A stretch of 64,000 bases of DNA, taken from positions 1 through 64,000 of the forward strand of contig JABWCQ010000012.1 of NCBI GenBank assembly GCA_013360195.1. The letters are read 5' to 3'. The position numbers and the translations under genes are program-made. Of the stretch, positions 1-64,000 are shown piece after piece; within the stretch, counting starts at the first letter, position 1; each line of letters starts with the position of its first letter. Under the pieces are notes generated by a model. That model had not been told where the DNA came from. It saw only the letters and a program-made list of their open reading frames with translations, and ran no database searches. Source of the stretch: a bacterium (GTDB taxonomy: Bacteria; Electryoneota; RPQS01).

Positions 1-375
1 GGGGCCGTCGTGGCCACCCACCACTAGTAAGCGGGGGGTCAGTCGGGCTTTGGTCGGTTAGCTGTGCATAATATACATATGGATTGAACGTTTGTCAAGC
101 GTTTGTGGTAAAAAATACAATTTTCTATAAACATTTGTGCAATCTTGGATTAGGGGAAATTGGCATTGGACTTACGAGCCGGAGAGGGAAAGTTCGAGAG
201 GCGTGGGGGAGGCGGGAAATTAGGAATAAGAAATGAGAAATTAGAAAGGGGGACGACGTGCGGGGCTGCTGACGGGGAAAGAAGAGTTGTTCTCTTGACA
301 ATCCCCGTGGCAAACGCTACCTTGACAGCAGGTCTTGGGAAACTGGCGGGCAAACTAAACTTGGAGACCACGAAG
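1..375. other. Gene-free stretch upstream of the first CDS
   Basis: No convincing gene lies here. Positions 1-50 are GC-rich, and positions 180-260 are purine-rich with short AAATTAG-type repeats; the 13-mer GAAATTAGAAAGG recurs near 3240. An open frame continues upstream of the next CDS, but its composition is low-complexity and its only early start is a TTG at 160, so it looks non-coding. A weak promoter may be TTGACA (295-300), a 17-nt spacer and TACCTT (318-323). Confidence 0.5.
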
Positions 376-2601
376 ATGACGCGAATTCTATCTGTATTCA
401 ATCTTTTGAAGCGGGTGGGGTTCGCGGTTTTGTTGTTGGGGGCGATCCAAGTTGCTTTTACCCAGCAGTGGTCTCTTATTCGTGGCTTACCGGACCGCTT
501 TCATGAGCTTAAGCAATTGGAGGAAACAGATACCCTGTTTCTGCTTGTCGATACAGGTGACTTGTATTTGTCAGGTGACTTCGGGCGGAGCTGGATTCCA
601 ATTGCGCGACCTCAATTCACGACGATTTCTTCGATAGAGATTTCGCGAGTAAACGGCCAGGTGCTGCTTTTTGTTTGTGGTTCGCAATCGCCGTACATGA
701 GATTTTCCACCAATCTTGGTCAGGAGTGGCAAGCTTTACCAGATGGATTACCGGAAGCTCGAAATGGGCGTATCGAAAAGGATAGTTTTGGTCGGCTCTG
801 GGTGTATGTTCGAGAGCGCATTTACTTTGCCGAAGCAGGTACACTATCTTTTGACTCATTGGATGCACCTATTGAAGCAAGTACTGTACGTGACGTTGCC
901 GTAATAAATGGGGAGACCCTTTGGATTGCGGCTACGGATTCGGGAGCATATCGAACCACGGATTTGGGTCAGAATTGGGTTCAGACTTTCCCAGCAGGGG
1001 TCGAGTCAATTGAAGGTGTCGAAGTCAACCCCCAGAACGAATTATCTGCTATCTTGACCTCCAATCGAGGTTTCGTGAAGACAAATTACTTGGGACAATG
1101 GGACCGAATTGAATTCCCAATAGAAGTCGGCGCATGGGGAGGCGTAACCTACGTGAATCAAGACTCTTCAGACTTGGTTGCAATACATGGTTTTCCCATA
1201 TTGAATAACATATACCGTTCCTCAGATGGCGGGGAGAGTTGGCAACCGGACCTGTGCGGAGCAGCAACAGTCAGCGCATGGCGAATACAGAAACTGGGGC
1301 AAAGCTCGGCCAGATTTGCTCTTCTTTTGACAGAGGCCGCTTTAGTGACAAATAACAACGGCGAAACCTTTCAAGTGACCTTGGAGGGTAGTGAAATCGG
1401 TAGGTACTGGTTCTCAAAGCATGAGCCCGGCTTGATATATGCCCGTTCCGAGGAAGCACTCTATGTAAGCCCAGATTCAGGTACATTCTGGATATCAACA
1501 CCTTTCTTGTCCGGTGTTTCATCTCTCGCAGAGCATCCCTCTCGAACGGCCGTATATGTAGCGTGCTATAACGGAGCAGTTTTTTGCTGGGAATGGCCCT
1601 CTGGACAAGTGGATAGTCTCGGAAGCCTGAATCCATCATACCTATATTCTTTGACACCGTCATCAGCCGACAGCAACCTTCTATACATAGCTTCCGATGT
1701 CGAAACACTATTCCGCTCTGTTGATGGAGGGCTGAGTTGGGTTTCCATCCCAAACCCAGCTCCGCCGGGACAGACACTTCGTTTCATATGTTCGCGCGAT
1801 CATTCGAATATAGCATTCCTCTACAGCGAATTTAACTTTGAAAATCGAACCCCCAATATCTGGAAAACAGTAGATTATGGAGAGAACTGGACGCACGTTT
1901 ACTCGCCTAATATTCCGGGCGTAGGAGAGTGGATTCGCGAAATGTGGACATCAGGGGAGATTACAGCAGACTTAAGTCTTAGGCTTTCTATCGATGGTCC
2001 GCCGCAATCATGGTACCACTTCTCGTCGGATGGCGGTGAGTCATTTGATTCAATCCAAACGAGCCGAGATGATTCCGGCTATGTTTTCAGTTCTTGGGGC
2101 GACTCGACTTTGGCGGTCAAAAGTAGCCGAGTCTTGGACAGCATGTTTGTTGTAGAGGATCATGGACACGATATCACGTTTGCGGGGCTCTTCCCACAGG
2201 AAAACGTGATCGGCCTCATTTCATGGACTGGTCACTTTGGGCAGGTATTGAGATATGACAATGTTGCTGTTAGAGCATGGTATTATAGGCAGAGGGCCGC
2301 AACAAACGTGATAGAACAGCTCCCCGAACCAACATTGGTATCAAGCGACTTTCTCGTATTTCCCAATCCGGCGAATTCAAATGCACGCATTAGGCTGATT
2401 ATTCCCGGACGTACAGCATCAGGTACGCTTGATTGCTTTGATCTTCTTGGAAGACGGGTATTCGCAATAGACGAGAAAACCTTGGCAAACAGCAATCTAT
2501 ACTCAATGTCACTCTATGATCTTGCGTCAGGAGTGTATTTTTTAAGGCTTAGCCTATTGGGATCGAGACCAGTGACTAAGAAACTGGTCATTCAGAAGTA
2601 G
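376..2601 (+). CDS. Secreted beta-propeller (BNR/sortilin-like) protein with T9SS sorting domain
   Basis: The 741-residue product starts at ATG 376, preceded by GGAG at 363-366. A hydrophobic signal peptide ends near AFTQQ. The body holds many short repeats of the kind YRTTDLGQNWVQ, YRSSDGGESWQP and FRSVDGGLSWVS. These resemble BNR/Asp-box or YCF48/sortilin propeller blades. The last ~80 residues (FPNPANSNARIRL ... LGRRVF ... LASGVYFLRL ... KKLVIQK) match a type A T9SS C-terminal sorting domain, so the protein is probably exported and surface-attached. No catalytic motif was recognised, and binding or scaffolding is only a guess. The longer frame beginning at 160 uses TTG and a low-complexity N-terminus and was rejected. 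Confidence 0.8.
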   Translation: MTRILSVFNLLKRVGFAVLLLGAIQVAFTQQWSLIRGLPDRFHELKQLEETDTLFLLVDTGDLYLSGDFGRSWIPIARPQFTTISSIEISRVNGQVLLFVCGSQSPYMRFSTNLGQEWQALPDGLPEARNGRIEKDSFGRLWVYVRERIYFAEAGTLSFDSLDAPIEASTVRDVAVINGETLWIAATDSGAYRTTDLGQNWVQTFPAGVESIEGVEVNPQNELSAILTSNRGFVKTNYLGQWDRIEFPIEVGAWGGVTYVNQDSSDLVAIHGFPILNNIYRSSDGGESWQPDLCGAATVSAWRIQKLGQSSARFALLLTEAALVTNNNGETFQVTLEGSEIGRYWFSKHEPGLIYARSEEALYVSPDSGTFWISTPFLSGVSSLAEHPSRTAVYVACYNGAVFCWEWPSGQVDSLGSLNPSYLYSLTPSSADSNLLYIASDVETLFRSVDGGLSWVSIPNPAPPGQTLRFICSRDHSNIAFLYSEFNFENRTPNIWKTVDYGENWTHVYSPNIPGVGEWIREMWTSGEITADLSLRLSIDGPPQSWYHFSSDGGESFDSIQTSRDDSGYVFSSWGDSTLAVKSSRVLDSMFVVEDHGHDITFAGLFPQENVIGLISWTGHFGQVLRYDNVAVRAWYYRQRAATNVIEQLPEPTLVSSDFLVFPNPANSNARIRLIIPGRTASGTLDCFDLLGRRVFAIDEKTLANSNLYSMSLYDLASGVYFLRLSLLGSRPVTKKLVIQK

Positions 2602-2675
2602 CTTGGAGCACTAAGCCTAAGATTTGTTATGATCGATTCACCAATGAATCAAGACTCATTCAGGAGGGATTAACG

Positions 2676-3191
2676 ATGCAATTAGTGTTACTATTCCTAC
2701 TCTTGTTGTCAAGCGTAGAAGCTGCTTGGATAAACCCACCCCGCATCGGCAGGTTAAAATCAGGAAACGATGCGTGCATTAACCACTTAATAGTCAAACT
2801 CGTCTCACCGTCGTTAGAAACGTCAGTTCTTTCTAAGGTCGGCGAGAGTGGCGGTGTTGTAGAGCAGATAGATGTTGGTAACCTATGGCGCGTTGTCAGT
2901 TGGAGCAAGTGTGATATCGAGGAGCAATACACTTTGCTAAGGCGATTGACAGAGCTGTCAGCGGTAAACTACGACTACGTTGCTTCACCAAATCAATACA
3001 TTGCCCCTGAACTGGCCACAGGAGACAAGTGGAACCTCCACGACACAGAGAACGCGATGGGAGACATCAATGCACCTGAAGCATGGGCATTGCTTTCACA
3101 CCCACCTGGTGCGGGAATTGGCGCATTTCTGTTGGATTCAGGTACACTGTTGGTCGTCAGAAGAAATGGGACACTTTTAGAGTTAAGTTAA
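2676..3191 (+). pseudogene. Truncated subtilase (S8 peptidase): prodomain and start of catalytic domain only
   Basis: A strong ribosome site (AGGAGGGA) precedes ATG 2676. The 171-residue frame has a signal peptide (LLFLLLLSSVEAA), an inhibitor_I9-like propeptide region, and then the entry to a subtilisin catalytic domain. W-N-L-H-D is followed by GDINAPEAWAL and FLLDSG, where LDSG corresponds to the catalytic-Asp motif. The frame stops 17 residues later. No His or Ser catalytic segment follows in any frame before the dispersed repeats begin. Real subtilases of this group exceed 400 residues, so this is a remnant, perhaps cut by a rearrangement involving the repeats downstream. Expression as an orphan prodomain cannot be excluded. 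Confidence 0.7.
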
Positions 3192-3714
3192 TGGAGGGAT
3201 TTGGTTCGTAAGTTGCGTTTCCTTCGTGGGTTTTGGTTAGGAAATTAGAAAGGCGGGCCCCCCCTTGTCGCCCCCCTTAGTCCCCCCCAAAACTGCGGCA
3301 GATTTTGGGGGGAGCGCAGAGCGAAGACGGCCGGAGGCCGCCGGTAGTGTGATTTTTCGATTTGCGTGGTGCTTGACGAGATCCTTCACTTCGCTCAGGA
3401 TGACAATGCGCGTTACATCGTGAGTTACTATTGCGTTTTTCTAGTAATGGTTTGTGTTGCGCTTTGTATCTCGACTTTGTTTAGAGAGTTCCTTCCAGGA
3501 TGACAAGGTGTGCTGCATCGTGAATGCGCTTGGGATTTGCGTGGTGCTTGACGAGATCCTTCACTTCGTTCAGGATGACAATGCGTTATTACGTCTCGAT
3601 CCTGCCTAACATTTTACCCCCCATTATCCCCCCAGAGGACTGGGGGAAATCAACGAACAGCCCGACACTGGAGTGTGTCGGGCCGCTTTATTTTGTCAAG
3701 GCAGATGGCGAAAG
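3192..3714. repeat. Repeat-filled intergenic region (dispersed elements)
   Basis: A 52-bp unit at 3359-3410 recurs at 3534-3585 with one mismatch; its core is GAGATCCTTCACTTCG. A third, degraded copy lies around 3485-3528. Separate GC-rich palindromes are CCCCCCAAAA/TTTTGGGGGG (3283-3312) and CCCCCAG-AGGA-CTGGGGG (about 3631-3648). The second palindrome recurs near 4647-4672 inside the start of the next gene. No coding sequence was seen. The units look like dispersed non-coding repeats rather than an insertion sequence; no transposase or terminal inverted repeats are present. Confidence 0.8.
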
Positions 3715-4692
3715 CTATTCAAACAGCGCGTTGATGACTCCGTTGACGTGCAACGTGTCACCCGGCAGGAAGCGAATCTGATTCGCGTCGTTGTAATTCG
3801 AGTTGGGGTCAACATTGGGATGACAGAGATGGCAGCGCATATCGGTCGGGTGAAATTCCGCCGTGGGCGGAACCGCGTGACAGGAGCGGCACTGAGTCAA
3901 CGTCTGTCCGGTGTTCCAAGACACGGCAACAATGGGGTCGCCCTGATGCAAATTGGAGTGACACCAGGTGGCGCAATTGCTCGGATTTGTATAGGATGCA
4001 GGGAAGCCGTTGGCCGTTGAGATGCGCGCATCCACGAAGGCAACATCGGCTGGAAGTATGTCAATGTGAGTCAAATCACGGACGCGATTGTGACATTCGC
4101 GGCAACTATAACGGGAATGCGCCTCGTGCGCGCCGGGATTGCGATTGGCAAGCGGATGCTCAGCCGTCGGCGGAAGTCCGTGACAAGTGTTGCAGGCGGC
4201 GGGGCCTGCGGATTGAACATGACACTCTTTGCAACTTGCACCACTTCGACCACCGGCGAAATCCACACCGTGACAGGATTGGCAACTGGAGATTGTGTTC
4301 CAGTTTTCCAGGGTCTCGAACCGCGTTACATGGCTCGCTGCTACGTCTGCCTGATGCGGGTAGCCGTGACAATCGTAGCATGCTGCGGCGGCAGTAGGCG
4401 TTTCCACCACGGGGCCGTTATCGAAGCTTTGTGCCGCGCCATTAACAGCGTGACAACCTAAGCAGCTTTCACCTTTGCTGCCGATTGCTGCAGTTCCGTG
4501 CCAGTCCTCACTATAGGGATCCATCCAATTTACGGGATGGGTATTGTAGCTTGAGGTGACGCGATCTTCACTACAGGAGATGAAGAGCATACTCACACAT
4601 GTTATTAAAATTGGGAGGATGCTTAGACATTTTACCCCCCCATGCCCCCCCAGAGGACTGGGGGGGAATCGGAATGCTAATTTATTGCGCAT
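3715..4692 (-). CDS. Multiheme c-type cytochrome lipoprotein (8 CxxCH plus one CxxxCH)
   Basis: The product has 325 residues from ATG 4692. That start overlaps the end of the upstream cytochrome gene by 11 bp, suggesting translational coupling. The signal segment ends in LFISC, a lipobox with lipidated Cys40. Eight canonical CxxCH motifs and one CATWCH are present; two sites carry the CHGxPP or CHAVPP context seen in some outer-surface cytochromes. The natural reading is a lipid-anchored outer-membrane electron-transfer protein. It is the last gene of a barrel/cytochrome cluster. The N-terminal residues FPPSPLGGHGG are encoded by a dispersed palindromic repeat, so the true start could lie elsewhere. 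Confidence 0.8.
   Translation of the reverse strand: MRNKLAFRFPPSPLGGHGGVKCLSILPILITCVSMLFISCSEDRVTSSYNTHPVNWMDPYSEDWHGTAAIGSKGESCLGCHAVNGAAQSFDNGPVVETPTAAAACYDCHGYPHQADVAASHVTRFETLENWNTISSCQSCHGVDFAGGRSGASCKECHVQSAGPAACNTCHGLPPTAEHPLANRNPGAHEAHSRYSCRECHNRVRDLTHIDILPADVAFVDARISTANGFPASYTNPSNCATWCHSNLHQGDPIVAVSWNTGQTLTQCRSCHAVPPTAEFHPTDMRCHLCHPNVDPNSNYNDANQIRFLPGDTLHVNGVINALFE
4630..4673. repeat. Dispersed palindromic repeat inside a signal-peptide coding region
   Basis: The segment is a near copy of positions 3611-3650 and includes a CCCCCAG-AGGA-CTGGGGG stem-loop. It lies between the ATG at 4692 and the hydrophobic signal core, in frame, and adds about a dozen Pro/Gly-rich residues. Confidence 0.7.
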
Positions 4693-5569
4693 GGCACCTC
4701 GCACACGTCGGTTCGACATTTGGTGTATCGTGACAGGACATGCAAGATTCAAGATCGAACTCTGCCGCTTCGCCGTGTGTGCCGCCGTTCGGTGTGACAA
4801 AGCCGGGGCGGAAGTGGTCGGCGGGCAGCACATTCATGTCACGGTGGCAGTCAATACAGAAGCTGCGCTGCTCGTGACAGGTTCCGCAACGGAAGTCGCT
4901 TAAATGCGCATCCTGACCGTGACTGTTCAGATAGTTGCGCGGATGCGGATTGATGACCGCATCGCCTTGATGGCAAGATTGACAGTCGAGTTTCGTGCCG
5001 CTGATGTGACACATCATACACTGAGCATCGTCGGCAGAGGCCGCAATGCCGTGACGCTGCGCCCACATGATATCGTGGTCAGCGGGAGTGAGTTTTTCGC
5101 CCGGAAGGTGACAGGTTTTGCACTCGCGGTTGACGGAGCGGTTGGTGTGACACTCCATGCAGTCGGCCATCTTCGGGAAATGACTCACGGGCTCATCGAG
5201 ATTAGCATGACAGGTATTGCATTCCAGTCCGGCTTTTTCGATGTGCCGCTGATGGCGGAAGACGGGGCTGTAGTCTCCGATGTACTTGAAGATGAAGCCC
5301 TCCCTTTGCTCACCCAAGGCAACGCCCTTGTTGGCGACGTCTTCAGGAGAGTGGCAATCGGCGCAAGCAGACCAGAGCGGAAGCAGATTGTCCGTGCCAG
5401 CATTACTCTTTTCGACTCCGGTATGACAGGCGATGCACTCCATATCGGCGTGCAGGGAATGTTTGAAGGCGGACGGAAGTCTGCCATCAGAGCCGACCAG
5501 AGCGAACTCGCCATCCGCGAAGGCCGAGGCGGTGAACGCGACGGTCAGTATGAGCAGAAGACGCATCAT
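4682..5569 (-). CDS. Periplasmic 11-heme c-type cytochrome (cytochrome c3-like)
   Basis: The 295-residue product carries a cleavable signal peptide (LLLILTVAFTASAFA) and eleven CxxCH motifs, from CIACH near residue 46 to CARCH at the C-terminus. The dense spacing and many additional His residues (for example HSLH, FRHQRH, HFRPG) are typical of bis-His c3/c7-type wires. The ATG at 5569 overlaps the TGA of the barrel gene upstream as ATGA. In porin-cytochrome complexes a periplasmic multiheme protein hands electrons to a cytochrome in or outside the barrel. This protein occupies that position between the barrel gene and a lipoprotein cytochrome. The role is inferred from context; the haem-binding motifs are directly visible. 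Confidence 0.85.
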   Translation of the reverse strand: MMRLLLILTVAFTASAFADGEFALVGSDGRLPSAFKHSLHADMECIACHTGVEKSNAGTDNLLPLWSACADCHSPEDVANKGVALGEQREGFIFKYIGDYSPVFRHQRHIEKAGLECNTCHANLDEPVSHFPKMADCMECHTNRSVNRECKTCHLPGEKLTPADHDIMWAQRHGIAASADDAQCMMCHISGTKLDCQSCHQGDAVINPHPRNYLNSHGQDAHLSDFRCGTCHEQRSFCIDCHRDMNVLPADHFRPGFVTPNGGTHGEAAEFDLESCMSCHDTPNVEPTCARCHAQ

Positions 5570-6801
5570 TGTTCACCCCTTACGGCTGAGCGGAAGTGAG
5601 TGACGAGCGAGAAGAGTGCGCGCCAGTCTTCGTTGTGGTACTGATTTTTCAAGTGCTCAATACGGCCGCCGAGATTTATCATGCGAGTGATTGACCAATC
5701 CAATCCGCCATAGATGACTTGTGCTTCGGTGTTGGGACGAATTTCACTGTTGGAGCCGCGAGAATAATCAAATCCGAGGCTGACCTCAAATTGCTTGATG
5801 TCATATCGAGTCTGACCGTAGAAGCCGTCCATGTCACCTTCGCCGGCGGAGAGCCAATGAGTATAACCGATCTCCCCTTTTTCGTCGCCGATGCCAGCCC
5901 GCACCTTATAGAGCATGTCTTCTTCGGTGAAAATCGTGTAGCCCATGCCGGTAAGATATACATCCTCGTCGAACTCCCAGAATGCGCCGAGGCGTGCGGA
6001 ATTGGTCTTGGACTCTTCCAAAAACGTGGCAAAGAAGGAGTCTTCGAAAATACGCGGAGTTTGAGTGCGCAGGTCGGCGGACAGCATGAGTTTTCCGGTG
6101 GTCTGCCAGTAGGCGGTAATCTGACCGGTTTCGATGGCTGACTGTTCGAGATTCATGTGCAGACGTGCGCGCATGGTCAAGTCCTTCAGGGACGTGCAGT
6201 GATAGTCAAGCCCGAGACCGTTGAACATCACATCGCCGTCTTTGCTAACATAGAAGTAAGACAAACCGATTTGCCGTTTCCCGAAGCGTGTGCGAACATT
6301 GAGTCCGCCTGTCCATCCGCCGTCGGGGTTTTCTTGATCAAGACTCAGTGATGAATTGAGTCGAGAACCGCCGAAAACACGGAGGTCGGTTTTGCGGTTA
6401 AACTTGTAGTTGCTCCACAATCCGAGCACGTTGCCGCGGCCGATTCCTTCGGTCACCCATTGCTGTCCCAAGCGAATATCCCACTTGGACGCTTCGGGTT
6501 TCCAGATGAGAACGGCGCGGTGTACCCGTGCTGTCCCAGAGCTGTTGGCATAACCGTTCTGATATTCTGCGAAACCGCGCAAAGTGCTTTCGAAGTTCCA
6601 GTCTCCGCCGCCGAATTTGTGAACATTCAGACTCAGCAAGGGAACGACTTGAACCCGGTCCACGGAGTCATCGCGAACATATGACCATACTCCGAAGCGG
6701 CCGGAGTAGTTCAAAGCAAACGCCGATTGAACTCCGGATACGACCAGAAAGAGGAGAATGGTCAGCAGGAATAGCGCCTGCCGTGACTTGAATTTTCGCA
6801 T
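5566..6801 (-). CDS. Outer-membrane beta-barrel protein of the porin-cytochrome-like cluster
   Basis: The 411-residue product has a signal peptide (LLTILLFLVVSGVQSAFA). It is followed by alternating amphipathic strands rich in Tyr, Trp and Phe (YSGRFGVWSYV, WNFESTLRGFAEY, IGLSYFYV), ending in strands such as LFSLVTHF. No CxxCH is present. Length and pattern suggest a barrel of roughly 16 or more strands. Its position between a lipoprotein cytochrome gene and a periplasmic cytochrome gene resembles the MtrB/OmbB component that lets cytochromes cross the outer membrane. I cannot show sequence homology to those families, and a generic porin remains possible. No clear Shine-Dalgarno sequence precedes ATG 6801. 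Confidence 0.7.
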   Translation of the reverse strand: MRKFKSRQALFLLTILLFLVVSGVQSAFALNYSGRFGVWSYVRDDSVDRVQVVPLLSLNVHKFGGGDWNFESTLRGFAEYQNGYANSSGTARVHRAVLIWKPEASKWDIRLGQQWVTEGIGRGNVLGLWSNYKFNRKTDLRVFGGSRLNSSLSLDQENPDGGWTGGLNVRTRFGKRQIGLSYFYVSKDGDVMFNGLGLDYHCTSLKDLTMRARLHMNLEQSAIETGQITAYWQTTGKLMLSADLRTQTPRIFEDSFFATFLEESKTNSARLGAFWEFDEDVYLTGMGYTIFTEEDMLYKVRAGIGDEKGEIGYTHWLSAGEGDMDGFYGQTRYDIKQFEVSLGFDYSRGSNSEIRPNTEAQVIYGGLDWSITRMINLGGRIEHLKNQYHNEDWRALFSLVTHFRSAVRGEQ

Positions 6802-6872
6802 GAGAGTGCGATTTTTAGATGGAGTTTCGCCATTGCAAAGAGAACTTCACAACGGCGAGACAGAAGGAATTT

Positions 6873-6901
6873 GCGGGGCGGACGAGAGACATCCGCCCCG
6901 C
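6873..6901 (-). terminator. GC-rich hairpin between cytochrome and barrel genes
   Basis: A perfect 10-bp stem (GCGGGGCGGA with TCCGCCCCGC) closes a 9-nt loop just downstream of the PKD cytochrome stop codon at 6915. It is not followed by a T-run on the minus strand, so it may be an mRNA-stabilising or processing hairpin within the operon rather than a full terminator. Confidence 0.4.
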
Positions 6902-6914
6902 TCTTGTTCAAGGC

Positions 6915-8624
6915 TTACTTACGGGAAGCCATTCTCCGCTGTTCCTGCAAGAGGGGCTGACCGGGAGTCAGGTAGTCAATTGCATTGTTCAGCAGTGAAA
7001 GCGCATAAGTGTAGTTGTGCACGCCCATCGAGCCTTCGTTATTCACGAAGAACCAGGCGTACGCGGCTTCGCGCTGCTCGCGGGTTGTTTCCGTCGCGGT
7101 GAAGAGCGGCTCGGTGCCGTCGTTCGGGAGCATGCTCAGAAGCTGATTCATCAGGTTCTGAATTTCGGTGCGGCGACCACGATAGTCGAAATCGTTGGGC
7201 GTGGCGTGGCACTGGTTGCAGGCCTGCACCTGCGGTGCGAAGCTGTGTCCATGATAATCGTGTCCCGGAGTATCACCCGGAATTGTGTGAACGTGACAGG
7301 TCACGCACATGTTCTCGAGCGAGGCTTCGCCGATTTCCACGTCGGGCTGGTGCACGGATTCACGATTATAGGTGTAGCCCGCAATTTCATAGGAGCCGCG
7401 ACCGATAGCCATGTCGGCTTGGCAGCTGCCGTGCGGTCCGGGGTGTGCGCTGCCGTTGTTGATTTGACCGATAATGTTGGCTTCGTTGCGGCGAGCGTGG
7501 TGGCACTGTGCACACTGCTGGCCTTTGCCAAAGCTCAGGTAGCCCTGCTCTTCATCGGGAATCCAGAGTGTGTCAGGATGATCGGGACCGGCATAGACGA
7601 TGGGGAAGGCATCCAGGCCGCGCAGATATGCGGGGTTGTTCTCTTCGTCGAGTGAGTGCACATCGTGGCAGGTCGCGCAAGAGACTTGATAGCCCTCAGC
7701 AGGAACCGCACGGTCCGCCCAATCCGGATCCCACTTCTTGATGAAACCTTCGGAGATGTGGCAGAAGTTGCAAGACGAGCGATTGAATTCCGTGTTGAAC
7801 TCTTCGATACCGCCGGCAACTTCGATGGCTTGTCCGTGGCCGGAAGTTTCGTACTCTTCATATTGAGAGTGGCAGCGGTTGCAGGTCTCACCGGTTACGA
7901 CAAGCTCAATGTCCGGTTCGTGCGAAGAGAAGTCCGGACCCATGGGGCCGTGGCAGGCTTCACATGTGACATTGCGGAGATTGACATTCGGGAAGTCATC
8001 GTAGCCCGCGTTGTCCACGCCGGGGGTGATGACGGTGCCGTCAAACGCGACGATGTCGTCCCAGCCGGTGGTGTGGCATTGCAAGCAATAGGGATTGTTT
8101 TCCGCACCTGAAGCCACGAGCGAAGCGTAGGCCTCGGCATGGTGCGTGGATTCCCACCCTTCGACCTTAGCCTGATGGCAGTGACTGCAGCGATTGGCGT
8201 TGTCACCGAGGAAGCTCGGGGTCACGCTGGGCACGTAGGTGTTGACACCGACGCGAACGATGCCGCTGACGCTGCCATCGTTGTCAGTGACAGTCACGGA
8301 AATTTCATAGAGGCCGATGCCGCTGGGCGGAGTGTAGTTCGTTACGGCCGCCGTTGGGCTGGAGAGCGTGCCGGAGGCCGCAGTCCACTGATAGGTCATG
8401 GGGTCGCCATTGGGGTCGTAGGCGCTGACAAAGAGCACCGTGCTCTCGCCTGTACCGACGCTATCGGGCGCGGCGACAATTGCGGTGATGATGGGCGGTG
8501 AATCCGGATTAAGTCCGGAGGGACCTGCGGGTCCCTGGTCTCCTTCGCAGCCGACAAATGCGAGCACGATAACCACCAGGCTTAGGAGAATGAACGTTGC
8601 TGGGTGTAGTCTCTTACGATTCAT
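6915..8624 (-). CDS. PKD-domain nine-heme c-type cytochrome lipoprotein
   Basis: The 569-residue form starts at ATG 8624, which has an AAAGGA ribosome site 8 nt upstream; an in-frame ATG at 8633 lacks one. The lipobox FVGC places lipidated Cys26 after the signal helix. Residues ~40-130 form a PKD/Ig-like domain (SVGTGESTVLFVSAYDPNGD ... YEISVTVTDNDGS). Nine CxxCH motifs follow (CSHCH, CLQCH, CEACH, CNRCH, CNFCH, CATCH, CAQCH, CVTCH, CNQCH). The C-terminus is helical and ends with a FFVNNEGSMGVHN segment. That segment recalls the helical tails of NrfA/octaheme-type cytochromes, but the catalytic architecture is not evident. A surface-exposed electron-transfer or oxidoreductase role is inferred from the lipid anchor and the neighbouring barrel gene. 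Confidence 0.8.
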   Translation of the reverse strand: MNRKRLHPATFILLSLVVIVLAFVGCEGDQGPAGPSGLNPDSPPIITAIVAAPDSVGTGESTVLFVSAYDPNGDPMTYQWTAASGTLSSPTAAVTNYTPPSGIGLYEISVTVTDNDGSVSGIVRVGVNTYVPSVTPSFLGDNANRCSHCHQAKVEGWESTHHAEAYASLVASGAENNPYCLQCHTTGWDDIVAFDGTVITPGVDNAGYDDFPNVNLRNVTCEACHGPMGPDFSSHEPDIELVVTGETCNRCHSQYEEYETSGHGQAIEVAGGIEEFNTEFNRSSCNFCHISEGFIKKWDPDWADRAVPAEGYQVSCATCHDVHSLDEENNPAYLRGLDAFPIVYAGPDHPDTLWIPDEEQGYLSFGKGQQCAQCHHARRNEANIIGQINNGSAHPGPHGSCQADMAIGRGSYEIAGYTYNRESVHQPDVEIGEASLENMCVTCHVHTIPGDTPGHDYHGHSFAPQVQACNQCHATPNDFDYRGRRTEIQNLMNQLLSMLPNDGTEPLFTATETTREQREAAYAWFFVNNEGSMGVHNYTYALSLLNNAIDYLTPGQPLLQEQRRMASRK

Positions 8625-9132
8625 AGTTTGCATCCTTTATCGGGTCCTCTTCCCGTTAATGGTTGCTTCGGATAGTCCGAAAAAAAAGCCCCTGCCAGCG
8701 TAGCTGTCAGGGGTTACATATAATGGATAATATTGGTCAGATTAAGCGGGCAGTGATGCGCCTTCGGCGTAATGGTCGAAGATCGGTTAAAATGAATAAG
8801 AATGTTCCGGAATTTCATTTGTCAACTCGACTGCGATAACTTGGGTCATTAGCAAGTTACTGCAGGTATTGTAAACAATTTTCATTCCAACGGCAAGGCT
8901 CAAACGGGTCTTGGTGACCCATCCACAAAATCCGTCAAAATCTCAAGTCATTAGTTTTTAATGATACAGACCAGTCTTGTCAGATTATGGATATGTGGAT
9001 AAGGAGGCGTAAATTTAGATATATTAGTCCGTTTCGCCGTCTTTGTTGGTGCAATTAAGTATAATGGGTGCTTATTTCGTTTTAATAGTGGTTATTTTGG
9101 GCTGTCTGACGGCTTAGATGGCCACAAATTGC
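8625..9132. other. Long leader/intergenic region
   Basis: No gene was recognised. On the minus strand, TTGACA (8825-8820), an 18-nt spacer and TCTTAT (8801-8796) could be a promoter. A small GCC-GAA-GGC hairpin lies near 8760-8771. A strong terminator hairpin at 8689-8713 then follows before the cytochrome start at 8624. Confidence 0.4.
8680..8713 (-). terminator. Rho-independent terminator or leader attenuator
   Basis: On the minus strand CCCCTG-x-CAGC pairs with GCTG-x-CAGGGG around a 3-nt loop and is followed by eight Ts. It sits only about 56 nt upstream of the PKD cytochrome start and about 420 nt beyond the preceding gene. It could end the NapC/HTH transcript or act as a conditional terminator in the cytochrome leader. 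Confidence 0.7.
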
Positions 9133-9438
9133 CTACTGACCGGCAGCGCGATGTTCACGAACGAAGCGATTGATTTCGTCGCGTTCGAAAAGAATCACTT
9201 TGCGTGACAAACGCACGCATTTGAGACGGTCTTCCCGGACCCATCGCATAATAGTAGTACGATGAACACGTCCGAGCATTTCTGCAGCTTCGGAGAGGGT
9301 TAGGAGCCCTTGTGGTGAATCACTGTTCACTCTTGGGGCCATTACCCCGTCCGCACGGGTTGTCTTCACAACGCGTGTTCCTACGGTGGTCATGGGGTCT
9401 CCTTTCGCGGCAGTTTTTTTGTCTTTTTTGGAGTTCAT
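9133..9438 (-). CDS. Small HTH DNA-binding protein (excisionase/MerR-like, HTH_17 type)
   Basis: The 101-residue product starts at ATG 9438, overlapping the cytochrome stop as ATGA with GGAG 8 nt upstream. An internal ATG at 9393 has an even stronger AAAGGAG site and would give 86 residues. The C-terminal half is a winged-HTH of the excisionase family (LTLSEAAEMLG ... RTTIMRWVREDRLKCVRLSRKVILFERDEINRFV). Such proteins bind DNA and are not always phage-linked; no integrase is nearby. Coupling to a NapC-type cytochrome suggests a local regulator of respiration genes, but this is inference. The Lys/Thr-rich N-terminal ~45 residues look disordered. Confidence 0.75.
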   Translation of the reverse strand: MNSKKDKKTAAKGDPMTTVGTRVVKTTRADGVMAPRVNSDSPQGLLTLSEAAEMLGRVHRTTIMRWVREDRLKCVRLSRKVILFERDEINRFVREHRAAGQ

Positions 9439-11372
9439 TGGGCAGCTCCGATGGCTTCGAACCACCGCTTAAACAGTTGAGGGTTATGGGCAGAAGCGCT
9501 GCCATCCTTTTGCAGCAGGTCTGCCAATTGTTGGTATTGCCTATGTTTCTCGCTGCCAGGTTTGAAATTGGCGAGCGCGTTATGGATAGCTTTTGTCATA
9601 TTACGGGCGTCCGTCTGCCACTGAGTCAAGGTATCGCCAAATGCATTGTCGTGACAGCCGATGCATAGCGGAGCAACATCGCGAGAGACTTTGTTACCGG
9701 TCGCTTCATGGCAATCGGTGCAGGCGAACTCCAAATCCGCCTTGAAGGACGGCGCGGCACCGGCGAATTGCGGCACGTTTCCATTGAACACGTTGAGTTG
9801 AGTCGTGTGACAGGACTCACACTTAGCCTTACTATCTACGAGGGGCTGATGGTGACAACTGTTACAGTCATTTTTCGACATCAGCAGTTTTCCATGCGAC
9901 TCGGCTGCGACGGAGTGACAGGTTTCGCATTTCCCGACGGTGGCATGCTTACGGTGATCAAAGGTGTTGCCCCCGTGCATCACCACGGCATCGCCGGCGG
10001 CCGGGTGGCAGGAATTGCAAGACTGCGCGCCAGCAACTTCGGTTCCAACAATGCGCGCGGAGAGCAGTTCAATCATCTCCGGATTGTGCAATGGATTGCC
10101 GCGCCTGTACATATCGAGAGCCAGCCGCATCGTATCGCGCAAAGCCGTATCAAGCGAGGCGGCACGTGATTCCAGTTCCTTGATGCGGCGGTAAATCGGT
10201 TCGTCCCAGCGAGTCCACAATTTGTCATAGCCGGCATCGTGACACGGAGTGCAGACAGGGTCGGGGTGATTGCCATCCGACGAATGAATATCGCCGACGT
10301 GACAGGATTCACACTCCATGCCGGCCTTGGCCATTGAGGACGGACTGAGCGGAATTCCGGGCAGGTCCCCACGCCACACTCTCTCGATTGCATCATCCGG
10401 CTTGCCATGACACTGACTGCACGTGCGCTCGGCGCTGGCGAATGCGACAGCTTCCTTGCCATGCCGAATCTGAATATGGCAGGCGGTACACTCGACTTTG
10501 CGGTCGGTCACGTGCTTTTGATGCACGAACTCGACGTCGTTGTAGCGCTCGATGTGCTGCAGTTCGGCATGGCAGGAATTGCAGCGTTCACGCGGGACGA
10601 ATCCATCGCCTGCAACCTCACTCGCGTGGCAACTCGAGCAGTCGGCTTTACGCGCGAGCATTTCCGTATGGTCAAAGCTGGTGTCGGCTGCCATGACTCC
10701 TGTCGGCGGATTGTGGCAGTTGGTGCACGTCGCCAAGTCAGTCGGGAATCCCAAGGTGTCCGGTTTGAAGTGACAGAGGAAGCAGGCAGACTCGTTGACG
10801 GAAATATGCTCACCCTGAACAATGTTGGAGTGGCATGAGGTGCAGCGCAGCTGTTTGCCGCGCCGGAGTTCCTCGATGTGCGGCTTGTGATCGAATTTCA
10901 CGCCGCGGAAGTCTTCAGTGCTTTCGAGCAAGCGGGTATCATGACAGCCTGAACGAAGACAGGATCTGTCTTCAATTTCAGCCCACGGCTTAGAACGCTT
11001 ATACACGCCCGTGAAGTAATTGGCGACCATGGAGACGGCCAGAAATTTCGAATGCACCGTTCCTTCGAAGCCGGGAGGAATGTGACACTCGATGCAGGTC
11101 ACATTGGCATGAGTGGAGGTTTCCCACGCTTCGAAATAGGGTTCCATGACATGACAGGACTTGCAAAAGGAGGGCTGCGACGTCACTTTGACAAAGAACA
11201 GCAGCGAAAATGCCACGACGATGGAAGAGGCAAAGAGCACCAGCCCGATACGACGGGGGCCAAATGCCATCAAGCGCCTCCAACCCACCCCAAACAGCCA
11301 GAACGGGAGTTTAATAGTCTCCCAACAGGCTGCGAAAAACTCGTTAGCGAGCCATCTGAATTTGTTCATCAT
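9435..11372 (-). CDS. NapC/NirT-anchored giant multiheme cytochrome (17 CxxCH plus one CX4CH)
   Basis: The 645-residue form starts at the tandem ATGs 11372/11369; a GTG at 11405 is possible. A cytoplasmic N-terminus precedes one transmembrane helix (LVLFASSIVVAFSLLFF). It is followed directly by CKSCHVMEP and CIECHIPPG, the signature of NapC/NrfH quinol dehydrogenases. CLRSGCH then gives a CX4CH site, and fifteen further canonical CxxCH motifs follow. A non-haem helical insert (RRIKELESRAASLDTALRD) lies around residues 390-420, and a helical tail ends the protein. Family knowledge suggests it draws electrons from the quinol pool and relays them across the periplasm. Compared with ~200-residue NapC proteins, this is a fusion of the anchor to a long haem wire. 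Confidence 0.85.
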   Translation of the reverse strand: MMNKFRWLANEFFAACWETIKLPFWLFGVGWRRLMAFGPRRIGLVLFASSIVVAFSLLFFVKVTSQPSFCKSCHVMEPYFEAWETSTHANVTCIECHIPPGFEGTVHSKFLAVSMVANYFTGVYKRSKPWAEIEDRSCLRSGCHDTRLLESTEDFRGVKFDHKPHIEELRRGKQLRCTSCHSNIVQGEHISVNESACFLCHFKPDTLGFPTDLATCTNCHNPPTGVMAADTSFDHTEMLARKADCSSCHASEVAGDGFVPRERCNSCHAELQHIERYNDVEFVHQKHVTDRKVECTACHIQIRHGKEAVAFASAERTCSQCHGKPDDAIERVWRGDLPGIPLSPSSMAKAGMECESCHVGDIHSSDGNHPDPVCTPCHDAGYDKLWTRWDEPIYRRIKELESRAASLDTALRDTMRLALDMYRRGNPLHNPEMIELLSARIVGTEVAGAQSCNSCHPAAGDAVVMHGGNTFDHRKHATVGKCETCHSVAAESHGKLLMSKNDCNSCHHQPLVDSKAKCESCHTTQLNVFNGNVPQFAGAAPSFKADLEFACTDCHEATGNKVSRDVAPLCIGCHDNAFGDTLTQWQTDARNMTKAIHNALANFKPGSEKHRQYQQLADLLQKDGSASAHNPQLFKRWFEAIGAAQ

Positions 11373-11564
11373 CGGATACTTCTTTCGGTGGAAGGGTATT
11401 GCCACCCCACGATCGACCCAAGTCCATCGTTGAAGCAGATCTGGGATCGGGGACGCTGTAATCGCGCACGTCGGTGAGTTTGGGAGTGTGGTCGCAACAG
11501 CGGCGAACAGACGCGCAAGACTGAAAGGACTAATAGGTTATGCGGCAGTCCCGATTCCAGTTAC

Positions 11565-11593
11565 AATATCGGAAAGCAATCGGGAGCAGTCAA
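11565..11593 (-). promoter_or_regulatory. Sigma70-like promoter for the NapC cytochrome operon
   Basis: On the minus strand TTGACT (11593-11588), a 17-nt spacer and GATATT (11570-11565) form a good -35/-10 pair, giving a leader of roughly 185 nt. A TGTGACTTGG half-site at 11631-11640 lies upstream and resembles part of the palindrome described at 34371, 51971 and 56599. Confidence 0.5.
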
Positions 11594-11688
11594 GCATAAA
11601 TAATAGGTATCTGTCAGTTTGAGGCCGCTGTGTGACTTGGTCTCCTCCGTTTATGTCCAAAATAAACTAAAAATGAGGCAGAAATTGT

Positions 11689-12660
11689 CTAATTATAAGA
11701 GGAGGAATAGGTCCAGAATCCTCCTCTCGGGGGTATTATTGCGAAGCAGAGCAATGTGAAGAAGATGGTGTCGAGAACATGCTCAAAGTAGTGCGACGCA
11801 AGCAGGTAGTTGATAGACAGGCCGTCATGGGCGAAGTCGGGCTGCTGTGCGAGATTGTCAATCCCCGCCTGCAGAGGTATCAAAACTTGAATGGACAAGA
11901 GAGGAAGTGCGGCGAGCAAGAGCACCGCAATTCCTTTCGGTAAGTTCTGCGAACGACGGCTGGTTTCAGGCTGTGTACCGGCCAGCCACAAGGCGAGCGG
12001 CAGCGGAAAAAACACGAGAGGAAATGTGGCAAGTTCGCGGACGCTGTGGGCGAGATAACGTGGGTCCTCAAGCGAATGAAGCAGCTGATCCAGTGATGAA
12101 GTCAGAAGCCAAGCAAACAAGACTGCCGCGGCTGTTGTGATAAGAATGGGCCGCAAGCGGCGGCTGTTCCAAATCAGCGGGCGGCGAAAAAGAAGCAGAA
12201 CAGCCGAGATATAGAGCGGAATGAGAATCACCAGAGATAGTGTGCTGGGCAGATGCAGGAGATAGGAACCGCCCGGTTCGGAACGCACTTCACTTTGCTT
12301 CTGCAAGGTGAGATAGGCCAGAGTTTCATCGAAACCGAAGTATGAGAAGCTGAAGAGCAGACAAACGAGAGCGAAACCAACGGAGGACAGCAGCCAGCGC
12401 AGGCTGAGTGTTCGCTGTGCCGCGTTGGGTGTTAGCACACTGAACCATGCACAAAATAGAATCGCAATGACGGTCAAGGACGGGATGTGGCCTGCAAAGT
12501 GCGAGGCATAGAAGACCGTCTGCAGAAGTGTCAATGCACCGCTTTCGTGCACAATCGTGTTCCACAACCACGGTGAGCCGTGATACCAGGCCAGATAGAG
12601 GTAGCTTGTCACGTAGGTCGCGAGCGGCAGGCACAAGAGCCAGAGAGAGTTCGAGGTCAT
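11689..12660 (-). CDS. Polytopic membrane protein of unknown function
   Basis: The product has 323 residues from ATG 12660, which overlaps the stop of the glycosyltransferase gene as ATGA. About eight hydrophobic helices are visible (for example SLWLLCLPLATYVTSYLYLAWY, LTVIAILFCAWFSVL, LSLVILIPLYISAVLLLF, GIAVLLLAALPLLSIQVL). Charged or His-containing loops include HESGAL, FDETLAY and SHYFEHV. I recognise no family. Coupling to a GT39-like enzyme suggests a partner in lipid-linked sugar or envelope work, but the sequence alone does not show it. Confidence 0.65.
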   Translation of the reverse strand: MTSNSLWLLCLPLATYVTSYLYLAWYHGSPWLWNTIVHESGALTLLQTVFYASHFAGHIPSLTVIAILFCAWFSVLTPNAAQRTLSLRWLLSSVGFALVCLLFSFSYFGFDETLAYLTLQKQSEVRSEPGGSYLLHLPSTLSLVILIPLYISAVLLLFRRPLIWNSRRLRPILITTAAAVLFAWLLTSSLDQLLHSLEDPRYLAHSVRELATFPLVFFPLPLALWLAGTQPETSRRSQNLPKGIAVLLLAALPLLSIQVLIPLQAGIDNLAQQPDFAHDGLSINYLLASHYFEHVLDTIFFTLLCFAIIPPRGGFWTYSSSYN

Positions 12661-14081
12661 GGTTGACTTTCCTCCGAGCGAGTCCACCATGAGAGAGTAA
12701 TCGGAGAAACCCAGCTTACCGCATAGGGATTGACATCAGATTCGGGCGGATAGACGATTGAATCCGTCCTCCGCCAGTTTGCATTCAGTTCGGCGGCAAC
12801 GGCAGGCGAGTTGGACTCAGAATTGTAGGCCGAAACGCGAACGACTGTATTCACGGATTGCAGTTTGATATGCAAGGGTTCACCGGATTCAGATGCGGCG
12901 ATGCGTGAGTCCAATTCATCCGGGAGGTAGTTCTTCACACACTTTGCGATGTAATTGCGGTCAGCAAGAATGATGTCGGGACAATGCCCGGGCTCGGCAA
13001 GCACATCCGCGACACGATTCCACGGCTCCTTGTCGAGCTTAGTGTAATAGCTGTGAAGAGGAAACAGGGAGACGAGAAACAGCGCAACAGCAAGCGCGAT
13101 GCGGTGCCGCGGCTTCGATTCCGAGACGGCAAATCCAAGGAGCAAGAAGCATGTCAGAGCGGCGGGAGTCGCATAGCGAAAGACGAAGATTGGCGTCAAG
13201 AGAATAGAGGTCAGCCACGGCAGGAAGGCGAAGGCAATCGCGAAGAGTGTGGAGACTGAGATGCTCCAAACCGGAACGCTTTGGCGAGCAACACTTCGAT
13301 AGACTCCAATTACGAAGAAAAGTGCGAGAAGCCCTGCAAGGAGCGGGAAGCGAAAGAAGTGATATGGCACGGCGAACAGGGTGGCAACGGACGGTTCTTC
13401 AATCCAGAGCGCGACCTCTCCTCCGCCGGCTTTGGTGAGAAACCGTTCGCCGAATATCAACAGTTGCGGCAGGCAAAGCAGAAGAATTGCCACCAGCGGC
13501 CAGATTAGTTTGCGATACTCCATCGGTCCCTGTCTCGAGTGCAGCCACCAGAGAGCAAGAATCATTGGGAAGATGAACACTCCGAACGCGTGAGTGTAAA
13601 CGAGGGCTGCGACGCAAAGCACAAAGGCAACACGGTCAGACAGATTGCCTCGAGTTACCGAACGCAGAGCGTAGAGCGCACACATTGACGCGAGAAAGAG
13701 CATCAGCGCATATGGACGCGCATCCTGACTGATATGTATCATCGCGGGGTTGACGGCCATCAGCCATGCAGCCCACAAAGCAGCGGCGGGAGTGAACAGA
13801 AACAATGCAAGCCGGTAAAGCGCGCTTACCGAGGCCACTCCGAAGACAACCGAAATTGCACGGAGGCCGGATTCGGAAAGACCTGTAACCGAAGTGAACA
13901 GCTTTTCGAGCAATAGAAAGAGCGGCCCCTGCGTCGCGTCCGCAGTAATGCCGCTCCAACCTTTTTTCATCAAACCCAATGTGTGCTGTTCATCGAGCCA
14001 GAGGCTCTCGTCACCCAGCCCGTACAGCCGCAATGAAAGCGCGACCAGCAAGGCAGCTATATACCATTGTCTATGATTCAA
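12657..14081 (-). CDS. GT39-like membrane glycosyltransferase (PMT/ArnT superfamily)
   Basis: The 474-residue product has about ten transmembrane helices. The first periplasmic loop carries the acidic motif DESLWLDE, and a conserved [11 protein letters not shown] segment follows near residue 120. Both are hallmarks of the GT-C dolichyl-/polyprenyl-phosphate sugar transferases (PMT_2, ArnT). The enzyme would move a sugar from a polyprenyl-phosphate donor to a protein or lipid on the periplasmic face; the acceptor is unknown. The C-terminal ~130 residues are soluble. The start is a TTG at 14081 overlapping the aldolase gene by 11 bp, since no ATG allows the first helix and acidic motif to be kept. 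Confidence 0.75.
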
Positions 14082-15099
14082 TCGCCTTGCGAATCAGTTT
14101 GGCGGCTTCGATGCACTGAGACGTTGTGACATCGCGGTGGGTCACGAGACGGATGGTACGGGGTGCGAAATCGAAGAAGCGCACGCCGATCCGCTCCGCC
14201 TTTGAGACTATGGTCTTTGCGTCGGGTGCCGGAGTCTTGATATCAAGAATGATGATATTCGTCTGCACATTGGAGGGATTGAGATCAATGAGCGCAGATT
14301 CGGACAGCAATTCGGCGAGTTTCCGCGCATTTGCATGGTCGTTGTGCAACTGTTCCATGTGATACTCCAGCGCATGGAGACAGGCAGCGGCAAGGATGCC
14401 CGATTGACGCATGGCTCCTCCAAGCATCCGGCGATATCGCGATGCTCGCTTTATCAGTTCAGAATTCCCCACAAGAATCGAACCGGCAGGACAGCCCAGT
14501 CCCTTGGAGAAACAGGCAGAGATCAAATCAAACGGATCCGCCAACTCGGCCAGCGGCATGCCGGAAGCTACTGACGCATTCCAGATTCGCGCACCGTCGC
14601 AATACGAGTGAATCCGCCGTTCCCTGGCAGTACTGCAGATTCGCCTGAGTTCAGGTTGCGGGAAAATAGTTCCGCCTGAGCGGTTGTGTGTATTCTCAAC
14701 GGATACGACTGTGGTCGGCGGATTCACGTCGAAATCAAAGCCTTTGATGTTCGCAATAAATTCTTCGACAGTAAATCTGCCGTTTTCGCCGACCTGCTGC
14801 AGCTGCACCGAGGAGTTAGCCGGGATTCCGCCCGCCTCATACAGAACGATGTGTGCATCCTTAGTCACAATGACTTCATCGCCCGGACGCGTCAGAGTTC
14901 GAATGGCACATTGATTGGCCATCGTGCTGGTCGGAAAAAACAGCGCGGCTTCCTTGCCGAATAGCTCAGCAACACGTTCCTGCAGAAGGTTTGTGGTCGG
15001 GTCTTCGCCGAACTGGTCGTCACCGACTTCAGCTGAGGCCATGGCCTGCCGCATGGCGGCTGTCGGTTTGGTGATTGTATCGGAGCGGAGGTCTATCAT
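14071..15099 (-). CDS. ltaE: Low-specificity L-threonine aldolase
   Basis: The 342-residue PLP enzyme starts at ATG 15099, one base past the metH stop; the longer frame reads into metH and was rejected. Family features are [13 protein letters not shown] at the N-terminus, the [12 protein letters not shown] segment (PLP-binding Asp and Arg), and [13 protein letters not shown], where the Lys is the Schiff-base residue. It splits threonine or allo-threonine to glycine and acetaldehyde. Placement behind methionine synthase is consistent with feeding glycine into one-carbon metabolism. Length and motifs are normal for the family. Confidence 0.92.
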
Positions 15100-15100
15100 T

Positions 15101-18100
15101 TCAGTCTTGATTTGAGGCAAGCAGCCGTTTGGCTTCCTGCAGCGAGAGTCCCTTGCGGTGCGCGTAGTCCTGCACCTGGTCATCGGCGATTTTACCGATA
15201 CCGAAGTATTTTGATTCCGGATGAGAAATATAAAAGCCGGAAACGGATGATGCCGGGAGCATGGCAAAGTGCTCGGTCAGAGTGATGCCGGCATTTTGCT
15301 CCGCCTGAAGTAAATCAAACAGAGTGCGTTTCTCGGAATGCTCCGGGCAGGCGGGATAGCCGGGTGCGGGGCGAATCCCGCGATAGGATTCTTTGATGAG
15401 CTCGTCATTGGTCAAACTCTCGTCCGGAGCGTAGCCCCAGAATTCCTTGCGCACCCGCTCATGCAGGTGCTCGGCAAAGGCTTCCGCGAGTCTGTCGGCG
15501 AGAGCTTTGACGAGAATTGCGCGATAGTCATCGTGGTTTTTCTCAAAATCTGCGACGAGCTGATTCAGTTCGCCGCCGGAGGTGACCGCAAAGCCGCCCA
15601 TATAGTCGGCTATACCTGAGTCCTTCGGCGCAATGAAATCCGCCAGGGAGAGATTCGGCGACGCGGAATCCTTTTTCATTTGCTGACGAAGCATATGGAA
15701 CGTCGTGAGAATTCTTTTGCGCGTGTCGTCCGTGTAGATTTCGACGGAATCGCCGACGCTGTTAGCCGGGAAAATTCCGAATACTGCATGCGCTTTGAGT
15801 CTGCGATGAGCGAGAATATCCGTCAACATTTCCTGCGCATCGCGGAACAGGGAGCGAGCGCTTTCGCCGACCACTTTGTCATCAAGAATTGCAGGATACC
15901 TGCCGGAGAGTTCCCAAGCCTGAAAGAACGGAGTCCAATCCATCCGCTCCACGAGTCTTTCGAGCGGATAGTCGCGCAGGACGGTCAGGCCAAGTTGATT
16001 GGGTTTTACGACGTCGTCGAAATTCAGTTTCGCGCGGTTTGCTCTTGCTTCTTCAATAGCGGCAAGTTTTTGCGCTCCGGATTGCTGCGCACGAATTGCG
16101 CGGACTTTTTCGTAATCCGCTGCAATATCACGGACGAATTCCTCGCGAAGCTGTTTGCTAATCAGACTTGTTGCAACACCAACCGCGCGGGAGGCGTCGA
16201 GGACATGAACCGTCGGACCGGAGTATTTCGGACTAATCTTTACGGCGGTGTGAACGCGAGACGTCGTCGCGCCTCCGATTAGAAGCGGTGTATTCATATG
16301 CAGGCGTTCCATTTCGGAAGCCACGAAGGACATTTCCTCAAGTGACGGTGTAATCAGACCGCTCAGTCCGATTAAGTCAACCCGTTCCTTGCCGGCTGTT
16401 TCGAGGATTTTCGAGCAGGGCACCATAACTCCGAGGTCAATGACTTCAAAGCCGTTGCATTGCAGCACCACACCGACGATGTTCTTGCCGATGTCATGGA
16501 CATCTCCTTTCACCGTGGCAAGAAGAATCCGGCCTTTACTCGAACTCTCGCCGGCCTTTTTGGACGCTTCAATATAGGGAATCAGATAGGCGACAGCCTT
16601 CTTCATGACGCGAGCACTCTTGACGACCTGCGGAAGGAACATCTTACCCGCCCCGAAGAGGTCGCCGACTCGATTCATGCCTGCCATGAGCGGTCCCTCG
16701 ATTACCTCAATGGGCTCGGCGAAGATCTGCCGCGCGGCTTCGGTATCTTCGATAATGAAATCGTCAATACCTTCGACCAGCGCGTGCTTGAGCCGCTCGT
16801 GAACATCGTGCTTGCGCCATTCGAGTTCGACTGTTTTATCCTTCGCCTTTCCTTTTACAGTCGCCGCAAATTCGAGGAGACGCTCGGTAGCGTCCGCACG
16901 GCGATTCATCACCACGTCCTCGACACGCTCAAGGAGTTGCGGTTCGATGTCGTCGTAAATCGGAAGTGCGCCCGCATTAACAATGGCCATGTCCATACCG
17001 GCATGGATGGCATGGTAGAGAAAGACGGCGTGAATGGCTTCACGAACCGGGTTGTTGCCCCGGAAGGAAAAGGAGACGTTGCTCAATCCGCCGCTGATGC
17101 GGACATGAGGGCACCTGGACTTGATTTGCCGCGTCGCTTCGAAAAATTGTACGGCGTAATCATTATGCTCTTCGATACCGGTGGCAATGGCGAAGATGTT
17201 CGGGTCGATGATGATATCCTGAGGAAGAAAACCCGCCTGCTCCATCAGAAGTCTGTATGCCCGTTCGGCAATCGCGACGCGGCGTTCGACGGTATCTGCC
17301 TGTCCCTGCTCGTCAAAACACATGACTATTACGGCGGCGCCGTAACGCTTGCATAACTTCGCCTGACGAAGAAACTCGGCTTCACCTTCCTTCATGCTGA
17401 TTGAATTGACGACGGGTTTACCCTGAATGCACTTCAGACCGGATTCGATGACCGACCACTTGGATGAGTCGATAACGAACGGCACACGGGCAATGGAGGG
17501 CTCAGTCGCTATCAGGTTCAGGAAGCGCACCATGGCCGCCTCTGAATCGAGCAGACCTTCGTCCATGTTTATGTCAATCATCTGCGCGCCGCTTTCGACC
17601 TGCTGCCTTGCAACTTCAATGGCAGTTTCGTAGTTGCCATCGAGAATCAGTTTGGCAAAGCGCGCCGAGCCTGTAACATTAGTGCGTTCACCGATGTTGA
17701 CGAAGCCGCTTTCTTCCCCAATGGTCAGCGGTTCGAGACCGGAGACACGCAAGCGCGCGGGCAAGTGAACGATTTTGCGCGGAGAGTGCAGCTTTGCCGC
17801 ATTCGCAATTGCGGAGATATGCCCGGGCTGTGTTCCGCAGCAGCCACCGGCGATGTTGAGTAATCCTGCCTGCGCAAATCCGCCCATGACTTTGGCCATA
17901 TGCTCCGGCGTGTCGTCGTACTCGCCAAACTCGTTGGGCAGACCGGCGTTGGGATGAAGACTCACGTAACAATCCGCAACACGCGAAAGTTCCTGCAAGT
18001 AGGGCAACATGGTCTCTGCCCCAAGCGCGCAATTCAATCCGACGGCAAAAGGTTTCGCATGACTGATGGAATTCCAGAATGCCTCGGTGGTTTGTCCGGA

Positions 18101-18784
18101 AAGAGTGCGGCCGCTGGCATCCGTGATCGTGCCTGAGACGATCAGAGGAACGCGCTCGCCGAGGGAGTCGAAGACGTTTTCAACAGCGAAGATGGCGGCC
18201 TTGGCGTTTAACGTGTCAAAGGACGTTTCAATCAAGAGGAGGTCCGCCCCGCCCTGCATCAATCCGCGCGCGCATGCTTCGTAAACCGTAACCATCTGAT
18301 CGAAGTTCAGGTCGCGGTAGCCGGGATCGTTCACATTTGGTGAAAGCGAAAGGGTCTTGTTGGTGGGGCCGATGCTTCCGGCAATGAAACGTGGCCGCGA
18401 CGGCTCCCGAAGCTCGAATTCATCGGCTGCTGCCCGCGCAACCTGAGCGGCGGCAAGGTTTATTTCTTCTGCGAACTCCTCCATGCCATAGTCTGCAAGA
18501 GACGGCGCATTGGCCGTGAAGCTATTGGTCGAAACAATGTCGGCATCAGCTTCGAAGTAGAGGGCATGCAGTTTCTTGATTAGCTCAGGTTTGGTCAGGA
18601 CAAGCAAGTCGTTGTTGCCCTTCAGGTCGCGCGGCCATTCGGCAAAGCGCGCACCCCGGTAATCAGCCTCAGTCAAGCCATGACGCTGAATCAGGGTGCC
18701 CATTGCGCCGTCCAATACGAGGATTCGTTGCGTAATGAGTTTGTGCAGTGCTTCGATGCGGGAGGCGCGGGTCCAGACTGTCAT
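15101..18784 (-). CDS. metH: Cobalamin-dependent methionine synthase
   Basis: This is a full-length, 1227-residue four-module enzyme that transfers methyl from 5-methyltetrahydrofolate to homocysteine. The homocysteine module shows [10 protein letters not shown] and zinc ligands in GLNCALGAE and GGCCGTQ. The pterin module shows [11 protein letters not shown]. The cap/B12 module shows [19 protein letters not shown], with the lower-ligand His in DVHDIG. The reactivation module ends with [12 protein letters not shown], the AdoMet-binding signature. No truncation is seen. No cobalamin riboswitch is apparent in the short leader. It heads an operon with threonine aldolase and two membrane proteins. 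The ribosome site ahead of ATG 18784 is weak. Confidence 0.97.
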
Positions 18785-18859
18785 GTCAGTGAAGGATGTA
18801 TTCCTTTGTAATTTATACGGTTAGGAAAAACGAAGGAGGTTTCGCGTTCTTGTTCTCAT

Positions 18860-18865
18860 ATTATA
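18860..18865 (-). promoter_or_regulatory. Candidate -10 element of the metH promoter
   Basis: A perfect TATAAT is present on the minus strand about 76 nt before the metH ATG. The expected -35 position reads CTGCAA, which is a poor match, so the assignment is tentative. Confidence 0.4.
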
Positions 18866-18921
18866 CGAAATCTCCGCATGCTTTGCAGTATGTAACATGC
18901 ACCGGGATTTATGAATGGAAA

Positions 18922-18951
18922 GCCCCCGCCCGGCTTGCGCCGAACGGGGGC
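18922..18951 (-). terminator. Terminator of the T9SS protein gene
   Basis: GCCCCCG pairs with CGGGGGC and an inner GGC-TTGC-GCC stem stacks inside it. It lies 24 nt beyond the stop codon at 18975 and is followed on the minus strand by a short TTTCC tract. Confidence 0.6.
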
Positions 18952-18974
18952 CTTCTGCCTGAGGGAGCAGTTGA

Positions 18975-20885
18975 CTACTTGAGCAGCAGCATCCGATTGA
19001 CAATCTGTTGGTTGTCAAGGGTCAAACGGTACATATACATACCGGACGGGAGGCTGGCCGCATCAAATTGAGCGGTATAGGTGCCCGCAGTCAGATTTTC
19101 ATTGACGAGCGTGGCAACCTGACGGCCGAGGACGTCAAAGACAGTCAGATTCACAAGTCCGGTAATCGGAGTCGAGAATTGAATGTTCGTCGTCGGGTTG
19201 AAAGGATTCGGATAGTTTGTCGCGACGAGGTGCGAGACAACGATTGGAGACGGAGTCGGCGTTACATCTGTGCTTCCGTCAATCGGGTTCAAGCCGTCCG
19301 TGTCGCCGGGCATACGGAAGAAATTCAGGTTGATTTCGTAGGCGATAATCCATTCCGCATTCAATGCTTCGGGAGCGCCTTCAAGAACGCCGCCGACAAC
19401 AGTCACGCGCTCGCCTTCAACCGGAAGCAGCGGATTGTCCAGGTCGAAATTGTCGCCAAGGTCAATCACAAAATCCGCCGTGCCGTTGTTATCGGTGTCG
19501 AGACCGTAGAATGCGGAGCCATAGACATCAATGTCCGTCACAGTTCCAGAGACTTCGGTCCAGATAAGAATGTTCTCAACGTTGAAGCCTTCAGCACGCC
19601 CGCCGGCATCGCCACCGTGTTCGCCATCGCGGCCGCCACGGGGATCCCACCAGAGTTCGCCGTTCAGCGTGTGAACATGAACCATCGGGGGCTCGCCATG
19701 TGACATCAGCGCACCGGTCACAGTAATAGCATCGCCATTCGCCGGACGCTCAGCGCCTGACGGCGGAACGTAGTCCGGCGGACCGAAATTCAGGCGGTAA
19801 TCCATAACACCATCGGCATCCACATCAAGCTGATAGAGGACACGCTCGGGGTTCGCGGTATCGGGATTCGACACAGACACCGTTCCTGCGAGTTCAACAA
19901 TTTCGAAATGATGTCCGTGGCCGGGGCCTCCGGGGCCATCGCCGGGAATCAGCGACAAGGTCACAAAGGCAGTCTGTCCTTCGGTGATTTCGATAACTTC
20001 ACTGGCAAAGCCGACGCCGCGCTTGGAAGCATTCACGTTGTAGATACCAACGGGCAGCGCGTCAATCGTCAAGTTGCCGTTTTCGTCCGTGAGGCCACGA
20101 ATATGATGCGGACGCGGGCCGCCGTGGTCGCGAATAAAGGAGACACGCACGCGAGCGCTGTCCACCGGGGTGGTGACGCCATTAGAGTCTGTGACAACAA
20201 CATCAACGGAGAGTCCGCCGGTAATGATTTCCGCTCCAAGACCGTCGAGTTCAAGCTCGATCGTTCCATGTTCAGGATCATTGGAAGTAATGGTCATCAA
20301 GCCTTCATAGGGGCCAATTGCAGTCGGAGAGAAAGTGACCAGCACTTCGGCATTGCTGCCCATCGGATCGGGAGTGAGCGTGAATTCAGCATCAGAGGCC
20401 AAACCAAACGCATCGCCAGTTACAGCGATGGACACGTTCAAGTCAAGCGTGCCGAGGTTCATTACACGAACCATGCGCGTAAAGGTCGTACCGACTCCGA
20501 CCGGTCCGAAGTGGACGTCGTGGTCGGGCATCACTGCGATGCGCGGTGCCGGTTCAAAGAACGGCAATGTCAACGTCAGTGTCGCTGTTTCGCCTTCGAG
20601 GACTTCTACTTCACCGTGTACCGGAGGCATCGGGGGTACGCCGGCCATAACGTGATACTCTACGGCCGGAATGTCGGCGAACGTAATTTGACCGTTGACA
20701 TCCGTGGGGCCTTCAAAGTGTGGGCGATTGTGACCGTGGCCATCACCGTCGGCGCGTACCCAAGCACCAGCGACCGGCGTCTGGTCCAGTCCGCCCAAGA
20801 CCGTTACGGTCAGGCTGCCCGTTTGAGCCCAGGCCGTACTCAGGCCGAACAGGCTAACGAGCGCTAAAAGGATTAATTTCTTCAT
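18975..20885 (-). CDS. Secreted multidomain protein with carboxypeptidase-regulatory-like and ASH-like domains and T9SS sorting domain
   Basis: The 636-residue product starts at ATG 20885 with GGAG 7 nt upstream; the GTG at 20897 is not needed. A signal peptide (ALVSLFGLSTAWAQ) is followed by a carboxypeptidase-regulatory-like domain (residues ~25-95; GSLTVTVLGG ... GQITFADIPA). Next is an ASH/choice-of-anchor-D-like domain (~110-215; FGPVGVGTTFTR ... VTFSPTAIGPYEG ... ITSNDPEHGTIEL), then a second regulatory-like domain (~220-320), and a Gly/His/Asp-rich acidic region. The C-terminus is a textbook T9SS sorting domain (NYPNPFNPTTNIQF ... DVLGRQVATLVN ... LPSGMYMYRL). A structural or adhesive surface role is likely. 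His-rich GGPGHGHH stretches may bind metal. A sigma54-type promoter lies just upstream. Confidence 0.8.
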   Translation of the reverse strand: MKKLILLALVSLFGLSTAWAQTGSLTVTVLGGLDQTPVAGAWVRADGDGHGHNRPHFEGPTDVNGQITFADIPAVEYHVMAGVPPMPPVHGEVEVLEGETATLTLTLPFFEPAPRIAVMPDHDVHFGPVGVGTTFTRMVRVMNLGTLDLNVSIAVTGDAFGLASDAEFTLTPDPMGSNAEVLVTFSPTAIGPYEGLMTITSNDPEHGTIELELDGLGAEIITGGLSVDVVVTDSNGVTTPVDSARVRVSFIRDHGGPRPHHIRGLTDENGNLTIDALPVGIYNVNASKRGVGFASEVIEITEGQTAFVTLSLIPGDGPGGPGHGHHFEIVELAGTVSVSNPDTANPERVLYQLDVDADGVMDYRLNFGPPDYVPPSGAERPANGDAITVTGALMSHGEPPMVHVHTLNGELWWDPRGGRDGEHGGDAGGRAEGFNVENILIWTEVSGTVTDIDVYGSAFYGLDTDNNGTADFVIDLGDNFDLDNPLLPVEGERVTVVGGVLEGAPEALNAEWIIAYEINLNFFRMPGDTDGLNPIDGSTDVTPTPSPIVVSHLVATNYPNPFNPTTNIQFSTPITGLVNLTVFDVLGRQVATLVNENLTAGTYTAQFDAASLPSGMYMYRLTLDNQQIVNRMLLLK

Positions 20886-20948
20886 TTTTTTCTCCACAAA
20901 CTAAGGTGTGAAACTGGGTTTCTATAGCAACTTTCGATAATACATAGG

Positions 20949-20963
20949 GCAATAGATGTACCA
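20949..20963 (-). promoter_or_regulatory. Sigma54-type (-24/-12) promoter
   Basis: On the minus strand the sequence TGGTACATCTATTGC fits the consensus TGGCAC-N5-TTGC with one mismatch and correct GG-N10-GC spacing. Transcription would start about 50 nt before the T9SS gene ATG at 20885. A sigma54 activator gene lies 2.5 kb away at 23394. Confidence 0.6.
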
Positions 20964-21064
20964 GTCTCTTAATTGTAATATTTACATATTTCTACAAGGG
21001 ATTTTCAATACAATTGTGTGCGCTGCCGTTACAATTGCTGTGAACGTGGTGCGCAGGATTCCAA

Positions 21065-21820
21065 TCAGAATTTGTAATGAAGATTGAGTGAGTTTGCTGA
21101 AGCGGAAACGGTAACCGGTGTTTTGGAAGCTCGCCAAAGGGTCAAATCGAGCTGTGAAGCGAGGTAAACCCCGGCGGCTGCGAGGCCAAAGGCCCACATG
21201 CGGCGATGGTGGTCATCGTATTCACGATAGAGGTCGACAGCCTGAGAGGAGGAATCGGCGTCAAGGTATTTTTTTCGCGCGTCATTGTTCTGTTTGAGTT
21301 CCGAGAGCCACAGTGCGGTCAATGCCGTCTGTGCAATAAGGTGAACCGCACCGCGAAGATGCTCACGTTCGCTTAAGAATCCCGCGCCGGGAGCAAAGAG
21401 ATTCATTATATGAGATTCCGTGCGAGCACGGCGAGACTCAGTCGTTTCGACGGTCCTAATCTTAGGCACGCGGAGACTTCTCTGCAATTGCCACTCGGAC
21501 TTCACGTCATCGAACACGACACGGAATTTGGGACTGACCTGAACGGGGTCAAGGGTAAGCGTTGAATCGAGATCAAGAGCACGCTGAAAGTGAGTTCGAG
21601 CGTCTTCTTCCCGCTCGAGCATTATCAATGAGTATCCGCCAAGCAATTCAAGTGTGACTCTATCTGACTCAGACAGGTCGAGAGAATTTGCGGAGCGCAG
21701 TGCCAACAATTCGACCCGCTCATAATCGCCGGCATGAAACAGCGATTCCGCTTCGGCAACAACATTTGTCTGGGCAGCCAGACTTGACACTAAGACAAAT
21801 AGAGACAGGACAAGAATCAA
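21065..21820 (-). CDS. TPR-like envelope protein of the lipoprotein/activator/kinase operon
   Basis: The 251-residue product begins at a TTG (21820) overlapping the kinase stop as TTGA, with GGGAGAG upstream. A signal peptide (LVLSLFVLVSSLAAQ) precedes two or three TPR-like helix pairs (AESLFHAGDYERVELL, YSLIMLEREEDARTHFQRAL). The C-terminal part has a Gly/Pro turn (FAPGAGFLSEREHLRGAVHL) and two weak hydrophobic helices, resembling small membrane proteins annotated DUF5683. The function is unknown. The position at the end of a signalling operon suggests a periplasmic partner of the kinase. The track ends at a Phe, as outer-membrane proteins often do, but a barrel is not evident. Confidence 0.65.
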   Translation of the reverse strand: MILVLSLFVLVSSLAAQTNVVAEAESLFHAGDYERVELLALRSANSLDLSESDRVTLELLGGYSLIMLEREEDARTHFQRALDLDSTLTLDPVQVSPKFRVVFDDVKSEWQLQRSLRVPKIRTVETTESRRARTESHIMNLFAPGAGFLSEREHLRGAVHLIAQTALTALWLSELKQNNDARKKYLDADSSSQAVDLYREYDDHHRRMWAFGLAAAGVYLASQLDLTLWRASKTPVTVSASANSLNLHYKF

Positions 21821-23397
21821 TTCTTCTCTCCCGGGGTGCGAATGGCGAGCTCGGACGTTTGCAGATTGGCGTGAATTCGAATTGTGTCACCGGCGGCCGC
21901 CTGCCAACTCTTTTCAAGTTGAGGCAGCACGGTGTGCGTTATGCGTAATGTATGTGTGCCGGGCAGCACGGTCAAGAGCCGATTCAGCGGCGATGTTCCG
22001 ATTCTTTCGTTGTCAAGGTAGATATCCCCCCACGGTTCGACGGAAACTTCCACGTGCTGCACATGCTCCGCCAGTTTGATTTGACGGCGGGAATCTGCGG
22101 TCAACTCCAGATTAGCTTGAATGGGCGGAAACGCGGGATTGCGAAGAACAAAAACATGCTGGCCGCGTGGCAGTCTCAGAGATTTGCCAAGTGGCGTTGT
22201 GCCGAGATCAACTCCATTAAGAGAGACGTGCGCCCACGGAAAAGTGTCCAGAAACAAGTCAACGCTATCGGGAATAATTGACTGGGAGTCCGTTGAAGCT
22301 GCACTTTTTACGGATACAGCCGTGTCAGGTTTCCGGGACTCAATTGTTTTCACAGGTTCTTGTTTTCGAGCTGATTCAGTTTCTGATGACTGCAAGTTGA
22401 CGGTTTTGGAAGTGTCCGGGGTGCTTTCGGAAACAGCAGACGAGTCTCTTGATACAATCGCCGGGACAACGTCTTTCTTCCGGCCACCGTCAGGCCAGAG
22501 GATGACGGCAACTACAATTGAGAATATTGCGGCGGTAATTGGAAAAATATAGGTGCGGAGTCGGGAAACGGGCTGCACGTTCGCGCTTGACGGCTCTCCT
22601 GCGAGGAGATTCAGGGCATTGGAAGCCGTGGCAGGCCGGTCGCCCGCTTCTTTGGTTAGACAGGTGCGAATCAACAGTTCCAGAGCCTTGTCCGATTCCA
22701 GCGAGCTCAACAAGAGCCAATCGGGCTCTTCTTCTCTGACACGGCGCAAGGATTCAAGCAGAGAATCGGCCGCAAACGGGTTGATTCCAGTTGCGGCCTC
22801 ATACAGAACTACTCCGACGGCAAACAGGTCTGACCGTTCGCTCGGGGACTTGCCTCGGGCCAGTTCCGGAGCAAGGTAAGCGGGAGTGCCGACAACTGCA
22901 TTATGGTAAGTTAGCTTGGGCGCATCGGAAAGCAATGCCAGACTGAAATCAGTGAGCTTGAAGAGGCCGTCGCGGCGACACAGAATGTTCTCGGGTTTGA
23001 CATCACGATGCAAGATACCGGCTTCGTGCAGGGCTGCAAGTGCATGCAAGAGCGCAGCGGCCAGCGTGCGGACTTGTGAAGCGTGCAGTGTCTTTTCGCG
23101 GGCAAGCCGGGCAGCGAGAGTCTCCCCCTCAACCCATTCCAAGAGCATGAAAGCACCTTCGTGCGGGTCCTCGCCGACTTCATAGATGCGCACGAGATTT
23201 TGGTGATCAAGTTTGGCAGCAGCTCGTGCCTCTCGTTCGAATCGCGCGCGCAACTCCTCGTCCTGAGCGAAATGCGGATGAAGAATCTTCAAAAACACAT
23301 CACGGTCGAGGCTCTTATCCCGCGCGCGATAGGCCGAGGAGATGTCACCGCGCGAAATCAGCTTGCGATCTGTCAACCGTTCGGAGAGGGCTCTCAT
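21817..23397 (-). CDS. Membrane Ser/Thr protein kinase with two PEGA domains
   Basis: The 526-residue product starts at ATG 23397, overlapping the activator stop as ATGA. Residues ~10-270 are a Hanks-type kinase with catalytic Lys38 (VFLKIL), HRDVKPEN (catalytic Asp132) and an APE motif (LAPELARG). Two features are unusual: the glycine loop is reduced to ISRGDISSAY, and the DFG motif reads DFS (residues 150-152). One transmembrane helix (FPITAAIFSIVVAVILW) leads to a Ser/Thr/Glu-rich linker. Two PEGA domains follow (VSLNGVDLGTTPL and IYLDNERIGTSPL), which are periplasmic and probably bind envelope components. Kinase activity is plausible because Lys, Glu and both Asp residues remain, but the glycine loop suggests altered nucleotide binding. 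Confidence 0.88.
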   Translation of the reverse strand: MRALSERLTDRKLISRGDISSAYRARDKSLDRDVFLKILHPHFAQDEELRARFEREARAAAKLDHQNLVRIYEVGEDPHEGAFMLLEWVEGETLAARLAREKTLHASQVRTLAAALLHALAALHEAGILHRDVKPENILCRRDGLFKLTDFSLALLSDAPKLTYHNAVVGTPAYLAPELARGKSPSERSDLFAVGVVLYEAATGINPFAADSLLESLRRVREEEPDWLLLSSLESDKALELLIRTCLTKEAGDRPATASNALNLLAGEPSSANVQPVSRLRTYIFPITAAIFSIVVAVILWPDGGRKKDVVPAIVSRDSSAVSESTPDTSKTVNLQSSETESARKQEPVKTIESRKPDTAVSVKSAASTDSQSIIPDSVDLFLDTFPWAHVSLNGVDLGTTPLGKSLRLPRGQHVFVLRNPAFPPIQANLELTADSRRQIKLAEHVQHVEVSVEPWGDIYLDNERIGTSPLNRLLTVLPGTHTLRITHTVLPQLEKSWQAAAGDTIRIHANLQTSELAIRTPGEKN

Positions 23398-24842
23398 GAG
23401 AGACTTTGCTCCTCCCACTCCTTGAGCTTATAGTGCAGATAACGGCGGGATATCCCAAGAATAACGGCAGCCTTTGAACGATTTCCATTGCACAAATCGA
23501 GAACCTGCAAAATGTGATTTTTCTCTGCTGCTTTCCAGCTCAAGTCTTCATTCCCACTCGTCTCTTTTGTGATGCCCTGATGAGAAATGTCGTCCACTTC
23601 AATACGGTCGCTGCGAGTGATGACAGCGGCACGGACAATGGTGTTTTCGAGTTCGCGAACATTGCCAGGCCACGAGTAGGATTGCAGACGGCGAAGCGCT
23701 TCGGGTGATATTCCTGAAACCTTGTTTCCGACCTTGCGAAGGAAATGATGCACCAGCAATGGAATATCCGAGCGGCGGTCTCGAAGCGGCGGCGAAACGA
23801 TGGGGAGAATGAACAACCGGTAGTACAAATCCTCGCGAAACCTGCCGGCCTGAATCTCTGTCTGCAGGTTCTTGTTTGTCGCGGTGACGATGCGGACATT
23901 GGCCTTACGAATCTCCACATCGCCGACTCTGCGGTATTCGGATTCCTGCAGATAGCGCAAGAGCTTGGCCTGAATGCTGACTGGAATGTCCGCAACTTCG
24001 TCGAGAAAGAGTGTGCCTCCTTCGGCCGCTTCCACAAGGCCTTGTTTATCCACAGACGCACCCGTGAAACTGCCTTTCTTATGCCCGAACAGCTCGCTTT
24101 CGAATAGCTCGGAAGAGACATTACCGCAATAGAGCGCGAGAAACGGTTTATTGGCGCGGGGACTTGTACGATGTATTTCACGTGCAATGAGTTCCTTGCC
24201 CGTTCCGGATTCTCCGGTTATGATGACGGGAAGATCATTGGGAGCGACGCGGGCAATCAGGCTATAGAGCTCACGCATCGGATGACTGTCTCCGATCAGG
24301 AGCCGTTTATTGTCATTGGACTTCAGTGCGGCAATTTCACTTCGCGCCCGGTCGTAACGGCGTGCGTTTTCTATTGCGAGAGTTGCGAAGGCGGCAAGGG
24401 TAGAGAGCGGCGCGAGGTTTTCTTTGCGAAAGAGGTCTCGATCGGAACGGCTGTCAAGATATAGAGCACCTTCCACGGCATTGCGGCCTGACAACGGGAC
24501 GATAGCGGCTGATTGAATGTGCTGAAGGATAATTGACGACTTGCCGGAGAAGCGGGGGTCTTCCACGGCACTTTCCGTCAGGATTGGCTTGTTGGAATCG
24601 ATTGATTCCTTGATGAGAGACTGTGAGACTTCGTCAAGTGTGCGTGATTCGCCGCGGGTCTGATGCACTGCCGCAAGGGACAATGATCCCGAGCTGCTCA
24701 AGATAATCATGGCCGTTTCGGCGTGCATGGCTTGGGCAGCGATATCCAGCACTGAATGAAAGACTTCCTCAAGCGGGCGAAGTTCGAGGAGTTTCTGGCC
24801 GGCATGCAGCACCTGTTCCGAGGTTAGGAGTCCCGTGCTCAT
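23394..24842 (-). CDS. GAF-domain sigma54-dependent transcriptional activator
   Basis: The 482-residue product starts at ATG 24842, overlapping the lipoprotein stop as ATGA; the longer frame was rejected. Residues ~15-150 form a GAF sensor domain. The central AAA+ module carries Walker A GESGTGKE, the sigma54-contact loop [15 protein letters not shown] (GSFTGA, a tolerated GAFTGA variant), Walker [10 protein letters not shown], and an arginine-finger region. The C-terminus is a Fis-type HTH ([20 protein letters not shown]). It lacks a receiver domain, so control is probably through GAF ligands or the adjacent kinase. A likely target is the sigma54-type promoter at 20949. Confidence 0.92.
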
Positions 24843-25627
24843 GGCAGGACTCCGTGCTGCACGTTGAATACCGATTCGACAGAAATGGAGGAATTGCCGA
24901 AGGGGTCGTAAACTATTAGCGACCAACGATAGAACAGGGAGTCCGGTGAGCTGTCGGGGACAGTATCCCCGAGAGAGTCACTGACTTGAATCGTCCGTAC
25001 GCTTGATGACAAGGTGTCGGAAATCCAGACCGTGTCCACTTGGGCATTATGCCTGTCCTCAAGCTCGACATATGCCTGGTATCGGAAAGGAAACGACGCG
25101 GCGAAATCCGGCCAAGTAAGAATCGGCAATGCACCAACAATTTGGCCGGAAGACGGAGAACCCGTCTGCGGCGTGTCGTGAATCACACGAACGAAGATTT
25201 GCGGACCGACGGTTTGCACCGAATCACCATGGACATAGGCGCGGAAATAGAACGGCTCGCCGACGGCAGATTCAAGGTCATCATCGCCGACATTGGTTGA
25301 ATTGAAGGTAAAAATCCAGCGGCCATTCGGCCAGAAGGTCATGCGCCGAGGAGTCGTGGTTTTGTACTGAACCGTGACCGAGTCCAAGACTACGTTTGAG
25401 TCCGGCCAAAGTTCGGTTTTCACGGAATAGAGGTCAATGGTCGTCCGCCCCTTGTGCACGCTACGCACAGTTGCAGAAAAAGTGGGTTCTGGAGGGGTAA
25501 CGGGCACAGAATCCGGCGTCACAAAGTAAGGAGACTCCGGATCCAGCGGATTGTCGTGAGGTGCTGAACAGGACATGACTATCCATAACAGCAGCCCAAA
25601 GATCAATATTTTATGAATTTGACTCAC
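24839..25627 (-). CDS. Lipoprotein of unknown function heading the kinase/activator operon
   Basis: The 262-residue product starts at a GTG (25627); no upstream ATG is available and the ribosome site is poor. The lipobox VMSC gives lipidated Cys20, followed by NPLDPESPYF and a Pro-rich linker typical of FCB surface lipoproteins. The rest is beta-rich, with Ig/fibronectin-like segments (ATVRSVHKGRTTIDLY, FYFRAYVHGDSVQTVGPQIFVRVI, FYRWSLIVYDPFGNSS). I recognise no catalytic motif. Operon context suggests an envelope sensor or ligand for the GAF/kinase system, which is inference. Confidence 0.7.
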   Translation of the reverse strand: MSQIHKILIFGLLLWIVMSCSAPHDNPLDPESPYFVTPDSVPVTPPEPTFSATVRSVHKGRTTIDLYSVKTELWPDSNVVLDSVTVQYKTTTPRRMTFWPNGRWIFTFNSTNVGDDDLESAVGEPFYFRAYVHGDSVQTVGPQIFVRVIHDTPQTGSPSSGQIVGALPILTWPDFAASFPFRYQAYVELEDRHNAQVDTVWISDTLSSSVRTIQVSDSLGDTVPDSSPDSLFYRWSLIVYDPFGNSSISVESVFNVQHGVLP

Positions 25628-25812
25628 AAATTCTGAAATGATTTTGATTTTCAGCGATAGACGCGATGTGAAGTTCGGTGGCTCTTACTGTTAGACCCGG
25701 AATGACGCAAAAGGTTGAAAACGAGGTGCGCAGGTGCGCAGAGGATGCGCATTTGGGGCATAATATAGGTAATAATTACAAAAGATAGGCCGGGCGTTAT
25801 TTACAGCAAAAA

Positions 25813-25838
25813 GGGCGACTATTCGTCGCCCTTTTTTT
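25813..25838. terminator. Bidirectional terminator ending the conduit operon
   Basis: GGGCGAC-TATTC-GTCGCCC is flanked by five As on one side and seven Ts on the other, so it works on either strand. On the minus strand it ends the barrel gene whose stop codon is at 25852. Confidence 0.85.
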
Positions 25839-25851
25839 CGTGGTTCAGTTC

Positions 25852-27432
25852 CTAAAAACGGTACCCAAGAAGCAGAGACAGAAATGAGATATCCCGGCCA
25901 TCCCCGAATCCCTGCTCAAACTCTGCTGCCGCCAAGAGCGGTTTTGAGAGCCGAGCGTCCAATCCAATCGAAACCCACTGTTGGGAGACGCGTTCAGCGG
26001 GTTCACCGATTTCATAGTCATTGGAGCCGAGTTCAAGTTGAGTGGTTAACCAGTGAGCAAGCTCCCGGGACAATGAAACCGCCGGCTGCGTACCTTTGCT
26101 GAAATCGCTGTCAAACCAGCGGACGCGGGCAAAAACTGCGAAACTTGACTTCAGGAGGTTGCTGCTGCCAATTCTGAACCAACCGCTGGAAGATGAAGAA
26201 AAGTCGCCATCTCCGCCGCGCTGCGCAATTCCGATATCGGCGCTGTAGGAATCGCCGAATCGAGTATCTACCCCAGCGCGTAAACCTTGCTGCAGAGAAC
26301 TTGCGAAAATGCTGTCGGGAATGCTGCGAGTTTCGGCAGTGTAGTAGTTTGTGCGATTGTCATAGCCGACAGAGACTCCCAGCAAGCGGGAAATGCGATA
26401 ATGCGCATCGAGCAAGAGTGAGGCTAACGTCAGACTTGAACCTTCGGCATCGTTCAACCAACCTCGATTCAAATTCAACTCAGTGCTTTCGAACAAGCGC
26501 AGCTTTGAACCGTAGCTGTAGTTTAATTGCTGGTAGAGGAATTCGCGGCTGATCTCTCCGTCGAGATAACGGCCTGCCAGGGACGCGGTGGCCTGAACGG
26601 CATGTACACCGCGACTGTGCCGCTCGAACGAAGCAAAAGCACCTAGTTTCGTGACATCGGATTGAATACGAGTGTTTTGCAGATCAGGTTCGATGCCGCC
26701 GAGAAGTCCGAATGTCCAGGTGCGATTGAGAGCATATTTCATGTACACCCCGTCGAGGTAGCCGAAGCCGCGGGTTTCCCGCAAGAGCAGCCGACCCAGT
26801 CCGGCGTGAAACGGCTTTTCCTTAGGTTCGTAGGCAAGCAGCGCTTCGTAAATCCGGTTTGAGGAAAATGATCTGTTATCGTCGGATCTATTCGTTCGGC
26901 GCAGGCGTAAATTGACCCGGGCGTTGACTTCAGAGCCGGATATCCGATTCAACGATGCCCGCATGCCAAACGTCGGCTCGGTGTAATCATATGCAGTCAG
27001 CTCGCGGTCGTCCTGCAGAGCATAACCGACGTTCACACGGCCGGAAAGCTGATTGGCGCGACCGGTTCGCGACGGCTGCACACTTGGTTCCGCAGGGTCA
27101 GAGGACAACGGAGTCTCCGCAGGCAATTCCAGAACGCCGGGTTCGAGCACGACTTTTTTCGTAAGAATCATGGCAGAATCACCCACTGCAACCACGGAAG
27201 CTGCATCGGTCAAGGCGCAAGAAGAAGATTTGTCAGAGACAAAATCGACGGTTAGAAGAATCCACTCTTTGCCTGTGCGAATGATTTGAACGGAATCCCC
27301 GACGGTGACGCCCGCATCGCGACCGGCAGCGAGATAGACTGCAGTGTTCGAAACGTATTGAACGGCAGTCCGCAACTGAGCGGAACAGAGTGAAGCGGCG
27401 AGCAGCAAGAGTGAAAGTGCGGCGCTTTTCAT
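25852..27432 (-). CDS. Outer-membrane beta-barrel of the multiheme conduit operon
   Basis: The 526-residue product has a signal peptide (LSLLLLAASLCSAQ), then a ~90-residue SH3-like periplasmic segment (YLAAGRDAGVTVGDSVQIIRTG). A long series of alternating strands rich in Tyr, Leu and Arg follows, ending in FLSLLLGYRF, a typical terminal-Phe barrel signal. ATG 27432 overlaps the 31-heme cytochrome stop as TGATG, so the two are co-translated. It may be the pore that lets haem chains reach the cell exterior; it contains no CxxCH itself. I cannot tie it to a named porin family. The N-terminal GxDAGVxxGD domain also occurs in outer-membrane proteins of other FCB bacteria. Confidence 0.75.
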   Translation of the reverse strand: MKSAALSLLLLAASLCSAQLRTAVQYVSNTAVYLAAGRDAGVTVGDSVQIIRTGKEWILLTVDFVSDKSSSCALTDAASVVAVGDSAMILTKKVVLEPGVLELPAETPLSSDPAEPSVQPSRTGRANQLSGRVNVGYALQDDRELTAYDYTEPTFGMRASLNRISGSEVNARVNLRLRRTNRSDDNRSFSSNRIYEALLAYEPKEKPFHAGLGRLLLRETRGFGYLDGVYMKYALNRTWTFGLLGGIEPDLQNTRIQSDVTKLGAFASFERHSRGVHAVQATASLAGRYLDGEISREFLYQQLNYSYGSKLRLFESTELNLNRGWLNDAEGSSLTLASLLLDAHYRISRLLGVSVGYDNRTNYYTAETRSIPDSIFASSLQQGLRAGVDTRFGDSYSADIGIAQRGGDGDFSSSSSGWFRIGSSNLLKSSFAVFARVRWFDSDFSKGTQPAVSLSRELAHWLTTQLELGSNDYEIGEPAERVSQQWVSIGLDARLSKPLLAAAEFEQGFGDGRDISFLSLLLGYRF

Positions 27433-29828
27433 CAGTTTTTCACTCCCGTGCGTTCAGGCTTCACTTCCTTGTGATTCCGTTTGCGAACATTGGGGCCTTC
27501 GTTCCCGTCGGGATGACAGCTATAGCATGACGTTGGCGTGTAGGTGTAGCCAGAAACGTCTTCGTGCTCGTCGTCCACGTCGCCCTGGTTGCTATGCTCA
27601 TGGCAGTCGATGCAGCTGAAGGCCGCAAAGTTGCCTTGTGTCGTGTGGCATTCGCTGCAAAGATTCCACTCATCGCTGTGACGGCCGGAGTAGATTGGGA
27701 AATGCTGTTGGTCGTGATTGAAATTGGAGTTCCAATTGGACGTCGTGTGGCAATCCAGACACTCTTGCGGATAGCCTTCGTTATGATCCGGATTGTTCGC
27801 GTTGTTAAAGTCGGTTTGATGACAGAACCAGCAATCCGTTGGTGTGTTCTCAAACTGGCCATTGGTATGACAGCTCAAACAATTCACAGACACGTGCGCT
27901 CCGGTTAACGGGAAGTCGGTGTTGCTGTGATTGAAGCCGCTGTCCCAGTCATTCGTATTATGACACTGCAGGCAATCATGGGGGAAATTGTTTTCGAGAT
28001 GATCGTCGGCGTCATTGTAGTCCTGTTCGTGGCAAGACCAGCAATCCGTGGGCGTGCCGTCATAGACACCGCCGACATGGCAGTCGAGGCAATTCGTCTG
28101 CACGTGCGCACCGGTTAACGGGAAGTCCGTGTTATTGTGATTGAACGTCGCTTGTTCCCAATCGACTGTGTTGTGGCACACCGCACAGTCGTGCGGGAAA
28201 TTGTTCTGGACGTGATCCGATTGAGCATTATACTCCTCCTGATGGCAGGACCAGCAATCCGCCGGAGTACCGTCGTAGACACCGCCGATGTGGCAATCGA
28301 GGCAATTCGTCTGCACGTGCGCACCGGTTAGCGGGAAGTCCGTGTTATTGTGATCGAACGTCGCCTGTTCCCAATCGACCGTGTTGTGGCACACCGCACA
28401 GTCGTGCGGGAAATTGGAGGCAACATGGTTCGGGTCGGTCGTTGCATTATATTCCTCCTGATGACAGGACCAGCAATCCGCCGGCGTGCCGTCATAGACA
28501 CCGCCGATGTGGCAGTCGAGGCAATTCGTCTGCACGTGCGCACCGGTTAGCGGGAAACTTGTCAGGTTGTGATCAAACAGAGCGTCATTCCAGTTGTCCG
28601 TCGAGTGACAAACTTCACAATTCTGCGGAAAATTGGAAGCAACATGGTTCGGGTCGGTCGTTGCATTATAGTCCTCCTGATGGCAAGACCAGCAATCCGC
28701 CGGAGTTCCTGAGAATTGACCACCAACGTGACACTCCAAACAATTCACTTCAATGTGCCGGCCCGTGAGCGGAAATGCTGTGAGATGGTGGTTGTCAAAA
28801 TCAGCAGGACGCCAGGATTCCGTCGAGTGACATTGCTCACACGATGAACCAAAAGCAGCGGCGTCGTGAACAGGATTTGTCGCACCGTCATAGTCCGCTT
28901 GATGACAGTCGGCACAAGCCGTAGCGGTACCTGTATACTGACCTCCGACATGGCACTGTGCGCAATCGGTCAGGATGTGCGCCCCAGTCAGCGGAAATGC
29001 AGTCAGATTGTGATTGTCGAAAGCCGCGGGCCGCCACGAGTTGATGGTGTGGCATGTTTGGCATTCCTGTGGAAAGGCCCCGGCCTCGTGTGTCGGATTC
29101 TGAGCATTCGTGTAATCGGCCGAGTGACATTCCGCGCAAGCGGTCGAGGTGTTCACGTATCCCGCGGAGTGACACGCCTGACAATCGTTCAACGCATGAC
29201 CGCCGGTTAATGGAAACGTCTCCGAGTGAACAAACTGCGGGCCTTTCCAGGAAGAGGCACTCACACTGTGACACTCAGTGCAGTTTTGTGAGAATCCGGC
29301 GTCAGTATGATCCGGCGTTGTTGTAGAAGCAAAGTCCTCCGCATGGCAGCCAATGCACCGCGTAACCAAGTTCACGTACTGTCCTGCAGAGTGACAGCTC
29401 TGGCAATCCAGCGAAGCATGCACACCAACCAACGGAAAACGGGTGGCATCGTGCATCCTGCGGAAGTTTACTTCATCAACCCACTGTCCGGGAGTGTGGC
29501 ACTGGCCGCAGTTGCTCGTGAACTGGCCGCGATGTATGTCGGTGTGGCAGTCGACACACTGGGTTGGCGCTTCGACAAAAACCAGCGATGTGTGGCAATC
29601 AATACACTTCACACCCTTGTGTTTGCCGACAAGAGGAAACGACGTCATCGTTTCATGCGAGAAACCGCCGTCCTGCTTTAATTGCAGCCAATTGTCAGTG
29701 GTGTGGCAAAGCTGACAATCCAGGTTGAATTTTCCATGCGGGGATTCAATGGCCGCAAAAGCAACTGAAGTCAAAGACAACAGGGCGGGAAGGAGAAGGA
29801 GTGAGAATCGCGCGAGTTGGCAGTTCAT
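27432..29828 (-). CDS. 31-heme c-type cytochrome built of tandem three-heme repeats
   Basis: The 798-residue product starts at ATG 29828, overlapping the 20-heme gene as ATGA. After a signal peptide (LLLLPALLSLTSVAFA) it carries 31 CxxCH motifs. From about residue 130 it is a chain of units of 70-74 residues. Each unit starts FPLTGxH, has CxDCH about 8 residues on, CWSCH or CxxCH about 15 further, and a third CxxCH followed by a W-x-F-x-H segment. The conserved His in GxH and FxH are candidate distal haem ligands. The C-terminus is charged (RKRNHKEVKPERTG). It is predicted to be periplasmic or extracellular; with three haems per ~7.5 kDa it would form an extended wire. Count and repeats are directly seen; the wire function is inferred. 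Confidence 0.9.
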   Translation of the reverse strand: MNCQLARFSLLLLPALLSLTSVAFAAIESPHGKFNLDCQLCHTTDNWLQLKQDGGFSHETMTSFPLVGKHKGVKCIDCHTSLVFVEAPTQCVDCHTDIHRGQFTSNCGQCHTPGQWVDEVNFRRMHDATRFPLVGVHASLDCQSCHSAGQYVNLVTRCIGCHAEDFASTTTPDHTDAGFSQNCTECHSVSASSWKGPQFVHSETFPLTGGHALNDCQACHSAGYVNTSTACAECHSADYTNAQNPTHEAGAFPQECQTCHTINSWRPAAFDNHNLTAFPLTGAHILTDCAQCHVGGQYTGTATACADCHQADYDGATNPVHDAAAFGSSCEQCHSTESWRPADFDNHHLTAFPLTGRHIEVNCLECHVGGQFSGTPADCWSCHQEDYNATTDPNHVASNFPQNCEVCHSTDNWNDALFDHNLTSFPLTGAHVQTNCLDCHIGGVYDGTPADCWSCHQEEYNATTDPNHVASNFPHDCAVCHNTVDWEQATFDHNNTDFPLTGAHVQTNCLDCHIGGVYDGTPADCWSCHQEEYNAQSDHVQNNFPHDCAVCHNTVDWEQATFNHNNTDFPLTGAHVQTNCLDCHVGGVYDGTPTDCWSCHEQDYNDADDHLENNFPHDCLQCHNTNDWDSGFNHSNTDFPLTGAHVSVNCLSCHTNGQFENTPTDCWFCHQTDFNNANNPDHNEGYPQECLDCHTTSNWNSNFNHDQQHFPIYSGRHSDEWNLCSECHTTQGNFAAFSCIDCHEHSNQGDVDDEHEDVSGYTYTPTSCYSCHPDGNEGPNVRKRNHKEVKPERTGVKN
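27891..29420 (-). repeat. In-gene tandem repeats (period 210-222 bp)
   Basis: The His codon of the FPLTGxH motif recurs at 27894, 28104, 28317, 28536, 28755, 28977, 29196 and 29418, giving periods of 210, 213, 219, 219, 222, 219 and 222 bp. Units starting at 28101 and 28314 differ at only 4 of about 104 positions over their first half, indicating recent duplication or homogenisation. All length changes are multiples of three. Confidence 0.9.
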
Positions 29829-31513
29829 GGTCGTTCGAATGAAGCTCCGCCGTGGCAATCCTTGCAGGCGGATGGGAGAGGGCGATAGAGGACAAAGGTG
29901 CCGTCAGCATCAGTTTGCGGTTTGTGGCACAAATTGCATGCGACCTGCTGATGGGCGCCGTCCAGCGGCCACTTGGAGTCGCGGTTGTGATCAAAGACAA
30001 GAGATTTCCATGCATCCGGGGTGTGACAACGGCTGCACTTGACTTTCGCTTCCGCAGTATAGTCAAGAACAAACTGATCACGGTGCGGATCCTTGTGGCA
30101 AAGTTCGCATTCCCGCGCCAGCGGGGCCATACGAATCATCTCTTCAGGCGTGCCCAGATTCTCGCGGGCATGACAGGACATGCATTCCGTTTGATCATGC
30201 TTTCCGATAAGCGGGAAACCGGTCGTTGAGTGGTCAAATGTTATATTGTGCCAGCTTTCCACATTGTGGCAGAACTCGCAGCCGTTACCGGTCATGTACT
30301 TGTCGAGCTGACCTCGATGAACATCCCGATGGCATCCTTTGCAGGTCTGATCTTCAAATACAAACTTGGCGTATGCACCATTGCGGTCGGTCAGCGAAGG
30401 GGTGTGACAAGTGATACACGGAATCGCCAAGTGACTGCCTTGAAGCGGGAATTTGCTTTGCGCGTGCTGCTCAATCCCATAGCGGGCGGGCAGGAAACCG
30501 TCTACGGTGTGGCACGACTCGCAGGCGCCGCCGTCAGTGCGTGAGGAGAATTGTCCTCGGTGCGTGTCCAGGTGACAGTCTTTGCAGGCAGCATGCGCGA
30601 CCGGTTCAGTCATTCGACCAGAAGTATGACACTTGACGCACTCCAGGCCAATGTGCCTGCCAGTGAGCGGAAAGCCGGTTTTGTTGTGGTCAAAGTCCTT
30701 TGCCATTTGCGCCACTGCAAAGCTCTCCGTCGTGTGACATCCGCTGCAATTGACACCAAACTTACCTTCGTGGACGTCGTTGTGACAGGATTTGCAGTTT
30801 GCGAAATCGACTCCTTGATAGACCGAACGCTCCAGAGGACGCACGGGATCCGCAATCAACGGAGCGGTACTCTCCGGAGATGATTCCGACTTGTGACACT
30901 TCGCGCAGGCCACGTCCCTGTGTTTTCCGGTGAGGGGATATCTGGATTTGTCGTGCGAGAATTGCGGTGCGGGAGTCCACTTGTCGTAGCCATGGCAGGA
31001 GGCACAATCATTGGTCAGTTGTTCTCCATGCTCATCGGCATGACAGGAGATGCACGGCTGCGACAGTCCGAGAAAACTGCGCGCTCTGTCACTTGTCGAA
31101 TCAAAGGCCGCCGCATCGGTTTGAAATGCAGTTGTATGGCACTTGGCACACTCCAGTTTGGCGTGTGCGCCCAATAGCTGATAACCGGTCCTGGAATGAT
31201 CGAACTTCTCCTTGCCCTCTTTCCAATAGACAAGATTGAAGTCACGCCCGAAGTGCTCAGCGTGGCACTTGGCGCAGCGTTCACGCTTTACTTCCGCACT
31301 CGAGTGATAGCCCCGGTTTTCCTCGATGCGGCGGGCGACGGCCTTATGACATGCGAGGCACTTGGCAGCCGTCACTTCATTGCGAAGTTCGTGACATTGA
31401 GTGCAGTTGTTCAGACCTTCAAGCGCGGCATGGTATTTTGAGAGGTCGCCGGGCGAGAGTTGCGCAAACGAATTTGTTATGACTAAGATTACGAATAAGA
31501 GAGGCCAGATCAT
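29825..31513 (-). CDS. 20-heme periplasmic c-type cytochrome
   Basis: The 562-residue product starts at ATG 31513, five bases after the TPR gene stop; the longer frame overlaps that gene and was rejected. A signal peptide (IWPLLFVILVITNSFAQ) is followed by 20 CxxCH motifs. Repeats of the form FDHxxTGFPLTGxHxxxxCxxCH and CxxCHxDxHxGQF are visible, of the same family as in the neighbouring 31-heme protein but more diverged. The DxHxGQ His residues are further candidate haem ligands. The protein probably bridges the periplasm between the membrane cytochrome b and the 31-heme protein; this is inferred from gene order. Confidence 0.9.
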   Translation of the reverse strand: MIWPLLFVILVITNSFAQLSPGDLSKYHAALEGLNNCTQCHELRNEVTAAKCLACHKAVARRIEENRGYHSSAEVKRERCAKCHAEHFGRDFNLVYWKEGKEKFDHSRTGYQLLGAHAKLECAKCHTTAFQTDAAAFDSTSDRARSFLGLSQPCISCHADEHGEQLTNDCASCHGYDKWTPAPQFSHDKSRYPLTGKHRDVACAKCHKSESSPESTAPLIADPVRPLERSVYQGVDFANCKSCHNDVHEGKFGVNCSGCHTTESFAVAQMAKDFDHNKTGFPLTGRHIGLECVKCHTSGRMTEPVAHAACKDCHLDTHRGQFSSRTDGGACESCHTVDGFLPARYGIEQHAQSKFPLQGSHLAIPCITCHTPSLTDRNGAYAKFVFEDQTCKGCHRDVHRGQLDKYMTGNGCEFCHNVESWHNITFDHSTTGFPLIGKHDQTECMSCHARENLGTPEEMIRMAPLARECELCHKDPHRDQFVLDYTAEAKVKCSRCHTPDAWKSLVFDHNRDSKWPLDGAHQQVACNLCHKPQTDADGTFVLYRPLPSACKDCHGGASFERP

Positions 31514-31518
31514 ATGAT

Positions 31519-32109
31519 TTAAGGATGGCCGCCGGGTTTTAGTTTGGGGATTGCCGCCTTGGCATAAAGTGCGAGAGTGTCTTGCGGATGCAGGGATATC
31601 AGTTCGTTCCAATGCCGACGCGCGGAATCATGGTCACCTCGATTTGCCTCAATAGCTCCGAGATTATAAAGTGCTCCCGCATGACCAGGATGATCCTTAA
31701 GTAAAGCATTCAGTTCGCTGATGGCCTCGTCCGAGCGGCCGAGGGCGGCGAATGCCCGGCTGATATCCAAGCGCACCAGCCATCCGTCGGCGGTCGTATC
31801 ATCTTTCAGGAAGATCCGGTAAAATTCAATTGCTTTTTCATACTGCCCGTCCTCGAAGTAGAGATTTGCAAGTTCGAGTGCGACCGGGCCGTGACCAGGG
31901 GCGGTTTTCCACATTTCCTCCATTCGCTCAATCGGAGACATTGCAGGTGACTGTTCACTCTCCCTTTGCATTGTTTCAAAGGACGGTTCACCACCGGGCT
32001 GGGGGGCGAAGTAGATCCACAGAAAAATTGCCGGAACCAGTATCAGCGCGATTGCAAAGGCGATGCGACTGGATTTGCTTGTTTGACCGCTGTTCTTGAA
32101 ATTCGCCAT
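31519..32109 (-). CDS. Membrane-anchored TPR protein (NrfG/CcmH-like)
   Basis: The 196-residue product has an N-terminal transmembrane helix (IAFAIALILVPAIFLWIYF) and at least three TPR units (GPVALELANLYFEDGQYEKAIEFY, VRLDISRAFAALGRSDEAISEL, GALYNLGAIEANRGDHDSARRHW). NrfG and CycH/CcmI use such domains to present apocytochromes to haem lyase. Placement directly before two genes with 51 CxxCH motifs fits a maturation-assistance role, although a general scaffold function is possible. ATG 32109 lies 3 nt beyond the flavoprotein stop. Confidence 0.8.
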   Translation of the reverse strand: MANFKNSGQTSKSSRIAFAIALILVPAIFLWIYFAPQPGGEPSFETMQRESEQSPAMSPIERMEEMWKTAPGHGPVALELANLYFEDGQYEKAIEFYRIFLKDDTTADGWLVRLDISRAFAALGRSDEAISELNALLKDHPGHAGALYNLGAIEANRGDHDSARRHWNELISLHPQDTLALYAKAAIPKLKPGGHP

Positions 32110-32112
32110 TTG

Positions 32113-33423
32113 TCAGACTTGACCAAACTTGCGTTCGAATTCGATGCCGACGCCCTTCAGGAATTCGGTCGGTAACTCACCGCCAATCATAACGAAAACC
32201 TGATCGTTTGCAAGTGTTATCGCGGTTCCCTGCTGGTCAATGGTAACTTTGTCCGGTTCTATTCTCGTTACATTTGAGTTCAAGAGCATAGTGACTTTGC
32301 CTTCTTCAACTGCAGATTCGAGCCGCGTGCGATTGCCTTCCTTTATTCGGAAGATTTTGTCACCCCGGTAGGAAAGATGGACCGTATTGCCGGGCTGTTG
32401 AGACAGTGAGAGCGCCGCCTCAACTGCGCTGTCTCCACCTCCGACGACGAGGATTTTCTTGTGATGATATTTTTGCGGGTCAAGGAGTCGATATGTAACT
32501 TTCTCGCTTTTCTCGCCCGGGCAGCCAATTTTGCGCGGGGTTCCCCGCCGACCAATCGCAAGCAGTACTTTGCGAGTCTTATATTCCGCCTTTGAGGTCA
32601 CGACGCGATAAATGTGACCTTCACGCTTGATATCGCTTACCTTCTCGCCAACCTTGATTTCGAGATTGTGATTCTGAACTACCGTGGTAAGCAGCTCAAG
32701 CAATGGTTCCTTTTCGACTTCTTTCAGCTTCACCGGCCCATGCAACGGCAACTCCATCGGTTGAACCATGACAAGTTTCTGGCGCGGGTATGTGTATATT
32801 GTTCCGCCCAAATCTTCCTGGTCCACAGTAACAAATCTCAGTCCCTCCTTCTTCGCCTGGAGCGAGGCCGATATGCCTGCAGGTCCGGCACCTACAATAA
32901 CCAAGTCGAGAGCTTCGCCTGATTTATCGTCCTTGACCTGCTGTGCCACGGATTCGACGGCCTGCCGTCCCTGTGAGACCGCGTTACGAATAAGTCCCAT
33001 GCCGCCCAATTCCCCTGCAATGAAGATACCAGGCACGTTCGTTTCAAAGTTTCCTTTGACGTGCGGGATGTCCACTCCGCGTTTCTCAGTCCCAAAAACG
33101 AGTGTTATCGCATCGACCGGACAAGCGGCCTGACATTGACCGTGTCCAATACACCGCGCAGGATTCACCAGAGCGGCTTTCCCATTGATAAGCTGAAGGA
33201 TCCCCTTTTCAGGGCAGGCCTTGGTGCAGGAACCTGAGCCAATGCAGGAATTGGGGTCAATCACCGGATGCAACGATACCGGCTGGTCAAGTCCCGCCAG
33301 AGTTGAGACTTCCAAAGTCTTGGCGGCTTCAGCACTCTTGCTTCGTTCCCGCAAGACGTAGAGGACGGGCAACCCGACTACAAGCAGACCTGTGACAACA
33401 TAAATCAGGGTTTCCAGGCTCAT
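32113..33423 (-). CDS. Membrane-anchored FeS flavoprotein oxidoreductase (thioredoxin-reductase fold, NAD(P)H-binding)
   Basis: The 436-residue product starts at ATG 33423, one base past the cytochrome b stop. Residues ~5-25 form a membrane helix. Residues 60-101 resemble a 2[4Fe-4S] ferredoxin, but each half lacks the second Cys: C60-IGSGS-C66-TKA-C70 and C91-IGHGQ-C97-QAA-C101. FAD binding is shown by VIVGAGPAGIS (~175) and NAD(P)H binding by ILVVGGGDSAVEAA. The segment PGIFIAGELGGMGLIRNAVSQG lies between the FeS and FAD modules. No redox CxxC of thioredoxin reductase is present. It probably passes electrons between NAD(P)H or ferredoxin and the cytochrome b encoded just upstream. Confidence 0.85.
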   Translation of the reverse strand: MSLETLIYVVTGLLVVGLPVLYVLRERSKSAEAAKTLEVSTLAGLDQPVSLHPVIDPNSCIGSGSCTKACPEKGILQLINGKAALVNPARCIGHGQCQAACPVDAITLVFGTEKRGVDIPHVKGNFETNVPGIFIAGELGGMGLIRNAVSQGRQAVESVAQQVKDDKSGEALDLVIVGAGPAGISASLQAKKEGLRFVTVDQEDLGGTIYTYPRQKLVMVQPMELPLHGPVKLKEVEKEPLLELLTTVVQNHNLEIKVGEKVSDIKREGHIYRVVTSKAEYKTRKVLLAIGRRGTPRKIGCPGEKSEKVTYRLLDPQKYHHKKILVVGGGDSAVEAALSLSQQPGNTVHLSYRGDKIFRIKEGNRTRLESAVEEGKVTMLLNSNVTRIEPDKVTIDQQGTAITLANDQVFVMIGGELPTEFLKGVGIEFERKFGQV

Positions 33424-33424
33424 G

Positions 33425-34285
33425 TCAGAATATCCAAGTGTAGCCGAGAAAGATCGCCACTGCCACATGAACGACCATAATGACCAGCATGATTATAGCA
33501 AAGGGCTTGTGGAACACATGCCAGTGATGGAGGAGCTTTCGCGCATGGCCGAGAAACGCAACACGACGTTCAAGCAATGCGCGGCGCCTGGCGAGTCTCA
33601 CAAGCCGCTTGGCGTCACCGGATGAAAGTCCAGCATCCGTTTGCAACTGTCTTTTCAGCCGTCGATATCGAATTGTCGCCGACAAGTCCCGCTTCAACCA
33701 TGTCAGCAATCCACCGCTAACCTGCGAATTCCATTTGAGGAACGAATCCAGAATGCTCAGCGCCACCGCATTGCCGCTCGCCTCCGAGGATAGTTGTCGC
33801 CGATAATGCTCCTCGAGCTCCTGTAGTTCCGCAGAAGACAGTTCGTCTCCTGACAGGCTGCGCGGAATCTGGACATATATATACCGACCAAGGACTCCAC
33901 TTAAAGCAACTGCCATCATGGACCAAAAGGACACGGCAACAATGCCGCCGAACTTAAAGGTCGTATGGAAAATCACCAGAACTGGTCCGGTAATCCCCAT
34001 CCAGATATGGTAGTTCAGCCAGTAACGGATGTCTCCCCACCCTTGCTGCATGAAGCGCAACCGTTTCCGAGCAGAGTACAGCAGGAGAATCAACATCAGC
34101 GCGCTTCCGACAATCCCAGCGCCTTGCCCAATTAGACCGGAGGGCTTCCATTTCTCGTGCAATTCGTGGTGTGGACGGTCTTGCAAGTCCAACGCATAAT
34201 ACTCGAAACCGTAGCCAGCCAAATATAACGTGGCGGCGACGGTTAAACTATAGAGAAGAATGAGGCTTAGTTTGTGGATGCTCAA
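33425..34285 (-). CDS. Di-heme b-type membrane cytochrome subunit
   Basis: The 286-residue product has about five transmembrane helices. His93 and His107 in one helix, and His259 and His273 in another, are each 14 residues apart, the usual spacing for two stacked b haems in ferric-reductase or cytochrome b561-type proteins. A hydrophilic, Lys/Arg-rich cytoplasmic loop (~145-250) separates them. The TTG at 34285 is the only usable start that keeps the first helix; no clear ribosome site is seen. As the first gene of the conduit operon it is a plausible inner-membrane entry point, exchanging electrons with the flavoprotein or the quinone pool. Confidence 0.8.
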   Translation of the reverse strand: MSIHKLSLILLYSLTVAATLYLAGYGFEYYALDLQDRPHHELHEKWKPSGLIGQGAGIVGSALMLILLLYSARKRLRFMQQGWGDIRYWLNYHIWMGITGPVLVIFHTTFKFGGIVAVSFWSMMAVALSGVLGRYIYVQIPRSLSGDELSSAELQELEEHYRRQLSSEASGNAVALSILDSFLKWNSQVSGGLLTWLKRDLSATIRYRRLKRQLQTDAGLSSGDAKRLVRLARRRALLERRVAFLGHARKLLHHWHVFHKPFAIIMLVIMVVHVAVAIFLGYTWIF

Positions 34286-34370
34286 GGCTGCTGCACAGAT
34301 TTTCTGAATTTAAGCAATTTAGCAAAAAGCTTTCCAAAACGCGAGTACTGCTCCCAAAAGCGGTACATAG

Positions 34371-34385
34371 TGTGCCAAAGTCACA
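34371..34385. promoter_or_regulatory. 15-bp palindrome, copy 3, upstream of the conduit operon
   Basis: The minus strand reads TGTGACTTTGGCACA, fitting TGTnACnnnGnnACA with outer arms TGTG/CACA. It is about 90 bp before the cytochrome b start. Related copies lie at 51971-51985 and 56599-56613. The overlapping TGGCAC would also pass as a sigma54 -24 box, but the -12 box (GTAC) does not match. Confidence 0.5.
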
Positions 34386-34420
34386 TTTTGCAAATATCGA
34401 TTTTGCTGTATTTTGGGGCG

Positions 34421-34451
34421 AAAAAAAAGCCCCCAGGTGGGTCCTGGGGGC
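34421..34451 (-). terminator. Terminator after the YceI gene
   Basis: GCCCCCAGG-TGGGT-CCTGGGGGC forms a perfect 9-bp stem, followed on the minus strand by eight Ts. It separates the cupredoxin/YceI unit from the conduit operon. Confidence 0.9.
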
Positions 34452-34539
34452 GTAAAGTTCCGGGCAGACCTCAAAGTTGCTAATCAAAGTAGAATCGCTG
34501 CCCGTAGTTCATGACAAGGAGAGTTCTCATGAACAAAAA

Positions 34540-35103
34540 CTACTTACTTGCGACCAGCTTGACGTCAATTCGTTGCTCATCGGCAAGTTTCATGATCAAG
34601 AATTCCGGTCGGGTGATATTATAGTCCTGAAGACGAAGTGTGAACTTTGCTTCTATGAGCAGGTCGCTTCCATTCACCGTCAGCCAGGCTATCGGGCTAA
34701 TCTCCCGGGAAACGCCATGAAGAAGCATGGTCCCGGATAGGTTAACGGCTGTTCTGCTGCCCTCTTGCAAATGTTCTCCCGGTATTTCCAGCCTTGTCAG
34801 CTTGAAAACCGCTTCGGGGAACTTGTCGGTCTCAAGGTGATTTTCGCGCATGTGTTTGTTGCGCAAACTCATACCTGTGTCAAAGGAGGCCATATCCACG
34901 TGAATTTCGGCGCTGCCGGGGTGGGAAGCGTCGGGCAGCATCACAAATCCAGTGACGATGTTGGTCTTCCCCACTATCTCCTCAAGCGGCGCCTCACTTG
35001 TAAACGTGACGTGATTGTCTTGACCGCCCTGGACAATCGTATACATCTCGCCGGCAAAAGAGGCTGCGAAGGAACATAGAATCGTCAGAATAGCATTTCT
35101 CAT
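34540..35103 (-). CDS. YceI-family periplasmic protein
   Basis: The 187-residue product has a signal peptide (AILTILCSFAASFAG) and a lipocalin-like YceI domain. Typical segments are HVTFTSEAPLEEIVGKT, VDMASFDTGMSLRNKHMRENHLETDKFPEAVFKL and GTMLLHGVSREI. YceI proteins bind isoprenoid lipids or quinone-like molecules in the periplasm. It shares a transcript with the cupredoxin gene upstream (37 bp gap) and is closed by a terminator, so it probably responds to the same sigma54 promoter. Confidence 0.9.
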   Translation of the reverse strand: MRNAILTILCSFAASFAGEMYTIVQGGQDNHVTFTSEAPLEEIVGKTNIVTGFVMLPDASHPGSAEIHVDMASFDTGMSLRNKHMRENHLETDKFPEAVFKLTRLEIPGEHLQEGSRTAVNLSGTMLLHGVSREISPIAWLTVNGSDLLIEAKFTLRLQDYNITRPEFLIMKLADEQRIDVKLVASK

Positions 35104-35140
35104 TGGCGAGAGGTCCTGTAGTCAAATGTATGTTGGAATG

Positions 35141-36637
35141 CTACTTGAGCAGGAGCATCTTGCGCGTTTCCATTTGCCCGTTGCTTGCAAGCTGGTAGAA
35201 GTATGCGCCGGACGGCAGACCCGCCGCGTTGAATTCGACCAGGTGCGCGCCGCTGCTCAGATTTCCGTTGACAGGTTGGGCCACCTTCTGACCAAGAATG
35301 TCGAAAACGGTCAACGTGGTCATGCCTGAATTTCGCAGAGAAAACTCAATCGTTGTGCTGGGATTGAACGGATTGGGGTAGGCATCCTGCAACTCGAAAG
35401 AGTGCAAAGTCCCGTGTTGATGATGCGGAACCTCGCTATGGATCTCTCCAATCTGACGACGGAGGATCCGACCGTCTTCCGTGACCATAAAGCCAAGGGA
35501 GTCTGACACGAAATAAACCGAATTGAAGGTGGCTGCTACAGGCGCCGTTTGTGTGTGCCACATGTCACCATTGTCCATACCGTGGGCAAGAAAGCCGCCC
35601 GCACCGCACACCCAACCCTGATCTTCGCTGGTGAAGAAGACGTCCATCAAGGCTACAGTTGTTCCACTGCTTTGAGGAGTCCAGGTTGCTCCGCCATTGG
35701 AAGTGTGGTAAATGCGCCCTTGCCCACCGACAGCCCAAGCCAAATTATCATTCAAAGCCATTACGGCTTCAAATTCGTCTTCTTCTCCACCGGGAACGCT
35801 AAGTTGAATTGCCCAGTTGCTTCCACCGTTGTCGGTAAACAGTATCAGTCCGTCCGATCCGACAACCCAACCGGTTTGGCTATCAAGCATGTGGATGCCA
35901 CGAAGGTCATCCTGAGCCGGGCTGGACTGTGGATTCCAGTTCTGTCCGCCATCTGACGTGTGGACGAGGATTCCGTCCTTCCCGACTGCCCAGCCGTTTT
36001 GCGAGTCAGTAAACCAAATGTCTCGCAGCTTGTCCCCTGCTCCGCTGTTCTGCGGGCTCCAAGTCTGTCCGCCATTTGTGGAATGGGCTATATAGCCGTC
36101 GTTGCCGCAGATCCAACCTTCAGTTTGCGAGATGAAGAAGACGGCTTCGACATCTTCAGGCGTGGCAACAAGCTGCCAGGAATCGCCACCATCAGAAGTC
36201 CGCAGAACTCCTTGATCACCTGCAATCCAGCCGGTCATCGAGTCGATGAAGCGAACGTCCTTAAGCGGCAAAGAGGTTGGGCTGTTCAACTCCACCCAAG
36301 TCGTATCATCACCGCCACCGGAGGTGCCCACGTTGATTACCGCTGTCATTTCCGAATGGAAAAGACAGACGTAAGCAAAACTGCCCACTTCCGGAAAAGC
36401 AAAGCTGAAGGTTGATCCGACCGCGAGAAAACCACTGTCAAATGCTCCGTTAACGGCGGTTGCAGTATGAGGTGCAGAATCGTCGTTCGACCAGCGGACT
36501 GTGTCCCCAGGCTGAATGGTCAAGGATTGCGGTGCAAAGGAGAAGTTCGTAATCGAAACGTTGTGGGTCGCTGCATGTGCCGTGGAACCGAGCCAAGCGG
36601 CGGCAAAGAGGGCAGTGCAAAGGTGCTTAAGTCTCAT
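35141..36637 (-). CDS. Cupredoxin-YCF48 beta-propeller fusion with T9SS sorting domain
   Basis: The 498-residue product has a signal peptide (LFAAAWLGSTAHAA). A plastocyanin-like domain covers residues ~24-105 with type 1 copper ligands His57 (APHTAT), Cys91, His94 and Met97 (VCLFHSEM). About seven YCF48/BNR-type repeats follow (VLRTSDGGDSWQL, IAHSTNGGQTWSP, ILVHTSDGGQNWNP, IYHTSNGGATWTP), forming a probable propeller. A T9SS sorting domain ends the protein (AYPNPFNPSTTIEF ... LPSGAYFYQL ... KMLLLK). This would be a secreted copper electron-transfer protein on the cell surface. A near-perfect sigma54 promoter lies about 175 bp upstream. Confidence 0.88.
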   Translation of the reverse strand: MRLKHLCTALFAAAWLGSTAHAATHNVSITNFSFAPQSLTIQPGDTVRWSNDDSAPHTATAVNGAFDSGFLAVGSTFSFAFPEVGSFAYVCLFHSEMTAVINVGTSGGGDDTTWVELNSPTSLPLKDVRFIDSMTGWIAGDQGVLRTSDGGDSWQLVATPEDVEAVFFISQTEGWICGNDGYIAHSTNGGQTWSPQNSGAGDKLRDIWFTDSQNGWAVGKDGILVHTSDGGQNWNPQSSPAQDDLRGIHMLDSQTGWVVGSDGLILFTDNGGSNWAIQLSVPGGEEDEFEAVMALNDNLAWAVGGQGRIYHTSNGGATWTPQSSGTTVALMDVFFTSEDQGWVCGAGGFLAHGMDNGDMWHTQTAPVAATFNSVYFVSDSLGFMVTEDGRILRRQIGEIHSEVPHHQHGTLHSFELQDAYPNPFNPSTTIEFSLRNSGMTTLTVFDILGQKVAQPVNGNLSSGAHLVEFNAAGLPSGAYFYQLASNGQMETRKMLLLK

Positions 36638-36811
36638 GGCCGGATCAACCTGTCTGCTTTTGTTATATTGAAAGTTTACTTGATTTGGACGCGGGGCGCG
36701 CCGGGAAAACCTGTTGTAGCTGCCACCGCTGAAGAATTTGGGAGAGGGGGACCACGTCGGCGAAAATGACCTTGCAGCACAGATGCCTTCGCGGTCCCCA
36801 CTTTGCTTATG

Positions 36812-36826
36812 GCAACGTGTGTGCCA
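36812..36826 (-). promoter_or_regulatory. Sigma54 (-24/-12) promoter of the cupredoxin/YceI unit
   Basis: On the minus strand TGGCACACACGTTGC matches TGGCAC-N5-TTGC exactly. The start would be near 36800, leaving a leader of about 160 nt to ATG 36637. The divergent gene pair encodes a histidine kinase and an NtrC-type activator with GAFTGA, the obvious candidate regulator. Confidence 0.75.
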
Positions 36827-36839
36827 AGTACGTTCACCG

Positions 36840-37063
36840 GGTGCAAAATTTTATGTAAGAGTTTGTTATAATTTATGTTAGAGTTTAGAGTCCAAAGAAA
36901 ATTGTTATAGTTGTTGTAATAAACTCAAAATTCAAAATTGAGGCGTGAAATGGACAGTTTATCGTTGACATTTGTTTTTAATGATATTAATTATGTGGCA
37001 TCGAGTCCACACTCGGAGTTATCAGTTCCGAACTGTTTTTTATCAAGTTAGCCTTAAAGAAAA
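36840..37063. promoter_or_regulatory. Divergent control region with inverted repeats and a possible sigma70 promoter
   Basis: AT-rich sequence separates the sigma54 promoter from the histidine kinase gene. TTGACA at 36965-36970 could be a -35 box for the plus-strand kinase operon, with a poorly matched -10. Two perfect inverted repeats follow: CGAGT-CCAC-ACTCG (37002-37015) and CAGTTC-C-GAACTG (37023-37035). Either may be an operator for the response regulator. Confidence 0.45.
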
Positions 37064-38548
37064 TTGCTGAATCGTCTACGTCCACGACTTACCAGGTATT
37101 TTGCCATCAACTTTCTTTTGCTCGACTTACTTATAGTAGGAGCAGGGGGTGTTGTCGCCTATCAACTTGGGAAAGCAAACTTGATTTCCGTGGCCGAGAC
37201 CTACGGAGAAGCAGCGGTTAATCATCTGGCCCGTTCAATAGACAAGTTCTACCTTGAACCATGGCAGATGACATTTGAAACTTATCCTTTTGATCATCCA
37301 CTGGCGCATCGGGAACTCACGGGAATCGTTCAGACATTCGTGAGTGGATTTGCTATTGAACGCATCAGCATTTATGACAAGAATCACGAGATCGTCTTTT
37401 CAACAGACTCGGTGCGCGAAGGAACCAAGGATCCGACAAATTCCCTCTTGTTGTCCGCACTTGCAGGAAAGACCAGCTCTTATCTCGTCCGCGAACAGAC
37501 ACCGGCGCATCTTGATTCGGCTAGCGGCGAGACTGATCACATGATTGCCTTTGTACCCGTCGGTTTTCGCACAGCAGACGGGGGGCAATCGCGGTTTGCA
37601 TTTGAAATACTAATGAACGTCGAAGAGACGTACCGAAAAGTCGAACAACTCCGCTTTGTCATTCTCATCAGCACACTTCTGACGGGCCTGGCGTTGTTCT
37701 TCGTGGTTTGGATCATTGCGGTACGCGCTGACAAGGCCATCATATCGGAGTATCATGAGCGAATCGCTTTGGCAGACCAGATACAACGGCAGAATGAGAA
37801 CTTGGAGCAGATCGTCGAACAGCGAACAAGCGAACTCCGGGACGCACAGGCGGGGCTTGTGCAAATGGAGAAGATGTCGGCGACCGGACAACTGGCAGCA
37901 GGTGTCGCCCACGAAATAAACAATCCTGTCGGCATTATCAAGAATCGTCTGGAATTGCTCATTGACGATTACCGGGCTGGCCGGACGGTTGACGACATGC
38001 AAGAGCATCTCACCATGATGCACAAGCAGACGGACCGCATCTCCAAGATAGTCAGTAAACTTCTCTCATTTGCCCGCAAGTCGTCCGGCACAAAAGCACC
38101 GATTCACCTTGATACTCTACTTAATGGTGTTGTCCTGCTTGTGCGAAAAGAGGCCGAAAAGCGGGGAATAAATCTGAAGCTTGAGTCGATGCCGAATCTA
38201 CCGCAGGTGCATGGAGAGTCAACGGAACTGGAGCAGGTTTTCATCAATCTGATTATCAATGCCATGGACGCGACTCCGCGCGGCGGAAGTATTACAATAA
38301 ACGCGTCCCAAGTGGAGAACCGGGTGCAGGTGCGCGTGCATGACACAGGTTCCGGTATCAAGGCTGAGAATCTGTCCAAAATCTATGATCCGTTTTTCAC
38401 GACCAAGGACGTTGGCGTGGGAACAGGACTCGGGCTTGCCATCTCTTATCGTATTGTAGAAGATCACGGCGGCACTATTATTGTCGCAAGTTCGCCCGAA
38501 TACGGCACCACCTTTACGTTGAACTTTCCGTCAATTCCAGCCGCCTAA
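37064..38548 (+). CDS. Sensor histidine kinase (NtrB-like)
   Basis: The 494-residue product has two membrane helices (~13-35 and ~198-220) flanking a ~160-residue periplasmic sensor domain. A coiled-coil region (~235-270) and a HisKA/HATPase core follow. His283 in AAGVAHEINNPVGIIKNRLE is the phosphoryl acceptor. N-box (INLIINAMDATPRGG), G1 (VHDTGSGI) and G2 (GTGLGLAISYRIVEDHGG) are intact. The start is TTG 37064; no suitable ATG lies nearby. It is 5 bp from the response regulator gene, forming a pair. The signal is unknown; with a cupredoxin promoter divergent, metal or redox stress is a guess. Confidence 0.9.
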   Translation: MLNRLRPRLTRYFAINFLLLDLLIVGAGGVVAYQLGKANLISVAETYGEAAVNHLARSIDKFYLEPWQMTFETYPFDHPLAHRELTGIVQTFVSGFAIERISIYDKNHEIVFSTDSVREGTKDPTNSLLLSALAGKTSSYLVREQTPAHLDSASGETDHMIAFVPVGFRTADGGQSRFAFEILMNVEETYRKVEQLRFVILISTLLTGLALFFVVWIIAVRADKAIISEYHERIALADQIQRQNENLEQIVEQRTSELRDAQAGLVQMEKMSATGQLAAGVAHEINNPVGIIKNRLELLIDDYRAGRTVDDMQEHLTMMHKQTDRISKIVSKLLSFARKSSGTKAPIHLDTLLNGVVLLVRKEAEKRGINLKLESMPNLPQVHGESTELEQVFINLIINAMDATPRGGSITINASQVENRVQVRVHDTGSGIKAENLSKIYDPFFTTKDVGVGTGLGLAISYRIVEDHGGTIIVASSPEYGTTFTLNFPSIPAA

Positions 38549-38553
38549 CCACG

Positions 38554-39939
38554 ATGTCCAACACACCACGAATTCTTGTCATTGACGACGAACCTGACCT
38601 TCTCGAAAACTGCAGAATGATCCTCATGCGCGAAGGTTACGATGTTCGGACGATGACCAATGCGGAGGGGCTTGATACAGTGCTTTCCGAATACGATCCG
38701 GACGCGCTGATAACCGATCTCATGATACCGCAGAAGGATGGCATGGAGGTCCTCCGGGAGGTGAAATGGTCTCATAGTGACTTGCCGGTTATCATGATGA
38801 CGGCCTATGCGACTATAGAAACCGCCGTAGAGGCGATGAAGAACGGCGCGACGGATTACATCGTCAAACCTTTTGCGAAGGATCAGTTTGTGCACGTTGT
38901 TTCACGTGCACTTAAAGAGCGAAAGCTCGTGCTAGAAAACCACAAGTTGAAACTGGAGCTCGCGCAGCAGAAAGTGAAAAGCTCCTTAGTCGCGGTTGAT
39001 CCGGTGATGAAGGAGCTCATGGACATGGCGGCTCGGGTTGCGGACACGGACGCCAGCGTCTTTATCCAGGGCGAGTCCGGAACAGGCAAGGAGGTTCTTG
39101 CGCGAGCGCTTCACAATGCAAGCCGAAGGAGCGGCAAACAATTCCTGGCGGTGAACTGCAGCGCTCTTCCTGCAAACCTGATAGAGAGCGAGTTGTTCGG
39201 GCATGAGAAAGGCGCGTTTACCGGTGCGTCCACTCTACGCAAAGGGCTGCTCGAAGAGGCACAGGGGGGAACCTTTTTCTTTGATGAAATCACTGAAATG
39301 GACTTAAGCATGCAGTCGAAACTACTGCGAGTCATTCAGGAGCGTACTATCAGGCGGGTGGGCGGAAACCGTGAGCTGCCAATTGATGTGCGGATTGTAT
39401 CAGCGACCAACCGGGATCCAGAGGAGGCTGTGAAGTCAAAGTTGTTTCGCGAGGATTTGTTTTTCCGTGTCGCCGTCGTGACTTTGCATATTCCGCCGCT
39501 GCGAAAGCGCCCGGACGACATTCCGGCGTTATCCCAGCATTTTCTCAAGGAGGTTTGTACAATCTACGGGCGGCAAATTGACGGATTCACTCCGCAGGTA
39601 ATGGAAAGACTGCAAGGCTACACTTGGCCGGGGAATGTACGAGAGTTGAGGAATGTGATCGAGCGTGCCGTTTCCTTGGCGACAAAATCAATCATACGGG
39701 AGGAAGATCTACCAACTCAACTTCACAAAAGCACACGAAGAAAGGTCAATATCGACTCCGTTGACACGTATGATAATGCCAAGTCGAAATTGCTCGATCA
39801 GTTTCAAATCGAGTATTTTTCACAGCTAATGAGCGAGGAAGACGGCAACATCAGCAGAGTCGCGCAGCGCGCCGGCGTGGACAGGAAAACTGTCTATCGA
39901 ATCCTCAACGCGGTGGGTCTGACGAAGTCCGAGGATTAG
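38554..39939 (+). CDS. NtrC-family response regulator
   Basis: The 461-residue product has a receiver domain with DDE near the N-terminus and phospho-acceptor Asp55 (ITDLMIPQKDG). The AAA+ domain carries Walker A GESGTGKE and a canonical GAFTGA loop (ESELFGHEKGAFTGA). A Fis-type HTH ends the protein (GNISRVAQRAGVDRKTVYRIL). It activates sigma54 promoters when phosphorylated by its cognate kinase, encoded immediately upstream. The perfect sigma54 promoter at 36812, transcribed divergently, is the nearest candidate target. Confidence 0.93.
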   Translation: MSNTPRILVIDDEPDLLENCRMILMREGYDVRTMTNAEGLDTVLSEYDPDALITDLMIPQKDGMEVLREVKWSHSDLPVIMMTAYATIETAVEAMKNGATDYIVKPFAKDQFVHVVSRALKERKLVLENHKLKLELAQQKVKSSLVAVDPVMKELMDMAARVADTDASVFIQGESGTGKEVLARALHNASRRSGKQFLAVNCSALPANLIESELFGHEKGAFTGASTLRKGLLEEAQGGTFFFDEITEMDLSMQSKLLRVIQERTIRRVGGNRELPIDVRIVSATNRDPEEAVKSKLFREDLFFRVAVVTLHIPPLRKRPDDIPALSQHFLKEVCTIYGRQIDGFTPQVMERLQGYTWPGNVRELRNVIERAVSLATKSIIREEDLPTQLHKSTRRKVNIDSVDTYDNAKSKLLDQFQIEYFSQLMSEEDGNISRVAQRAGVDRKTVYRILNAVGLTKSED

Positions 39940-39963
39940 GATTTATACATTACGAGAACGCGA

Positions 39964-39987
39964 GCGGGTCTGCATGTGCAGACCCGC
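39964..39987. terminator. Terminator between convergent genes
   Basis: GCGGGTCTGC pairs with GCAGACCCGC around a 4-nt loop, followed on the plus strand by TTCTATTTC. It ends the response regulator gene and may also serve the convergent RND gene. Confidence 0.75.
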
Positions 39988-40019
39988 TTCTATTTCAAAC
40001 CGAGCGCGATCAGGGCGCG

Positions 40020-43000
40020 TCAGCTCAAGGCTGGAGAGGGATTGATCTTGTTTTCAATGACAGATTTCGTTTCCCAGTTTTTCCTGCTGAGCCTGTCCAA
40101 TAGAGTATACATTACAGGCACAAGCACGAGCGACAGCAACAGAGAGGAGAGTAGTCCGCCAATAATGACAATGCCCATGCCGGCTCTCATTTCGGAACCT
40201 TCGCCAAGCGCAAGCGCAAGAGGAAGCATACCAAGAACCATCGTCATCGTTGTCATCAGAATCGGACGCAAACGCCGCGGACCGGCTTCAAGCAGGGCAT
40301 CCCGCATGGACTTGCCTTTCTCCCGTAAATGATTCGCATAATCCACAATAAGGATTCCGTTCTTCGTGACCAGTCCCATCAAGATTAGAAGACCAATCAT
40401 CGAAAACATGGACAGTGTGTACCCCGTAACGGCCAAACCAACCAGCGCCCCAACAATCGCCACAGGCACAGAGAACATAACTACAAAGGGATAGATGTAG
40501 CTCTCGTAAAGGACAACGAGGACCATATAAACAAACAGTATTGAGAGGAGGATCGCCTGCAGCATGTCTGTCATCATGGTCCGCATGTTTTCAACGTCAC
40601 CAAAGGCGAAGAAACCGACACCTTGAGGAGGCGTGTACTTTTCCATCTCCTTGTCAAAATCGCCCTGCACCTCTCCCAGCGAACGACCGACTACGTTTGC
40701 AGAGACCGTGACGAGACGTTCACGGTCCTTTCTTGTAATGGAAGAGGGTCCCGACGTGCGCTCGATATGGGCGACATCGCCCAGCCTTACCATTTGTCCG
40801 GCCGTGTTCATTACCTCGACACTGGCAATTCTCGTTGGATCCGAGCGGTATTCAGGTGTCAGAATCGTACGAATGTCCACATCGATTTCACCTGTGCTGA
40901 ACTGGGAGATAATTTCGCCGTTCACTGCACTACGAATGGCCTGCGCTATCTGGCCAGGGGTCAACAGGCTCGCGGCAGCGCGATCCCTGTCGACATGAAT
41001 CTGCAATTCAGGAGCACCGAGTTCGTAGCTCGTTTCCACGTCACGCGCACCGGGAATGTTGCGCAGAATACGCATCGCATATTCCGCAGCGACTTGCACG
41101 CTGTCGAGATTCTGTCCGCGCACTTCGTACTGAATCGGAGCTGCATTGGCCATTCCGAACAACCCGATATCGCTGATACGGATTTCCAACCCGGGAATGT
41201 CCTTGCAGTAGTTAGCTATCTCGGCTTGCGTCGCCGCAGTTGGCTGTTTGCGGTCATCCCGTCCGATTAACCTAACCTGAATGCTCCCCACACGTGAGTT
41301 TTCATTGATTCCCCACTCCGTCTCCTGCAAACCAATTGTGCTGAGCACATCCCGGACTTCCGGATGCGAAGCCAAGTAGTTTTCGATTCGCGCCATCACT
41401 GCGCTGTTCTCCTCCAATGTCGTACCAAGGGGCATCTTCGTCGCGATTGCGAACTCACCTCTGTCGGTGGGAGGAACAAAATCGCTTCCTATAAAGCCCA
41501 TGGGAATCAAGGCAATGGATGCTACCACCATGATAGTTGCAATGCCAATCACAGCGAAGCGATGGCCGATAGCCCAGACCAGCATGCCGCGATAGCGCTC
41601 CTCAAGGCGACTGAACCAAGCCTCGAATCGGCGCGCAAATCCGCGCATCCACTTCTCGCCATTAACGTTTTCAAGTGTATTCATGCGGCTTGCAAGTAAA
41701 GGCGTTATCGTAAATGAAACAAGCAGTGACATAACAAGCGCCGTTACAAAGACAAGTGAGAATTCCCTGAATATATTCCCCACCAATCCTTCCACAAACG
41801 CGACAGGCAGGAAAGTGACAACGTCAACGAGGGTAATTGAAACGGCGGCGAGACCTATTTCATTCCGACCTTTGATGGCGGCTTCAACCGGTGCCGCTCC
41901 CTTCTTCAGCCAATGGTGAATGTTCTCCAGAACCACGATAGAGTCGTCCACCAGCACTCCGATCACCATTCCAAGTGACATCATGGTCATCAAGTTAATG
42001 GAGAAGTTCATCAGTTTCATGGTGATGAAGGTGGAGACAATTGACAGCGGAATGGCAATCAGGACGATAAGCGAGTTGCGCATCGAGTGGAGAAAGACCA
42101 GAAGGACAAGTGCGACAGTAAAAAGGGCTTCCGCAATATTGCGTTGGACTTCCGCAATCGAGTTCCTGTTGAAGACCGTGATGTCCTGCGCCACTTCGAT
42201 TTCGACCCGCGATCCATACTCCGACTCGAGTTTCGCAAGCACGTTCCGCACTCTGTCCGAAGTACGAACGCTGTTGGCTTGCGATTGTTTGACAATTTGA
42301 ATGCCCAAGGCGGATTCGAGATCGAGACGTGTCATCGACCGCTCCGCTTTGATCGTATCCGTTACCGCCGCAATATCGCGCAGGTAAATTGCAGACCCGT
42401 TCGCAAGCGGAATTCGTGTAAGTTCGATTTCAGATAGTGTTTCATACTTTCCGGCCAGACGCAAGGTGTATTCCTGCGTCGGGGAATAGACCTTGCCGGC
42501 AGGCAGATCAAGATTGTCCGCGCCTAAGATTTGATTCACTTGCGCCAGGGAGAGTCCATGAGAGGCAAGTTTTCCCAGATCAATGGCAATTTGAATTTCC
42601 CGTTTTGAGGCACCGGTAATCACGACCTGACCAACACCATCCACCTGTTCCAGACGTGGACGAATGTACTCATCAACAAAAGTAAAGAGATCTGGTTGTG
42701 ACATTGCGCTTGAGACCGCGATCCGAAGTATTGGCAGTGAGCCCAGATCCGCCTTCAGAATCTGCGGCTCTTCGGCGTCATCAGGCAGTTGTGAGCGCAC
42801 GGCAGTCACGGTACGCTGAGTTTCCTGCAGAACAACATCGGAATTGGCATCCATGTCGAATTCAAGAAGGACAATGGAAGCGTTTTCCCTGTTCACCGAT
42901 CTGATGTGCTTCAGCTTGTTCAGCGAAATGACCGCATCTTCAATCGGACGGGAGACCATTGTCTCAACTTCCTTTGGACCTGCACCGGGCCAGGTTGTAA

Positions 43001-43142
43001 CAATCGTCACCATCGGCCAGTTCATTGTCGGCAACAGATCGACCGGCAAACGATTATAGAGCATCACTCCCAACACCGCAATGGAGAGAAAGAACATCGC
43101 CACTGCGCTTGGACGCTTTATTGAAAGTTCAGTAAGTGTCAT
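40020..43142 (-). CDS. RND-family efflux transporter (HAE1/AcrB type)
   Basis: The 1040-residue inner-membrane pump has the usual 12-helix layout with two large periplasmic loops. The N-terminus (LSIKRPSAVAMFFLSIAVLG) and TM4 (MVIGVLVDDSIVVLENIHHW), with the paired proton-relay Asp residues, are diagnostic. A C-terminal segment (GLVTKNGILIVDYANHLREKGKSMRDAL) also fits. It exports hydrophobic or cationic compounds, driven by proton import. It is the last gene of a tetR-tolC-mfp-rnd operon; ATG 43142 is preceded by AAGGA. Confidence 0.95.
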   Translation of the reverse strand: MTLTELSIKRPSAVAMFFLSIAVLGVMLYNRLPVDLLPTMNWPMVTIVTTWPGAGPKEVETMVSRPIEDAVISLNKLKHIRSVNRENASIVLLEFDMDANSDVVLQETQRTVTAVRSQLPDDAEEPQILKADLGSLPILRIAVSSAMSQPDLFTFVDEYIRPRLEQVDGVGQVVITGASKREIQIAIDLGKLASHGLSLAQVNQILGADNLDLPAGKVYSPTQEYTLRLAGKYETLSEIELTRIPLANGSAIYLRDIAAVTDTIKAERSMTRLDLESALGIQIVKQSQANSVRTSDRVRNVLAKLESEYGSRVEIEVAQDITVFNRNSIAEVQRNIAEALFTVALVLLVFLHSMRNSLIVLIAIPLSIVSTFITMKLMNFSINLMTMMSLGMVIGVLVDDSIVVLENIHHWLKKGAAPVEAAIKGRNEIGLAAVSITLVDVVTFLPVAFVEGLVGNIFREFSLVFVTALVMSLLVSFTITPLLASRMNTLENVNGEKWMRGFARRFEAWFSRLEERYRGMLVWAIGHRFAVIGIATIMVVASIALIPMGFIGSDFVPPTDRGEFAIATKMPLGTTLEENSAVMARIENYLASHPEVRDVLSTIGLQETEWGINENSRVGSIQVRLIGRDDRKQPTAATQAEIANYCKDIPGLEIRISDIGLFGMANAAPIQYEVRGQNLDSVQVAAEYAMRILRNIPGARDVETSYELGAPELQIHVDRDRAAASLLTPGQIAQAIRSAVNGEIISQFSTGEIDVDIRTILTPEYRSDPTRIASVEVMNTAGQMVRLGDVAHIERTSGPSSITRKDRERLVTVSANVVGRSLGEVQGDFDKEMEKYTPPQGVGFFAFGDVENMRTMMTDMLQAILLSILFVYMVLVVLYESYIYPFVVMFSVPVAIVGALVGLAVTGYTLSMFSMIGLLILMGLVTKNGILIVDYANHLREKGKSMRDALLEAGPRRLRPILMTTMTMVLGMLPLALALGEGSEMRAGMGIVIIGGLLSSLLLSLVLVPVMYTLLDRLSRKNWETKSVIENKINPSPALS

Positions 43143-43151
43143 CTTGCGTCC

Positions 43152-44198
43152 TTATTGCAGCGTGAACGAAATGTCAGAACCTTGCGAGAGTAATTGGTTT
43201 CCGGTTACGATTATGGAATCTCCCTCAGATAATCCTTCTATCGAGACATCGTCACCGGACATTCCCCGAACTTTCACGACCACTTTGTCGGCCTTTCCGT
43301 TGCGGGCGCGGAATACCACCGTTCTGCCTACATCCGGTAATGTGGCGGCACGGGGTACGATAATGCTGCTGGAGTCAACGCCTGCGAATATGCTCGCACG
43401 CGCGAACATACCTGACTTGAGGCCATGTGCCGGCTCGAGACGCAATTCGACGGGAAAGGTCCTCGCTCCTTGGACCGCTTTTGATCCGATCGACGACACA
43501 AAAGCCGGGAAAGTGTCGCCAAGCGCCTCCACAAAGACGGTCGCCGGTGAGCCCAAACTTAATTTTGACACGGTCCACTCACTTACAGAGACTTGCAGCT
43601 TTAACTGTTCCATGTCAACAATCTGAAAGGCCGGTTGCCCGCGATCAATCATCTGGCCAACTTCTGTCAGTTTTGAAGTTATGACACCGGAGAACGGTGC
43701 TCTAATTGTTGCGTCGTCAAAGCTCTTCCTTGCGAATTTGTACTGGACTTCGGCTGATTTCAAGGCAAGCCGCGCAGCTTCGAAATCCGACTGAGAAATG
43801 CTGTTCTCTTCAAAGAGTTTTTCAATTCGTTTGAAGTCCAGCCCAGCCTTCTCAAATGCAATGAGAGCCCGCTCACTTTCGAGTTCAAGAATGGCGTCAT
43901 CCAGTCGCAGAAGCGGCTCACCTCGACGAACCGAGTCACCAACCTCGACCAGGATTTGCTCCACTTGACCTCCGGCTTCTGCTGAAAGTATCGCTTCGTG
44001 TCTGCCGCTCAATGTCCCAGACTCTTCAATGGTCTCAATGAACGGTCTATTGCTCAGGATGTATCCCCCGACCGGAATCACACTTGAATAGGCACTTTCA
44101 GTGTTGTCTCCATGCGCGTCCTTAAGCAGCTTGTTAGTAGTCAATCCTGCGATGATGACTACGGCCGCGAGAATTGTGATTTTTCTTGTGGTTTTCAT
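43152..44198 (-). CDS. RND efflux membrane fusion protein (HlyD/AcrA family)
   Basis: The 348-residue periplasmic adaptor has an N-terminal hydrophobic segment (ITILAAVVIIAGLTT). The biotinyl-lipoyl half-motifs (GRHEAILSAEAGGQVEQILVEVGDSVRRGEPLLRLD) and a helical hairpin (~105-150) follow. A beta-barrel domain (IRAPFSGVITSKLTEVGQMI) comes next. GGAG precedes ATG 44198. It links the RND pump gene downstream to the TolC homologue upstream in the same operon. Confidence 0.92.
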   Translation of the reverse strand: MKTTRKITILAAVVIIAGLTTNKLLKDAHGDNTESAYSSVIPVGGYILSNRPFIETIEESGTLSGRHEAILSAEAGGQVEQILVEVGDSVRRGEPLLRLDDAILELESERALIAFEKAGLDFKRIEKLFEENSISQSDFEAARLALKSAEVQYKFARKSFDDATIRAPFSGVITSKLTEVGQMIDRGQPAFQIVDMEQLKLQVSVSEWTVSKLSLGSPATVFVEALGDTFPAFVSSIGSKAVQGARTFPVELRLEPAHGLKSGMFARASIFAGVDSSSIIVPRAATLPDVGRTVVFRARNGKADKVVVKVRGMSGDDVSIEGLSEGDSIIVTGNQLLSQGSDISFTLQ

Positions 44199-44213
44199 TG
44201 GTATCTCCGGGAA

Positions 44214-45521
44214 TCAGTTGCCATGCGGTGACTGGCCTAGCGCCATGCGAAGTTCCGCACTCGCGGTGAGTCGGCGGAATGTCGCATCTGCCAGCCCAAC
44301 TCGCGCAGTCAGTTCATCGAGTTGCGCGGCATCCATTTCGAGGGTGGTTATTTGACCTTGTGAGAATTTTGTTTGCGCGATTTTTCGAGCTTGTTCAGCA
44401 AGCTCCACGGCGAGCAAAGCAGCACGTTCGTTTTCGAGCGATGTTTCCAGGTCGCGCAGTGCTGATTCATATTGAAGCCTTGCCCCGCGTTCCGCCTGCG
44501 CCAGCATCCACTCAGCTTTCCTCCAGTCCGCTTTGGACTGCAATGCCTTTCCGTGCACCGCACCGCTCGACCAGATTGGAATCGAAAGCGCAACGCCGGC
44601 ATACAACGCGGAGTAATTATTGCGCGGCGCAATGTCCCAGTCATTGTTCTGCCACTGCCATTGGTATCTCATTTGCCCTGCAAGCACCGGGAAGCGGGCG
44701 TTCTTATAGATTACATAGAGGTTCTGCTGAGCCGTTGCCATATCACGAAGCGCATTTAGGTCGTCACGATCACTCAATCGCTTAGTTCCGGCAATCGTAT
44801 CTATGGTAACTTCAAACTGATCAAGTGTTCCGTCGAATGCCAAACTTGTATCAATGGGGATACCAAGATACTCTTTCAATGAAAGTTCTGCCAGAGCAAG
44901 TTCATTTCGTGCTCGATCCAAAGCAGGGCGTTGATTCTGGGCTTGCACTCTAACCCTGAGAACATCGTAGTCGCTGAGGAGGCCCAACTCGCGCATGCGC
45001 TCCGCGCGTCGCAGCGAGCTGTCACTCACGGCAAGACTCAGTTCGCGGGCTTTTACGACGTCGCGAAGCATCAGAACTCCCCAAAAGCGCTGCATGACAT
45101 CCAGTTCAGTCTGCCGATTCTGCTGCTGAATCGCGTGTTCTGTCGCACGATTGGCGGCCCGCGCCCCACGCAGTCCTGCGGCAACTCGGCCAAACGTAAA
45201 GAGCGGCTGGTTTAAGGTAACACCGGCGGAAAGCGCGTTATTTTGGTCAAGTTCGAATGGCATGACTTCACCGTTCTCAGGGTTCGGGAAGAAGATTTTC
45301 CCCTTTTTCAGAGCGCGCTGATATCCTACTGATCCTTCAATTTGAGGCAGTGCGTTTGACCAGGCTTCATGAAGCTGTCCTCTGGTTCTCAGTTTCTCAA
45401 GTTGAGGGCCCTTCTGCGCCAAAGACCTTGCCTTCGCCAACTCAATCGCCTCATCGAGAGTCATGCCATTCAAGATGGACGCACAGAGTAATACGCCCGC
45501 CAAATACATTATGTATTTCAT
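44214..45521 (-). CDS. TolC-like outer-membrane efflux protein
   Basis: The 435-residue product has a signal peptide (IMYLAGVLLCASILNG). Two OEP repeats with long helical segments follow (NRQTELDVMQRFWGVLMLRDVVKARELSLAVSD and the symmetric C-terminal RGARLQYESALRDLETSLENERAALLAVELAEQARKIAQTKFSQG). ATG 45521 overlaps the tetR stop as ATGA. It provides the outer-membrane exit duct for the RND system encoded by the next two genes. Confidence 0.92.
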   Translation of the reverse strand: MKYIMYLAGVLLCASILNGMTLDEAIELAKARSLAQKGPQLEKLRTRGQLHEAWSNALPQIEGSVGYQRALKKGKIFFPNPENGEVMPFELDQNNALSAGVTLNQPLFTFGRVAAGLRGARAANRATEHAIQQQNRQTELDVMQRFWGVLMLRDVVKARELSLAVSDSSLRRAERMRELGLLSDYDVLRVRVQAQNQRPALDRARNELALAELSLKEYLGIPIDTSLAFDGTLDQFEVTIDTIAGTKRLSDRDDLNALRDMATAQQNLYVIYKNARFPVLAGQMRYQWQWQNNDWDIAPRNNYSALYAGVALSIPIWSSGAVHGKALQSKADWRKAEWMLAQAERGARLQYESALRDLETSLENERAALLAVELAEQARKIAQTKFSQGQITTLEMDAAQLDELTARVGLADATFRRLTASAELRMALGQSPHGN

Positions 45522-46141
45522 GCTACCTCTTCGCCGCCTGCTGCCTTCTTATTGTCCGGTTGAAGCGCATCATAGAAGAGTTTGGTTGCGTACTCAATCG
45601 TTTGGTATGCGCGCTCCGGGGTGTCATACTTGGCTGTGCAAACACCGCGATAAATTGCACTGATAGATTCGGCCAACAACTCGGTATCGAACGGCTTGAA
45701 ATCTCCTCTGGCAACCGCTTGTTCAAGCAATCCAGAAATCACTCTTACCCAATTTCTGTTATTGCGTTCGAGTGCCGCACCAATTTCCGGGTATTTTTGG
45801 GCCATACTGATGAATTGCTGAAACAGCAAGTCCGGAAGCGGATCGTTAGCTTTCATTTCAAAAAAATAGCGATGCGAGAGATATAATGCCTTGGCACCGA
45901 ACTGTTCCTCGCTCGCCATGGCCATGACTGCCATTTGAATGGCAGTCTCGTATTTTTCAGCCAGAGCAATCAGTATCTTCTCCTTGGAAGGGAAATACCA
46001 ATATATTGCACCTTTTGACAATCCCGCTTGCTTGGCGATTTCGTCTACCGAAGTCCGGTCAAACCCATTGCGGGCAAACAGCTCAGCGGCTGCGTCCAAT
46101 ATCTGGATCTGGCGAAGGTCTTTGTTTTCATGTGTTGTCAT
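45518..46141 (-). CDS. TetR-family transcriptional repressor of the efflux operon
   Basis: The 207-residue form starts at ATG 46141 with AGAGGAC upstream; the longer frame runs through the operators. The N-terminal HTH is typical (ILDAAAELFARNGFDRTSVDEIAKQAGLSKGAIYWYFPSKEKIL). The C-terminal ligand domain is helical. It is the first gene of the efflux operon and almost certainly represses its own promoter through three palindromes just upstream, releasing it when a pump substrate binds. Confidence 0.93.
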   Translation of the reverse strand: MTTHENKDLRQIQILDAAAELFARNGFDRTSVDEIAKQAGLSKGAIYWYFPSKEKILIALAEKYETAIQMAVMAMASEEQFGAKALYLSHRYFFEMKANDPLPDLLFQQFISMAQKYPEIGAALERNNRNWVRVISGLLEQAVARGDFKPFDTELLAESISAIYRGVCTAKYDTPERAYQTIEYATKLFYDALQPDNKKAAGGEEVA

Positions 46142-46155
46142 GTTGTCCTCTAAAC

Positions 46156-46229
46156 TGACTGGTCGGTCAATTGGCAACAATATAAGACATACTGACTCGT
46201 TAGTCAATAGTGAACTGACCAGTCGGTCA
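46156..46229 (-). promoter_or_regulatory. Efflux operon promoter with three TetR operator palindromes
   Basis: On the minus strand TTGACT (46207-46202), a 17-nt spacer and TATATT (46184-46179) form a strong promoter. Three related 14-bp sites follow the pattern TGACYNGTYRGTCA: 46156-46169 (TGACTGGTCGGTCA), 46193-46206 (TGACTCGTTAGTCA) and 46216-46229 (TGACCAGTCGGTCA). One lies downstream of the -10 near the start, one covers the -35, and one lies just upstream, an arrangement expected for tight autorepression. Confidence 0.85.
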
Positions 46230-46553
46230 TTTTATAATAATCTGTTCTTTATATATTTACGAAATTGTCCGAAGAAATTGAGAGGCAAAGTGAAGCATCG
46301 TGAAATACAGGAGAATGAGTAATGGTGTCGACCCCTATTGGAAATTGAGCCGAGGCGAGAGGACATCTCAACAGGGCAGGCATGAAGAATTATTGATGAT
46401 TGTTTCAAATCTGTTCTATAAGCGCTATTGAGCAGCGTGATATTGTTACTTGTCGATTCCTGTGCTGATTGTATCACCATTCGCGATACTCTATATTTTG
46501 AAATGTGCCGTGCAATGAAAGTTCTGGATAATTAATTCGGAAACGAGGTGCTC
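46230..46553. other. Gene-free divergent region
   Basis: No gene or strong promoter was recognised. The sequence is AT-rich near 46230-46260 and 46490-46540, where the promoter for the plus-strand surface-protein pair should lie. Confidence 0.4.
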
Positions 46554-47753
46554 ATGATAAGAACAGTATTCATTTTCTTTCTCGCTCTGTTACCACAAGT
46601 CTCCCTATCGCAACTCCACCAGATAATCGCGGCTGAGTACTTTTTTGACTCCGACCCTGGGCCGGGCAGCGGAATCCCGATTGCATTAGTACCGGATGAC
46701 GTCGTGCAGTTGGACGGCGATATCTCCACCTCAGGCTTAAGTCCGGGCGTGCATGTCCTCAATGTGCGAGTTCAACGGGAAGACGGGATTTGGGGTGAGG
46801 CTACCAAATGGCATCTGCGTATTGGTGTCGCAACCATTACTCAAGCCGCAGAAGTCTATTTTGATACAGATCCCGGTGCAGGAAACGCTGTCGAAGTTGA
46901 TGTAGATCAAAACGGCCTTATTGATGAAACTGCATTTGAAGTACCTGACCTGGCCCGCGGCTTTCATACCCTGAATCTAAGAACTTACAGCGGAGGTACA
47001 TGGTCTGCAAATGTAGCGCGGCCGATCCGTCTTGGCAGCGCGCTGATTGACGGTGCAGAAGCTTACTTCGATACCGATCCTGGCGAAGGCTCTGGCACGC
47101 CTGTAGATGTTGTGAGCGGTGCGGATGTCATTGCCTTCGATTCTACCGTGAACGTGGGCGCCGCCGGGTCGGGTATTCACAACTTGTACTTACGCTTTCG
47201 TGGGGGCGGTGTTTGGTCGTTTCCGGTAGATCGCGTGATCAGAGTCGGATTAAGTGTCACAGATGGCGTAAATCGAATTACCGGCGGTGAATTCTTCATT
47301 GATATGGACCCCGGAGAAGGCAACGGATGCGCATTGATTGCGGAGGACGGAGTCTTTGACGAAACAGAAGAAGGGATGCGACGCTACGTAGAGTCCAACC
47401 TTTCTCTTGGGCAACACGTCGTGGGGGTGCGAGTAAAAGACGCGGGAGAGCGATGGCATATTCCCTTGCTCGACACTGTTCATGTTATTGAAGCGCATCT
47501 TGTTGCGACAACAACAATGTACGAGGGCATTACTCCGTATGCGTTGCTGAGCTGGAATGCTTATCCCGAAGCGATTCTGTATCGAGTACATTACGATTCC
47601 CTCGAAACCGGACCGTTTACAGGGTACACTTCTGTGTCACCTCCGGATACTTCACTTCTCATTGAACCCGCGGCTTTCAAAAGGCTCTTCAAGGTTGTCG
47701 CCCTGCAGATCGAACCTGAGCCGTGTGAAGAATCGGGTTACTTAACACGATAA
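46554..47753 (+). CDS. Secreted protein with four FDxDPGxGxG repeats
   Basis: The 399-residue product starts at ATG 46554 with GAGG at 46545-46548. A signal peptide (VFIFFLALLPQVSLSQ) is followed by four units of ~70-75 residues, each beginning AEYFFDSDPGPGSG, AEVYFDTDPGAGNA, AEAYFDTDPGEGSG or GEFFIDMDPGEGNG. Each continues with a beta-sandwich-like stretch containing GxHxLxxR (SPGVHVLNVRVQ, ARGFHTLNLRTY, GSGIHNLYLRFR, SLGQHVVGVRVK). A fibronectin-like segment ends the protein. The Asp/Gly-rich loops could bind calcium. No T9SS tail is evident. I know similar repeats only as uncharacterised secreted proteins of FCB bacteria. Confidence 0.75.
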   Translation: MIRTVFIFFLALLPQVSLSQLHQIIAAEYFFDSDPGPGSGIPIALVPDDVVQLDGDISTSGLSPGVHVLNVRVQREDGIWGEATKWHLRIGVATITQAAEVYFDTDPGAGNAVEVDVDQNGLIDETAFEVPDLARGFHTLNLRTYSGGTWSANVARPIRLGSALIDGAEAYFDTDPGEGSGTPVDVVSGADVIAFDSTVNVGAAGSGIHNLYLRFRGGGVWSFPVDRVIRVGLSVTDGVNRITGGEFFIDMDPGEGNGCALIAEDGVFDETEEGMRRYVESNLSLGQHVVGVRVKDAGERWHIPLLDTVHVIEAHLVATTTMYEGITPYALLSWNAYPEAILYRVHYDSLETGPFTGYTSVSPPDTSLLIEPAAFKRLFKVVALQIEPEPCEESGYLTR

Positions 47754-47781
47754 ATCTATATTTCCAGATAGGATACTTCTT

Positions 47782-48876
47782 ATGAAAACCATTATGTTCA
47801 TTTTGGCTCTTCTGTTGGGCATGTATGCAGCTCAAGCAGAGATACTTAAAGTAGCGAGCAACGGCACCCAGCAGTATTCCCAGATTTCCGCAGCAATAGG
47901 AGCAGCTTCACCAAGTGATACGATCCTTGTCTTGGGCGGGGGATACAGCGGATTCGTGGTCGATAAGAAACTCGTTCTTATCGGTGCGGGAACAGGTGTC
48001 GGGATCGGTGAAGGTGTGCTTATCAACGGCACAGTTGAAGTTCTGGACAACGCTGACAGCACAGAGCTTCGAAGTTTGTGGATTCGTTCAAATCCTGCTA
48101 ATGGAAGTAGTGACTCGTTAGGCGCTGTCCTGCGAATCCGAAGCGGCGCAACCAAAGTGTTCGTGTGGCGATGTTTTGTCGAGAATTACAGTTCCAGTGC
48201 TTCCGGTGTCACTACGTGCTGGGCGGGGGTCAATTCGCAGGCGGAATTCGTACAGTGCACCTTTTGGGGTTCAGACGTTGCGGATGCAAGTGGTGGGAAT
48301 GGAGTGTTATACAGATCGGGAAGCAATCTCACCTTGCAATCCTGCGTATTCGCTAACATTGAACGTGGCATTCACGCCTTCAGCGCAACGACCGGTGCAA
48401 GTTGTCTGGTAAGCCACTGCGTTTTCACGACAGAGAATTCTAACCTCTATCCCGTCTCCGGCGCTATTGCCGGAGTGGCCGAAAACTGCGCAATAATGTC
48501 CGAGAGCGGATACTCCAATCTCTATACTTCCGGCATCAGCTACAGCTATTGCGCATACTCGAATCAAGCACCTCCGGGAGCAACGCATGTTGCGGCAACA
48601 CCCGCCGCCTTTGTCAATCTTGTATTGGCTGACGCGCGGGCATCGGACTATCATGTTGCAGGTGGATCAGTGGTTCAGGATGCCGGGAACCCTATGTCGC
48701 CATTTGACCTGGATGGTTCGCGCGCAGACATCGGTATCTATGGCGGGCAGCATCCGTATGTGGACGGCGGAGTACCTGACTACCCATTCGCAGTGCAAGT
48801 CGAAGTTCCTTACTCTGCTCCGTTGAACGGCACCATGAGAATTTGGGGCAGAGGGCGTGTCGGACCGGGCAACTAA
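47782..48876 (+). CDS. Secreted right-handed beta-helix protein (pectate-lyase-like fold)
   Basis: The 364-residue product has a signal peptide (MFILALLLGMYAAQA). The start of a right-handed parallel beta-helix is recognisable (LKVASNGTQQYSQISAAIGAASPSDTILVLGGGYSG). Rungs such as AEFVQCTFWGSDV, LTLQSCVFANIERG and CLVSHCVFTTENSN follow. The proteins end with the DAGNP-DLDGSRADIGIYGGQHP segment typical of FCB beta-helix surface proteins. Many bind polysaccharide; no catalytic residues can be assigned. It is 28 bp downstream of the repeat protein, with AGGA ahead of ATG, so the two are likely co-transcribed. Confidence 0.8.
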   Translation: MKTIMFILALLLGMYAAQAEILKVASNGTQQYSQISAAIGAASPSDTILVLGGGYSGFVVDKKLVLIGAGTGVGIGEGVLINGTVEVLDNADSTELRSLWIRSNPANGSSDSLGAVLRIRSGATKVFVWRCFVENYSSSASGVTTCWAGVNSQAEFVQCTFWGSDVADASGGNGVLYRSGSNLTLQSCVFANIERGIHAFSATTGASCLVSHCVFTTENSNLYPVSGAIAGVAENCAIMSESGYSNLYTSGISYSYCAYSNQAPPGATHVAATPAAFVNLVLADARASDYHVAGGSVVQDAGNPMSPFDLDGSRADIGIYGGQHPYVDGGVPDYPFAVQVEVPYSAPLNGTMRIWGRGRVGPGN

Positions 48877-48900
48877 ATCATAGCAGAACAGCCAAAAAAT

Positions 48901-48923
48901 GGGCCACCCTGTTGGGGTGGCCC
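48901..48923. terminator. Bidirectional terminator between convergent operons
   Basis: GGGCCACCC-TGTTG-GGGTGGCCC forms a perfect 9-bp stem, with an A-run on the left and GATTTTG on the right. It can stop both the beta-helix transcript and the 2-oxoacid oxidoreductase transcript. Confidence 0.85.
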
Positions 48924-48950
48924 GATTTTGTTGTGTCCCTGATCGGGGGT

Positions 48951-50411
48951 TTAAGCAGTTAAGCTCGGTACAGGTTTTCGGGAGTTGGCGTGTTCGCGCA
49001 CCCACTTGGCTCCGGCTTCAACTGCCATGATGTTCTGTTCACCAAGTGCCTTACGCTTAATACCTTTGGGAACGATTTGCTTCAGATGCTCAAGCGGCAT
49101 TAATTTGCTGTACTCGATATAGGCACCCAACAAAACCATATTCGCCGCGGCCTTTAATCCGAGATCATCCGCGATTTGAGTCAGAGGAATGTACAGTACA
49201 TCCAAGTCATTCCGCCTGGCTTTACGGGAGATTATCGTGCTGTTAACAATCATCAAGCCGCCAGTCTTCACGGTGGGCTCAAATGTGTCGAATGACGGGT
49301 CATTCATTACGGCAAGCACGTCTGGTTCCACAACAAGTGGTGAACCAACTGGATCTTTTGATATCACAACGGAGCAATTCGCTGTACCGCCGCGCATTTC
49401 CGGACCGTAAGAAGGAATCCACGAGACTTGCAGATGCTCCTGCATTGCATGTGCGGCCAGAACAGCGCCTGCAGTCAAAACGCCCTGACCACCAAAGCCG
49501 GCGAATTTGAATCCAATTGTCTGGAAGTTCTCAATGAACTTCTGATTCTTTGGAAACGGCTCACCGAGTTGTCCAAGTTCGAGCGACTCAACGACTTGGT
49601 CGTCTGTGTAGTTCTTTATTTCGTGGGTCCACCCCACCCGGGTGGCAGTCTCATCCTTGATTACTTTTTCGGGAAAGACGGGGAGCATTTCCTTGGCGAT
49701 GAACTCACACGCGGCGTGCGTATCCATCTTCCAACCCGTCGGGCAAGGTGACAGGATTTCGACAAAACTGAACCCTTTGCCGTCCACTTGTGCCTGAACC
49801 GCTTTACGAACGCACTTTCGAGTGTTCATAATGCCTTTGATATCTGCAAGATGACAACGCGCCACAAATACCGGCGCCTCCAGCGTGGCAATCAGTTCGG
49901 CCATGTGAATCGGGAAGCCTTCGTTTTCAGCCGACCTGCCGTATGGAGTTGTAACCGTCTTTTGCCCCATCAAGCTTGTTGCGGCCATTTGACCACCCGT
50001 CATGCCATAGATTGCGTTATTGACGAAAAACACGGTCATATGTTCGCCGCGATTCGCCGCATGAATAATTTCTGCGGTTCCGATAGACGCGAGATCACCA
50101 TCGCCTTGATAGGAGATCACTATAGAGTTCGGACGCGTTCTTTTTACACCGGTTCCCACCGCTGGAGCTCGTCCGTGAGCCGCCTGGATGTTTCCAATAT
50201 CAAAATAGTAGTAGGCAAACACTGAGCAGCCGACCGGCGAAACGAAAACTGCACGATCACCCAGCCCCATGTCGTCAATCGTCTCTGCAATGAGTTTATG
50301 CACGTTTCCATGTCCGCAGCCGGGACAATAGTGTGTCGTGTCTTTCGGACCACCCTTGCGATCGAAGTGTTCGTAGAACGTTGCGGGTTTTTCGAGAATT
50401 TGTTGCGACAT
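48951..50411 (-). CDS. 2-oxoacid:ferredoxin oxidoreductase, fused beta and gamma subunits
   Basis: The 486-residue product joins a TPP-binding beta domain (residues ~1-300) to a gamma domain (~310-486). The beta part shows HYCPGCGHGNVHKL, SPVGCSVF, GDGDLASIGTAEIIHAANR (Mg/TPP motif) and NNAIYGMTGGQ. The gamma part shows GFGGQGVLTAGAVLA and SYGPEMRGGTANCSVVIS. These are separate genes in many KorABCD/VorABCD clusters; here one polypeptide carries both. The enzyme decarboxylates 2-oxoglutarate or branched 2-oxoacids to acyl-CoA with reduced ferredoxin. Substrate cannot be fixed from sequence; GGAG precedes ATG 50411. Confidence 0.9.
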   Translation of the reverse strand: MSQQILEKPATFYEHFDRKGGPKDTTHYCPGCGHGNVHKLIAETIDDMGLGDRAVFVSPVGCSVFAYYYFDIGNIQAAHGRAPAVGTGVKRTRPNSIVISYQGDGDLASIGTAEIIHAANRGEHMTVFFVNNAIYGMTGGQMAATSLMGQKTVTTPYGRSAENEGFPIHMAELIATLEAPVFVARCHLADIKGIMNTRKCVRKAVQAQVDGKGFSFVEILSPCPTGWKMDTHAACEFIAKEMLPVFPEKVIKDETATRVGWTHEIKNYTDDQVVESLELGQLGEPFPKNQKFIENFQTIGFKFAGFGGQGVLTAGAVLAAHAMQEHLQVSWIPSYGPEMRGGTANCSVVISKDPVGSPLVVEPDVLAVMNDPSFDTFEPTVKTGGLMIVNSTIISRKARRNDLDVLYIPLTQIADDLGLKAAANMVLLGAYIEYSKLMPLEHLKQIVPKGIKRKALGEQNIMAVEAGAKWVREHANSRKPVPSLTA

Positions 50412-50420
50412 TGTACTCTC

Positions 50421-51461
50421 CTACTTCAAATAGCTACGGGTCACGTTCGTCAATTCTTCCACCGAAGGAACCATTCCGCCCATTCGATTATAGAAGTACA
50501 ACGGTTTATCGTTGCCAATGGCCAATTGAACATCGCGCAGCATTTGACCGTTCGACAGTTCAACGTCCAAAAATGCCTTTCCTTTATCGGCCAGCTCTTT
50601 CAATCGCTTTGAACAGAATGGAAAGGCAGTAATCGGACGCAGCAGACCGACTTTGTGTCCTTCCCGACGGAGATTATCCACGACTGACTGAAGCAGCCGC
50701 GAGATAAATCCATATCCAATCAGCACAAGTTCGGCATCTTCTACCAGAATTTCCTGATAGCGAACTTCCTTTTCCTCTATTTCTGCATACTTACGCTGCA
50801 AGTGTCGATTGTGTTCCTCGAGTCCTTCTGTGCTCATGAAAATCGATGAGACAAGATGATCTTTTGACTCATGGTCAGCATACAACGCGTACTCGCGGCG
50901 GTCAACTTGTTTTCTGACCTTGGCAAATTCCACTGGCTCCATCATTTGACCGATGTAGGCGTCAGTAAGAATGTAGGCGGGCATGCGGTACTTGTCTGCA
51001 AGGTCGAATGCCAATGTCGTCAAATCAGCCATTTCTTGCGCGCAATTCGGCGTGAATACCAGGCATTTATAGTTACCGTGGCCACCGCCATGAACAACCT
51101 GATTCCAGTCGCCTTGTTCCGGCCAAATGTTACCAAGTCCTGGACCAGCCCGCATAACATCCACAATGACGCAAGGTAATTCTGCCGCTGCGATGTATGA
51201 GATACCTTCCTGCTTGAGAGAGATACCCGGCCCCGACGACGCTGTCATGACTCGCGCACCGGCACCTGCGGCGCCATAAACCATGTTTATTGCGGCGACT
51301 TCTGATTCCGCTTGCAAGAATGTCCCGCCGACTTTCGGGAGATACTTCGCTGCCGCCATCGCAACTTCCGACGCGGGCGTAATGGGGTATCCGTAATACT
51401 GAGTACAACCTGCGAGGACAGCGGCCTTCACCACAGCTTCATTGGCCTTAATTAGTTCCAT
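50421..51461 (-). CDS. 2-oxoacid:ferredoxin oxidoreductase alpha subunit (Kor/Vor type)
   Basis: The 346-residue subunit carries the PYR-like and transketolase C-terminal domains. It is recognisable by GCTQYYGYPITPASEV, QAESEVAAINMVYGAAGAGARVMTASSGPGISLKQEG and VGLLRPITAFPF. It forms a heteromer with the delta ferredoxin encoded 17 bp upstream and the beta-gamma fusion 9 bp downstream. Similarity is closest to the 2-oxoglutarate/2-oxoisovalerate group rather than pyruvate enzymes, judged by subunit layout only. Confidence 0.9.
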   Translation of the reverse strand: MELIKANEAVVKAAVLAGCTQYYGYPITPASEVAMAAAKYLPKVGGTFLQAESEVAAINMVYGAAGAGARVMTASSGPGISLKQEGISYIAAAELPCVIVDVMRAGPGLGNIWPEQGDWNQVVHGGGHGNYKCLVFTPNCAQEMADLTTLAFDLADKYRMPAYILTDAYIGQMMEPVEFAKVRKQVDRREYALYADHESKDHLVSSIFMSTEGLEEHNRHLQRKYAEIEEKEVRYQEILVEDAELVLIGYGFISRLLQSVVDNLRREGHKVGLLRPITAFPFCSKRLKELADKGKAFLDVELSNGQMLRDVQLAIGNDKPLYFYNRMGGMVPSVEELTNVTRSYLK

Positions 51462-51478
51462 ATGTCACCTTTGCGGTA

Positions 51479-51718
51479 TCAATCCGCCGTACCTTTCTTG
51501 TAAACTATAACGGCACCCGGCTCCGGGCATGCGTAAAAGCAAGACCCGCAGCCAGTGCAACCTTCACCTTTGTACTCCACCCATTGATACCCAAGTTCAT
51601 TGAAGGCGCGCTGGAGGTTTACCTCGAGCACGGCCGGCTTGCATACCTCGACACAACGAAGACAGGACTTGCAGAGGTGGGGAACTATTTCGACTTTAGG
51701 GGACAAGACTTCAGACAT
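51479..51718 (-). CDS. 2-oxoacid:ferredoxin oxidoreductase delta (2[4Fe-4S] ferredoxin) subunit
   Basis: The 79-residue product starts at ATG 51718 with GGAGG upstream; the longer frame has no coding character. Two FeS motifs are seen: CKSCLRCVEVCKP and CTGCGSCFYACPEPGAV. This is the electron-accepting delta subunit, passing electrons to external ferredoxin. It is the first gene of the three-gene operon. Confidence 0.9.
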   Translation of the reverse strand: MSEVLSPKVEIVPHLCKSCLRCVEVCKPAVLEVNLQRAFNELGYQWVEYKGEGCTGCGSCFYACPEPGAVIVYKKGTAD

Positions 51719-52020
51719 TCGGCCTCCAATTCCGGTACGGCAGGAAAACAGATTCAACCATTGCCGACCATGCGCTATTTCAAACGATGCTAAGCATACG
51801 ATAATATACGAATGCAAAAATGAGTCCGCAAACTCAGTCAAATTAGACAAAAAGCATAACTTAACAACGACTCCTGTCACCTGAACATAAAGATACGCGC
51901 AACTTGCGAAGAGCAAGAGCTTAGAATATTACAGTAACTGTCATATTAACACGTGAAGGACCTTTCGCTATGTTACAAAGTCACATGAGCGGCATTTCGG
52001 AGGAGTTGGGCTCTTAAACG
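51719..52020. promoter_or_regulatory. Control region of the 2-oxoacid oxidoreductase operon
   Basis: About 300 bp without a gene. It holds a 15-bp palindrome at 51971-51985 and a TGAGT-N6-ACTCA inverted repeat at 51821-51836. On the minus strand TATTCT (51928-51923) could be a -10, placing the palindrome centre roughly 60 bp upstream of a start. The -35 is not clear. Confidence 0.4.
51971..51985. promoter_or_regulatory. 15-bp palindrome, copy 1, upstream of the 2-oxoacid oxidoreductase operon
   Basis: The minus strand reads TGTGACTTTGTAACA, an exact fit to TGTnACnnnGTnACA. The surrounding 20 bp (51967-51986) match 17 of 20 positions at 56595-56614 upstream of malic enzyme. Confidence 0.6.
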
Positions 52021-52048
52021 CAAGGACGCGCCTCACGGCGCGTCCTTG
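52021..52048 (-). terminator. Terminator of the malic enzyme/acyl-CoA synthetase operon
   Basis: CAAGGACGCGCC-TCAC-GGCGCGTCCTTG is a perfect 12-bp stem located 21 nt beyond the stop at 52069, followed on the minus strand by CGTTTAAG. Confidence 0.8.
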
Positions 52049-52068
52049 AATAATACCTCCATTTAACT

Positions 52069-54201
52069 CTAAAGCTTGATCCGTGCGTCTACCACGACGC
52101 ATCGTTTGGCATCCGGGAATGCCAAGACAGGGTTGATGTCAAGCTCACGTATTTCTGGAAAATCGGTGGCCAATTGTGACAGGCGGAAGAGAAGTTCAGT
52201 TATTCTGTCGAAGTTGACGGGTTGTTCGCCGCGCACACCTTTCAAGATGGGATAGCCGCGAAGACGATGCAGCATGCTCTCAATATCGGTATCCGCCAAC
52301 GGTGCAAGTCGAAAGCTTACATCCTTCAGTACCTCTACGTATATGCCGCCCATTCCAACCATGACAAGCGGCCCGAAGACCGGATCTGCAGTGATACCCA
52401 TTACCAATTCACGGCCACCTGTTACCATGGGCTCTAAATTTACCGACCACGACTTCGGAGGCTCTTTGAGTTTTGACACCGCGACTCCAATTTCATCCCA
52501 AGCCTGCTCGACTTCAGAGGCAGAGCGCAAATTGAGTCTCACACCTCCAACATCACTCTTATGCACAATCCCCTCAGCATTAATCTTCATCACAACGGGC
52601 AAGCCAAGTTTTTCGGCCACTTTGCCGAGTTTATCCCGACTTGTAACATTGACAGCCTGCAGCATCGGAAAACCGTACGCTTCAAGTATCCCGGATACTT
52701 CTTGAGAAGACAGCTGCAGACGTCCTTCAGATTTCGCAGTGTCAATAATCGATCGTACAGCGTTCTTGTCAACGTCGGTGTAGGTCTTGCATTTGCCTTG
52801 TCGACGCTCACGAATCTCTCTGAAATGATCCATTGCCGCAAGTGACTGAACGGCAGATTCAGGGAATACATAGACAGGCAACCCTGCGTTGCGGAGTATG
52901 GGTGTCCCCTGAGTGTCACCGTCGCGGGTCATGAAGCAAACTAAGACAGGTTTTCCGAGGTGCTTGTTCTTCTTGTAAGCGTTTGCGATCGCCGTAGCCA
53001 CTTCACTTGAGTCCGATGTGATCGGGAGAACGAAGATGATGATAACCGCATCTGTGTTTGGGTCATTAATCACAATGTCTGCGACGGCTTCAAAGTGTGA
53101 TGCGCCTGCGCTGGCAACCATATCCACAGGATTTCGCGCACTCGCGAGGTCAGCCAAGACACTCTTAAGTTTCGCGGTGGTCTCAGGTGCATACTCCGCC
53201 ATCTTGAGACCCGCACCTTCCACCGCATCAGTCGCAAGAATCGCAGGTCCGCCGCCATTTGACATCACACCAACCCGAGGTCCTTGCGGAAGAGGCTGTG
53301 TCGCAAACGCCTGTGCATAGTCAAATAGCATTTCAACCGTGTCAACCCGAATGATACCCGCGGATTCGAAAATCGCATCTACTGCGACATCTGCAGCGGC
53401 AAGGCTGGCCGTATGAGAACTGGCAGCCTTGGCGCCGGCACGAGTTCTACCGGACTTTACGGCAATGACCGGCTTGGTTCTGACCATTTCTCTCGCAACC
53501 TGTATGAACCTTTGAGCATTGCCGAAGCTCTCAATATACAAAAGAGTAAGATCTGTGCGCGGGTCATCTCGCCAGTATGCGAGAACATCATCGACCGAGA
53601 CGTCTGTGCGATTCCCCAAACTAACAAATGATGAAAGCCCAAGCTGCATCCCGGCTGTTCGTTCGAGAATTGCCACACCAAGAGCGCCGCTCTGAGACAG
53701 GAATCCAATGTTTCCGGGCACAGGGCTTGGTCCAGCGAAAGTGGCGTCCATACGAACGTCAGGATTTGTGTTTATCACGCCCATACAGTTGGGACCTAAC
53801 ATTCGAATACCGTATGATTTCACCTTCTCAAACAACTGACGTTCCAGTGCTGCACCTTCTTCACCGGTCTCCGCAAAACCAGCTGTTATCATGACAATAG
53901 CTTTAATGTCCTTGCGCCCGCAATCTTCGACAGCTTGAATCGCGAGCTTCTTGGGCACACAGATCACAGCAAGGTCAACTGGGTCAGGTATTTCCAAGAC
54001 GCTTCGATACGCGCGCATGGAGTTTACGAATTTCGCTGCCGGATTCACGGGATAAACGATTCCGTTGAATTCAAAATCCAGAATCTTCCGCAGCATATCG
54101 CGGCCAATAGTGCCTTGTTGCCGGCTTGCCCCGACAACCGCTATTGACCGCGGTTCGAATATCGGCTTCAGTGATGAACTTTCGTTGGGCGTGTTGGACA
54201 T
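52069..54201 (-). CDS. ADP-forming acyl-CoA synthetase (acetate-CoA ligase family), fused subunits
   Basis: The 710-residue product carries an alpha-type CoA-binding region (SIAVVGASRQQGTIG; GPNCMGVIN; GFLSQSGALG) in the first ~450 residues, with the phospho-His segment SSHTASLA. The C-terminal ATP-grasp beta-type region (~480-710) shows EAYGFPMLQAVNVT, VVMKINAEGIVHKSDVGGVRLNL and ELDINPVLAFPD. It converts acyl-CoA, ADP and phosphate to acid, CoA and ATP, or the reverse. Following malic enzyme by 24 bp, it could recover ATP from acetyl-CoA or other acyl-CoA made by the 2-oxoacid oxidoreductase. Acyl specificity is unknown. Confidence 0.9.
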   Translation of the reverse strand: MSNTPNESSSLKPIFEPRSIAVVGASRQQGTIGRDMLRKILDFEFNGIVYPVNPAAKFVNSMRAYRSVLEIPDPVDLAVICVPKKLAIQAVEDCGRKDIKAIVMITAGFAETGEEGAALERQLFEKVKSYGIRMLGPNCMGVINTNPDVRMDATFAGPSPVPGNIGFLSQSGALGVAILERTAGMQLGLSSFVSLGNRTDVSVDDVLAYWRDDPRTDLTLLYIESFGNAQRFIQVAREMVRTKPVIAVKSGRTRAGAKAASSHTASLAAADVAVDAIFESAGIIRVDTVEMLFDYAQAFATQPLPQGPRVGVMSNGGGPAILATDAVEGAGLKMAEYAPETTAKLKSVLADLASARNPVDMVASAGASHFEAVADIVINDPNTDAVIIIFVLPITSDSSEVATAIANAYKKNKHLGKPVLVCFMTRDGDTQGTPILRNAGLPVYVFPESAVQSLAAMDHFREIRERRQGKCKTYTDVDKNAVRSIIDTAKSEGRLQLSSQEVSGILEAYGFPMLQAVNVTSRDKLGKVAEKLGLPVVMKINAEGIVHKSDVGGVRLNLRSASEVEQAWDEIGVAVSKLKEPPKSWSVNLEPMVTGGRELVMGITADPVFGPLVMVGMGGIYVEVLKDVSFRLAPLADTDIESMLHRLRGYPILKGVRGEQPVNFDRITELLFRLSQLATDFPEIRELDINPVLAFPDAKRCVVVDARIKL

Positions 54202-54225
54202 ATCTTAGTTGAGTTTATTAGGGAT

Positions 54226-56505
54226 TTAGCTTCTTGAATCGACTGCGGCAAATGCCGACATTTGAACAATGTCACTTACACTTGCGCCTTGCTGCAAAAT
54301 ATGAACAGCGTGGTCCATTCCCATGAGTATCGGGCCTATTGCCGTTGCACCCGCAAGCTCTACAAGCAACTTGTATGCGATATTGCAGCTCGTCATGTCC
54401 GGGAATACAAGTGTATTTGCTGCTTCACCGCACAAGCTCGAAAACGGGAAGTTCTTCTGCATTATCTTCTCGACGAGTGCTGTGTCCGCCTGCATTTCGC
54501 CATCTACGACGATATCGGGACGACGATCCTTCACCAGTTCGACGGCTTGCGCGACTTTTCGGGAGTGCTTGTTTGGAACGCTGCCAAAATTTGAGAAACT
54601 CAGCATGGCAACGCGAGGTTCGATCATGAAGTTTTCGCGCACCGTGTCGGAAGTAAGAATGGCCAGTTCAGCGAGCTGTTCCGCGGACTCGACCTCGACG
54701 TTCACACCAACATCTGAAATGTAGATAATTCGATTCTTGAAGACCAGAGCAAACATCGCGGCAACACGATTGACTCCCGGCTTCTTCGGCAGGAGCTGCA
54801 GGGCAGGACGCACGGTGTCCGAGTAATGCTGTGACACACCGGCCACCAACGCATCCGCCTGCTTCTTGCGAAGAAGCAGCGGCCCAAGGTAGTTCGGGTC
54901 ATTGATGAGATGCTTTGCTTCGGAAAGAGTAACACCTTTCCGCTTGCGGATATTCCAAAGCTCATTGGCATATGAGTCAATTTCCTTGATCGTCAAGGTT
55001 TGAGGGTCGAGGATGCGCATTGCATCCAAGGATATGCCAAGATCCGCCGCTCGTGACGTGATCTTCTCGGTATTTCCAATCAAGATCGGAGTACCAATCT
55101 TGTCCTCAACAACGAGCGCCGCCGCTCGCAGAATTTTCGGATTGGAGCCTTCAGGGTAAACGATACGCTTCTTCATGGTACGAGCCTGATCCACGAACAT
55201 CCTCGTAACATGGCGCCCACGCCCCATCAAGCGTTCAAGGCGATTCCGATAGGACTCAAGATCTGTAATCGGTTTCGTCGCGACTCCGCTGTCCGCCGCA
55301 GCTTTCGCCACTGCAACCGCAACCCGCAGCAGCACGCGATGGTCCATCGGCTTGGGTATTACGTACTCCTTGCCGAACTTCATATATTCCAGACCGTAGG
55401 CGGAACTCACGTAGTCTGGAACATCTTCGGTGGCGAGATCCGCGAGTGCCTGTGACGAGGCCATCTTCATTTCTTCGTTGATCTGAGTGGCATGGCTGTC
55501 GAGCGCGCCTCTGAATATCGCAGGAAATCCGAGCACATTATTTATCTGATTCGGATAATCACTTCGACCTGTACACACAATTGCATCTGGCCGAGCCCGT
55601 TTCGCGTCGTTATAAGCGATTTCGGGATCGGGGTTTGCCAGCGCAAACACAATAGGATGGTCGGCCATCGTGCGAACCATGTCCTCGGACACCGTGCCAC
55701 CAACTGAACAGCCGCAAAAGACGTCTGCTCCGCGGAGTGCGTCGGCAAGCGTCGCACATTCTGTCTTGCGTGCAAATGCGGCCTTGTAGCGATTGTACTT
55801 AGGGTGTGATGGATCCAAATCCTCGCGTCCAACCCGCAGCGTACCTTTCGTGTCGCACATGAACAGGTTTTCCGGATTCACTCCTAATGAAATGTACATT
55901 TTTGCGCATGCGATTGCGGACGCGCCCGCACCGTTTACCACCACTCGCACTTTTGCCATGTCCTTCCCAACCAACCGAAGGGAATTGATCAGCCCGGCGC
56001 CGGAAATGATGGCGGTGCCATGCTGATCATCGTGAAACACCGGAATTCCCATTGTGCTCTTCAACGTCTCTTCGATGTAGAAACACGCCGGTGCCGCAAT
56101 GTCCTCAAGATTTATCGCTCCGAAAGTCGGTTCAAGTAACTGGCACACGCGGATGACTTCTTCAGGATCTTCGCTCTTGATTTCGATGTCAAACACATCG
56201 ACACCCGCAAAGCGTTTGAAGAGTACTCCTTTGCCTTCCATCACAGGTTTGCCTGCGAGCGCGCCGATGTTTCCAAGTCCGAGCACTGCGGTTCCATTCG
56301 AAACAACAGCCACCAGGTTCTGCCTTGCCGTATATTCAGAAACAAGCAGCGGATCCCGGTGAATCTCCAGACATGGTTCCGCCACTCCGGGGCTATACGC
56401 GAGAGATAGGTCGAATTGCGTATCTACAGGTTTGGTCGGTATGACCTCAATTTTGCCTTTAGGCTCGCGACAATGATATTCTAATGCGTCCTTTGCCAAT
56501 GACAT
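54226..56505 (-). CDS. maeB: NADP-type malic enzyme with phosphotransacetylase-like C-terminal domain
   Basis: The 759-residue hybrid has an N-terminal malic enzyme (residues ~1-420) with [43 protein letters not shown] and [11 protein letters not shown]. The C-terminal phosphate-acetyl-transferase-like domain (~430-759) includes [16 protein letters not shown] and [20 protein letters not shown]. In MaeB proteins the second domain binds acetyl-CoA and regulates activity. It decarboxylates malate to pyruvate with reduction of NAD(P). GGAG precedes ATG 56505. It heads an operon with the ADP-forming acyl-CoA synthetase. Confidence 0.94.
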
Positions 56506-56543
56506 ATCAGTCTCCAGGGAGGTTAATCTAAGTTGGGAGTACT

Positions 56544-56572
56544 AATATACGATTGTTCGCTTTTCTGTTCAA
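56544..56572 (-). promoter_or_regulatory. Sigma70-like promoter of malic enzyme
   Basis: On the minus strand TTGAAC (56572-56567), a 17-nt spacer and TATATT (56549-56544) lie about 35-65 bp before ATG 56505. The palindrome at 56599-56613 is centred roughly 68 bp upstream of the expected start, a usual activator position. Confidence 0.6.
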
Positions 56573-56598
56573 AAATTCTCCTGTTTTCCTGCATGCTA

Positions 56599-56613
56599 TG
56601 TTGCTTAGTCACA
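56599..56613. promoter_or_regulatory. 15-bp palindrome, copy 2, upstream of malic enzyme
   Basis: The minus strand reads TGTGACTAAGCAACA, fitting TGTnACnnnGnnACA. The adjoining plus-strand TCACA-TAT-TGTGA (56609-56621) is a second, overlapping inverted repeat. The site is shared with the divergent ArsR-rhodanese gene. Confidence 0.55.
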
Positions 56614-56720
56614 TATTGTGAATTTTTTCGCTTTCGGGCTTGATTTCCTGACTGATTCGCTTGACTTGTCACTTAACCTATGTTTTATTAAAGCATTCAA
56701 TTGAATTTATCGGACGAAAT

Positions 56721-57386
56721 ATGGACTCCGCAAAACTATTCCGCGAGAACTTGAATCGTCATTTCTCCCGGGTCGGCAAGGCTCTTTCAAGTCATAAGAG
56801 ATTAGAAATACTTGAATTATTAAATCAAAGTTCAAAAAACGTTGATCAACTCGCGAATCTGACCGGGATGAGCGCCGCAAATACTTCGCAGCACCTCCAA
56901 GTCCTCCGAGGGGCTGGATTGGTTGAATCCAGCAGAGAGGGGACGCACATTAACTACCGGTTGTCGGGTGTACTTGTTTGGGAATTAGTCCGTAAGCTGC
57001 GGCAGGTTGCCGAAACCCATCTTGCAGATGTGGACAGGGCTGTTGCTCAACTCAGAGAGAATCAGCATATTCTGCAGGAGGTTGACAGACAGGAATTGGC
57101 GCAACTCGTGACGGCCAGGAAAGTCATTATCCTTGATGTTCGTCCAGCGGATGAGTACAAGACTGCCCATATTCAGCAAGCAATCTCGATACCCCTTGAT
57201 CAGCTTGAAGATCATCTGGATCAACTTCCTGTTGACCAGCAGATTGTCGCCTATTGCCGCGGGCCGTATTGTCTGCTTGCGAGTCAGGCCGTTGCAATGC
57301 TGAGAAGTCGGGGATACAAGGCGAATGAACTGGGCGAAGGCCTTGCTGAATGGCATGAGCGCGGTGGACGTATTGAAACCGAATAG
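56721..57386 (+). CDS. ArsR-type HTH regulator fused to a rhodanese domain
   Basis: The 221-residue form starts at ATG 56721; the longer frame begins in the promoter region. Residues ~10-95 are an ArsR winged helix (LSSHKRLEILELLNQSSKNVDQLANLTGMSAANTSQHLQVLRGAGLVESSREGTHINYRL). Residues ~125-215 are a rhodanese domain with active-site loop CRGPYC. ArsR-rhodanese proteins usually sense sulfur or redox state through the active Cys. It is 14 bp upstream of a deaminase gene and divergent from malic enzyme. Confidence 0.9.
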   Translation: MDSAKLFRENLNRHFSRVGKALSSHKRLEILELLNQSSKNVDQLANLTGMSAANTSQHLQVLRGAGLVESSREGTHINYRLSGVLVWELVRKLRQVAETHLADVDRAVAQLRENQHILQEVDRQELAQLVTARKVIILDVRPADEYKTAHIQQAISIPLDQLEDHLDQLPVDQQIVAYCRGPYCLLASQAVAMLRSRGYKANELGEGLAEWHERGGRIETE

Positions 57387-57400
57387 AAAGGGGTGAAGCG

Positions 57401-58750
57401 TTGCTCATTCAAAATCTACTTGCTGCATACACAGGTTCTAATGAGCTGAAAAATGTGTGTATCAGAATCAACGGATCCGCCATTCAAGAGGTTGCGCCCG
57501 GATTGATTCCACACACAAACGAACATGTAGTGGACGGTTCATCGCTTGTCGCGATACCGGGACTCATAAACACGCATCATCACTTCTTTCAATCGCTGAC
57601 AAGATGCCTGCCCGCAAGTCAGAATTCGGGACTGTTTGAATGGCTTACGCTACATTACCCGATTTGGAAGCATTTTGACGAAAAGATGTTTCGTGCGAGC
57701 TTCCGGCTGGCAATAGCCGAGCTTATCCTGTCGGGCTGCAGCACGTCGTGCGATCATATGTATTTGTTCCCCAGTGAAGTGCAGAGTGATCTCATTGGGC
57801 TTCAGGTCGAATGTGCTGAAGAGCTTGGACTGAGATTCGCCGCACTTCGCGGATCAATGACAATGGGCAGGTCAATGGGAGGGCTACCTCCCGATGATAT
57901 TGTCGAAAAAGACGGAGACGTCCTCAGGCATTGTGAGACATCCGTCCGCGCGTTCCATGACAGCAGACAGTATTCTATGAGACAGGTGCATCTTGCGCCG
58001 TGTACGCCATTCAACGTGAGTGAGGCTCTGATGCGGGATACAGCATCACTTGCCAGGCATCTTGGTGTCAGGATGCACACGCATCTCGCTGAAACAACCG
58101 ACGAGACTGCGTTTTGCATGTCAAGGTATGGAAAACGCCCGCTTGCACTCATGCAAGAGTGGGGATGGCTCGGTGAAGACGTTTGGTTTGCCCACGGTGT
58201 GCATTTTAACGCTCAGGAGGTCGCACTTCTGGCGGCAACTCAGACGGGTGTCGCACATTGCCCGTCATCTAACTGCCGGTTAGGTTCGGGAAAAGCGAGT
58301 ATTCGTTCCATGTTAGAGGCTGGTGTCCCAGTGGGCCTTGCTGTGGATGGCTGCGCTTCGAATGACAGTTCACACATGCTAGGTGAACTGCGGCAAACGC
58401 TGCTCCTTCATAGAACTCAAGAAGACAGGGCGTTTTTTACCGCAAGGCGTATTCTGGATTTAGCGACTCTGGGGTCTGCTCGCCTGCTTGGCCGAAGCGA
58501 CATTGGAAGGCTTCAGCCGGGCATGGCAGCGGATATTGCATTGTTTGACAGCAATGAGCTTGGTTACGCCGGTTCCGCCGCCGATCCCATTGCCGCATTG
58601 ATATTCTGCGCGCCAGCTCGACCACATACTGTCATTGTAGACGGGAATATCATTGTTCAAGCTCGGGAGCTGCTTACAGGCGATGAGTCACAAATTGCCG
58701 CTAATGCGCGTTTGCAGGCGGCAAGGCTAACTAAGTGCGCCTCCTTATAA
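57401..58750 (+). CDS. Amidohydrolase, probably 8-oxoguanine deaminase (TrzN/AtzA family)
   Basis: The 449-residue metal-dependent hydrolase begins at TTG 57401 behind a good AAAGGGGTGA site. Metal ligands are in GLINTHHHFFQSLTR, HTHLAET, FAHGVHFNAQE and VDGCASNDSSHML. HCPSSNCRLGSG is a substrate-loop signature of the guanine/8-oxoguanine/s-triazine group. The N-D-S-S-H/N-M-L segment is typical of 8-oxoguanine deaminases. It would convert 8-oxoguanine to urate, a cleanup of oxidised purines, fitting a redox-sensing ArsR-rhodanese neighbour. Activity on other aminated heterocycles cannot be excluded. Confidence 0.8.
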   Translation: MLIQNLLAAYTGSNELKNVCIRINGSAIQEVAPGLIPHTNEHVVDGSSLVAIPGLINTHHHFFQSLTRCLPASQNSGLFEWLTLHYPIWKHFDEKMFRASFRLAIAELILSGCSTSCDHMYLFPSEVQSDLIGLQVECAEELGLRFAALRGSMTMGRSMGGLPPDDIVEKDGDVLRHCETSVRAFHDSRQYSMRQVHLAPCTPFNVSEALMRDTASLARHLGVRMHTHLAETTDETAFCMSRYGKRPLALMQEWGWLGEDVWFAHGVHFNAQEVALLAATQTGVAHCPSSNCRLGSGKASIRSMLEAGVPVGLAVDGCASNDSSHMLGELRQTLLLHRTQEDRAFFTARRILDLATLGSARLLGRSDIGRLQPGMAADIALFDSNELGYAGSAADPIAALIFCAPARPHTVIVDGNIIVQARELLTGDESQIAANARLQAARLTKCASL

Positions 58751-58772
58751 TCAGTGTCAGTCAACGAAAAAG

Positions 58773-58798
58773 CGGCCCTTGCAGTCACGCGAGGGCCG
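58773..58798. terminator. Terminator between convergent genes
   Basis: CGGCCCTTGC pairs with GCGAGGGCCG (one G-T pair), flanked by an A-run on the left and TTTTGATT on the right, so it can end both the deaminase transcript and the five-gene operon. Confidence 0.8.
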
Positions 58799-58824
58799 TT
58801 TTGATTACTGTTTACTCCAGTGGA

Positions 58825-59325
58825 TTAGGACTGATCAAGCCGAGCTTTAACAAGCTTTCGCGTATAGGCTACGAGACCACCTGCTTCCATAATTGCTTGT
58901 CGCAGTTTCGGAAGCGGAACAATCTCATAACTCTTGCCTGTCGTCTTATTAAGGAGAATGTCGGCCTTCAGCTCGATATCATCGCCTTCGTTTGCTTCAA
59001 TTCGCGGGCAAATTATGAGCTGAAGTCCGAGATTAACTGCATTCTGCAGGAAGATTCGCGCAAAACTCCGAGCCACAACTATCAGTCCATAGCCGTTAAT
59101 GGTCGATGCGGCCTGTTCTCTTGAGCTTCCGCATCCAAAGTTCGATCCCGCAACAATAAAGCTCCCAGCCGGGAACCTGCCCGCCTTGAGAGCGGCATTG
59201 AGCTCGGTCATGTCGGCAAAGCAATATTGAGGCGTTTCCGACGGCAGAACAGTTGCCATGAAACGACCGGGGTAAATGTGATCGGTGGAGATGTCATCAC
59301 CGAGAACTGCTATTACTTTGGACAT
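58825..59325 (-). CDS. Aconitase-family small subunit (LeuD/homoaconitase type)
   Basis: The 166-residue swivel subunit shows GDDISTDHIYPGRFM and GSNFGCGSSREQA, the signature of 3-isopropylmalate/homoaconitate dehydratase small subunits. It pairs with the large subunit encoded 2 bp upstream. The short form is the archaeal/homoaconitase-like branch rather than the ~200-residue enterobacterial LeuD. Substrate depends on the operon context: no isopropylmalate synthase is present, so leucine biosynthesis is not assured. Confidence 0.88.
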   Translation of the reverse strand: MSKVIAVLGDDISTDHIYPGRFMATVLPSETPQYCFADMTELNAALKAGRFPAGSFIVAGSNFGCGSSREQAASTINGYGLIVVARSFARIFLQNAVNLGLQLIICPRIEANEGDDIELKADILLNKTTGKSYEIVPLPKLRQAIMEAGGLVAYTRKLVKARLDQS

Positions 59326-59327
59326 GC

Positions 59328-60614
59328 TCAGATCTCCCTTGGATCGCTAATTGCGCCGCGAATTGCGCTTGCCGCGGCCACTTCAGGTGAACACAAATAG
59401 ACTTCCGCCGTTGGATTTCCCATTCGACCCTTGAAATTCCGATTCGTCGTCGATAGAGCAACTTCACCGTCGCCTAAAGCGCCCTGGTGTACGCCAAGGC
59501 AACATCCACAACCCGGATTCATCACGACCGCTCCGGCCTCCATTAGGTCTTTGAGATAGCCAAGATCCATCGCTTCTTTATAAATCTTCCACGATGCAGG
59601 GAAGACAAGCATGCGAGTTCTGTCATGTACTTTCCTGCTCTTCAGCAATCGTGCAGCCGCTGCTAAATCATCAAGCCTGCCATTTGTGCAGGACCCGATA
59701 ACAATCTGGTCAACCCGCTTTCCCTCGACATCCGTCACTGATTTCACGTGGTCAACAGTATGAGGACAGGCAATCTGAGGCGCAAGTGTTGCTGCGTCAA
59801 TACTCACAACACGATCATAAACTGCATCAATGTCCGGACTTTCAAGCCAGAGCTGATCAGAAACTCCCGCCTCCTCTCGAAGATACCTTGCCGTTTCACT
59901 ATCCGGTGGCACTATTCCAACTGTCGCGCCAGCTTCCACAGCCATGTTGCAAAGTACCAATCGAGAAGAAGTACTCATCGTTCTAATCGTGGAACCGTGG
60001 AACTCAAGTGCTCGATAGTTTGCACCATCTGCCTTGATTAGGCCAATGAGAAACAGAATGACATCTTTCGCGGATACGTGCGGTGAGAGCTGTCCGTCAA
60101 TTACGACTTTAATCGTCATTGGTACTTCGATATTCAGTGCATTGCCCAACGCCCAAACACTGGCCATCTCTGTCGCGCCAATACCGAAAGCAAAAGCGCC
60201 CAAAGCGCCATGTGTTGTCGTGTGACTATCTGTTCCAACCACGACGCTTCCCGGTCTTACATACCCATTTTCAGGAAGAATTTGGTGGCAAATGCCACCT
60301 TCATCGCCACGAATGTCGTGAAACTTTGTTATCCCCTGCGATGCAATGAAATCCCGAACCCGTTTCTGGTTCGTTGCCGTCTTAGAACTCTCCGCTGGAA
60401 TGCGATGGTCGAAGATTATCGCAATTCTGCCAGGATCCCAAACTTTTGGTTCAGTATTCAGCCCATTGTAAATCTCCTTGAATTGATGCAGAACCAATGC
60501 CGCATTCTCATGTGACATGGCAAGATCGACTTTCGGTTCAACCACATCACCTGCATTCACAAACTTCAACCCGGAAGCCCGGGCAAGAATTTTCTCTGAT
60601 AGTGTCATTGGCAT
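59328..60614 (-). CDS. Aconitase-family large subunit (LeuC/homoaconitase type)
   Basis: The 428-residue form starts at ATG 60614, which has GGAG six bases upstream; earlier ATG/TTG codons (60626/60629) lack sites. It begins MTLSEKILA as this family does. FeS ligands are in VVIGSCTNGRLDDL and NPGCGCCLGVHQG. TDSHTTTHGALGAFAFGIGATE is the other hallmark. The ~420-residue length marks the LeuC/HacA branch that works with a separate small subunit. It could isomerise isopropylmalate, homocitrate, citramalate or a related acid; the adjacent lyase and CoA-transferase make an unusual partner set. Confidence 0.88.
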   Translation of the reverse strand: MPMTLSEKILARASGLKFVNAGDVVEPKVDLAMSHENAALVLHQFKEIYNGLNTEPKVWDPGRIAIIFDHRIPAESSKTATNQKRVRDFIASQGITKFHDIRGDEGGICHQILPENGYVRPGSVVVGTDSHTTTHGALGAFAFGIGATEMASVWALGNALNIEVPMTIKVVIDGQLSPHVSAKDVILFLIGLIKADGANYRALEFHGSTIRTMSTSSRLVLCNMAVEAGATVGIVPPDSETARYLREEAGVSDQLWLESPDIDAVYDRVVSIDAATLAPQIACPHTVDHVKSVTDVEGKRVDQIVIGSCTNGRLDDLAAAARLLKSRKVHDRTRMLVFPASWKIYKEAMDLGYLKDLMEAGAVVMNPGCGCCLGVHQGALGDGEVALSTTNRNFKGRMGNPTAEVYLCSPEVAAASAIRGAISDPREI

Positions 60615-60629
60615 AATATTCTCCATCAA

Positions 60630-61823
60630 TTAAACGGCCTTTTCCGCTCGAAACTGCTCTATCTGCTCAGCGGTGTATCCCAGATCATGAAGTATAGGTA
60701 CTGTATGCTCTCCCAGCATTGGGGGCGGCATGTTTGCTCTGCCAGGTGTCAACGAGAACTTTGCGGTCATATTGAACAGCTCAATCTCACCAATTCCGGG
60801 GACATTGAGTTTAGAAAACGTGTCACGATGGCTCACTTGAGGCTGCTTCAGTGCATCCTCAAGACTAAGTATTAATCCTGCCGGGACATCATGTTTATTC
60901 AATTCGTCTACCCAGTATGCGCCATCGCGTTTCATTAACTTTTCCTCGAGAAGCGGAGTCAATGCGAGCCGATTCCGCTTTCGAGCATCACGCTCCTGAA
61001 ATCTTGGGTCGGTTTTTAACTCCTGCACTCCGAGTACATCAGCCAAGGCTTCCCACTGCTCTTGTTTGTTTGCCGCGATATTAATAAAGCCATCTCGCGC
61101 CCTGAATACTCCGGACGGTGCGGCAGTGAAGTTATCATTTCCCATCATGACCGGGTGCTGTCCGCCTATCATCCAGTTAGCGACCACCCACCCCATTAGC
61201 GGCATAATGGAGTCCAAGAGAGCAATGTCTATGAACTGACCTTTACCAGTTCGCTCTCGAAAGTACAATGCACCCATGACGGCAAATGCAGCGTTCAGAC
61301 CTCCGACCGTGTCACAAATCGGGAAGCCGGCTCGCAGCGGATTTAATCTCTCATCTCCGTTGATGGCCATTTCGCCCGAGAGGCCTTGAATAATCTGATC
61401 GTATGCCGGCTTAAGTGCATCCGGACCCGTTTGCCCAAACCCGGATATTGCACAGTAAATGAGTCTCGGATTGATTTCCGAAAGAATCTCATACGACAGT
61501 CCAAGACGAGACATGACATCGGGACGAAAATTTTCGACAACAACATCAGCGTCCTTCACCAGCTTCTTGAAAATCTCCTTTGCAGCCGGAACTTTTAGGT
61601 TAAGAGTGAGCGATCGCTTGTTCGCATTCTGAGCAAGGAAGCTCGTGCCCATGAGCATCTGGTTGTACGCTGGTACGCAACCGAGCTTACGCGCCAAGTC
61701 GCCGTCCTTCGGGTTTTCGATCTTAACTACATCCGCTCCAGCAAGCGCCATGTGCAGTGTCGCAAATGGACCGGACAGTACATTGGTTAAATCGAGTACG
61801 CGAATTCCTTCGAGTAAGTTCAT
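60630..61823 (-). CDS. Family III CoA-transferase (CaiB/BaiF)
   Basis: The 397-residue product shows GIRVLDLTNVLSGPFATLHMALAGADVVKIENPKDGD, NFRPDVMSRLGLSYE and INPRLIYCAISGFGQTGP, all family signatures. The catalytic Asp is expected in the segment around KPAYDQIIQGLSGEM. Such enzymes move CoA between acids, for example succinyl-CoA to citramalate, itaconate or hydroxymethylglutarate. Gene order next to an HMG-CoA-lyase-like enzyme suggests it activates the lyase substrate. ATG 61823 is 8 bp after the lyase stop. Confidence 0.9.
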   Translation of the reverse strand: MNLLEGIRVLDLTNVLSGPFATLHMALAGADVVKIENPKDGDLARKLGCVPAYNQMLMGTSFLAQNANKRSLTLNLKVPAAKEIFKKLVKDADVVVENFRPDVMSRLGLSYEILSEINPRLIYCAISGFGQTGPDALKPAYDQIIQGLSGEMAINGDERLNPLRAGFPICDTVGGLNAAFAVMGALYFRERTGKGQFIDIALLDSIMPLMGWVVANWMIGGQHPVMMGNDNFTAAPSGVFRARDGFINIAANKQEQWEALADVLGVQELKTDPRFQERDARKRNRLALTPLLEEKLMKRDGAYWVDELNKHDVPAGLILSLEDALKQPQVSHRDTFSKLNVPGIGEIELFNMTAKFSLTPGRANMPPPMLGEHTVPILHDLGYTAEQIEQFRAEKAV

Positions 61824-61831
61824 AGTGTTTG

Positions 61832-62749
61832 TTAGTATAGATTCATTGCGTAGCCCACTGGGCCGGATTTGTAGACCATACCAGGCAACTCACGATTGAA
61901 GTAGCCAGCAATACTGCGTGCAGTTTGAATTAGTATATCCAGTCCGATGTCTGACCGAATTCCGGCGCGCCTCCAATAGTGGACGAGATCTTCCGTGCAC
62001 ACATTTCCGCCGGCGACTTTTGTGAACGGACATCCGCCAAGTCCGCCAATCGCAGACTCAAAGATCATCACCCCGGAATTCATTGCCGCGCGGCAATTGA
62101 CAATGCCCATTCCATAGGTATTGTGAAGATGACATGCGCATTCGGCATGAGGATTCATTTGATGTATCTTACTGAAGAGTGTTTCAACTTGTTCCGGCAA
62201 GGCATGCCCCGCAGTGTCAGCCAAGGACACTGCATTCAGTCCCGCGTTAAAGTATTTCTCAGCAATCCGAAGTACTCGACTGGCGGGAACTTCTCCCTCA
62301 AAGCCGCAGCCAAAAGCCGACTGAACTGAAACTTGAACACGACATCCGGACGTTAAGGCGAGTTTTGCCGTGGCAATTATTCTCTCTGTAGCTTCCTCCG
62401 TAGACATCCCTGTATTCTTTTTACTATGCGTGTCACTTGCCGAGACACCCATGCAAAACATGTCCACGCCACAGGCCAAGCCCCGTTCCAGACCTTTCTC
62501 GTTCAAGACTAACCCCGAAAGAGTAACATTCCGGGGTTTTCGCCCGGGGCCATTGAAATGCCTGAACAGCGAATCAGTGTCGGCCATCTGCGGGACTTTA
62601 TCGGGATGTACAAACGACCCAAGTTGGAGCATTTCGACGCCAGATTCAATGAACTTCTGTGCCCATTCAATCTTCAACTCCAGCGGAACAGTCTGCATCT
62701 CCATTTGCAGTCCGTCACGCAATCCCACCTCATGAAGAATTGGTTTCAT
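61832..62749 (-). CDS. HMG-CoA lyase-like TIM-barrel lyase
   Basis: The 305-residue product shows HEVGLRDGLQMEM (metal Asp and catalytic Arg), VSASDTHSKKNTGMS, CHLHNTYGMGIVNC (metal His pair) and GGLGGCPFTKVAGGNVCTEDLVH (the Cys loop signature). These place it in the HMGL branch rather than the homocitrate/isopropylmalate synthases. It cleaves a 3-hydroxy-3-methyl-type acyl-CoA to acetyl-CoA plus a keto acid, or works in reverse. Besides HMG-CoA, citramalyl-CoA or similar substrates are possible. It is 7 bp from the dehydrogenase gene. Confidence 0.88.
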   Translation of the reverse strand: MKPILHEVGLRDGLQMEMQTVPLELKIEWAQKFIESGVEMLQLGSFVHPDKVPQMADTDSLFRHFNGPGRKPRNVTLSGLVLNEKGLERGLACGVDMFCMGVSASDTHSKKNTGMSTEEATERIIATAKLALTSGCRVQVSVQSAFGCGFEGEVPASRVLRIAEKYFNAGLNAVSLADTAGHALPEQVETLFSKIHQMNPHAECACHLHNTYGMGIVNCRAAMNSGVMIFESAIGGLGGCPFTKVAGGNVCTEDLVHYWRRAGIRSDIGLDILIQTARSIAGYFNRELPGMVYKSGPVGYAMNLY

Positions 62750-62756
62750 GGAATCG

Positions 62757-63896
62757 CTAGGCCGCTGTGAGAGCAGGAATCTTTTCTGCTATCGCCTGAC
62801 CCATTTCAAGAGTAGTGTTCTTGCCGCCCATATCATAAGTTCTGACTTTTCCTTCCTTGATGACCTCGGCAACAGCCAACTCAACTTGACGGGCGAGTTC
62901 AACTTCTCCGAGCCATTCGAGCATTTGCTTTGCTGAGAGAATTGTCGCGATCGGGTTCACTTTGTATTGACCTGCGTACTTAGGAGCCGAACCATGAGTG
63001 GGTTCAAAAACTCCAAGCTTTTCACCGATGTTGCCTGAACAGCCAAAACCTAAACCGCCAACCAGTTGTGCGCACAAATCACTGACGATATCGCCATAAA
63101 GATTTGGTGCCACCAGGACGTCATAATTAAAAGGATTCTTCAGCAGCCACATCATAATTGCATCAACGTTCGCTTCATCAAACGTAATCTCCTGGTAGTC
63201 CTTAGCCACGTCGCGGGCGCAGTCCAAGAACAATCCGTCGCTTGCTCGAACTACGTTCGCTTTGTGAACGACTGTCACTTTCTTTCGTCCTTTCTTTCGG
63301 GCAAATTCGAATGCAGCCCGGACGATGCGCTCTGATCCTTTGCGAGTATTTACTTTGCAGGAAACGGCAAAGTCATTGCCACTAAGATGTTCAAACGATT
63401 TGAAGGGCTTCGATATTCTCGTCAAAGTAGCCTTAAGTTCATCCGGAACCGGCGAAAATTCGACACCGGCGTAGAGATCCTCTGTATTTTCGCGGAAGAC
63501 AACGAGATCTATGCTCTCTTTAAAGTTGAGAGGATTTCCCGGATAAGATTTGCATGGTCTCAAACAAACATATAAATCGAACTGCTGACGCATTCGCACG
63601 ATCGGCGAGCGGTACACCATTCCTTTTCCCTGTAGATGCGGAGTGAGCTCTTTCTCCGCAAGCTTTACCGGTTTGGAAGTTATCGCACCAAACATGGCCG
63701 CATCGACTGTGCCAAGCAAATCAAGCGTGCGCTGTGGCAATGCATCACCTTCCCGACACCAAAACTCCCAACCGATATCCCCATGAACATAGTCTGCATC
63801 GAAATCCAGCTTGTCCAAGACTAATCGTGTTGCTTCCAGGACTTCGATACCAACACCATCACCCGGCAGCCAGCCGATTCTATATCTCTTTTTCAC
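62757..63896 (-). CDS. Isocitrate/homoisocitrate/isopropylmalate-family dehydrogenase
   Basis: The 379-residue product starts at GTG 63896 behind GGAGG. The decarboxylating-dehydrogenase family is clear: WLPGDGVGIEV, substrate loop YRSPIVRMRQQFDLYVCLRP, FRENTEDLYAGVE (isocitrate-dehydrogenase-like), YGDIVSDLCAQLVGGLG and FEPTHGSAPKYAG. The SPI loop recalls homoisocitrate enzymes, whereas RENTEDLYAG recalls isocitrate enzymes, so substrate stays open. It heads the five-gene operon with lyase, CoA-transferase and aconitase-like subunits. Confidence 0.88.
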   Translation of the reverse strand: MKKRYRIGWLPGDGVGIEVLEATRLVLDKLDFDADYVHGDIGWEFWCREGDALPQRTLDLLGTVDAAMFGAITSKPVKLAEKELTPHLQGKGMVYRSPIVRMRQQFDLYVCLRPCKSYPGNPLNFKESIDLVVFRENTEDLYAGVEFSPVPDELKATLTRISKPFKSFEHLSGNDFAVSCKVNTRKGSERIVRAAFEFARKKGRKKVTVVHKANVVRASDGLFLDCARDVAKDYQEITFDEANVDAIMMWLLKNPFNYDVLVAPNLYGDIVSDLCAQLVGGLGFGCSGNIGEKLGVFEPTHGSAPKYAGQYKVNPIATILSAKQMLEWLGEVELARQVELAVAEVIKEGKVRTYDMGGKNTTLEMGQAIAEKIPALTAA

Positions 63897-63916
63897 GTTC
63901 TTGCCTCCAAGACATC

Positions 63917-63974
63917 AACAATATTGTTCGATAGTAATTGAATAGTTGATACATTTTTTCAGCTAAGAGCTCAA
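63917..63974 (-). promoter_or_regulatory. Promoter and operator-like palindrome of the five-gene operon
   Basis: On the minus strand TTGAGC (63974-63969), a 17-nt spacer and TATCAA (63951-63946) fit a sigma70-like promoter. Between it and the GTG start lies a perfect 12-bp palindrome, AACAATATTGTT (63917-63928), placed where a repressor would block transcription. Confidence 0.5.
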
Positions 63975-64000
63975 CTCTTATTCTGCAATAGTAAATATTG

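Follow-up and report, generated by a model that had tools for sequence, protein, structure and literature searches.

A six-gene operon of an uncultured Electryoneota bacterium, found on the minus strand of the 64,000-nucleotide stretch of DNA analyzed here (the window), is, to judge from comparison with related genomes, most likely an orthologue of PCC3 and would encode an envelope-spanning wire of the PCC3 kind. One of its genes encodes a predicted cytoplasmic NAD(P)H-type flavoprotein that stands outside the published definition of PCC3, and genome comparison shows that this protein accompanies PCC3 in four bacterial groups. We assign a probability of roughly 0.55 to the reading that the operon encodes a PCC3-type trans-envelope conduit with a two-part NAD(P)H-dependent inner-membrane module, through which electrons would by default flow outward.

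The host genome is a MAG of 3.2 Mb in 46 contigs from the phylum Candidatus Electryoneota, with relatives that include Candidatus Electryonea clarkiae. All six open reading frames are present and run from position 34285 to 25852 in the order cytochrome b, flavoprotein, TPR protein, 20-haem cytochrome, 31-haem cytochrome and barrel (Table 1). Three gene starts were moved to sites backed by homologues, and the coordinates and junctions given here use these starts. The initial annotation had described a six-gene operon with junctions of at most 5 bp, a strong terminator at its end and 51 CxxCH motifs in two adjacent genes. All of this held: recomputed spacing ranged from -4 to +5 bp, the terminator was borne out by its fold, and exactly 20 and 31 motifs were counted in the two cytochrome genes, with none in the other four. 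The other CxxCH-containing ORFs of the window comprise four genuine cytochromes at 3.7-11.5 kb and one antisense ORF with a single motif, and given so few of them the concentration of 51 motifs in two neighboring genes is beyond chance. Since terminators are found on both sides, the six genes are delimited as one transcription unit. The G+C content of the operon (0.54) matches that of the window (0.52).

Table 1. Features of the operon and of a second cytochrome cluster in the window
Feature	Position	Strand	Length	Basis or remarks
Di-b-haem inner-membrane cytochrome b, PCC3 IMP orthologue	33425..34285	minus	286 aa	Motifs and homology
Membrane-anchored Fe-S flavoprotein	32113..33423	minus	436 aa	Pfam Fer4 and Pyr_redox_3
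TPR protein with N-terminal TM anchor, accessory	31519..32109	minus	196 aa	Pfam TPR; weak CcmH/CycH TPR match
20-haem cytochrome, predicted periplasmic, PCC3 periplasmic MHC orthologue	29825..31513	minus	562 aa	20 CxxCH
31-haem cytochrome, presumed extracellular/terminal MHC	27432..29828	minus	798 aa	31 CxxCH; 25.8 aa per haem
Outer-membrane beta-barrel with small N-terminal domain, PCC3 porin homologue	25852..27432	minus	526 aa	Signal-like N-terminus
Junctions in operon order				+1, +3, +5, -4, -1 bp; starts with homologue support
Intrinsic terminator	25808..25836	minus		12-bp stem, 5-nt loop; -19.9 kcal/mol; z = -5.9 against shuffles
Terminator of upstream YceI-domain gene	34429..34451	minus		9-bp stem and T-run; upstream limit of the unit
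17-haem NapC/NrfH-like MHC	9435-11405	minus		Second cytochrome cluster
Barrel-like protein	5566-6801	minus	411 aa	Second cytochrome cluster

A second minus-strand cytochrome cluster of the window (3715-11405) encodes, in addition to the two proteins listed in Table 1, a 9-haem PKD-containing MHC, an 11-haem MHC and an 8-haem MHC. Judged by its gene content, it resembles a candidate conduit of the same genome that is separate and linked to quinol.

Four components make up PCC3 as defined in 2017 (He et al., 2017, PMC5566968): a porin of the barrel type; an extracellular MHC with a median of 34 haems; a periplasmic MHC with a median of 21 haems; and an inner-membrane protein (IMP). The IMP is about 300 aa long and has five TM helices, an SGXXG motif and two copies of WX3HX13H. 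At that time the system was known from the Alpha-, Beta- and Gammaproteobacteria. The cytochrome b of the window agrees with the IMP in length and has all of the motifs: W89/H93-X13-H107, SGXXG at 129-133 and W255/H259-X13-H273 were invariant in the 17 sequences compared, and the hydrophobic segments in its hydropathy profile fit five TM helices. It matches the proteobacterial PCC3 cytochromes b with an E value of about 1e-50. The match to PF01794 was weak (1e-4) and, at 22.6 bits against a cut-off of 28, below the family threshold; having both HX13H pairs, the protein may work like a PF01794 ferric reductase/NOX. A search for this cytochrome b in viral contigs found none.

The 20-haem protein corresponds to the periplasmic MHC of PCC3 (about 21 haems) column by column, its location being predicted. 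When 46 periplasmic proteins were aligned, the Electryoneota haem motifs shared columns with the proteobacterial ones; the proteobacterial 21-haem proteins carry one additional C-terminal haem and the 24-haem proteins have internal insertions. Among 15 full-length homologues, 14 of them from Electryoneota, all 20 CxxCH motifs and exactly 20 non-motif histidines are invariant, which is the number that full bis-histidine coordination of 20 haems requires; the specific assignment of ligands to haems is one that we infer. The barrel is likewise related to the proteobacterial PCC3 porins, as shown by a profile-profile match with a probability of 97.4% (E 1.2e-11, 324 columns). The 31-haem gene has the position of the extracellular MHC of PCC3, although its repeats hamper a clean orthology comparison and the location of the product is a prediction only. 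These tandem repeats (27891-28706) form units of 213-219 bp, equivalent to 71-73 aa, that are 83-84% matching. They are a likely source of the variation in haem number among relatives of this protein, which spans 14-77 across all relatives and 16-46 in typical Electryoneota clusters.

Homologous clusters recur and retain both cytochrome b and barrel. Besides the window, Electryoneota have seven clusters that are complete on one contig, seven that are truncated where the contig ends, and a further cluster, L041. A complete cluster consists of cytochrome b, flavoprotein, 20-haem cytochrome, variable MHC and barrel, and wherever the contig permits the barrel adjoins the variable MHC. L041 encodes a 60-haem protein of 1549 aa (L041:5892-10541) whose N-terminus matches the 20-haem cytochrome and is followed by more haems, and which is probably a fusion of both wire cytochromes. 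The PCC3 loci in our sample of 369 gammaproteobacterial genomes comprise cytochrome b, a cytochrome with 21 (18-24) haems, a second with 15-77 haems, and a barrel. The TPR gene occurs in the window and in three other Electryoneota clusters and nowhere else among the genomes examined, so that this protein, which the initial annotation had counted as a conduit component, does not belong to the core.

We conclude that the operon is most likely PCC3, because it combines the IMP motifs, collinear haems, the barrel profile match and a large variable MHC. The gene order, which had been thought to differ from known layouts, is that of a system described in Proteobacteria in 2017. The two findings named beforehand as fatal to a conduit, a barrel that is an unrelated transporter and homologous operons lacking barrel or cytochrome b, were looked for; the barrel is a homologue of PCC3 porins and the homologous clusters keep both genes. 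A complete conduit from inner to outer membrane, as originally proposed, is well supported by comparative genomics, even though extracellular electron transfer is still a putative function of PCC3 in the literature, which counts against this reading.

The flavoprotein consists of one N-terminal TM helix, a dicluster ferredoxin domain and a YpdA/TrxR-type FAD/NAD(P)H domain. Its closest match in the PDB is YpdA (7a7b, 1.8e-32). Like YpdA bacillithiol disulfide reductase and thioredoxin reductase it has an FAD- and NADPH-binding domain, and the glycine motifs for binding of FAD and NAD(P)H are kept. In contrast to these enzymes, it has gained the TM helix and the ferredoxin domain, and the GPC motif of YpdA has become GPA: position 182 is alanine in 18 of 20 homologues and cysteine in none. 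The protein lacks the catalytic cysteine of disulfide reductases of the YpdA/thioredoxin reductase type, A182 standing in its place. The ferredoxin domain (residues 60-101) contains six invariant cysteines, and an invariant histidine, His94 (20/20 homologues), stands at the second cysteine of the second cluster motif; the matching site of the first cluster motif is occupied by Ser, Thr, Cys or other residues. The pattern of six cysteines plus His94 suggests unusual Fe-S clusters, which may be [3Fe-4S] or His-ligated.

The association of the flavoprotein with PCC3 was assessed in the 369 gammaproteobacterial genomes, in which loci were found with a profile of the window cytochrome b and strong cytochrome b matches were used for the count. 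Each of the 41 genomes with a PCC3 cytochrome b also had the flavoprotein, against only 2 of the 328 that lacked this cytochrome (Fisher 1.7e-52). Its gene lies no more than 3 kb from that of cytochrome b in 37 of 46 loci and is divergent in 36 of these, and five genomes with two cytochromes b have two flavoproteins each. In one of the two flavoprotein-only genomes (G240), the gene adjoins a PCC3-like barrel and an MHC at a contig end; in another genome (G148), cytochrome b and flavoprotein are on separate contigs, and the flavoprotein gene neighbors those of an MHC and of a PCC3-like protein of barrel size, again at a contig end. Both are split assemblies. The second flavoprotein-only case (G160) is a 3.5-kb fragment, and in an apparent exception (G063) the flavoprotein is encoded elsewhere in the genome. 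In several gammaproteobacterial PCC3 loci, the flavoprotein is followed by a protein with Sel1/ankyrin repeats that is about 660-690 aa long (L095:11736-13778, L099:11574-13562 and L106:5543-7528).

The pairing extends to other phyla. Two independent searches of 39 Electryoneota genomes, with the flavoprotein and with cytochrome b, matched the same 16. Cytochrome b was present in 14 of 192 Bdellovibrionota genomes, where the flavoprotein companion recurs, and in 26 of 133 genomes of a fourth phylum with the same companions; several gene orders were seen across both of these phyla. Pairwise distances of cytochrome b, flavoprotein and 20-haem protein correlate overall (Mantel p 0.001) and in most groups. 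Since such a correlation partly reflects shared genome descent, it serves as supporting evidence only, and the weak correlation between cytochrome b and flavoprotein in the sampled Bdellovibrionota (p 0.075) counts against our preferred reading. What can be read directly from these genomes is which genes they contain, that these are homologous to PCC3, that haem and ligand positions are conserved and that flavoprotein and cytochrome b occur together.

The flavoprotein is absent from the description of PCC3 in the papers covered by this survey, and a search of the literature accessible to it found no paper joining PCC3, flavoprotein and multihaem cytochrome. A divergent neighbor is easily overlooked when clusters are read as operons. 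In the published model, which draws on bc1 and hydrogenase cytochrome b as analogues, the cytochrome b is quinone-active and tied to the quinone pool (PMC5566968), and the flavoprotein could then be a side entry, a regulator or a repair reductase. The 17-haem NapC/NrfH-like protein in the window, which indicates that the host also has quinol-type cytochromes, is in keeping with such a link. However, the flavoprotein co-occurs as tightly as the core components do (41/41 genomes; 16/16 in Electryoneota), something not required of a side protein that the cell could do without, and we regard exchange with the quinone pool as unlikely.

In the NAD(P)H-dependent conduit that we prefer, cytoplasmic NAD(P)H would reduce the FAD of the anchored flavoprotein, and electrons would pass from there to its two Fe-S clusters and on to the two stacked b haems of cytochrome b. 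These would deliver them to the bis-His haems of the 20-haem periplasmic wire and, by way of the outer-membrane barrel, to the repeat-built 31-haem surface cytochrome. The inner module would resemble a split NADPH oxidase/ferric reductase, in which a flavin dehydrogenase in the cytosol supplies electrons to an FRD-like membrane protein with two haems. Cofactor loading, the individual electron transfers, the cytosolic partner NAD(P)H, localisation and direction are all features that we infer. NAD(P)H is favored as the electron source because of the conservation of the flavoprotein. Outward flow is favored because nicotinamide would be the low-potential end of the chain and electrons would exit down the membrane potential; by default, reductant would be disposed of on minerals, on partner cells or on some other acceptor outside the cell.

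The same conduit could also run inward: electrons taken from Fe(II), from solids or from other cells would enter at the surface cytochrome and reach either a terminal oxidase or the flavoprotein, which would pass them to NAD(P)+ or a different carrier in the cytosol. PCC3 was found in iron oxidisers (PMC5566968), and one PCC3 inner-membrane gene of Sideroxydans strain CL21 was upregulated during iron oxidation according to the literature. Moreover, the host genome encodes two haem-copper oxidases and the organism may be capable of aerobic respiration, so electron uptake is conceivable too, a point against an outward conduit. On the other hand, reduction of NAD(P)+ with electrons at the level of Fe(II) would be strongly uphill against the membrane potential, both PCC3 clusters of Sideroxydans ES-1 are reported in the literature to be downregulated on Fe(II), and a dedicated Fe(II)-oxidising role of PCC3 in this strain is without support from transcript and proteome papers. 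Inward flow appears distinctly improbable to us.

Another possibility is that the outer membrane is not crossed at all, that the cytochromes reduce or store electrons within the periplasm and that the barrel is a substrate pore for a soluble acceptor. The barrel domain indeed looks small, with about 395 residues and possibly 16-22 strands by a loose count of hydropathy alternation and weak models. Its width may not suffice for a cytochrome, which counts against a conduit. Furthermore, a profile of the barrel had no match at E<=10 among all PDB sequences, leaving it without a solved-structure counterpart. Yet all complete clusters link the barrel to both MHCs, and the haem number of the second MHC climbs to 77, which suggests a reach outside the cell. 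We consider a purely periplasmic system very unlikely.

The trans-envelope conduit is closest to the PCC3 clusters of Sideroxydans lithotrophicus ES-1 (Slit_0867-0870 and Slit_1446-1449), with which it shares, in one cluster, the di-haem IMP motifs, a periplasmic MHC of about 20 haems, a larger variable MHC and a homologous barrel. It differs in host phylum, in the presence of a TPR gene, in a shorter barrel protein without SPOR/TPR N-terminus, in a periplasmic MHC with 20 instead of 21 haems (one fewer at the C-terminus), and in the flavoprotein gene, which is located inside the operon rather than as the usual divergent neighbor. PCC4 (He et al., 2017) also combines a di-haem IMP and redox genes with MHCs and a porin, but lacks the large extracellular MHC, has three periplasmic MHCs as published and uses another IMP family. 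A related cytochrome b is encoded at two gammaproteobacterial loci, L110 (7280-12301) and L111, together with a flavoprotein of 810 aa that has Fe-S and cyclic-nucleotide-binding domains and with two 10-haem proteins, one of which bears an FHA domain; from these genes, the loci possibly represent PCC4.

MtrCAB, MtoAB and PioAB follow the same principle of periplasmic MHC, barrel and surface MHC but, unlike the window operon, employ decahaem cytochromes and a CymA-type quinol dehydrogenase. Despite weak DmsE/MtrA-like repeat similarity, the 20-haem protein was rejected as an MtrA-family decahaem cytochrome on its haem number and its TIGR03508 score of 51 bits against a cut-off of 192. The barrel was rejected as a member of the MtrB/PioB family on the negative PDB comparison and on comparisons with Pfam and NCBIfam, which gave no barrel-family match. 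The 2026 Methylobacter porin-cytochrome system is of the MtrAB kind and unlike the operon described here. With NADPH oxidases and ferric reductases (FRD, PF01794) the inner module shares a cytosolic NAD(P)H-flavin domain that would feed a di-haem membrane cytochrome; in contrast to these, the part of the dehydrogenase falls to an Fe-S flavoprotein that is separate, anchored and of YpdA/TrxR fold, and the acceptor would be a cytochrome c wire.

We tentatively extend this to PCC3 across bacteria, at somewhat less than even odds: PCC3 might be a five-component trans-envelope NAD(P)H oxidase in which the Fe-S flavoprotein and the di-haem cytochrome b draw electrons straight from the nicotinamide pool of the cytoplasm and bypass quinones, with a 20/21-haem periplasmic wire and a surface cytochrome grown by duplication of repeats of ~72 residues. 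Such repeat units offer a simple route by which a surface wire could lengthen or shorten between species. PCC3 has repeatedly been discussed as a candidate pathway for iron oxidation or extracellular electron transfer, and its published drawing stops at the quinone pool. A nearly exceptionless flavoprotein partner is a concrete alternative to the quinone link and changes a testable point, which can be examined in cultured hosts such as Sideroxydans, Leptothrix and methylotrophs. PCC3-type conduits reach beyond the Proteobacteria into Electryoneota, Bdellovibrionota and another phylum, and this wider range matters for the annotation of extracellular electron transfer in uncultured lineages.
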